34,586 bases of DNA, taken from the NCBI GenBank assembly GCA_945870175.1, contig CAMBRJ010000003.1:1-34586 (forward strand), in the 5' to 3' direction. Below the pieces are notes generated by a model that saw only the letters and a list, made by a program, of their open reading frames with translations, had not been told where the DNA came from and ran no database searches. Within the stretch, counting starts at the first letter, position 1; each line of letters starts with the position of its first letter. Source of the stretch: Gemmatimonas phototrophica. Lineage in GTDB: Bacteria; Gemmatimonadota; Gemmatimonadetes; Gemmatimonadales; Gemmatimonadaceae. The translations under genes were made by a program, and so were the position numbers. Below are positions 1-34,586 of the stretch, in pieces.

Positions 1-60
1 CAGATGATCGCCGTCGCGTACCCAGGCAAAGCGCGGCGGGGATTGGGGGTCGAATCGCAT
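1..60 (-). CDS. N-terminal fragment of a minus-strand CDS running off the left edge (MRFDPQSPPRFAWVRDGDHL...)
   Basis: Reverse complement from 60 gives ATG CGA TTC GAC CCC CAA TCC CCG..., open to the edge with high-GC third positions; too short to assign a family. Confidence 0.4.
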   Translation of the reverse strand, partial: MRFDPQSPPRFAWVRDGDHL

Positions 61-148
61 AGCTGAGGCGGGCGTTCGGGGGGATCGGAAACCAGCTTAA
101 GTCTCGTGCGCGATGGCGGGTTCCTGAGCTCCGGCGAGTTCCGGAACA

Positions 149-256
149 GCCTGAACACGGAAATGGCGGAAAGGCACCGAACAGCACAGATAAGCAAAGC
201 GCGCTTTTACCGTATCAGTGTTCTTTCAGTGTCTTCCGCGATCTCCGTGTTCTGGC
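149..256 (+). repeat. Dispersed palindromic repeat element, copy 1 (47-nt arms 149-195 and 210-256, 14-nt loop)
   Basis: Imperfect inverted repeat GCCTGAACACGGA...GATAAGC / ...GATCTCCGTGTTCTGGC around AAAGCGCGCTTTTA; same length and layout as 7381-7488. Confidence 0.8.
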
Positions 257-329
257 TGTTCGTTGTTGCCGTGACCCCGTCCGTCGCATATTTCCCGGTG
301 AGCACCCTTCCCCCCGATCAGCCCCACCC

Positions 330-1490
330 ATGCGCCTTTTCGTCACTATCCTCGCCACCGGCACCGCGCTCCTCGCTGCGACGTCGGCATCGGCATCAGC
401 CCAGCAAGCCTCGCTCGTGTACCGGCTCGGCAAAGACACCGTGGCCATCGAGCAGTACACGCGCACAGCCACCGGCATGACCGGCGAGATGGTGCAGCGC
501 TCGGGGGCCGCCGTGGCGCGCTATCAATACACGATCACGCTGGCCAAGAACGGGCGCCCCGCGACGGCGTCGATCAAGCGCCTGAACGCCGACGGTTCGC
601 TGCCGCCGAACACGCCCAGCGACACACGCTTCACCGTGACCGCCGACTCTATCGTGCGCGAAGCGGTGTTCGCCGACAGCACGCCGCGACGGGCGTTCGC
701 GGCCAAGCAGGCGATGATCAACTTCCCCACGTTCATCTACGGCCCCACGGAATTGCTCGCCGCCCTCGCCAAGACGAAGGCGCCCGTCGATTCCCTTCCC
801 GCCCTCGGCCTCACCGGCAACCTCGGCGTCACCGGCATCACAACCGCCGGCGGCGACAGCGTTCGCCTGCGCGGTGGCGCCTACGCGATGATCCTGCGCT
901 TCGATGCGAACCAGCGCCTCCAATCGGTAGACGGAGCGCTCACCACCAACAAGTCCGTTGGTACGCGCGGCGCCGGCAGCCTCGACATCGCCGCCATCGC
1001 GAAGAACATGAAGCCCACCGGCACGCTGTCGCTGCGCGAAACCGCACGCGGTGCGTTCGGACAGGGTGGCATGGTGATCGTCGACTACGGCCGTCCGTCC
1101 GTGCGCGACCGTACCGTGTGGGGCGGCACGCTGGTGCCGTTCGATACCGTGTGGCGCACCGGTGCCAACGATGCCACGCACCTGTTCACGTCGCGCACAC
1201 TCACCATGGGTGATGTCGTCGTGCCGCCGGGAGCGTACACGTTGTTCGTGCAGCACACGCGCATGGGCACGTGGCTCCTCGTGAACAAACAGGTGGGACA
1301 GTGGGGCACGATCTACTCCGCGGCCAACGATCTCGGACGCGTACCGATGCAGATGAGTGCCACGCCCAGTCACGTGGAAGAGTTCACGATCGTGGTGCGC
1401 TCGATCAACCCCACGCGCGGCGCGATCGAGATGTCGTGGGGGCCGAGCATGGTGAGTGCGCCCTTCACCGCCACGGCGGTGCGGCCGTGA
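330..1490 (+). CDS. DUF2911 domain-containing secreted protein
   Basis: 386 aa; signal peptide MRLFVTILATGTALLAATSASASA; C-terminal DUF2911-like segment (GMVIVDYGRPSVRDRTVWGGTLVPFDTVWRTGANDATHLFTSRTLTMGDVVVPPGAYTLFV). Confidence 0.8.
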   Translation: MRLFVTILATGTALLAATSASASAQQASLVYRLGKDTVAIEQYTRTATGMTGEMVQRSGAAVARYQYTITLAKNGRPATASIKRLNADGSLPPNTPSDTRFTVTADSIVREAVFADSTPRRAFAAKQAMINFPTFIYGPTELLAALAKTKAPVDSLPALGLTGNLGVTGITTAGGDSVRLRGGAYAMILRFDANQRLQSVDGALTTNKSVGTRGAGSLDIAAIAKNMKPTGTLSLRETARGAFGQGGMVIVDYGRPSVRDRTVWGGTLVPFDTVWRTGANDATHLFTSRTLTMGDVVVPPGAYTLFVQHTRMGTWLLVNKQVGQWGTIYSAANDLGRVPMQMSATPSHVEEFTIVVRSINPTRGAIEMSWGPSMVSAPFTATAVRP

Positions 1491-1984
1491 GCACGCTGTC
1501 GGATTTCGCCGTCACGTCGGTGCAGGGCGACGCGATGCCGCTGTCGTCGCTCGCCGGCGGCGTCACGCTGGTGGTGAACGTGGCCAGTCAGTGCGGACTC
1601 ACGCCGCAGTACGCCGGACTCGAAGCACTGTATCGCAGCTACCGCGACCAAGGGCTCACGGTGCTCGGCTGTCCGTGCAATCAGTTCGGCGGGCAGGAGC
1701 CGGGCACGGAAGACAGCATCGTGCAATTCTGCAGCACCAAGTTCGACGTCACCTTTCCGCTCACGTCGAAGCTCAACGTGAATGGCGACGACGCCGACGC
1801 GCTCTGGCAGTGGATGAAGAGCGAGAAGCCCGGCCTGTTGGGCACCACGTCGGTCAAGTGGAACTTCACCAAGTTCCTGATCGGTCGCGATGGTCAGGTC
1901 ATCAAGCGTTTCGATCCCACCACGGTGCCGAGCGACATGATTCCGGATATCGAGCGTGCGCTGGCTGCTACCAGTGCGCCATAA
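1487..1984 (+). CDS. Glutathione peroxidase family protein (Cys type)
   Basis: GTG start overlaps the preceding stop (GTGA); [32 protein letters not shown] and [13 protein letters not shown] motifs. Confidence 0.92.
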
Positions 1985-3584
1985 CGAAGATCTCGACGCC
2001 CACCAGGCACGCCAGCGCGAGACTGTGCCAGAACACGTAGCGCAGGATATCGCCCACCTGACCGTGCTGCCCCGTGGCCACGCCGGCCACGACGATGCTC
2101 TGGGCGTCGATCATCTTTCCCATCACGCCCCCTGAGCTGTTCGCGGCGGCGGCCAGCAGCGGCGAGACGCCGACCTGCTGGGCCGAGATCTGCTGCAGGT
2201 TGCCGAACAACACGTTGCTGGAGGTGTCGCTGCCGGTGAGTGCCACCCCCAGCCACCCCAGCAACGGCGAGAAGAAGGCGAACAGCACCCCCGTGCGCGC
2301 GAACGCCAGCCCGATCGTGGCATCGAGCCCGCCGTAGCGCGTCACGAAGCCCAGGGCCATCATCGCGGCGATCGTGAGCAGCGACAATCGTACCTTGAGC
2401 AGCGTCTCCCAATACGTGCGCAGCAGCGCCCGCGGCCCCATTCCCAGCAGCGCGCCCGAGAGCACGCCGGTGAGCAGCAGCGCCGTCCCGCTGGCCGACA
2501 GCCAGTTGAGCGTGAAGATCGCGTCCTCCGCCTTCGCGATCGCCACCACCGGCGGCGTGCGCAGCACGGCCTGATGCAGGAACGGCACCGGGAACGTGAA
2601 CAGCGATTGCGCATTCAGCCACGCCTTCATGTCCGGCAGCCCCCACAGAAACAGCAGCACCGACAGGATGCCCCACGGCATCCACGCGCGCAGCACGTGG
2701 GCGGTGCGATGCGGCGTGGCATCCGCAGCAGCGCGCGGCGTCTCCCCCGGAAAGCGCCACACCGTGCGCGGGCGCCACACGCGCAGCAGCAGCAACAGCG
2801 ACGCGATCGACACCAGCGAGGCACTGATGTCCACCAGCGTGGGTCCGTAGTGCTGACTCACATAGAACTGCGTCGCCCCGAAGCTGACGCCGACCACCAG
2901 GCAGGCCGGCCACACCTCGCGGAGGGAACGCCATCCGGCCATCACCCAGATGAGCCAGAAGGGAATGAGGATCGCGAACAGCGGCAGTTGGCGCCCCACC
3001 ATGGCGCTCAGTTCGTTTACGGGTAACTGCGTCACGCCGGCGAGCGCGATGATCGGTGTGCCGAGCGCGCCGAACGCCACCGGCGCCGTATTGCCGATCA
3101 GCGACAGGCCGGCGGCCGGGAGCGGCTTGAAGCCCAGCCCGATCAGCATGGCGGCCGAGATGGCGACCGGTGTGCCGAAACCGGCCGCCCCCTCGACGAA
3201 TGCGCCGAAGCAGAACGCAATGAGCAACAGCTGAATGCGGCGGTCTTCGGCGATGGAGACCACTGAGTCGCGCACCACATCGAACATCCCCGTATGCACG
3301 GTGATGGCGAACACGAACAGCGCGTTCAGCACGATCCACCCGATCGGAAAGAGGCCGTACAGCGCGCCGTGAGTCACGGCCGCCAGCGCGAGCGGCGTAG
3401 GCATCCCCGCCACCAGCACGGCCACCGCCACCGCCGCCGCGAGCCCCGCCACCGCGGCCAGATGGGCGCGCACATGCCAGACACCCAGCAGCGCCAATAG
3501 CACGATCACCGGCACCGCCGCCACCAAGGCCGACGGAAGGAGGGTGCCTAGGGGGAGGTAGGACTGCGGCCATGGAGTCAGCAT
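1968..3584 (-). CDS. lldP: L-lactate permease family transporter
   Basis: Multi-TM protein [26 protein letters not shown]...; [22 protein letters not shown] and [15 protein letters not shown] motifs of the LctP family. Start placed at internal ATG 3584. Confidence 0.9.
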
Positions 3585-3705
3585 GCCGCCAATGTGGGGC
3601 GTGGCGGCGCTGCTGTCCAAGGATCTCACCAACCGCGTCGCGTTTTGCCCATGATCAACACACCGACCGACGTGATGCGCGGCGCGAACGGCGAAGCGGT
3701 CGGCG

Positions 3706-4464
3706 TCACCTCGCCACGCGCAGGAGGCGCCGCACCACGAACAACAGCACCGCCCCCGCCACATTCACCGCCACCGACAGTTGCAGGGCACGCGCCAGCG
3801 CGTCACTGGCGCGCGCGAGCCCGGCCGCGGCCCGGTGCAGCATCGGCGCCGCGTGTGTTGGCCACACCGTGAGCCACACCGTGGGCGCGATCTGCGACAG
3901 CACCCACCACAGCGCCAGCGACAGCAACAACAGCGTCCCGAGCCAGGTGCCCAGCGTGAGCACCCCACGCCACGTGCCGCGCACGTCGGACGCGCTCAGG
4001 TGCATCGACCCGCCCACCGACAAGCTCACGTAGGCGAACAGCACCCAGCGCCACAGCGGGACCGCGGTCAGGCCGGCCAGGTCGGTCAGGCGCACCACAG
4101 GTGCCTCGAGCAGCAGCCGCGCCGCGATCAGGAGCACGGCCGCGCCGGCAAGCAGCGGCGCGATGCCGATCACGATGGTGCCCACGCGCTGATACGCGCT
4201 GGACGTGTCGTACGAGTGCTCCACCGAGCCGAGTGCCCCATCGGTGGCCTGTGGATCGAACCATTTCACGCGATCCACGCGATGGCGGAAGAGCAGGCAG
4301 GCGATCACGTGACTGCCTTCGTGCACGACCGTGCCCGGCAGCCCGAACAGGTACAGCTGCAGGCGACGGCCGAACAGCTGCGACGACTGCCGCGCCAGGA
4401 ACTGCGCCGACCAGTGCATGGCAGCGAGCAGAATGACCGGGGCGAGGAGGGGGGCTGCGGGCAA
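3706..4464 (-). CDS. Integral membrane protein with HExxH motif (M50-like putative metalloprotease)
   Basis: 252 aa, several hydrophobic segments, [18 protein letters not shown] near the N-terminus. Start is TTG and uncertain; the frame stays open upstream. Confidence 0.6.
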
Positions 4465-4759
4465 TGGCGTGCCGTCGATCAGGACCTCATCGCGCGCTGG
4501 TCCGAAGCGGGTCCGAAGTCGCCGCCGTCCAACAGCGCTCGTCGGATGACACGATGTCTCCGTGCCGGACGATCGTGTCGCGCAGGAATCCCATGGGAGA
4601 CATCGGCGATGTGTTCACGAGCGGCGTATCTGAAGGCGGCGGCGTTGTCATCAAAATGCTCGGAATCGCGAGGGTGGTCAGCTCAGCCTAACGATAGCCA
4701 GAATGAAGCGAGTTCGCCCCCTGCCGCCCCCCATCCCCCAACCCGCTAGCTTTCCCCAG

Positions 4760-5044
4760 ATGGAAACGGAAAAACTCTACACGCTGATCGGACCCGACGG
4801 CTCGCGCGTCACCGGCACCACCAAAGGCACGATTGGCGGCTATCGCAAGGAACGCCGCTACGGCCGCCTCGACTGCAAGCTCGCCCGCCGGGCGCTGGCC
4901 AATGGCGCGCTGTACGCGCAGCAGCGGGTGTTCTTCGCCGACGAAGCCGCCGCGGTCGCTGCCGGATACCATCCGTGCTCGGTGTGCATGCCGGTGGAGT
5001 ACAAGGCGTGGAGAGCGGCTGGAGGCCATGCGGCCCGTCCGTAG
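4760..5044 (+). CDS. Standalone Ada-type metal-binding domain protein
   Basis: METEKLYTLIGPDGSRV...GRLDCKLARRALANGALYAQQRVFFADEAAAVAAGYHPCSVCMP matches the Ada N-terminal domain pattern ('F.s..eA.aaGyrPC..C'); no methyltransferase domain. Confidence 0.7.
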   Translation: METEKLYTLIGPDGSRVTGTTKGTIGGYRKERRYGRLDCKLARRALANGALYAQQRVFFADEAAAVAAGYHPCSVCMPVEYKAWRAAGGHAARP

Positions 5045-5107
5045 TGCCCATCGGCGCCCGTAGCCTGTAATCGCAGCACCTGCCCCACCCGCCGCGTAGT
5101 GTCGAGT

Positions 5108-7345
5108 ATGCCTCACCACTCGACGCCGCGGCGTTTTTCGTGTCTGTCACTTGCCGCCGGGCTGCTGCTGGCCGCCCCCTCCGCTGGCGCCCAGGGCCCT
5201 GCCCTTGACCGCGCGGCCGTGCCGGTCAATCCGGAAACGGTCGCCCGACCGTCATTCCGCGCCGCGCGCGCGACGGCCCCCATTGTGGTAGACGGCACGC
5301 TCGATGACGCCGCCTGGGCCGCCGCCCCCGTGCTCACCGACTTCGTGCAGCAGCTGCCGAGCACCGGCTATCCGGCGCGCTTCCGCACCGAGGTGCGAGT
5401 GCTGTACGACGCCACCAATCTCTACGTCGCCAGCGTCAACTACGACCCGGAGCCGGAGAAGGCGATCACGGTGGGGCTCGAGCGCGACTTCGTCTCGTCG
5501 AATAGCGACATCTTCGGCGTGGTGTTCGACACCTTCAACGACAAACGCAACTCCTTCCTGTTCCTCATCAACCCGAAGGGTGCGGTGCGCGACGAGCAGA
5601 CGTTCAATGACTCGCGCAACATCGTCGAAGCGTGGGACGGCATCTCCACCGTGCGCACGGTGCAACGCGACTCGAGCTGGACGCTCGAAATGCGGATCCC
5701 GCTCAAGACGCTGCGTTTCGATGCCACGCGCGATCCGCAGACGTGGGGGATCAACTTTATCCGTCGTGTGCGTCGCGTGAACGAAACGTCGTACTGGGCG
5801 CCCCTCGAGCGGCAGTATCGCGTGCATCGCATGTCGAAGGCCGGCACGATGGAAGGCATCACGGGGCTCAAGCAGGGGCGTAATCTGCAGATCAAGCCGT
5901 ACGCGCTGGCGCGCAACTCGGCCGGCGCGCAAGTGCCCAGCAGTCTGCTGGGCAGCAAGGCCGACATCGGCGGTGATCTCAAGTACGGCGTCACGCCGTC
6001 GCTCACGCTCGACCTCACGGCCAACACCGACTTCTCGCAGGTCGAAGTGGATCAGCAGGTCGTGAACCTCACGCGCTTCGGCATTCTCTTCCCCGAACGC
6101 CGCGAGTTCTTCATCGAGAACTCCGGCTCGTTCACCTTGGGTGACGTGGCCGAACGCAATTACCGGATGGGCGCGTCGCTGAGTGATTTCACGTTGTTCA
6201 ACTCACGCCAGATCGGGCTCACGAAAGACGGTCTGCCCATTCCCATTGCCGGCGGCGGTCGTCTCACCGGCCGCGTGGGTGGATGGGAAGTGGGACTGCT
6301 CGATATGCAAACGCAACGCGCGGGCACCACACCGACCGAGAACTTCGCCGTGGCGCGTGTGCGCCGAAATATCTTCGGCAACTCGGACATTGGACTACTC
6401 GCCGCCAATCGTCAGGCCACCGACAGCAGTGGCACCTACAATCGCTCGTATGGCGTCGACGCCAACATCCGTCTGCTGGGCAATCTGATCATCAACTCGT
6501 ACGTCGCGGTGAGCGATGCCGACACCGCCAGCTCCAACGGCACCGCCGGACGCGTATCGGCGGCGTATCGCGGCAAACTCTGGAACAGCTCGGCGATGTA
6601 CAAGCGCGTGTCGGATCACTTCGATCCCGGCATCGGCTTCGTGAACCGCCGCGGCTTCCAGCAGACGTATGCCACCACCGGCATTCACGCGCGGCCGAAG
6701 CTGAAGGGGATTCAGGAGCTCAATCCGTACGTCGAGGTGGACCTGTACACCGATCTCGATGGCAGCGCGCAGTCGCATCAGATCACAGCCGCACTGGACG
6801 TCTTCTTTCAGCCCGATGGTGAACTCAAGCTCCAAGTGAATGACTGGTTCGATCGCCTCGATCGCACCTTCACGCCGTTCCCGGGCCGGTCTATCCCGGT
6901 GGGCCGCTACAATTTCCGAAACGCCAAAGCCACCTACACCTCCACCCAGCGCTATCCGGTGTACGGCAACGCCGGCGTGCAGGTCGGGGACTTCTACAAC
7001 GGCACCAACACCACGCTGAGCGGCGGACTCACCTGGCGCCCGCGCTACGACATCAGCTTCGAGGGCACGTATCAGCACAACGATGTGTCGCTGCCCAGCG
7101 GCGCTTTTGCCGCCGACCTCGCCGGCGTGCGCGTGAAGTACGCGTACTCCACCACGCTCTTCGGCAGTACGTTCGTGCAGTACAACACGCAGTCACGCAG
7201 CTTCGTGACCAACGCACGGCTGGCCTGGCGCTATGCGCCGCTCAGCGATGTGTTCCTCGTGTATACGGAACGGCAAAATTCGTTCACGAACGTGCGCAAC
7301 GAGCGGTCGGTCGCGATCAAGGTCACGCGGATGGTGGCGTTTTAG
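5108..7345 (+). CDS. DUF5916 / family-9 CBM-like outer-membrane beta-barrel protein
   Basis: Signal peptide; IVVDGTLDDAAWAAAPVLTDFVQQLP (CBM9-like) then a long beta-rich C-terminus with LFPERREFFIENSGSF. GTG 5099 is an alternative start. Confidence 0.82.
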   Translation: MPHHSTPRRFSCLSLAAGLLLAAPSAGAQGPALDRAAVPVNPETVARPSFRAARATAPIVVDGTLDDAAWAAAPVLTDFVQQLPSTGYPARFRTEVRVLYDATNLYVASVNYDPEPEKAITVGLERDFVSSNSDIFGVVFDTFNDKRNSFLFLINPKGAVRDEQTFNDSRNIVEAWDGISTVRTVQRDSSWTLEMRIPLKTLRFDATRDPQTWGINFIRRVRRVNETSYWAPLERQYRVHRMSKAGTMEGITGLKQGRNLQIKPYALARNSAGAQVPSSLLGSKADIGGDLKYGVTPSLTLDLTANTDFSQVEVDQQVVNLTRFGILFPERREFFIENSGSFTLGDVAERNYRMGASLSDFTLFNSRQIGLTKDGLPIPIAGGGRLTGRVGGWEVGLLDMQTQRAGTTPTENFAVARVRRNIFGNSDIGLLAANRQATDSSGTYNRSYGVDANIRLLGNLIINSYVAVSDADTASSNGTAGRVSAAYRGKLWNSSAMYKRVSDHFDPGIGFVNRRGFQQTYATTGIHARPKLKGIQELNPYVEVDLYTDLDGSAQSHQITAALDVFFQPDGELKLQVNDWFDRLDRTFTPFPGRSIPVGRYNFRNAKATYTSTQRYPVYGNAGVQVGDFYNGTNTTLSGGLTWRPRYDISFEGTYQHNDVSLPSGAFAADLAGVRVKYAYSTTLFGSTFVQYNTQSRSFVTNARLAWRYAPLSDVFLVYTERQNSFTNVRNERSVAIKVTRMVAF

Positions 7346-7351
7346 TGGCAT

Positions 7352-7488
<137 letters not shown>

Positions 7489-7551
7489 CGTTAGCGATCT
7501 AGCCCATAGGCGGGTCGCGTGCGAGAAATCGATCCAGGCGTAGATTGGGAC

Positions 7552-9291
7552 ATGCCTTTCTTCAGCCTTCGCCCCGTTCGGGGCCACGTTGCCGTGACCG
7601 CCGCCGTGACCGCCGCGCTGATGGCCCTGCTCGTGGTGCCGCAGCCCCTGCTTCACGCGCAGTCGGCCTCGCCGAGCCGTAGCTATCCGCAGCTGCTGTC
7701 GCTGTTCACCGAATGGCGCACCTTCGAGGAGCCGCCGCGCCGCGACGGGATTCCCGATTACACCCCGCCCACCAACGCGCGCCGGCTCACCGCCCTCCGC
7801 GCCTTGCAGGCGAAGCTGCGCGCCATCGATACCACCGGCTGGCGCGTGCCGGAGCAGGTGGACTGGCACCTGGTGCGGGCCGAAATGAATGGCATGCAGT
7901 ATCACCTCACCGTGCTGACGCCGTTTTCGCGCGACCCGGCGTACTACGCCTCCGTGCGCACCGAGGAAAGCGATACGCCGGCCGAGGAGGGCCCCATGAT
8001 TCATGGTGCCGTCCGCTTGTGGCGGTATCCGGTGTGGCCGCGAACCGTGCTCGATCGGTCGCGTGCCCTCAACGCCGACGAATCACGCCGCCTCACGGCG
8101 CAGTTGAACACGATCCCCCCGTTGCTACGCCAGGCGCGGGTGAATCTGGCCAATGGCAACGCCAAGGACCTGTGGGTGGGCGCCGTCAAGACGTTCGACG
8201 AACAGCACGACGCGCTCGGCACACTGGCCACGTTGGTGGGCACCGCCAATCCGAACGACAGCGCGCTCAAGGCCGCGATTGCCGGCGCGGCAAGTGCCAC
8301 CGAATCGTTTACCGGCTGGCTCCGCACCGAAGCGCCAAAGAAGACGGGCAAGTCTGGCATCGGCACAACGCAGTACACGTGGTTCTTGAAGAACGTGCTG
8401 CTGGTGCCGCTGTCGTGGGAGGAGGAAGTCACGATCACGCGTCGCGAACTCGCTCGCGCGCACGCGTCACTGCGCCTCGAGGAAACACGCAACGCCGCGC
8501 TGCCGCCCATGGCGGTGGCCAAGTCGGCCGCGCAGTTCGCGACGATGCAAGCCGAGGCCCTGCCGCGCTACATGCAGTTCTTCCGCGACAAAGGCATCGT
8601 GACGGTGGAACCGTGGATGGAGCGCGCCTTGCGCGAGCGCTTTCAGTCGTACTCGCCCGAGGCCACGCGCAATTTCTTCTCGCAGGCCACGCACCGCGAT
8701 CCACGTACGTTGTGGACGCACCTCTGGCATTGGTGGGACAACGGCCGGTTCCGCGAGCATCCGCACGCCAGCCCGATCCGTCGCACGCCGCTGCTGTACA
8801 ACGTGTGGATGAGCCGGGCCGAAGGGATGGCCACGTCGATGGAAGAGTGGATGATGCAGGCGGGCTTGTACGACCAATCGCCGCGCTCACGCGAGATCGT
8901 GTGGACCATGCTGGCGGCACGCGCCGCGCGCGGCCTTGGCAATCTTTACGCGCACGCCAACACACTCACTATGGCGGAGGCGGCCGACATGCACGTGCGC
9001 TGGACGCCGCGCGGGTGGATGCGTCGCGATCCGCTGCTGGGCTTCGAGCAACACCTCTACCTGCGTCAACCAGGCTACGGCGCCAGCTACGTCACGGGTG
9101 GACGACTCATGGAGGAGACGATGGCCGAGCGCGCGCGGCAGCTTGGTGATGCGTTCACCATGAAGCGCTTCTTCGATGAAGTGAACACGGTGGGGATGAT
9201 TCCCGTATCGCTGGTGTATTGGGAACTCACCGGCGACGACCGGATGGTGCGCGAACTCCGAAACGGGGGCGGGCCGCTGCCGTTTCGGTGA
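7552..9291 (+). CDS. DUF885-like secreted protein lacking the canonical HExxPGH motif
   Basis: Signal peptide; C-terminus LRQPGYGASYVTGGRLMEETMAERARQLGDAFTMKRFFDEVNTVGMIPVSLVYWELTGDD is DUF885-like. GTG 7519 is an alternative start. Confidence 0.7.
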   Translation: MPFFSLRPVRGHVAVTAAVTAALMALLVVPQPLLHAQSASPSRSYPQLLSLFTEWRTFEEPPRRDGIPDYTPPTNARRLTALRALQAKLRAIDTTGWRVPEQVDWHLVRAEMNGMQYHLTVLTPFSRDPAYYASVRTEESDTPAEEGPMIHGAVRLWRYPVWPRTVLDRSRALNADESRRLTAQLNTIPPLLRQARVNLANGNAKDLWVGAVKTFDEQHDALGTLATLVGTANPNDSALKAAIAGAASATESFTGWLRTEAPKKTGKSGIGTTQYTWFLKNVLLVPLSWEEEVTITRRELARAHASLRLEETRNAALPPMAVAKSAAQFATMQAEALPRYMQFFRDKGIVTVEPWMERALRERFQSYSPEATRNFFSQATHRDPRTLWTHLWHWWDNGRFREHPHASPIRRTPLLYNVWMSRAEGMATSMEEWMMQAGLYDQSPRSREIVWTMLAARAARGLGNLYAHANTLTMAEAADMHVRWTPRGWMRRDPLLGFEQHLYLRQPGYGASYVTGGRLMEETMAERARQLGDAFTMKRFFDEVNTVGMIPVSLVYWELTGDDRMVRELRNGGGPLPFR

Positions 9292-9408
9292 AGACGTCGG
9301 CTGCTTGCCGTTATTTTCGAGGCTGGTGATATTGTAGGGGTACGCGTGGCGCGACCGTTCGCGGGATCTGCCGATGTTCGACTTACACCGCAGCCTTGAC
9401 CGAAGACA

Positions 9409-11757
9409 ATGACAATCGAAGTCTGGGGCGACGTCGCCGAAGCAATCAAGGTGTTCGCGGAGGGCCTCACCCCCGCCGCGACACTGGACGGCTTGCCCAC
9501 GCAGGTGGTCGTCCTGGATCCGAGCGGAACGATCCAGTACGTCAACGACGCGTGGCTGCGGTTCGGTTCGAGCAATGCCGGGCAGAGTAGCGCCATCGGG
9601 GTCGGCCAGAACTACCTGGCGGTCTGTGACGCCGCCACTGGCATGTTCTCCGATGAAGCGATCGCCGCGGCGAATGGCATCCGCGCCGTGCTTCGGGGTG
9701 ACCAGGTCGAGTTCTCGCTCGATTACCCCTGCCACGCTCCCGATCAGCATCGGTGGTTTCGGTTGCGCGCGGCACCGATCGTGTTGGGAGACACCATCGG
9801 CGCCGTCGTGATGCACGCGGACATCACCGGGACCGCGCTGGAGGCGGCGGCGCTCCGCAAAGCGGAGCACCTCGCCCGCGAGAGCGAACAGCGGCTGAAC
9901 TTCGCGCTCGAGGCGGCGCGCATCGGCGACTGGAATCTCGACCTCCGCACCAACGTCCTGCATCGCTCGTTGCGCTACGACCAGTGTTTCGGGTACGACG
10001 CCTTGCTTCCGGAATGGTGCTACGAGACGTTCCTGGCGCACATCGATACGGCCGACCGCGACCGCGTGGATGCGCACTTCAAGCGAGCGCTTTCCAGGAA
10101 CGGAGACTTTAGCGAAGAGTTCCAAGCCATCTGGCCAGACGGATCGCACCACTGGCTCTGGTCGCGGGGGAGCGTGTACTTCGACGAGGGCGGCGAGCCC
10201 CTTCGCATGGCCGGCATCATCCTCGACATCACCGCGCGCAAGCAGGCCGAGATCGAGACGGAGCGCCTGGCGAGCATTGTCGCATCCTCCGACGACGCGA
10301 TCATTGGCCTGCACCTAAACAGCACGATCACGAGCTGGAACCGCGGCGCCCAGAAGATTTTCGGCCATACGGCCGCGGATATGGTCGGCGCCTCGATCAT
10401 GCAGATCATTCCGTCGGATCGACAGGCTGACGAGACACGGCGCTTGGAGAGCGTCGCGCGCGGCGAGGGCGTGGAGCGCCTTGAGACGATCCGGATGACC
10501 AAGGACGGACGACGCATCGAGGTCTCGTTCACCCTGTCGCCGATCCGGAATGCGAACGGCGTCGTGATCGGCATTTCGAAAGTGGCGCGCGACATTTCAG
10601 AGCAAAAGCGGCTCGAGCAGCATTTTCTGCGCGCGCAGCGCCTCGAGAGCATCGGCACGCTGGCCGGCGGCATCGCACACGATCTGAACAACGTGCTCAC
10701 GCCGATCATGCTGTCGCTCGAACTCCTGAGGATGTCGTCTCCCGACCAAGAGAATCAGGAACTGATCAGCGTGATCGATGGGAGCGCGCGCCGAGGGTCC
10801 GAGATGGTCCGGCAGGTGCTCTCCTTTGCACGCGGGGTGAAAGGACAGCGTCTCGAGATCGACGTCGAGCATCTGATCCTCGAGGTGCAGAAGATCACGA
10901 AGGATACGTTCCTCAAGCACATTGCCATCCGGACCGACGTGCCGGCCAACGCGTGGCGCATAATTGGTGATGCGACGCAACTGCATCAGGTACTGCTCAA
11001 CTTGTGCGTGAATGCCCGTGACGCGATGCCCAACGGCGGTCAGCTCGTCATGGCGGCCGAGAACGTCACACTCGATGCGCACGATGCCGACGTCGATATC
11101 GACGCGAAAGCCGGGGCGTACGTCGTGCTACGGGTCGAGGACAGCGGCACCGGTATGTCCGCCGACGTGCTCGATCGCATCTTCGACCCCTTCTTCACGA
11201 CGAAGCGAGTCGGCCATGGCACCGGCCTCGGGCTGTCGACGTCGATGGGGATCGTGAGGAGCCACGGCGGCTTCATACGCGTGTACAGCGAACCGGGATT
11301 GGGCTCGAAGTTCAACGTCTACCTTCCGGCGCGCGCCGCAACCTCAGTCGACGTCGGCGCGTCCGCGTCCGCGTCCGAGCTTCCCCGGGGTCACGGTGAA
11401 CTGGTGCTGGTCGTGGACGATGAACCGGCGGTCCGACAGATCACGCAGCTGACACTCGAAGCGTTTGGCTATCGCGTACTGGTGGCGGTGGACGGCACGG
11501 ATGCCGTCGCGGTGTACGCGCGACGCGGCGACGAGATTGCGGTCGTGCTCACCGACATGATGATGCCGGTGATGGACGGACCGGCCACGATTCGTGAGCT
11601 GCGCAAGATGAATCCAGCCGTGCGCATCATCGCGGCGAGTGGACTCGACGCCAACGCACACGGCGTAGGACTCGACATTGCACACTTCTTGCCGAAACCC
11701 TACGCCGCCGATCGCTTGCTTACGACGCTTCGAGACGCGCTCGCCGTGCGCGCGTAA
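9409..11757 (+). CDS. Soluble multi-PAS hybrid sensor histidine kinase with C-terminal receiver domain
   Basis: PAS-like segments with DITARKQAE and DISEQKRLEQ; H-box GTLAGGIAHDLNNVLTPI; ATPase EDSGTGMSADVLDRIFDPFFTTK and GTGLGLS; REC VLVVDDEPAVRQI...VLTDMMMPVMDG. Confidence 0.95.
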   Translation: MTIEVWGDVAEAIKVFAEGLTPAATLDGLPTQVVVLDPSGTIQYVNDAWLRFGSSNAGQSSAIGVGQNYLAVCDAATGMFSDEAIAAANGIRAVLRGDQVEFSLDYPCHAPDQHRWFRLRAAPIVLGDTIGAVVMHADITGTALEAAALRKAEHLARESEQRLNFALEAARIGDWNLDLRTNVLHRSLRYDQCFGYDALLPEWCYETFLAHIDTADRDRVDAHFKRALSRNGDFSEEFQAIWPDGSHHWLWSRGSVYFDEGGEPLRMAGIILDITARKQAEIETERLASIVASSDDAIIGLHLNSTITSWNRGAQKIFGHTAADMVGASIMQIIPSDRQADETRRLESVARGEGVERLETIRMTKDGRRIEVSFTLSPIRNANGVVIGISKVARDISEQKRLEQHFLRAQRLESIGTLAGGIAHDLNNVLTPIMLSLELLRMSSPDQENQELISVIDGSARRGSEMVRQVLSFARGVKGQRLEIDVEHLILEVQKITKDTFLKHIAIRTDVPANAWRIIGDATQLHQVLLNLCVNARDAMPNGGQLVMAAENVTLDAHDADVDIDAKAGAYVVLRVEDSGTGMSADVLDRIFDPFFTTKRVGHGTGLGLSTSMGIVRSHGGFIRVYSEPGLGSKFNVYLPARAATSVDVGASASASELPRGHGELVLVVDDEPAVRQITQLTLEAFGYRVLVAVDGTDAVAVYARRGDEIAVVLTDMMMPVMDGPATIRELRKMNPAVRIIAASGLDANAHGVGLDIAHFLPKPYAADRLLTTLRDALAVRA

Positions 11758-11766
11758 CCAGGCGGC

Positions 11767-12192
11767 TTACGCCGTCTTGTGCTTGGCCAGGCGCGGGAAC
11801 CAGTTCAACAGCTTCACCGCGGCCACGATCTCGGGGCGCAGCGTCCAACGCGTTTGCGGTGCTTCCGCGCCGCCTTCGGCGAACGTGGCGAACACCGACG
11901 CCTGCGGTTCCTTGGGCGGCACGGTGTACAGCAGACGTCCGGCCAACTTCGCGCCGAACCGGCCGTAGTTGAGATTCACGGCGCCCGGCTTCTCAAAGCC
12001 AGCGGCCTCCGCGAGTTCGACGGTCGTGAGCGTGTAATCGGGGGCCAGGCAATGCGCGCGAAGCATGCTCCACTGCGCATCAGAAATCGTATTGGCGACG
12101 TACAGCAGTCGCAGCGCCTTGTGGTACTCGGTCGACGTCGGGATGGGCATCGGCGCCGGCGTCGGCGCGGGTGTGGCAGCAGCGGTGGTCAC
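11767..12192 (-). CDS. Hypothetical protein, possibly related to a domain found with HNH endonucleases
   Basis: AGGAGA 7 nt before GTG 12192; SDAQWSMLRAHCLAPDYTLTTVELAEAAGFEKPGAVNLNYGRFGAKLAGRL is reminiscent of HNH-associated domains; Pro/Ala/Thr-rich N-terminus. Confidence 0.55.
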   Translation of the reverse strand: MTTAAATPAPTPAPMPIPTSTEYHKALRLLYVANTISDAQWSMLRAHCLAPDYTLTTVELAEAAGFEKPGAVNLNYGRFGAKLAGRLLYTVPPKEPQASVFATFAEGGAEAPQTRWTLRPEIVAAVKLLNWFPRLAKHKTA

Positions 12193-12353
12193 AAGCAAAT
12201 CTCCTGAAAGAGAGCACAGCCGCGCGCAGGAGATCGCCGCCGTCACATCGCACACATCACGTCAAAACGCCGACGGACGGGGGTGTCCAACCAAGTCCTC
12301 ACCTTTGGAACATCCCTTGAATACCGCTGGGGCGCAACGGGCGAGGGGCGAAT

Positions 12354-12378
12354 CGCGCGCGGTTTCTCTCCGCGCGCG
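12354..12378. terminator. GC-rich hairpin downstream of the M20-type peptidase gene, possible terminator
   Basis: CGCGCGCGG - TTTCTCT - CCGCGCGCG, perfect 9-bp stem with 7-nt loop in the intergenic gap; no clear U-tract. Confidence 0.4.
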
Positions 12379-12428
12379 TCACGCCACGTCGTTTCTCGTC
12401 ACAATTATGCTGCTTTCAACCGCTCAGA

Positions 12429-13739
12429 TCACGGCACGATCTTGGCAGGCGGCACGATCTTGATGCCATCCGCGAAGGTGGCGGTGAGCAGATACAGCAG
12501 CTTGGTCGACGGCAGCGCGCTCGAGGCCAGCGCGAACTCGGTGAGCTGATGCGCGCCGCTGGCCTTCGAACCGCCAATGGCGATGCTGGGAATCTTGCGC
12601 ACCACGCCGGGATTGGCGTCGGTGGCGCCCGTCGCCACGGCTTCGGAAGCGCCGGGCATGCCCGGGGTCATGCCGAGTGCACGATTGATGTCGACCGCGG
12701 TCTGCACGAGGGGATGCGCGCGCGCGCCTTCCAGCTGCTTCTCGGTACCGCCGGCGCCGCTCTTCTGCTCGATCTCGATCTTGAGTCCCACCTTCTGCTC
12801 GGCCGCCACTTCCTGCGTGATGCGCGTGATCATGCGATCGAGCGAGTCGAGGAGCACCGGATCCGAGCTGCGCAGGTCCACGGTGAAGTACAGCTCCTGC
12901 GGGACGGCGTTGAAAATGCTGCCTCCATGGATCTGACCGATGTTCATCACCGCGCCATTGGGCAGCGCATCGAACTGCAGCTGATACAGTCGATCGATGG
13001 CCTTCGCCACCGCCTTCACCGGCGTCGGGATACCACGCGATGACAACGTGTGTGCACCGGGATGCGTGAACACGAACTTGGTCCAGTAAATGCCGAGCGC
13101 GCCGTAGGACACGCTGCCGTACGCGCCATCGGGCACAATGAGCAGGTCGGGCTTCGGGTTGTGCTCCAACCAATAGGCCATCCCCTTGAGGCCGAGTTCC
13201 TCCTGCACGGTGCCGATGAAAATGATGTCGCCGGTGCTGGTGAACTTGGTAGCGTTCATCACGCGCAACGTGGACAGCATGTTCGCCACTGACGCCGTGT
13301 TGTCACCGACGCCCGGCGCGAACAGCGTATCGCCGGAGCGACGCACCTTGGTGTTCGTTTCGGGCGGGAACACGATGTCGGTGTGCGCCGCGATCACGAT
13401 CGTGGGGCCGCCACCGGTGCCTTTGCGCACGCCGGTCACATTGCCGATGGAATCGACGGACACCTTGAGGCCTTCTTTCTCGAACACCGACTTCACATAG
13501 GCGCCGCGCTGCTGCTCGAGTCGCGACTTGCCGGGCATTTCGGCAATACGGATCCACTCGTCGACCTGACTCGGGAAGCGCTGCTCGATCATCGCCATCG
13601 CCGACTTCACATCGGCGCGCTTGAGGAGCTCAGGATTCCAGCTGGTCGGATAGGTCTGCGCGGCCAAGGGCTGCACGAGTGGCGGCGACAACGACAACGC
13701 GGCGGTAACGACCGCGAGGACGGCAAAAGAGCGACGCAT
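12429..13739 (-). CDS. M20-family metallopeptidase, secreted
   Basis: Signal peptide MRRSFAVLAVVTAALSLSPPLVQPLAAQ; GGPTIVIAAHTDIVFP, GVGDNTASVANML, GTVQEELGLKGM. The longer frame upstream to 14294 overlaps the amidase and is non-coding. Confidence 0.85.
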   Translation of the reverse strand: MRRSFAVLAVVTAALSLSPPLVQPLAAQTYPTSWNPELLKRADVKSAMAMIEQRFPSQVDEWIRIAEMPGKSRLEQQRGAYVKSVFEKEGLKVSVDSIGNVTGVRKGTGGGPTIVIAAHTDIVFPPETNTKVRRSGDTLFAPGVGDNTASVANMLSTLRVMNATKFTSTGDIIFIGTVQEELGLKGMAYWLEHNPKPDLLIVPDGAYGSVSYGALGIYWTKFVFTHPGAHTLSSRGIPTPVKAVAKAIDRLYQLQFDALPNGAVMNIGQIHGGSIFNAVPQELYFTVDLRSSDPVLLDSLDRMITRITQEVAAEQKVGLKIEIEQKSGAGGTEKQLEGARAHPLVQTAVDINRALGMTPGMPGASEAVATGATDANPGVVRKIPSIAIGGSKASGAHQLTEFALASSALPSTKLLYLLTATFADGIKIVPPAKIVP

Positions 13740-13756
13740 GAGAGAAGAGGTAGGAG

Positions 13757-15532
13757 TTACGGAAAGAGCGGCGGACGCACGCGCTTCTTGGTGGCCTGCT
13801 CGAACGCGGACGCCAGCCCAACCAGGGTGGGCTCGCCGCATGCCGACGCGGTGAAGCTCACGCCGAACGGGGCGGGCTTGGGGGTGAAGCCCTCGGGAAA
13901 CGCTTGCGCGCCCTGTCCCGGCGCCACCGGCAGCAGGGCATACGGAACGGTAACGGTCGGATAACCGGGGCGCGCGCCGATGTTGGCGCTGCTGGTGCCA
14001 GGAAAGAGCAGGGCGTCGAGTTGGTGGGCCTTCATGGCCGCATCGATGCCGTTGGTGGCCGACAGCAGGATGTCCTTGCGACGGTCGGCCTCGTACCGCG
14101 CCCGGTCGGCCTGTACGTCCATCTCGTCGGAGATGTCGAGCAGCGCCTGTCCGTACTTGATCGCGCCGGCGCGCTGGTGCGCGATGTTCCACTGGCGCAG
14201 GCCGAGCAGATTCTTCACTGGTGCCCGGTCGCCCAGGAGCGTGAGCCACGTGTTGAAGTCGCGCTTCATGCCGTACTTGAACGCAATCGAGCAATCAGCG
14301 TCGCGCCCCTTGGCCTGTTCGAGGCCACTGCACGGATTCCAGTTCAGGAAGTTGTTGGCCGGCACCGGTTCCACGACACTCGGGATGTCGGCCGGATCGA
14401 CGATCACGGCGCCCTGCGCCTTGAGCACCGCGATGACCTCGTCCATGGCCGTCTTCTGCGCGGCCGTGAGCCCACCACGCGGCGTGCTGCTGCCCCCGGC
14501 CGGCGGAACGGTCGGCTCGTAGAAGAAGGCGCGAGGAATCCCGATGCGGGCGCCCTTGAGCTTGTCGGCGCCGAGAAAGGCGGTGTAGTCGTTGCGGGGC
14601 GGCGGCGTGCACACCGTGGTGGCGGCATCGTTGGCGTCGGGGGCGGTGCCCTCGAGCACGCCCAGCATGATGGCGGCGTCGCGCACGGTGCGGGTCATCG
14701 GTCCCGGCGTATCCTGATCGGCCGTAATCGGAATTACGCCATATCGGCTTACGCGTCCCACGGTGGGCTTGATGCCCACCAGGAAGTTTTGCTGGGCGGG
14801 GCTGAGAATCGAGCCCGACGTTTCGGTGCCGACGTTGCCGGCCCAGAAGCTCACGTTGGTGCCCACGCCGGAGCTGGAGCCGCCGGTGTTCATCACTGGG
14901 CGACCGTCGAAGAAGGCCTCGCGCGGATCGCGCCGCGGATCCCACGGATTCATGCCGTAGCCGGTGAGCCCCGTGTAGTTGCCGGGCATGCCGCTGGCGG
15001 TCCAGTTGGCGAGTTCGGTGAGCTGCGTCTTGGCGATGATGATCGCCCCGGCCGCCTTGAGGTGGCGCGTGATCGTGGCGTCGTAGTTCGGCATCAAGTC
15101 GGCGAAGGCCAGCGCGCCGCCCGATGTCGCCATCTCGATGGTCTGAATGTTGTCCTTGAGCGCGATCGGGATGCCGTGCAGTGGTCCACGAAGCCGTCCC
15201 GCGGCCCGCTCGCGGTCGAGCGAGTCGGCGATCGCCAGGGCCTGCGGGTTCACCGTGATCACGGCGTTCAGTTTGTCTTCGTACGTCGCGATGCGCGCGA
15301 GGTACTGCTGCACGATCTCGCGCGACGTGATCCGCTTCTGTTCCAGCGCGGTGCGCAGGTCGGCGAGACTGGTTTCGACCACGGAGATGGGCGCACCGGT
15401 TGGCGAGGCTGCTGGCGAGGCTGCGGGCCGGCGCTGCGCGCGTAGCGTGCTGGCCGCGACGGACATCGCGGCAACGACGAGGATGGTGCGAACAACGGTG
15501 GGACCCATCGGCAGCCTCTGCGTAGCGTGCAT
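13757..15532 (-). CDS. Amidase signature family protein, secreted
   Basis: LHGIPIALKDNIQT, NTGGSSSGVGTNVSFWAGNVGTETSGSILSPA, GIKPTVGRVSRYGVIPI, DTPGPMTRTVRDAAIML. ATG 15508 is an alternative start. Confidence 0.92.
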   Translation of the reverse strand: MHATQRLPMGPTVVRTILVVAAMSVAASTLRAQRRPAASPAASPTGAPISVVETSLADLRTALEQKRITSREIVQQYLARIATYEDKLNAVITVNPQALAIADSLDRERAAGRLRGPLHGIPIALKDNIQTIEMATSGGALAFADLMPNYDATITRHLKAAGAIIIAKTQLTELANWTASGMPGNYTGLTGYGMNPWDPRRDPREAFFDGRPVMNTGGSSSGVGTNVSFWAGNVGTETSGSILSPAQQNFLVGIKPTVGRVSRYGVIPITADQDTPGPMTRTVRDAAIMLGVLEGTAPDANDAATTVCTPPPRNDYTAFLGADKLKGARIGIPRAFFYEPTVPPAGGSSTPRGGLTAAQKTAMDEVIAVLKAQGAVIVDPADIPSVVEPVPANNFLNWNPCSGLEQAKGRDADCSIAFKYGMKRDFNTWLTLLGDRAPVKNLLGLRQWNIAHQRAGAIKYGQALLDISDEMDVQADRARYEADRRKDILLSATNGIDAAMKAHQLDALLFPGTSSANIGARPGYPTVTVPYALLPVAPGQGAQAFPEGFTPKPAPFGVSFTASACGEPTLVGLASAFEQATKKRVRPPLFP

Positions 15533-15644
15533 TCGGAACGCTCGATCTCGAAGAAGAAGGGACGCGCATGACCCGCGCCGTACAATGCCGCCATATGGCC
15601 TCGGCGGCAATGCGCGGAGTGATACGAACGAATTCCTCATCGCG

Positions 15645-16217
15645 TCAGTCAGCCCGCACGTCGAGGCCCATGGCCTGCACGAGCGACAGCGCCTGCTGCA
15701 TGTCGATGATCGCGCCCTTGAGACGAGCCACCGCCGGATCGAGCGAACTGAGGTCGCTGCCACGCAAATCGCAGTCGGTGAAGTCGGCCCCCCCGAAGTC
15801 GGCGCCCGACAGATCAGCGTCACGGATCGAGCCATCCTGACAGCGCACGCGAGAGAAGTCAGCCTCGCGTAACCGCGTGCCGCGCACGATCGCCCGCGTG
15901 AGGTCGGCACCGGACAACCCAACGTGCGACCAGTTGCCGCCGACCACCTGCATGAGGTCGAAGCTGCAGCGCACGAAATTGCTGCCCACAAACTTGCACT
16001 CGGTGAAGCGCGTATCGAAGAACGAGCAGCCGTTGAACGCGCAGTTCACAAACGCCGCGTCGGTGTGCACCGAACAGTTGAACGTGGCTCGCATGAACGT
16101 GCAGTCGGTGAACACCGCGCCGCGATTCACCACTTCGGTGCAGTCAAGGTCGGTGAACTTGACGCCGGTGTGGGTTTGCCCGGAGATGTCCTGTCCTTCC
16201 CAGTTGGGTTGCGCCAT
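15645..16217 (-). CDS. Pentapeptide-repeat protein
   Basis: A(D/N)LXX-type repeats: GAVFTDCTFMRATFNCSVHTDAAFVNCAFNGCSFFDTRFTECKFVGSNFVRCSF...DADLSGADFGGADFTDCDLRGSDL. Confidence 0.88.
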   Translation of the reverse strand: MAQPNWEGQDISGQTHTGVKFTDLDCTEVVNRGAVFTDCTFMRATFNCSVHTDAAFVNCAFNGCSFFDTRFTECKFVGSNFVRCSFDLMQVVGGNWSHVGLSGADLTRAIVRGTRLREADFSRVRCQDGSIRDADLSGADFGGADFTDCDLRGSDLSSLDPAVARLKGAIIDMQQALSLVQAMGLDVRAD

Positions 16218-16218
16218 C

Positions 16219-17472
16219 TCAGCGACTCCGACTGAACACCGCGCCGTGCGGAATGCCCGGACCGTTGCCACCGTGCGGCCAGGTCGTGTGTTCCATACGC
16301 ATGCCGAGTTCACGACTCCCCTCGGCGCGAAACCGCTGGTCGAGGGCCAGCGCACCGGTGGTCGCGTTGAAGGTGGCCAACAGCACGCGCGTCTTCATCG
16401 CCTGATATCCGGTGATGACCACGCGCCGGTGGTTCGGTTCGATGCCGATCCAGTGCGGCACGTCATCGGGCCCCAGTGTCACGCGGCTCACCTCGCGCGG
16501 ATGCGACGGATCGGACACGTCGAGACTCACTACCGCGCTCCACGCGGGCACCGTAATGAGATAGTACTTCCCCGCCAGCACGGGCACCGCGCAACTCGTA
16601 CCGGGCTTGCGGGGAAACGACGCCACCATGCGCGCACTCGGCGTTGCACTCGTCAATCCCTCCAGCAGGAACAGCCCGCAATTGAACGTCGACACCAGCA
16701 CCGTCTTGCCATCGCGCAACACACGAGGCTCGGCGCTGCGATAGCCCTCGAACTGTGGGCCATCGGGGAGCACGATGGTGTGTTGCAGCGACAAGTCCGA
16801 CAGGCGCCACAGCTGCACGTTGCGGGTGGAATCGCCCTTATCCATGTCCGTCGTGGTTACGACCACGCGATCGATGTCGTTCAAGATCGCGGCCGAGTAC
16901 GGGCGATCGCTGCGACTGGCCGGCGCACGATTGGCGGACGAGGATCGAACCAGCGTAGCGCGCGGCGTCAGCTCCACGAGTCCGCCCGGCGCCATGCCCG
17001 CGGAATCGTGCTGCATTTGGAACGTTGAGAGCAGGTTGCCATTCGGCAAACGCCAGAAGCTGTGCGGATGCATCAACCCCGCGACGTCACCAAACTGTTC
17101 GGCGACGCGCGGCGCGCGGGGATTCGTGAGGTCGAACACGAACGACTTTCCCGACCTGAATCCGTTCGCGAACAGCCGGCCATCAGCCGGCATGTCATGC
17201 TCGGTGTGATGCGGACCATTCGCGCGCCCCGGCACCGCCACCGTGGTAACTAAGGCGCCATAGCGCGCGGTCTTGGCATCGTCGCGAATGTCGTACACCG
17301 CCAGGAAGTCCGGTCCACTGCTGTCGGCCGACGCCGTCCACAGGTAGAGGTACTCGCTCGAGGCGGTCGGACGCGATGCGGCGCGACGTTGCGCGAGCAG
17401 CGGCGTCGCCGACGCGAGTCCGGCGACAACAAGCGCGAGAGCGTGAGCGAGAGCACGGCGGGAAATCAGCAT
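16219..17472 (-). CDS. Selenium-binding protein (SBP56)-like beta-propeller, secreted
   Basis: Signal peptide; GPHHTEHDMPADGRLFANGFRSGKSFVFDLTNP, MHPHSFWRLPNGNLLSTFQ, VDDVPHWIG-like segment. Stop lies 1 nt before the pentapeptide gene start. Confidence 0.7.
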   Translation of the reverse strand: MLISRRALAHALALVVAGLASATPLLAQRRAASRPTASSEYLYLWTASADSSGPDFLAVYDIRDDAKTARYGALVTTVAVPGRANGPHHTEHDMPADGRLFANGFRSGKSFVFDLTNPRAPRVAEQFGDVAGLMHPHSFWRLPNGNLLSTFQMQHDSAGMAPGGLVELTPRATLVRSSSANRAPASRSDRPYSAAILNDIDRVVVTTTDMDKGDSTRNVQLWRLSDLSLQHTIVLPDGPQFEGYRSAEPRVLRDGKTVLVSTFNCGLFLLEGLTSATPSARMVASFPRKPGTSCAVPVLAGKYYLITVPAWSAVVSLDVSDPSHPREVSRVTLGPDDVPHWIGIEPNHRRVVITGYQAMKTRVLLATFNATTGALALDQRFRAEGSRELGMRMEHTTWPHGGNGPGIPHGAVFSRSR

Positions 17473-17494
17473 CCGCTCATTCTACGGCCGCGAA

Positions 17495-17953
17495 TCAGAC
17501 CCGCAATGCCTTGGCGAGCACGCGGTCCAAGGCATTGGCGAATTGCTGTTTCTCGCGCGCGCCATACGTGCCATGCCCGCCGGTTTCCACGCCCGAGCCG
17601 CGCAGCCCTTCCATGAAGTTGCGCACCGACAGCCGCTCGCCGATGCTCTCCGCGGTGTATAGCTCGCCGCGCGGATCTATTACGTAGATGCGATTCGGCA
17701 CCAGAATGGCGGCCAGCGGAATATCGGCCGTGATCACGACATCGCCGGCCACGGCGTGCAATGCGATGTACGCATCGGCCACATCGGCGCCGCCATCGAC
17801 GCGCACCGCGGAGAGCTTGGCGTATCCCACGGGGAGTACGAGCCGCTGATTTGCGACGAGAATGGTCTCGAGCGCGAGACGATCGCAGGCCCGATAGCAC
17901 ACCTCCTTCACATCGCGCGGGGCGGCATCGGCGTCAAGCCAGAGGGTCGGCAT
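17495..17953 (-). CDS. YaiI/YqxD (UPF0178, DUF188) family protein
   Basis: MPTLWLDADAAPRDVKEVCYRACDRL...VDGGADVADAYIALHAVAGDVVITADIPLAAILV...RNFMEGLRGSG. Confidence 0.9.
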   Translation of the reverse strand: MPTLWLDADAAPRDVKEVCYRACDRLALETILVANQRLVLPVGYAKLSAVRVDGGADVADAYIALHAVAGDVVITADIPLAAILVPNRIYVIDPRGELYTAESIGERLSVRNFMEGLRGSGVETGGHGTYGAREKQQFANALDRVLAKALRV

Positions 17954-17976
17954 GCGCGACGTGTGGGAGGTCCGTG

Positions 17977-18159
17977 CTACTCAGCCGGGCGCGCGGCGAC
18001 AATTTCAGCCTTTTCGCGAAAGCTGAACGACTTACCGCACTGCGTGCAGATGTGATTCCCCGTGCGCTCGCCCAAGTCGTATTCCTTGGCAAAGGCGGGA
18101 TGATCGCAGGGCTTTCCGCCCCACTCCTGCTGGAGGGTATCGGCGCGCTTCTTCTGCAT
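17977..18159 (-). CDS. Small zinc-ribbon-like hypothetical protein (60 aa)
   Basis: MQKKRADTLQQEWGGKPCDHPAFAKEYDLGERTGNHICTQCGKSFSFREKAEIVAARPAE; CxxC plus a Cys/His pair. Confidence 0.65.
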   Translation of the reverse strand: MQKKRADTLQQEWGGKPCDHPAFAKEYDLGERTGNHICTQCGKSFSFREKAEIVAARPAE

Positions 18160-18248
18160 CGGGGCAAGCTGAGGGCGAAAATCGGTGACGGCTCGGTGAA
18201 CCGTGAAAGCTATCACCGTTCGAGCCGTATCGGTCGATTGGCGCGACC

Positions 18249-18428
18249 TTACGTGATCGCGGCGACGGTGACGGCGGCTTGCGCCGCCACCGCGGCCTGT
18301 GTCACGGTGGGATTGGTGCCGGCAAACACCACAAGGCCGTGGCCAAGCCCCTTGAGTTTCGTGCGCCACAGTTCCTCACCTGATGATGGGGAAGTGCATA
18401 GCCACGATCGACCAATAGTATCCCGCGA
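18249..18428 (-). pseudogene. Possible 3' coding remnant or in-frame extension downstream of the TfoX-like gene
   Basis: Same frame as the TfoX gene continues after its stop as SRDTIGRSWLCTSPSSGEELWRTKLKGLGHGLVVFAGTNPTVTQAAVAAQAAVTVAAIT*, with GC-rich wobble positions. Confidence 0.3.
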
Positions 18429-18770
18429 TCAACGTGTCCGTTCCGCCTTCTTCGCCGGCTTCGGCTTGGGCCTGGGCAACTCGGCCGCGGTCGCCCGCAT
18501 GAGTTCGGCGATCAGCCCTTGGTCCTCCAACTGCTCGGTGACCAGGAACTGCGGCTTCGCCCCGGGATACGGCAACCCTTCCGTCACCGTGCCCAGCAGC
18601 GCACGACCGGCCACCGTGGGCTTCACGAACAGCTGATTGTCGCACACCAGCGCGACCACCTTCTCGTCGACGTACAGCGCATACTCGCCGAACATCTTCT
18701 TGAACGTCACGGTACCCGCACCGTGCATCTGGTCGCGCACGTACTCCACGAAACTGAGATCCGAGGCCAT
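18429..18770 (-). CDS. TfoX/Sxy N-terminal domain-containing protein
   Basis: SFVEYVRDQMHGAGTVTFKKMFGEYALYVDEKVVALVCDNQLFVKPT; basic KPKPKPAKKAERTR tail. Confidence 0.88.
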   Translation of the reverse strand: MASDLSFVEYVRDQMHGAGTVTFKKMFGEYALYVDEKVVALVCDNQLFVKPTVAGRALLGTVTEGLPYPGAKPQFLVTEQLEDQGLIAELMRATAAELPRPKPKPAKKAERTR

Positions 18771-18793
18771 CGGTCGCTCCGGTTACGGGTGGG

Positions 18794-19165
18794 TTACACC
18801 TTGCGCACGAACTCCGACTTGAGCTTCATCGCGCCGATCCCGTCGATTTTACAGTCGATATCATGATCGCCGCCGACCAGGCGGATGTTCTTCACCTTCG
18901 TGCCGACCTTCACCACCAACGACGTGCCCTTGATCTTGAGATCCTTGATCACGGTCACCGTGTCGCCATCGGCCAGCGGCGTGCCATTCGCGTCCTTGAT
19001 GACGCCCGATCCCGTCTCGGCGTCGTCGCTCGAGGCCACGGCCGCGGTCGACCACTCGTGGGCGCACTCCGGACAGACGTACAGCGTGCCCATCTCATAG
19101 GTGTACACGGAACCGCACGCGGGGCACGGCGGCAGCGTCGATTCGGGTGGCGATTCATCAATCAT
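18794..19165 (-). CDS. PhnA/YjdM-family zinc-ribbon protein
   Basis: [28 protein letters not shown]...[69 protein letters not shown]. Confidence 0.92.
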
Positions 19166-19221
19166 GACATCCTGTGGCGTGAGGGGAGGTCCCCGCAAGT
19201 TATCGGTGACCGGAAACGAAA

Positions 19222-19253
19222 CAGCCCCCGATCCGTTGCCGGATCGAGGGCTG
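19222..19253 (-). terminator. Intrinsic terminator of the LVIVD-repeat protein gene
   Basis: CAGCCCCCGATCCG - TTGC - CGGATCGAGGGCTG (14-bp stem, one mismatch); on the minus strand followed by TGTTTCGTTTCC. Confidence 0.75.
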
Positions 19254-19273
19254 CGTGCTTCGTCGCGCGAGCC

Positions 19274-21256
19274 TTACATCGCCAGCGTCTGCAGATCCTG
19301 CAGCGCCTTCTTCAGCAGGTCCGTCTTTTTCGGGTCGCAGCTGCGGCTGGCTTCGACATCCGACACCAGCTTGGTGAGCGTCGCGTTGCGTGCCGCACCA
19401 GACGTCTTCTCGGCGCTCGAGATCGACGAGCGGATCTCCGAGATCTTCGCCGGCGCCACACAACCCTTCCGCTCCAGCTGATCCGTGTACGCCTTCGCCA
19501 GCGCGAAGCTGGGCGGCCACGAGATCTTCGGCTGACCCTGCGCGTTCAGGTAGTCCCACTTCACCGTGTTCGACGCATCGATCTCGTTCTGCGAGATGAA
19601 CTCGCTCGGCACGAGTTCGGCCACGTCGAGACCACGCGCGATTTCCGAGCTCACGATCGAGCCGTTGTACCAGTACACCGACCACGAACCGCCCTGCGCC
19701 ATGCGGGTGGAATCGATCGGGCCGCGATCGAACGAGGCGATTTCCTTCGGCTTCGACGGGTCCGTCCAGTCGAATACCGAGATGCCGCCCTGATACCACG
19801 ACTGCACCATGACATCGCGACCCGGGATCGGGATCAGCGAGCCGTTGTGCGCGACGCAGTTTTCGTTCGACGACTGCACGGTCGGAATCTTGTAGTAGCT
19901 CTTGAACACGAGCTTCTTGTTCACGATCGAGAAGATCGCGTTGGCGCCCCATTCCGGCTTGTCACCGGCGCGGCACTTGGGCGACGAACCACCGCCCCAC
20001 TCGTCGGAGAACAGCATCTGCGTGCCGTCGTTGTTGAACGTCGCCGAATGCCAGTAGGCGAAGTTCGAGTCGGCGGCCGCATCGAGACGCACCGGCGCGA
20101 TCGGGTTGCTGATGTCGATCAGCAGGCCGTGTCCTTCACAGGCGCCACCCGCCAGTCCGAGCGCCGGGTACACCGTGATGTCGTGGCACTGCGAGCGCTC
20201 GCCGCCACGACCCGCCGGCGCGCCACCTGCCGCCCCGGCGAACATCGTGTTGATCGCACCCTGCGCCATACCGCGCACGGCGGCGCTGTCGGCCGCGTTC
20301 ACCGACGTGCCGCCACGCGCCTTCATGGCGTTGTCCAGCAACGGACGGATCACCTGCGGCGGCACCACCATGTCCATGCCCGACTGCGGGTTCTTCGCGA
20401 TGAACCCGCCGGCAGCCTTCGCCGTGGCGAGCGTCTTCACGGCCGCTTCCTTGTCGGCATCGGACAGGCCGTGAGCCGGCGCGGCGCCGAGGCCAGCGAA
20501 GATGTTGGCACGACCAACCACCGCGGCGCTGGCCGGGTTGGCGAGCGGCACCTTGATGATCTCGATGCGTAGGCGCGACGAGTTCGGATCGTCCGCCGCA
20601 AGATCCGCGCAACCGGCGAGTTCGCCGGCCGAACGGATGCCCGACGAACCGGACACGTAGATGTACACGTTGTCCTTGTCCTTCGGATCCTCGAGCACCG
20701 TGTGCGTGTGTGAACCGCGGCACGTTTGCACGTTCGCGATCAGCTTCGGGTTCTTGATGTCGCTGATGTCGAACACGCGCACGCCACGCATGCGATCCTT
20801 GCTGACGGGATCCGGCACGCCACCCGGCTTGCAGTCCACGCGGCCGTTGTTCGCTTCGGCCGACATGAACATCAGGTTCTTGTACACCGAGATGTCGTTC
20901 TGCGAGGCGGGGCAGGTGTACGCCACCACGAGCACCGGCTTGGCCGGGTTCGAAATGTCCCAGATCACCGGGCCATTGTAGTTACCCTGAATCGCGTACT
21001 TGCCCGTGAAGGCGAGATCGGAATTCGTGATGCCGAGGAAGCCCGGCGGTGAGACCGCCTTCGCCACGACCTTCATGTTCGAGATCGCTTCGCCGGCGTC
21101 AAACAGGCCGGCTTTGAGGCCGACGCGCGGATCGTTCATCGGCGTCGGTGCAGTCTTGGGCTTGGACGGCGCGCAGGCCGCGAGGCCCAGTAGCGCCATG
21201 GCCGCGTAACCCGTGACAACACTCGCCCCGCGACGACGCGGAAGTGTTTTTAACAT
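19274..21256 (-). CDS. LVIVD-repeat lipoprotein
   Basis: Lipobox LLGLAACAPS; repeats such as GPVIWDISNPAKPVLVVAYT, RGVRVFDISDIKNPKLIANVQT, GLLIDISNPIAPVRL and GGISVFDWTDPSKPKEIASFD. Confidence 0.85.
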   Translation of the reverse strand: MLKTLPRRRGASVVTGYAAMALLGLAACAPSKPKTAPTPMNDPRVGLKAGLFDAGEAISNMKVVAKAVSPPGFLGITNSDLAFTGKYAIQGNYNGPVIWDISNPAKPVLVVAYTCPASQNDISVYKNLMFMSAEANNGRVDCKPGGVPDPVSKDRMRGVRVFDISDIKNPKLIANVQTCRGSHTHTVLEDPKDKDNVYIYVSGSSGIRSAGELAGCADLAADDPNSSRLRIEIIKVPLANPASAAVVGRANIFAGLGAAPAHGLSDADKEAAVKTLATAKAAGGFIAKNPQSGMDMVVPPQVIRPLLDNAMKARGGTSVNAADSAAVRGMAQGAINTMFAGAAGGAPAGRGGERSQCHDITVYPALGLAGGACEGHGLLIDISNPIAPVRLDAAADSNFAYWHSATFNNDGTQMLFSDEWGGGSSPKCRAGDKPEWGANAIFSIVNKKLVFKSYYKIPTVQSSNENCVAHNGSLIPIPGRDVMVQSWYQGGISVFDWTDPSKPKEIASFDRGPIDSTRMAQGGSWSVYWYNGSIVSSEIARGLDVAELVPSEFISQNEIDASNTVKWDYLNAQGQPKISWPPSFALAKAYTDQLERKGCVAPAKISEIRSSISSAEKTSGAARNATLTKLVSDVEASRSCDPKKTDLLKKALQDLQTLAM

Positions 21257-21332
21257 GTCTGTTCCTGTGTTCGAAAGGTGGTGGTACTCCGACAACATCA
21301 CGTCCAACAGCTCGCCCAACCGGCGCTTCGTG

Positions 21333-22079
21333 TTACGCCGGCGGGGCGAATCCCATCTCCAACATCATCGTGAACATCCGCTTGATCTCAGTGCTCTGAT
21401 CGACCTCGACATCGTTCGCGAACTTGAACACGGTTTCGTCCTGCCCCGCGCCCTGCGCCGCGAACAACGTCTTCACCATCGCCACGGCACCCCGGTGGTG
21501 CTGAATCATGTAGGTCAGAAACAACCGGTCGAACTCGGTGCCGCGCGCCGTGTTGAGTTCCTTCAGCTGCGCGTCGGTGAGCATCCCCGGCATCGACATC
21601 TGGCCCATCGCCATACCGCCCATGTCGTGGCCGGCCATGGCCGCCATGTCGTGCGCTGCGCCCGCCATCGTCACGTTACCGATCGAATCGACCATCGGCA
21701 CCGCCTGACGTCGGTCTTTCAGCCACGTCTGCATGATCGTGATCTCATCGGTCTGCGCATTGATGATGCGCGCCGTGAGCCGCTGCACCGACGCGCTCGC
21801 ACCGTGCGACGGCGCCCACCGGGAGATCGTGATCGCCTGCGCGTGGTGGTGGATCATGCCGCTCATGAAGTCCACGTCGGCCTGCACCCACGGATAGCGC
21901 AGGCTGTCGGCGCGCGCGCGCACGAGCGCGCCGGCATCGCCCATCTGAAACGGAGCGCCGGCCGACGAGGCCGACCGAGAGGTGGCGCAGGCCGTCATGG
22001 CGACCAGCCCGGCGCTCAAGGCAGCCAGGCGGATCGGACGGCGGAGGGAATTGGGCATCGGTTTAGTCACGTGATTCAA
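21333..22079 (-). CDS. DUF305 domain-containing lipoprotein
   Basis: Lipobox LVAMTACATS; VDFMSGMIHHHAQAITIS and FDRLFLTYMIQHHRGAVAMV; central Met/His-rich segment. Confidence 0.92.
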   Translation of the reverse strand: MNHVTKPMPNSLRRPIRLAALSAGLVAMTACATSRSASSAGAPFQMGDAGALVRARADSLRYPWVQADVDFMSGMIHHHAQAITISRWAPSHGASASVQRLTARIINAQTDEITIMQTWLKDRRQAVPMVDSIGNVTMAGAAHDMAAMAGHDMGGMAMGQMSMPGMLTDAQLKELNTARGTEFDRLFLTYMIQHHRGAVAMVKTLFAAQGAGQDETVFKFANDVEVDQSTEIKRMFTMMLEMGFAPPA

Positions 22080-22209
22080 TACCGGCCGCGGACGGAAAGG
22101 GTTAGTCTGTAAGGGTATAGAGGGAGAGGGCTCGCAGCAATCGGCCGGCTCGCCCCGTCAGTCAGCCTCAAATGAGCCGCCTTGCGGATGAGCCTGCACC
22201 CAATGGGGA

Positions 22210-22941
22210 CTAAAGGCCCCTGAGCGTGATCGGACGTGATCCAGTCACCGTGACCAGTGCGAGCCGCCGCAGGTGCACCGAATCGGCGGCGGCCACATAC
22301 GCCGACGTCTGCTGCGACGACACCAGCGCCCGTGTGAGCTGGGCCAGACCGCCGCACACATACCGGTTGCACAGATTCGAGCGCATCGCACGCGGCAGAT
22401 TGCAGCCGGTCGTGGTGTGAAACACGCACGAACCACGGTAATGACGGGCCGGCAGGTACGACGCATACCGCGCCTCCAGCGACTCCGGGGTCACCGTCTC
22501 CCCATCGTCGGTCAGCTGCGCCCGCACCCGCATGATGCTGTCGGCGTGCAGAAATCCGTGCGTCCCGCCGGCGGTGCAGCACTCGCCACCACAGGTCCCA
22601 CAGCTCGCGCCGATGATATCCGGCATCGCCGGGATCGAGTCGGGCAGCGCCCAGCCCGCATCCGCGCGGGCCGATTCGGCCTCGGCGGTCATCGACGCGC
22701 TGTTATCCCGGACCGCCTCGAGAAACGCCTCGGCGATCGTACCGCGCAGTTTGTCCAGAAACGCGTCGCGCGACTCCTCGGGGAGCTCGGTCGTGTTACG
22801 CGAGTTCGCCGGTAGCAGGATCACCGGCAACTCCGGCACTCCGTGTTCGGCGCCATCGGCGCGGGCGATCTGTTCGGCCTGCGCGGTGAGGCGGGCATTC
22901 CGGGCCCGCTGGGCCGCGATCGGACTTTCGCGCGAAGACAT
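22210..22941 (-). CDS. Cysteine-rich YkgJ-like cluster-binding protein (putative)
   Basis: CGTCGGECCTAGGTHGFL, SCVFHTTTGCNLPRAMRSNLCNRYVCGG; CxxCxxxCC arrangement. Confidence 0.55.
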   Translation of the reverse strand: MSSRESPIAAQRARNARLTAQAEQIARADGAEHGVPELPVILLPANSRNTTELPEESRDAFLDKLRGTIAEAFLEAVRDNSASMTAEAESARADAGWALPDSIPAMPDIIGASCGTCGGECCTAGGTHGFLHADSIMRVRAQLTDDGETVTPESLEARYASYLPARHYRGSCVFHTTTGCNLPRAMRSNLCNRYVCGGLAQLTRALVSSQQTSAYVAAADSVHLRRLALVTVTGSRPITLRGL

Positions 22942-22992
22942 GCCGCAAAGTACCCGGCACGGATCGGGCGGATATATGGTTGATTCCGCCAT

Positions 22993-24231
22993 ATGTCGAA
23001 ATCTCGATGGACCATCCCCCTCGGCGCCGTCCTCGTCCATCTGGGCATCGGCTCGGTGTACGCCTGGAGCACGCTCAATCGCCCGATCGTCGCCGCGCTC
23101 CCGCCGCAGCCGTGGTGGGGGAGTCCGCCGTACACCACGTTCACCGCCGCGCTCGTGCTGCTCGGCCTGAGCGCCGCCACGATGGGACCCTGGGTGGAGC
23201 GTCGGGGCGCGCGCGTCGCAGCCAAGACGTCGGCGATGTTCTTCGCCGGCGGACTTGCACTTGGCGGGCTCGGCCTGCTCTGGCAGCAGCCGCTCCTGCT
23301 GTTTCTCGGGCTCGGTATTCTCTGCGGCATCGGCTGCGGCATCGGCTACATCGCGCCGGTGAGCACGCTGGTGAAGTGGTTTCCCGAGCGACGCGGCATG
23401 GCCACGGGCTTCGCCATCATGGGATTCGGTGGCGGGGCATTTCTGGGCGGCTACGCGAATGCGTTTCTGATCGAGCAGATGGGCGTGGCGCGCGCCCTGT
23501 TCGTGCTGAGCGGGGTGTACTTCGCGCTCATGTCGGCCGGGGCGCTGCTGCTTCGCCCCGCCCCCGAATCGCTGCCGGGGGGAACCACACCGGCGGTCAC
23601 CGGACTCACTCGCAGTGAAGCAGTGCGCACGCCGCAGTTCCTGCTGCTGTGGGGCATGCTCTGTGTGAACGTCACCGCCGGGATCGGCATTCTCGCCCAG
23701 GCGTCACCCATGATGCAGGACCTCTTCGGCCGCACCCCCAAGCAGGCCGCGGCCATCGTGGCGGTGATCAGCCTGTTCAACGCCGGCGGACGGCTGCTCT
23801 GGTCGAGCGCGTCTGATCTGATGGGTCGACGCACCACGTATCTCATCTTTTTCGTGGCGCAGTTCGCACTGTTTTTGGCCATTCCGCGCTTCGCGCTGAT
23901 GGGTGCGTGGTGGCCGTTCCTGGCCTGCCTGCTCACGGTATTCACCATGTACGGCGGCGGCTTCGCGACCATGCCGGCGTTCCTGGCCGACCTGTTCGGC
24001 TCGCGCAACGTGGGGGCGATTCACGGCGCCGTGCTCACCGCGTGGAGCGTGGCGGCGGTCATGGGACCGGTGATCATCACCCAGCTGTCCGAGCGCGCCC
24101 GCGCGGCGCTGGCCCCGGGCGAACCGCGCGTCCACATCTACGACCAACCGCTGATGCTGCTGGCTGGGCTGCTCGCCGTCGGACTCGTGCTCACGCTCGC
24201 GGTGAAGCCGCTGCGGCAGCCCACGGCGTAA
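22993..24231 (+). CDS. OFA (oxalate/formate antiporter-like) family MFS transporter
   Basis: GSVYAWSTLNRPI; GIGCGIGYIAPVSTLVKWFPERRGMATGFAIMGFGGGAFLGG; GGRLLWSSASDLMGRR; about 12 TM segments. Confidence 0.9.
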   Translation: MSKSRWTIPLGAVLVHLGIGSVYAWSTLNRPIVAALPPQPWWGSPPYTTFTAALVLLGLSAATMGPWVERRGARVAAKTSAMFFAGGLALGGLGLLWQQPLLLFLGLGILCGIGCGIGYIAPVSTLVKWFPERRGMATGFAIMGFGGGAFLGGYANAFLIEQMGVARALFVLSGVYFALMSAGALLLRPAPESLPGGTTPAVTGLTRSEAVRTPQFLLLWGMLCVNVTAGIGILAQASPMMQDLFGRTPKQAAAIVAVISLFNAGGRLLWSSASDLMGRRTTYLIFFVAQFALFLAIPRFALMGAWWPFLACLLTVFTMYGGGFATMPAFLADLFGSRNVGAIHGAVLTAWSVAAVMGPVIITQLSERARAALAPGEPRVHIYDQPLMLLAGLLAVGLVLTLAVKPLRQPTA

Positions 24232-24250
24232 TCGCCGACAGCGGAATCGG

Positions 24251-25702
24251 CTACGGAGTAATCGCCGGCGACGCGAGCTGCTTCACCATGCGGTACCAGA
24301 ATTCCACGCTGTCGTGGAACGCTTTCACCCCCACGCGCTCGTCCTGGCCGTGGGCACGGCTCGGTTCCAGCTGTTCGAAGAAGATGGCCGAGATGCCGTA
24401 GGTGGGGATGCCGGCATTGCGCGTGAACAGTCCGTCGGTGGCGCCGGTGGACATCTCGGGCACCACCACAGCGCCGGGGAATCGCTCCTTCGTGAGTCGC
24501 TCCACCACGCCCATGACATCCGCGCGTAACGGCGACGCCGGGCTCGGCGTAATTGGCCCATCGGCCGTGACCTTGGCCAGCGACCCCACCACACGCTGAA
24601 TGGCGGCCCGCACCGAGTCGGGCACCTCATCGGGGAGCATGCGGCAATTGATGTTGGCCGAGGCGCGCTGCGGCAGCGCATTATCGGCATGTCCGCCGGT
24701 CAGCAGCGTGGCCACGCAGGTCGTGCGCATCACCGAGTTCCAGTACGGATTCGTGGCAGCCAGCGACTGCGCAGCGGCCGCGCTCATCGGTTGCGCGGCC
24801 ACGGCACGCATGAGGGCGGCCACCTCGGGGGTCTGAGTGGCAGCGCTCTGTTGGAAATAGGCGCGCGACACCTCGGTGAGTCGGATCGGAAACTCCGAGG
24901 CGCCGAACGTGATCAGGGCCGCCGAGAGATCGTAGATCGCGTTGTCCTTCCGCGGCACCGAGCTGTGCCCGCCGAGGTTCGTGGACTCGAGCTTGAAGTT
25001 GGCGAACACCTTCTCCGCGGCCTGCACCGAGTTCGACACGGGCGTGCCCTTGTCGAGCGCCCCGCCGCCGGCGTCGGTATTGAGGGCGTATTCCGCGTCG
25101 AGCTTCGCGCGGTGATTCGTGAGCAGCCACATCATCGAGCCGCTGGTGGTCTCCTCATCGGCCGTGAGCACCACCACGATGTCGCGATCCGGCACGAACT
25201 TCTCGCGCTTCCAACGCACCATATTCGCGACGATCGCGGCCACACCGGCCTTGTTGTCCTCGGCACCCCGCCCGTAGTACCAGCCGTCCTTCTCGACCAT
25301 CGTGAACGGATCGGTCGGCCAGTCACTCCGGTTGGCGGCCACGACGTCCAGATGCGCCATCAGCAGCATCGGCTTCTTGCCCGAGGCCCGTCCGCGTAGG
25401 CGCGCCACGAGTGACGTGAGTTCCGGACGTGGGCCAAGAAGCTGCACGTCGACCGCCGGGTAGCCGGCCGCCAGTAACCGGGCGGCCACGGCCTGCGCCG
25501 CCCGACGCACCCCGGGCGTGCCGGTCGTCGAGTTGATGTTCACCAGCTGCCGCAGGATGGCGCGTGCCTCCTGTTGATCGGCCGGCAACGGGGCAGGCTG
25601 CGCCGCCAGCGATTCAACCGGTCGCGCGAGCGTGCTCGTGAGCAAGATGCCCGAGATCGCCATCATCCACCGGGTTACGGCACACCGAGAACGGCAAAGC
25701 AT
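24251..25702 (-). CDS. M20/M25/M40-family metallopeptidase, secreted
   Basis: PMLLMAHLDVVAANRSDWPTDPFTMVEKDGWYYGRGAEDNKAGVAAIVANMVRW; VVVLTADEETTSGS; NTDAGGGAL; ATDGLFTRNAGIPTYGI. Start placed at MLCRSRC. Confidence 0.93.
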   Translation of the reverse strand: MLCRSRCAVTRWMMAISGILLTSTLARPVESLAAQPAPLPADQQEARAILRQLVNINSTTGTPGVRRAAQAVAARLLAAGYPAVDVQLLGPRPELTSLVARLRGRASGKKPMLLMAHLDVVAANRSDWPTDPFTMVEKDGWYYGRGAEDNKAGVAAIVANMVRWKREKFVPDRDIVVVLTADEETTSGSMMWLLTNHRAKLDAEYALNTDAGGGALDKGTPVSNSVQAAEKVFANFKLESTNLGGHSSVPRKDNAIYDLSAALITFGASEFPIRLTEVSRAYFQQSAATQTPEVAALMRAVAAQPMSAAAAQSLAATNPYWNSVMRTTCVATLLTGGHADNALPQRASANINCRMLPDEVPDSVRAAIQRVVGSLAKVTADGPITPSPASPLRADVMGVVERLTKERFPGAVVVPEMSTGATDGLFTRNAGIPTYGISAIFFEQLEPSRAHGQDERVGVKAFHDSVEFWYRMVKQLASPAITP

Positions 25703-25810
25703 GGTGGAATGGGGTCGATGGTCAATGAACAACAACGACAGCCTTCGTCTCGGCGAATATGCAGACAAATCGTTTGCAAAGGGGGGAGATCGGCCACAGG
25801 TTAAGCCCCG

Positions 25811-27568
25811 ATGCGAACCCAAACCCGACTCGCCGCGCTCGCACTGCTCGCGCTCGGCACCGCTTGCGCTCCCGCCGAGCAGGCCGCGGACGCCGTTCCC
25901 GCCACCGCCGGGTTCGCCCCCTTCGTGGACCGCTATCTCGACGGCTTCGCGCGCCGTCATCCCTCGATCGCCGCCGGCAACGGCTTGCACGATCACGACG
26001 ACCAGCTTGACGACTTCTCCGCGGCGGCCATCGCCGCCGAGATCACGACGCTCAAGACGGCAGCGGCCGAGCTCGCGGCGTTCAGCGATTCGTCACTCAC
26101 CCCCGACGAACGCGTGGACAAACGCATTCTCGCCGGCGTGATCGACGGCTGGCTGCTCGAGCAGGAAACGCTGGAGAACTGGAAGCGGAATCCGATGACG
26201 TACGCCAGTGCGTTGTCGGATGGCGTGCACAACCTGATGACGATGGAAAACGAGGCGGCGCCGGTGCGCATGCGTCGGATCATCACCAAGCTCGCCGGTG
26301 TGCCCGCATTGCTTCAGGCGGCGCGCACGAACATCGTCACGCCGCCCCGGATCTTCGCCGAACGCGGACTCGGCATGATGCGCGGCGCATCCACGATGCT
26401 CACCACCGACCTGCCCGTCGCCTTCGTCACGGCGAACGGCACACCGCTCATGGATTCACTATTGAGCGCGGCGACCGTCGCGGCGAAGGCCATCGACGCG
26501 TACACCGCCGATTTCGAGAAGACTGTACTCCCCACCGCCAACGGCGAGTGGAAGGTCGGTGGTGACGCCGTCGCCCGACGCTATCGCGCGGAAGAACTCA
26601 TCGACGTGCCGCTGGCCGACCTGGCCGCGCTGGGTGAGCGCGAACTGCAGCTGGCGCAGGAGCGCTTCCGCGCCGCGGCGCGGCGATTGGCGCCCGGCGC
26701 CGATCCGCAGGCCACGTGGCTCACGATCCGCCGCAATCATCCCAAGCGCGGCGAGGTCGTCGCGGCCGCACAGGCTGTCGTGGATTCGCTCACGCGCTTC
26801 GTCGCGGCCAAGAATCTGGCCGTGGTGCCCAATGGCGAACATGTCGTGGTCAAACCCGCGCAGCCGTTTTCGCTGGGCTTCGCGTCGATGCACGCGTCGC
26901 CCCCGCTCGAAAAGACGCCGTTGCAAAGTTTCTACTACATCACCGACGCCGACTCGCTCGAATCGCTCGCGCAGCAGGACGCATGGCTCGAACGCTTCAA
27001 CTTCGCCTCACTGGCGATCACGTCGGCGCACGAAGCGATGCCCGGTCATTGGCTGCACTCCGTGCACATGCGCGACACGCCGGGCAAGATCCGTCGCATC
27101 TGGATCGGTCTGAATCCGTTTCCGCAGCCGTCTTCTGGACAGGACGGCTGGGCGCACTATTCCGAAGAGCTGGTCGTCGAGCAGGGTTTCATGAACGGCG
27201 ACCCGCGCTATGCACTCGCCCAACTCAGTGACGCGCTCACGCGCATCTGTCGATTGCTGTCGGGCATTCGATTGCACACCGGCGAATGGACGCTCGCCCA
27301 GGCGCAGGCCTGCTTCGAGCAACAGGCCTATGTCGCGGCTCCCGCCGCCAAACGTGAAGCGGAACGCGGCACCTACGACCCCACCTACGGCGGTTACTTC
27401 CTGGGCAAGCGCGGCATGCTCACGCTGCGGCGCGATGTACAGGCGGCACAGGGTGACAAGTTCAACCTCCGCGAGTTCCACGAACGCGTTATGAAGAACG
27501 GCATCGCGCCGATCTGGGCGCACCGGCAGCTGCTGCTGCCGGGTGACACCTCACGGGTAATTCAGTGA
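25811..27568 (+). CDS. DUF885 lipoprotein with intact HExxPGH motif
   Basis: Lipobox LALGTACAP; SAHEAMPGHWLHSVH; HYSEELVVEQGF; IRLHTGEWTLAQAQACFEQQA. First gene of the plus-strand operon. Confidence 0.9.
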   Translation: MRTQTRLAALALLALGTACAPAEQAADAVPATAGFAPFVDRYLDGFARRHPSIAAGNGLHDHDDQLDDFSAAAIAAEITTLKTAAAELAAFSDSSLTPDERVDKRILAGVIDGWLLEQETLENWKRNPMTYASALSDGVHNLMTMENEAAPVRMRRIITKLAGVPALLQAARTNIVTPPRIFAERGLGMMRGASTMLTTDLPVAFVTANGTPLMDSLLSAATVAAKAIDAYTADFEKTVLPTANGEWKVGGDAVARRYRAEELIDVPLADLAALGERELQLAQERFRAAARRLAPGADPQATWLTIRRNHPKRGEVVAAAQAVVDSLTRFVAAKNLAVVPNGEHVVVKPAQPFSLGFASMHASPPLEKTPLQSFYYITDADSLESLAQQDAWLERFNFASLAITSAHEAMPGHWLHSVHMRDTPGKIRRIWIGLNPFPQPSSGQDGWAHYSEELVVEQGFMNGDPRYALAQLSDALTRICRLLSGIRLHTGEWTLAQAQACFEQQAYVAAPAAKREAERGTYDPTYGGYFLGKRGMLTLRRDVQAAQGDKFNLREFHERVMKNGIAPIWAHRQLLLPGDTSRVIQ

Positions 27569-28716
27569 CCGCCAGCAACGACATCGTTCGTGTAGGCGTG
27601 CTCGGCGCCGGCGCCTGGGCACAGTTCGCGCACTTGCCTGGCTGGAAGCGCGATCCGCGTTGCACTATCGTCGCGATCGCCGATCCCATCGTCGAGCGTG
27701 CCCGCGAGTTCGCGGCGCAGTTCGACATTCCCAATGTGTATGCCACACACGAAGAGCTGATCGCGCGTACCGATATCGATGTGGTCGACGTCTGCACCCC
27801 CAGCGCCACGCACTTTGCATTGAGCTGCGCGGCACTGGAAGCCGGCAAGCATGTGCTGTGCGAGAAGCCCGTGGCGTATGATTTCACCGAAACGCGACGG
27901 GCGGCCGCCCTGGCCGCCAGCAAAGGCCTCAAGACCAAGCTCGGCTTCACCTTCCGCTACTCGCCGGCCATGCGCTACATGAAAGCGCTGATCGACGAGG
28001 GGTATATCGGCACGCCGTTCATCTTCAACGGCTACGAGCAGAACTCGCAGTGGCTCGATCCGCAAACGCCGTTGCGTCAGGTCGATCATGAGGCCGACCA
28101 AACGGAGATTCACGTCTCGTCGCTGGAAGGCTACGGCGCGCCGATCATGGACATCGGCCACCTGTTCATGGGCAGTCGCTTCAAGTCGGTGGTGGGCACG
28201 ATGAAGAACTTCATCCCCGAGCGCATGGTGCGCGCCACCGGCACGATGATGCGCATGAATATCGACGATGGCGACATATTTATCGGCGAGTTCGACAACG
28301 GCGGCATTGGCTCCATTCAAACCAGCTTCGTGACCGTCGGAAACTATCCCGGCATCGAAGCGCGGGTGTATGGCAGCAAGGGCGCCTTGATCTGCCGACT
28401 GGTGGAAGAGAACGGCATCTGCGAAACGCTGAAAGGTGCGACGGCCGACGCCGTGGAGTTCAAGGAGCTCGAGATTCCGCAGCGCTTCTATCCGGCCGGC
28501 GGCAGTGCACGCGAATCGTGGCGTTCGCTGTTTTACGCGAACCTCATCGGCTCGTTCATCTCCGAGATCCGCGGCGAGGTGGAGGGCAACGAAGGCAACT
28601 TTGAAGATGGGGCGCATGTGCAGGAGCTCATCAATGCCGTCGAGCGCTCGTTCCGCGAACGCCGCTGGGTGAACATTCCGCTCGAACAGCCTTCCACCGC
28701 GGGATCGGCATCCTGA
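27565..28716 (+). CDS. Gfo/Idh/MocA-family oxidoreductase
   Basis: RVGVLGAGAWAQFAHLPGW Rossmann motif; DVVDVCTPSATHFALSCAALEAGKHVLCEKPVA. GTG start overlaps the upstream stop. Confidence 0.93.
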   Translation: MTASNDIVRVGVLGAGAWAQFAHLPGWKRDPRCTIVAIADPIVERAREFAAQFDIPNVYATHEELIARTDIDVVDVCTPSATHFALSCAALEAGKHVLCEKPVAYDFTETRRAAALAASKGLKTKLGFTFRYSPAMRYMKALIDEGYIGTPFIFNGYEQNSQWLDPQTPLRQVDHEADQTEIHVSSLEGYGAPIMDIGHLFMGSRFKSVVGTMKNFIPERMVRATGTMMRMNIDDGDIFIGEFDNGGIGSIQTSFVTVGNYPGIEARVYGSKGALICRLVEENGICETLKGATADAVEFKELEIPQRFYPAGGSARESWRSLFYANLIGSFISEIRGEVEGNEGNFEDGAHVQELINAVERSFRERRWVNIPLEQPSTAGSAS

Positions 28717-30395
28717 GCCACGATACGACGGCTACACTCGACCGCTTTCTTTCGCACTACTTCGCGCGACACCCCGTAAACGCCACGTTCACGGGACTGC
28801 ACACGCATGACCATCATCTCCCCGATTGGTCGCGTGACGCGCGCGACACCGAAGTGGCCGAGCTGGCCGAGCTGCACGACGCGCTGTTCAGCGCGTCGCC
28901 ACACCGCAGCAACGATGTCCTCGCCGCCGATATCGATGCCGTCGACGCCGAGTTGGCGCGCGCCAACATCGACCTCCGCATTCTCGAAACGCAGAGCCGC
29001 TTCTTCCACGACCGGAATCCCGTGCTCTGGACCGGCGAGGCGATTTTCAGCATCGTCTCGTTATTGCTGCGTCCCACGCAGCCCATGCCGTCCTGCACCG
29101 CGGCGATCACGGCACGACTCCGCGCCATCCCGGCGTTCCTTGGTGCGATGCCGGCAGCGCTCACCGAACCGGTCCCCGCGATCTGGATCGATCGCGCTAC
29201 CCGCGAGGCGCGCGCATTCGCCGCGTTCCTGCGGGGGCCATTGCGTCTCTGGTGCGACGAGCACCAGATCGACCGCGTGGAACGTCAGTCGATCACCGAC
29301 GCGGCGGCGGATGCAGCGCGGGCATTCGACGGCGCGGCACACTGGCTCTTCCTGTTGCCACACGACGTGCACTCGGGCTACGCCGTCGGCGTCGAAGCCT
29401 ACGACATCCTGCTGCAGCGCGGGCACTTCTGTGCGCAGTCGTCTGCCGAAGTGCTGCAACGCGTGCTCGGCGACATGCCCGCGGCCAAGGCGCGTTTCCA
29501 CGCGCTCGCGACCGACGTTGCCGGCTCCCCTGAGGCCCTCGGCGCGAAGCTCGCCGACGATCGCCCTGCCGAAGCCGACTATCTCGCCACCTTCACGTCG
29601 CAGTTCGATGCGTGCCGGGATCTTGCGCTGCAGCACGATCAGGTCAGCTGGCCCGACTGGCCGCTGCGCTACGTGCCCATTCCCGTGTGGGCCCGCGACA
29701 TCGCGCCGCAACTCTACTTTCTGTTTTATCGCTCGCCGGCACCGTACGAACCCCGCCCCGAGCACCGGTATCTCGTTACCCCCATCGACGACACCATCGC
29801 CCCCGACGAGCGCGAACGCCGCCTGAAGGTGTGGAATCGCAGCACGATCACGCTCAATCACGTCGTGCATCACGGCGCGCTCGGCCATCATGTGCAGAAC
29901 GGGCACGCCACCCATCGGTCGCACTCACGGATCGGCAAGATCGCTGCCGTAGACTGCGCGAGCCGTATCGGCATGTTCCTTGGCGGCTCGATGGCGGAAG
30001 GGTGGGCCTGCTACGCCACCGAACTCGCCGACGAACTCGGATTTCTCACGCCTCTCGAGCGTGCCGCGGAGCAACAAAGTCGTGTGCGCATGCTGGCGCG
30101 CGCCATCGTCGACATCCGTTTGCACACCGGCGAGTTCACCTTCGCCGAGGCCGTGGCGTACTACGTGCACGAAGTCGGCATGCCGGAGGCGGTCGCCATT
30201 GGTGAAGCCACTAAGAACTCGATGTTTCCCTGCACCGCCGTGATGTACTGGCTGGGCACGCAGGGCATTCTCGATCTGCGGGACACCATGCGCCAGCGAC
30301 CGGACTACTCGCCGCGGCACTTTCATGATGCGCTGTTGAGCCGGGGATCCATCCCTGTGGCGCTCGCGGCGCGACTCCTCACGGCAACGTCATGA
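28713..30395 (+). CDS. DUF885 family protein with altered motif HHGALGH
   Basis: Track starts at 28854, but the frame is coding from at least 28713: LSHDTTATLDRFLSHYFARHPVNATFTGLHTHDHHLPDWSRDARDTEVAEL, matching DUF885 N-termini. Start codon uncertain (CTG 28713 overlaps the upstream TGA). Confidence 0.8.
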   Translation: MSHDTTATLDRFLSHYFARHPVNATFTGLHTHDHHLPDWSRDARDTEVAELAELHDALFSASPHRSNDVLAADIDAVDAELARANIDLRILETQSRFFHDRNPVLWTGEAIFSIVSLLLRPTQPMPSCTAAITARLRAIPAFLGAMPAALTEPVPAIWIDRATREARAFAAFLRGPLRLWCDEHQIDRVERQSITDAAADAARAFDGAAHWLFLLPHDVHSGYAVGVEAYDILLQRGHFCAQSSAEVLQRVLGDMPAAKARFHALATDVAGSPEALGAKLADDRPAEADYLATFTSQFDACRDLALQHDQVSWPDWPLRYVPIPVWARDIAPQLYFLFYRSPAPYEPRPEHRYLVTPIDDTIAPDERERRLKVWNRSTITLNHVVHHGALGHHVQNGHATHRSHSRIGKIAAVDCASRIGMFLGGSMAEGWACYATELADELGFLTPLERAAEQQSRVRMLARAIVDIRLHTGEFTFAEAVAYYVHEVGMPEAVAIGEATKNSMFPCTAVMYWLGTQGILDLRDTMRQRPDYSPRHFHDALLSRGSIPVALAARLLTATS

Positions 30396-32032
30396 TGCGT
30401 TGGTCAGTTCGCCTATCCCGCCGCTCGGCGCGTTCCTCGGCGCTTGGCGTCGCCGCCGCGCTCGGTGCGACACTCGTGGCCTGCGGCGGGGAGACGTCCC
30501 GCACCGGCCCGTCGAATGAGCTGCTCATCGTGGGCTACGACCGTGAGCCCGATACGATGAACCGCTACGCCACGCACATTCTCGAAGACATCGAGGCGGG
30601 CGTGGTAGAGGGCCTCGTCACCAATGACGAGGCGATGAAGATCATCCCCGTGCTGGCCGCCGAGATTCCGACCACGGAAAATGGCGGCGTGGTCGTGCGC
30701 GCCGACGGCGGCATGGACGTGACGTGGAAGCTCCGCCCCGGTGTGAAGTGGCACGACGGCGTGCCGCATACGTCGGCCGATGTGAAGTTCACGGTGGATG
30801 CCATCAACAAGGGTGACTGGAAGCCCGAAAGCGTTGATGGCTTTGACCGCATCGCCTCAGTGGATACGCCCGACGCGCTCACGGCCGTCGTGCACTATAA
30901 GGAGGTGTACGCGCCGTACCAGCTCCAGTTCGTGCGCGGGGCACTCCCGAAGCACGTGCTCGAGGGGCGCGATCTCAATACCGCCAACGATTACAATCGC
31001 GCGCCACTCGGCACCGGTCCGTACAAGGTGAAGGAGTGGAAGACGGGCGAGTACATCCTGCTCGAGCGCGCCGAAGGCTACTGGCGTGGCCCGGAGTATC
31101 CGAAGATCAAGCAGCTGCTATTCCGCTTCCTCACGAACACCACCACCCGCATCAACCTCCTCAAGTCGGGCGAAGTGCACATGGTGGCCCTGGTGGCGTG
31201 GGACAAGGTGCGCGAGCTGGAGGCTATCGCCGGCCTGCGGATGAACCGCGTGGTCGGCAACGGCTACGAACATGTCACGCTCAACCAGAAGCATTTTACG
31301 CCGTTCGCCGATGTGAAGGTGCGGCAGGCGCTGGCCCATGCGGTCAATCGCGATCTGCTCGTGCGCACGATTCTCGACGGCCAGGTGGAAGTGGTGAACG
31401 GTCCGATCCAGCCGCTCTCCGCGGCCTACGAGCCGCAGGTGCCGACCTACGAATTCGATCCGGAGCGCGCACGCGCGCTGCTCACCGAAGCGGGCTGGGT
31501 GCTCGGCGCCGATAGCATCCGGATGAAGAACGGCAAGCGGCTCGCGTTTACGCTCATCACGCAGTCGGGCTTCGCGATTCGCGAAAACGTGTCGCAGGCA
31601 TTGCAGCAGGCGTTTCGCGACGTCGGCGCCGAGATGACGGTGAAGCTGCTGGATGGTACGACCATTAGCAGTGTGTGGTTTACGGGCGATTTCGACGCCA
31701 TGCTGCATTGGTGGCAGATGGGCGCCGACCCGGAGCTCACGCTGTTCTTTGCCGGCGATCGTATGCCACCGGCTGGGCGCAACATCAACTACGTGAACGA
31801 CGCCGAGTTGTCGGCGCTGCTGTATCGCTCCGATCGCACCGCCGATGTGGCACAGCGCAACGCACTGCTGCGTGACGCGCAGCGTCGGATCGCCGCGCTC
31901 GCCCCGGAGATCGTGCTGTACAACACCGCCAAGGTCGACGCCGTGCCGCGGTCCCTGATAGGCTTCACCGGTAATCCGACCAACGCCGGCCCGTTCTGGA
32001 ACGTGTACCAGTGGGAGATCGGCAGGCCGTGA
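30392..32032 (+). CDS. ABC transporter substrate-binding lipoprotein, peptide/nickel family 5
   Basis: Lipobox ATLVACGGE; LRPGVKWHDGVPHTSADVKFT; ADVKVRQALAHAVNRD; ATGA overlap with the previous gene. Confidence 0.92.
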   Translation: MMRWSVRLSRRSARSSALGVAAALGATLVACGGETSRTGPSNELLIVGYDREPDTMNRYATHILEDIEAGVVEGLVTNDEAMKIIPVLAAEIPTTENGGVVVRADGGMDVTWKLRPGVKWHDGVPHTSADVKFTVDAINKGDWKPESVDGFDRIASVDTPDALTAVVHYKEVYAPYQLQFVRGALPKHVLEGRDLNTANDYNRAPLGTGPYKVKEWKTGEYILLERAEGYWRGPEYPKIKQLLFRFLTNTTTRINLLKSGEVHMVALVAWDKVRELEAIAGLRMNRVVGNGYEHVTLNQKHFTPFADVKVRQALAHAVNRDLLVRTILDGQVEVVNGPIQPLSAAYEPQVPTYEFDPERARALLTEAGWVLGADSIRMKNGKRLAFTLITQSGFAIRENVSQALQQAFRDVGAEMTVKLLDGTTISSVWFTGDFDAMLHWWQMGADPELTLFFAGDRMPPAGRNINYVNDAELSALLYRSDRTADVAQRNALLRDAQRRIAALAPEIVLYNTAKVDAVPRSLIGFTGNPTNAGPFWNVYQWEIGRP

Positions 32033-32991
32033 TCGCGGGCACGATGCGTGGCATGATCATGCGGCGGGTGCTGCAGAGTGCACCGCTGCTGGTCCTCATC
32101 TCGGTACTGGTGTTCGCCCTCCTGCAGGCGGTGCCGGGCGGTCCGCTGGCGGCGTACCTCGAGAATCCGAATGTGCGCCCACAAGACATCGAGCGACTGC
32201 GGGCCGCCATGGGACTCGATCGTCCGCTCGCGGCGCAGTATGTGTCGTGGCTGTCGGCGTTCGTGCGCGGCGACTGGGGCTACAGTTTTGCCGACGGTCG
32301 TCCCGTGCTCGACCGTGTACTCGAGCGCGTGCCCGCTACGCTCGAACTGGTCGGCGCGAGCACCGTGCTGGCGCTTTGCGTGGCGCTGCCCGTAGGCGTC
32401 CTGGCGTCGGTGCATCGCCTGTTCGATCGTGTCACATCGTTGGTCGCGGTGGCGGGCATTTCGCTGCCGGTGTTTTGGTTTGGCTTGCTGCTGCAGCTGG
32501 TGTTCGCGATCACGTTGGGGTGGCTGCCGTCGTCAGGGCGCGCGTCGTTCGGTGCCAATTCGTTCGCGGATCGGATCGCGCACCTCGTGCTGCCGGTGGT
32601 CGTGCTGGCCGCCGTGCAAGCTGCCGCGTGGTCGCGCTATTTACGCCGAGCCATGCGCGAAACGATTGGCCGACCGTTTATGAATGCGGCGCGTGTGCGC
32701 GGCGTCTCCGAGCGCGGCGTACTGTGGCATCACGCGCTACCCAATGCGCTTGGTCCGTTCATTACCGTGGTACTGCTCGATGCCGCCATGATGGCGTCGG
32801 GTGCGGTCGTCACCGAAAGTGTGTTCGCCTGGCCTGGCGTGGGTAGCCTGTTCACCGAGTCGCTCGTGAAGCGCGACTATCCCGTGCTCATGGCCTTTCT
32901 CATGTGCGGCGCCATGGCCGTGATGGTGCTCAATCTGCTGGCCGATATCGCCGTGCGGTGCATCGACCCGCGCACGCGGGGCGCCGCATGA
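32029..32991 (+). CDS. ABC transporter permease, DppB/OppB type
   Basis: PGGPLAAYLENPNVRPQDIERLRAAMGLDRPLAAQYVSWLSAFVRGDWGYSF; NAARVRGVSERGVLWHHALPNALGPFIT. GTG 32029 overlaps the upstream stop. Confidence 0.92.
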   Translation: MIAGTMRGMIMRRVLQSAPLLVLISVLVFALLQAVPGGPLAAYLENPNVRPQDIERLRAAMGLDRPLAAQYVSWLSAFVRGDWGYSFADGRPVLDRVLERVPATLELVGASTVLALCVALPVGVLASVHRLFDRVTSLVAVAGISLPVFWFGLLLQLVFAITLGWLPSSGRASFGANSFADRIAHLVLPVVVLAAVQAAAWSRYLRRAMRETIGRPFMNAARVRGVSERGVLWHHALPNALGPFITVVLLDAAMMASGAVVTESVFAWPGVGSLFTESLVKRDYPVLMAFLMCGAMAVMVLNLLADIAVRCIDPRTRGAA

Positions 32992-33791
32992 AGGCTGGAC
33001 CGCGCGGTGGTCTGCTCTTTCTCGCCACGCTCGTGGTGGCGTCGCTGCTGGCCCCGTATCTCGCGCCCTTCGCCGCCGATGCACTCGATTTGGCCAACCG
33101 TCGTGCGGCGCCATCGGTGGTGCACTGGTTCGGCACCGATGAACTCGGGCGCGACGTCCTGACGCGTGTGCTGGTGGGAGCCCGCGTTTCGCTCGCCATC
33201 GGCGTGCTGTCGGCACTCATGAGCGCGGCCATCGGCGTCGCCGTCGGCGCGGTGGCCGGGTACGCCGGACGCTGGGTCGACGACGCGCTCATGCGCGCCA
33301 CCGACGCGATGCTCGCCATTCCGCGCCTCCCGCTGCTGATGCTCGGCGCCGCCGTCTTGCAGCCGGGCGTGCCCATGCTGATCCTGCTGGTCGCCGCCGC
33401 CGGATGGATGGAAACGGCGCGCGTCGTGCGGGCCGAAGTGCAATCGTTGTCGTCGCTCGATTTCGTGCAGGCCGCGCGGGCCATCGGCGCCAATCCGCTC
33501 GGCGTCATCGTGCGCCATATCGTTCCCGGTATCATTCCCGCCGCCACGGTCGCTACCACGCTCGCCATTGGTCGCGGCATCCTGCTGGAAAGCACGATGA
33601 GCTTTTTCGGCGTCGGCGTGCAGCCACCCACCGCCAGCTGGGGCAACATGCTCTATCAGGCGCAGACCGCGATGACAAGCGAGCCGTGGCTCGCGATCTT
33701 CCCCGGCCTCTTCATCTTTGCCACGGTGCTCGCCTGCAACGCCGTCGGTGATGCCATTGGTTCGTCTCCTTCTCAACACCAGGCCGCCTGA
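32988..33791 (+). CDS. ABC transporter permease, DppC/OppC type
   Basis: HWFGTDELGRDVLTRVLVGARVSLAIG; FVQAARAIGANPLGVIVRHIVPG; ESTMSFFGVGVQPPTASWGNML. ATGA overlap. Confidence 0.92.
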   Translation: MKAGPRGGLLFLATLVVASLLAPYLAPFAADALDLANRRAAPSVVHWFGTDELGRDVLTRVLVGARVSLAIGVLSALMSAAIGVAVGAVAGYAGRWVDDALMRATDAMLAIPRLPLLMLGAAVLQPGVPMLILLVAAAGWMETARVVRAEVQSLSSLDFVQAARAIGANPLGVIVRHIVPGIIPAATVATTLAIGRGILLESTMSFFGVGVQPPTASWGNMLYQAQTAMTSEPWLAIFPGLFIFATVLACNAVGDAIGSSPSQHQAA

Positions 33792-34586
33792 TGAGCTTCC
33801 CGCTTCCGTTCGCGCCTCGGCGCATCGCCATCGGCGCCAACGCGCATGTCGGCATCGCCGAATCCATTCGCGCGCGTCGCCCCGACCTTGAGCTGCGCGG
33901 CAAGGTGTTCACCGAGATCACCGCTGAGGATCTCGCGTGGGCCGAGGCGTATATCGGCTTCAAGCGTCCGCCGTCGGTCGCGGATATGGGGAACGTGCGC
34001 TGGATTCAGTGCACTGGTGCCGGCGTCGATTCGTGGATGTCGTCCAATCTCGATCCGTCCATCCTGCTCACGCGCAGCCCAGAATCGTTCGGTCCGATGA
34101 TCGCCGAGTGGGCGGTCTCGCGCATTTTCGCGATCCAGCTACAGGTGCTGGAGTTGGCCCAAGCGCAACGCGAGCGCCGTTGGGCGCCCCGTGACATCGC
34201 GCGAGTGGCCGGCACGCGGGCCCTCGTGGTGGGCACAGGAGACATCGGCCGCGCCATCGCACATGCACTACAGGCGTTGGGCGTGCACGTAACCGGCGTG
34301 TCGCGCAGCGGGACTGTCAGCGGAACCGACAACAGCGCGGCGTTCAGCGCGGTGCACGCGGCGAGCGAAATCGCGAATCTGGTGGGCGACGCCGACTGGA
34401 TCGTGGTGGCCGTGCCCGATACACCGGCATCGCGCGGCCTGATCTCGCGCGACGTGCTGTCACGTTGTCAGGGCGCGGGGCTCTTGAACGCCGGCCGCGG
34501 TTCGGTGGTCGAAGAGACCGCACTGCCCGAAGCGCTCGACAACGGCTGGCTGCGCGCGGCGGCGCTCGATGTATTCGCCACCGAAC
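33791..34586 (+). CDS. D-isomer-specific 2-hydroxyacid dehydrogenase family protein, truncated at the right edge
   Basis: ATG overlaps the upstream stop (TGATG). MSFPLPFAPRRIAIGANAHVGIAESIRARRPDLELRGKVF...GTRALVVGTGDIGRAIAHALQALG...LLNAGRGSVVEETALPEALDNGWLRAAALDVFATE; absent from the track because there is no stop before the edge. Confidence 0.88.
   Translation, partial: MSFPLPFAPRRIAIGANAHVGIAESIRARRPDLELRGKVFTEITAEDLAWAEAYIGFKRPPSVADMGNVRWIQCTGAGVDSWMSSNLDPSILLTRSPESFGPMIAEWAVSRIFAIQLQVLELAQAQRERRWAPRDIARVAGTRALVVGTGDIGRAIAHALQALGVHVTGVSRSGTVSGTDNSAAFSAVHAASEIANLVGDADWIVVAVPDTPASRGLISRDVLSRCQGAGLLNAGRGSVVEETALPEALDNGWLRAAALDVFATE

Follow-up and report, generated by a model that had tools for sequence, protein, structure and literature searches.

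A cross-phylum gene cluster of Gemmatimonas combining a DUF885 variant with an altered active site, a Gfo/Idh/MocA-type oxidoreductase and an Opp/Dpp/App-type importer

The Gemmatimonas phototrophica window (the whole stretch of 34,586 nucleotides that was analysed) ends in a widely shared, not strain-specific gene cluster that appears to import and probably degrades a perhaps peptide-like compound. As judged from sequence comparisons, its core comprises a Gfo/Idh/MocA-family oxidoreductase (GFO, protein B), a DUF885 variant with an HHGxxGHH motif (HH-DUF885, protein C), a family-5 solute-binding protein (SBP, D) and two permeases (permB and permC, E and F), in this order, with GFO and HH-DUF885 as the most consistent parts. 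Protein C seems to have kept the presumed metal ligands of its family, but to have lost the general-base glutamate of zincins. Among the papers searched, 13 of which mention DUF885, none was found to describe the cluster or to assign a function to the DUF885 family, in line with the remark in the sequence-only reading that this exact gene set was not recognised as a described pathway.

Seven plus-strand genes at 25811-34586 are joined by overlapping stop and start codons (Table 1), and Pfam placed them in the families named before. The six junctions are, in gene order, GTGA, CTGA, ATGA, GTGA, ATGA and TGATG, exactly as had been listed, with a qualification for two of them. The CTGA junction demands a CTG start codon for C; the frame contains no ATG, GTG or TTG from the upstream stop at 28602 to 28854, 141 nt past the CTG, and the residues encoded between the CTG and 28854 are conserved and confidently modelled. 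CTGA was in frame at the B/C junction of 24 out of 80 relatives, with GTGA, ATGA or TTGA at the same place in others. The D/E junction is ambiguous due to in-frame ATGs 15-30 nt after the GTG. Since the window ends with the contig, gene G is truncated; its full length in near relatives is 317-321 aa. With start codons of the relatives assigned by a simple ORF caller, overlaps recurred between the HE-type DUF885 gene and GFO (15/24 pairs), GFO and HH-DUF885 (35/80), HH-DUF885 and SBP (22/65), permB and permC (58/94), and permC and the 2-hydroxyacid dehydrogenase (8/19). Given this recurrence, gene order and tight spacing are more than chance. The earlier proposal of a single, apparently co-transcribed unit with dedicated importer and enzymes is supported. 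A promoter scan of the operon revealed no sigma-70-like site and terminator-like matches at chance level; an Rfam search detected no regulatory RNA near the operon, and NCBIfam no equivalog for any of its genes.

Table 1. Genes and sequence features of the cluster, in window coordinates
Feature	Position	Strand	Assignment	Remarks
A	25811..27568	+	DUF885 (PF05960) lipoprotein; predicted exported metallopeptidase-like hydrolase	HEAMPGH; Pfam E 2.6e-75
B	27565..28716	+	Gfo/Idh/MocA-family oxidoreductase (GFO)	core; Pfam
C	28713..30395	+	cytoplasmic DUF885 variant, HHGxxGHH clade	core; Pfam E 1.1e-55
D	30392..32032	+	family-5 solute-binding lipoprotein (SBP_bac_5)	Pfam
E	32029..32991	+	DppB/OppB-type permease (permB)	start GTG 32029 or ATG 32044/32053
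F	32988..33791	+	DppC/Opp4C-type permease (permC)	BPD permease in Pfam
G	33791..34586	+	D-2-hydroxyacid dehydrogenase (2-Hacid_dh)	incomplete at contig end
B/C overlap	28713..28716	+	CTGA	B stop and non-canonical CTG start of C
HHGALGHH motif of C	29868..29891	+	residues 385-392, frame from 28716	in place of HExxPGHx
EGW of C	29997..30005	+	E428-W430	Glu invariant; putative third ligand of the metal

The DUF885 marker C is carried by 29 of the 201 genomes from the order and by 50 of the 395 from the phylum Gemmatimonadota. The core was also found in Chloroflexota, Armatimonadota, Acidobacteriota, Spirochaetota, Deinococcus and Alphaproteobacteria, thus several phyla share the gene order, and the refuting condition named in the sequence-only reading, a gene order not conserved outside this strain, fails. 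A GFO gene is among the neighbours of C in most loci, directly upstream in 67 and directly downstream in 10 of 87 pairs. The lipoprotein A and the dehydrogenase G are frequent accessories, A occurring chiefly in Gemmatimonadaceae and at a few loci of Acidobacteriota; the core is smaller than the seven-gene set of the earlier reading. An HE-type partner, either A or c6, a short DUF885-like protein of other phyla, was nearby in 41 of 85 loci. Foreign versions contain peptidases (M18, M24, M29, gamma-glutamyltransferase, Xaa-Pro-dipeptidase-like), ketopantoate-reductase-like genes (Deinococcus and Alphaproteobacteria) or a TonB receptor (Lichenicola), and those of Ensifer and Lichenicola are complete with their own ATPases. 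As accessory enzymes vary between phyla, the substrate may vary too.

By sequence, A and C are both members of DUF885 (PF05960, Peptidase_MA clan), with full-domain profile scores of 255.5 and 190.7 bits (cut-off 32.4). The AF2 model of C (pLDDT 96.6) has the DUF885 fold, with TM scores of 0.75-0.77 to 3u24, 3o0y and 3iuk, solved structures themselves without assigned function; the five best PDB matches in a structure search were all DUF885, the next followed at E 0.28. Protein A has the HExxPGH motif, whereas HHGxxGHH stands in its place in C and throughout the clade of C: glutamate is exchanged for histidine, proline for isoleucine, leucine or valine, and an additional histidine follows. This swap, in the second DUF885 protein, is the most telling feature of the cluster and was absent from the sequence-only reading. 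HHGxxGHH occurred in all 30 homologues from a first whole-protein search, a wider set included one HHGxxGHQ, and the catalytic-Glu position is a histidine in all aligned C homologues, but an invariant glutamate in the HE-type relatives. In a tree of DUF885 proteins the HHGxxGHH proteins formed one clade (support 100/100). H386, G387, H392 and N395 are fixed across phyla, and the residues that the alignment assigns as metal ligands, two histidines and the glutamate of EGW, are invariant. One published paper predicts a two-His-one-Glu zinc site in a DUF885 protein. The glutamate after HY in A (HYSEE), lost in C, was considered as third ligand and rejected once further DUF885 proteins and c6 were included; this wider comparison suggests the Glu/Asp before GW/GI, kept by C.

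A reading of both DUF885 proteins as hydrolases is unlikely: of the two, A alone has an intact zincin motif, C has lost the catalytic glutamate, and they are not equivalent. HEAMPGHW is present in 11 of 11 A homologues, and A also has the Glu/Asp of (E/D)GW; in c6, H-E-x-x-x-G-H and EG are invariant. We tentatively propose that the HHGxxGHH clade represents a new, non-hydrolytic type of metalloenzyme derived from a DUF885 peptidase and acting in sequence with its constant partner GFO in an undescribed cross-phylum catabolic pathway, a reading we consider possible rather than probable. Rather unlikely in our estimate is a C that is a plain, catalytically dead pseudopeptidase, assisting an active HE-type DUF885 (A or c6) or GFO through regulation or substrate binding. 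The lost general base would fit, an active-type partner is encoded in the same operon at many loci, and a review lists pseudopeptidases with the same HE-to-HH change, among them ADAM29 (HHLGH; PMC11266112). However, an HE partner is missing from the neighbourhood of about half of the loci, and the fixation of the metal-ligand residues and of the four further positions exceeds the usual needs of a scaffold.

Of all proteins encoded in the operon, B is the best conserved. With the characterised Gfo/Idh/MocA members (inositol, levoglucosan, MocA) it shares the NAD-binding Rossmann domain, identified by Pfam, and the EKP motif, whose lysine is present in 87 of 87 GFO homologues. Unlike in those members, the histidine of Dx3H is replaced: the aspartate is kept in 84 of 87 homologues, but the +4 position is W, L, E or T, with histidine in just 2. 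B also stays below every NCBIfam equivalog cut-off, thus its substrate and mechanism are probably not those of the characterised members, and a sugar-type oxidation is doubtful. The suggested oxidation of the substrate is uncertain for want of the usual catalytic histidine. For G, the catalytic arginine (NAGRG) and glutamate (ATE) lie in the window, the histidine (SPHISG) was taken from full-length relatives.

The SBP and both permeases fit the Opp/Dpp/App importers, and the closest solved relative of D is AppA of B. subtilis. In DppA and OppA, an aspartate (D408 and D419, respectively) binds the alpha-amino group of the peptide. Its equivalent was absent in 92 of 92 SBPs, which have M, L, Q, T or S at this position; GsiB likewise lacks it. 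The label of a peptide-type importer is thus correct by family, while the reading as an ordinary peptide importer is weakened. No ABC ATPase was found among the ORFs of the window, as stated before, nor in the operons of close relatives. Versions from Alphaproteobacteria and spirochaetes do encode an ATPase pair of their own. From the known Opp/Dpp/App importers, the Gemmatimonadaceae operons differ in lacking both the ATPases and the alpha-amino-binding aspartate. Each Gemmatimonas genome tested has one Dpp-type (oligo_HPY) ATPase pair, at another locus and facing 3-5 SBP_bac_5 matches; it belongs to a separate complete Dpp operon beside a POT-like gene. The missing ATPases are therefore no gap, and ATPase sharing between importers may be expected in Gemmatimonas. 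MsmX and MsmK are multitask ATPases serving several importers (PMC7658222). The likeness lies in several incomplete importers with one ATPase source in the genome; MsmX/MsmK is an orphan sugar-importer ATPase, whereas Gemmatimonas has a heterodimer-type Dpp pair within a complete Dpp operon.

General oligopeptide scavenging, with a further Opp/Dpp system, peptidases and the HH protein as a peptidase using an unusual base, appears improbable. The Opp4/App type of SBP and permeases would suit it, as would the further peptidases of foreign versions and of other parts of the window, but the constant GFO partner, the aspartate-less SBP and the separate general Dpp operon that these genomes already have argue against it. 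Least probable is an opine- or metallophore-like uptake of amino-acid conjugates by the family-5 SBP, dismantled by GFO, ketopantoate-reductase-like and 2-hydroxyacid dehydrogenases: D resembles NikA, CntA and AgaA-type binding proteins, and the ketopantoate-reductase-like genes and the TonB receptor agree, but the similarity to AppA is stronger, no opine dehydrogenase family matched and Rfam detected no regulatory RNA near the operon.

We give about an even chance to the full scheme of uptake and catabolism of a small amide- or peptide-like compound. Protein A would trim the substrate outside the cytoplasmic membrane, and D, judging from the families, would pass it to the permeases E and F, presumably powered by the single Dpp-type ATPase pair encoded elsewhere. 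In the cytoplasm, the adjacently encoded B and C may act jointly on the imported molecule, B through an NAD(P)-dependent redox step, C by binding or converting the substrate non-hydrolytically (lyase- or isomerase-like), or as a substrate-holding partner. G could interconvert a 2-oxo and a 2-hydroxy acid product. Core order and spacing across phyla, the constant GFO, the motif, single clade and fold of C, the HE-type partner, the foreign peptidases, the versions with own ATPases and the single ATPase pair beside several SBP_bac_5 matches speak for this scheme; the roughly half of loci without nearby HE-type partner, the absent SBP aspartate and B histidine, and the accessory enzymes varying by phylum speak against it. 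Muropeptides, pantothenate-like amides, opines and metallophores were considered as substrates, with decisive support for none of them.

DUF885 is a large family, and here one clearly bounded subclade, with a constant exchange in the active site, is linked through gene order with a single dehydrogenase and a single importer, which makes its function directly testable. If C is an active enzyme, a peptidase fold would have been turned to new chemistry. Same-genus genomes had 1-3 DUF885 matches without C and 2-7 with C, but co-occurrence of DUF885 genes overall with the cluster is suggestive only, as fragments, larger genomes and C itself all enter into these numbers. For the importer, the gene content leads to the prediction of a single Dpp ATPase pair powering several transport systems in Gemmatimonas.

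The seven-gene cluster is a real, conserved uptake-catabolism unit without prior description in the literature and databases searched. Its parts belong to known families; the combination of genes and the clade of the second DUF885 protein (C) with the motif HHGxxGHH are new relative to these sources. The window is the entire contig C3 (34,586 bases; assembly 70 % complete, 464 contigs), and the last gene, the 2-hydroxyacid dehydrogenase G, is interrupted by the contig end; copies in near relatives comprise 317-321 aa and carry the catalytic Arg, Glu and His. At each operon junction, stop and start codons overlap exactly as the sequence-only reading had given them.

Coordinates and gene content of the cluster, its variants and neighbouring features
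Feature	Location	Position	Strand	Content
Seven-gene operon	window	25811-34586	+	Pfam order: DUF885, GFO_IDH_MocA, DUF885, SBP_bac_5, BPD_transp_1 (two), 2-Hacid_dh
CTGA, apparent CTG start of C overlapping the stop of B	window	28713-28716	+	
MFS transporter and M20 peptidase genes	window	22993-24231 and 24251-25666		M20 gene on the opposite strand, between MFS gene and A
M20-type peptidase and amidase genes, adjoining	window	12429-15532	-	
Third DUF885 gene	window	7552-9291		
oligo_HPY ATPase pair	source genome (G000), contig C10 (L198)	14130-16135 (6131-8136)		in Dpp operon
Insertion between cluster SBP and permB	one relative, L046	4609-7145		B12-binding/radical SAM gene, unknown 252-aa gene
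Genes near cluster	spirochaete, L135	13799-16789		creatininase-family genes, aspartate-kinase/semialdehyde-dehydrogenase pair
Gene near cluster	acidobacterial relative, L122	6306-7154		creatininase
Ensifer cluster				VOC protein, c6, ketopantoate-reductase-like, GFO, C, two Opp-type ATPases, 2-hydroxyacid dehydrogenase, SBP, two permeases
Lichenicola cluster				as Ensifer, plus gamma-glutamyltransferase and TonB receptor
Spirochaete clusters				SBP, permeases, ATPases, M18 aminopeptidase, TPP enzyme, nitroreductases, GFO, C, two c6 copies
Deinococcus cluster				M24-type peptidase, IclR, c6-like, SBP, permeases, ketopantoate-reductase-like, GFO, C, RraA-like, SDR, M29

The frame of C contains no ATG, GTG or TTG between the upstream stop (28602) and 28854, thus a start at the overlap with B can only be CTG or a rarer codon. 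The residues encoded between this CTG and 28854 are conserved among relatives, and the model places them in confident helices. Among 80 junctions of relatives, the start at the same 4-nt overlap was ATG in 14, GTG in 15, TTG in 2 and CTG in 24, with a usable ATG close by in some of the CTGA cases. The most economical interpretation is that gene C starts with CTG in some Gemmatimonas.

Searched at E <= 1e-60, protein C was matched in 29 of the 201 order genomes and in 50 of the 395 phylum genomes. In the neighbourhoods fetched for the order, the succession GFO oxidoreductase (B), C, solute-binding protein (SBP) and the permeases permB and permC was unchanged nearly everywhere; an adjacent GFO gene was absent in two genomes of family f2 and lay downstream in one. 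The lipoprotein DUF885 (A) and G flank this core chiefly in members of the genus itself and of closely related genera. When species genomes were scanned with an alignment of C, 132 relatives emerged. Because most of them are metagenome bins, isolated unexpected placements (an archaeon, a Kuenenia) could reflect faulty binning. According to the database records, the best 80 of the 132 belong to Gemmatimonadota, Chloroflexota/Thermomicrobiota, Armatimonadota, Acidobacteriota, Spirochaetota, Myxococcota and others. Plasmid records added loci of Deinococcus, Ensifer adhaerens and Lichenicola. A close-spaced run shared with C included a GFO gene at 62 and an SBP gene at 61 of 85 loci, and GFO adjoined C directly in 77 of 87 pairs. 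The operon proposed by the sequence-only reading is thus not strain-specific: the gene order of its core recurs in the order, phylum, plasmid and species-genome sets.

The two DUF885 proteins differ in the active site. The motif is HEAMPGHW in A (11/11 homologues examined) and HHGxxGHH in C (30/30 homologues from a whole-protein search). In a larger set, HHGxxGHQ occurred at one locus; some members of this set came from a search pattern with HHG in it, so its uniformity is partly ascertained, but no such pattern entered the searches of the order, the phylum and the plasmids. Compared with 20 proteins bearing HExxPGH (HE-type), C lacks the Glu at motif position 2 and the Pro at position 5, both invariant there, and shares both flanking His, (E/D)G and the following Tyr. 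In C, H382, H385, H386, G387, G390, H391, N395 and E428-W430 are among the invariant residues, while H392 is nearly invariant. In a tree with long branches on some HE-type rows, the C proteins formed one clade (support 100/100), and the HH/HE split was present in every bootstrap replicate (100 %). For C, the AF2 model (pLDDT 96.6, pTM 0.94) had the three DUF885 structures as its sole matches; each of these carries the annotation 'unknown function'. The retained presumed metal ligands, together with new His residues fixed across phyla, speak for a function that was kept and altered, not for decay. A role as dead-enzyme partner is a serious rival, since the pseudopeptidase ADAM29 shows the same HE-to-HH exchange (PMC11266112). 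With its general base lost, C is unlikely to carry out ordinary peptide hydrolysis.

An intact HE-type protein, A or the short DUF885-like protein c6 (~400 aa), was present at 41 of 85 loci. In c6, the motifs H-E-x-x-x-G-H and EG are invariant; its confident model (pLDDT 93.6) matched DUF885 proteins best, then weakly ACE and oligoendopeptidase F. The third DUF885 protein of the window lacks HExxPGH altogether, and a similar gene occurs in the relatives G060, G194 and G036.

Across 87 GFO sequences, EKP was invariant and Asp196 present in 84; four residues further on, nearly every sequence had Trp, Leu or Glu in place of the His. B scored far under every named NCBIfam equivalog and is probably an NAD(P)-dependent redox enzyme, not a typical inositol or sugar dehydrogenase. 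Judged by the protein families, the gene content of the variants suggests that a compound of amide or peptide character is taken up and broken down, with redox handling of its acid or hydroxyl groups. We infer the direction of flux, the reaction of each enzyme and a cooperation of B and C.

The nearest solved relative of the SBP is AppA of B. subtilis. In an alignment with DppA, OppA and GsiB of E. coli, all 92 SBPs of the cluster lacked an Asp at the position of DppA D408/OppA D419, which is adjacent to a one-residue gap; the ligand may have no free alpha-amino group or be bound differently. A pair of oligo_HPY ATPases was encoded at one locus in each of the ten Gemmatimonadaceae genomes tested; in the source genome it was the sole pair found. 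In the four inspected genomes this locus was a separate Dpp operon with SBP, two permeases, two ATPases and a further membrane transporter gene. Per genome, there were 3-5 SBP_bac_5 hits. The simplest account would be one ATPase pair serving several importers, a putative sharing of one ATPase source as in MsmX/MsmK (PMC7658222).

The whole window is rich in secreted-looking peptidases. In near relatives (loci L032, L033, L067) A is directly preceded by an MFS transporter gene.
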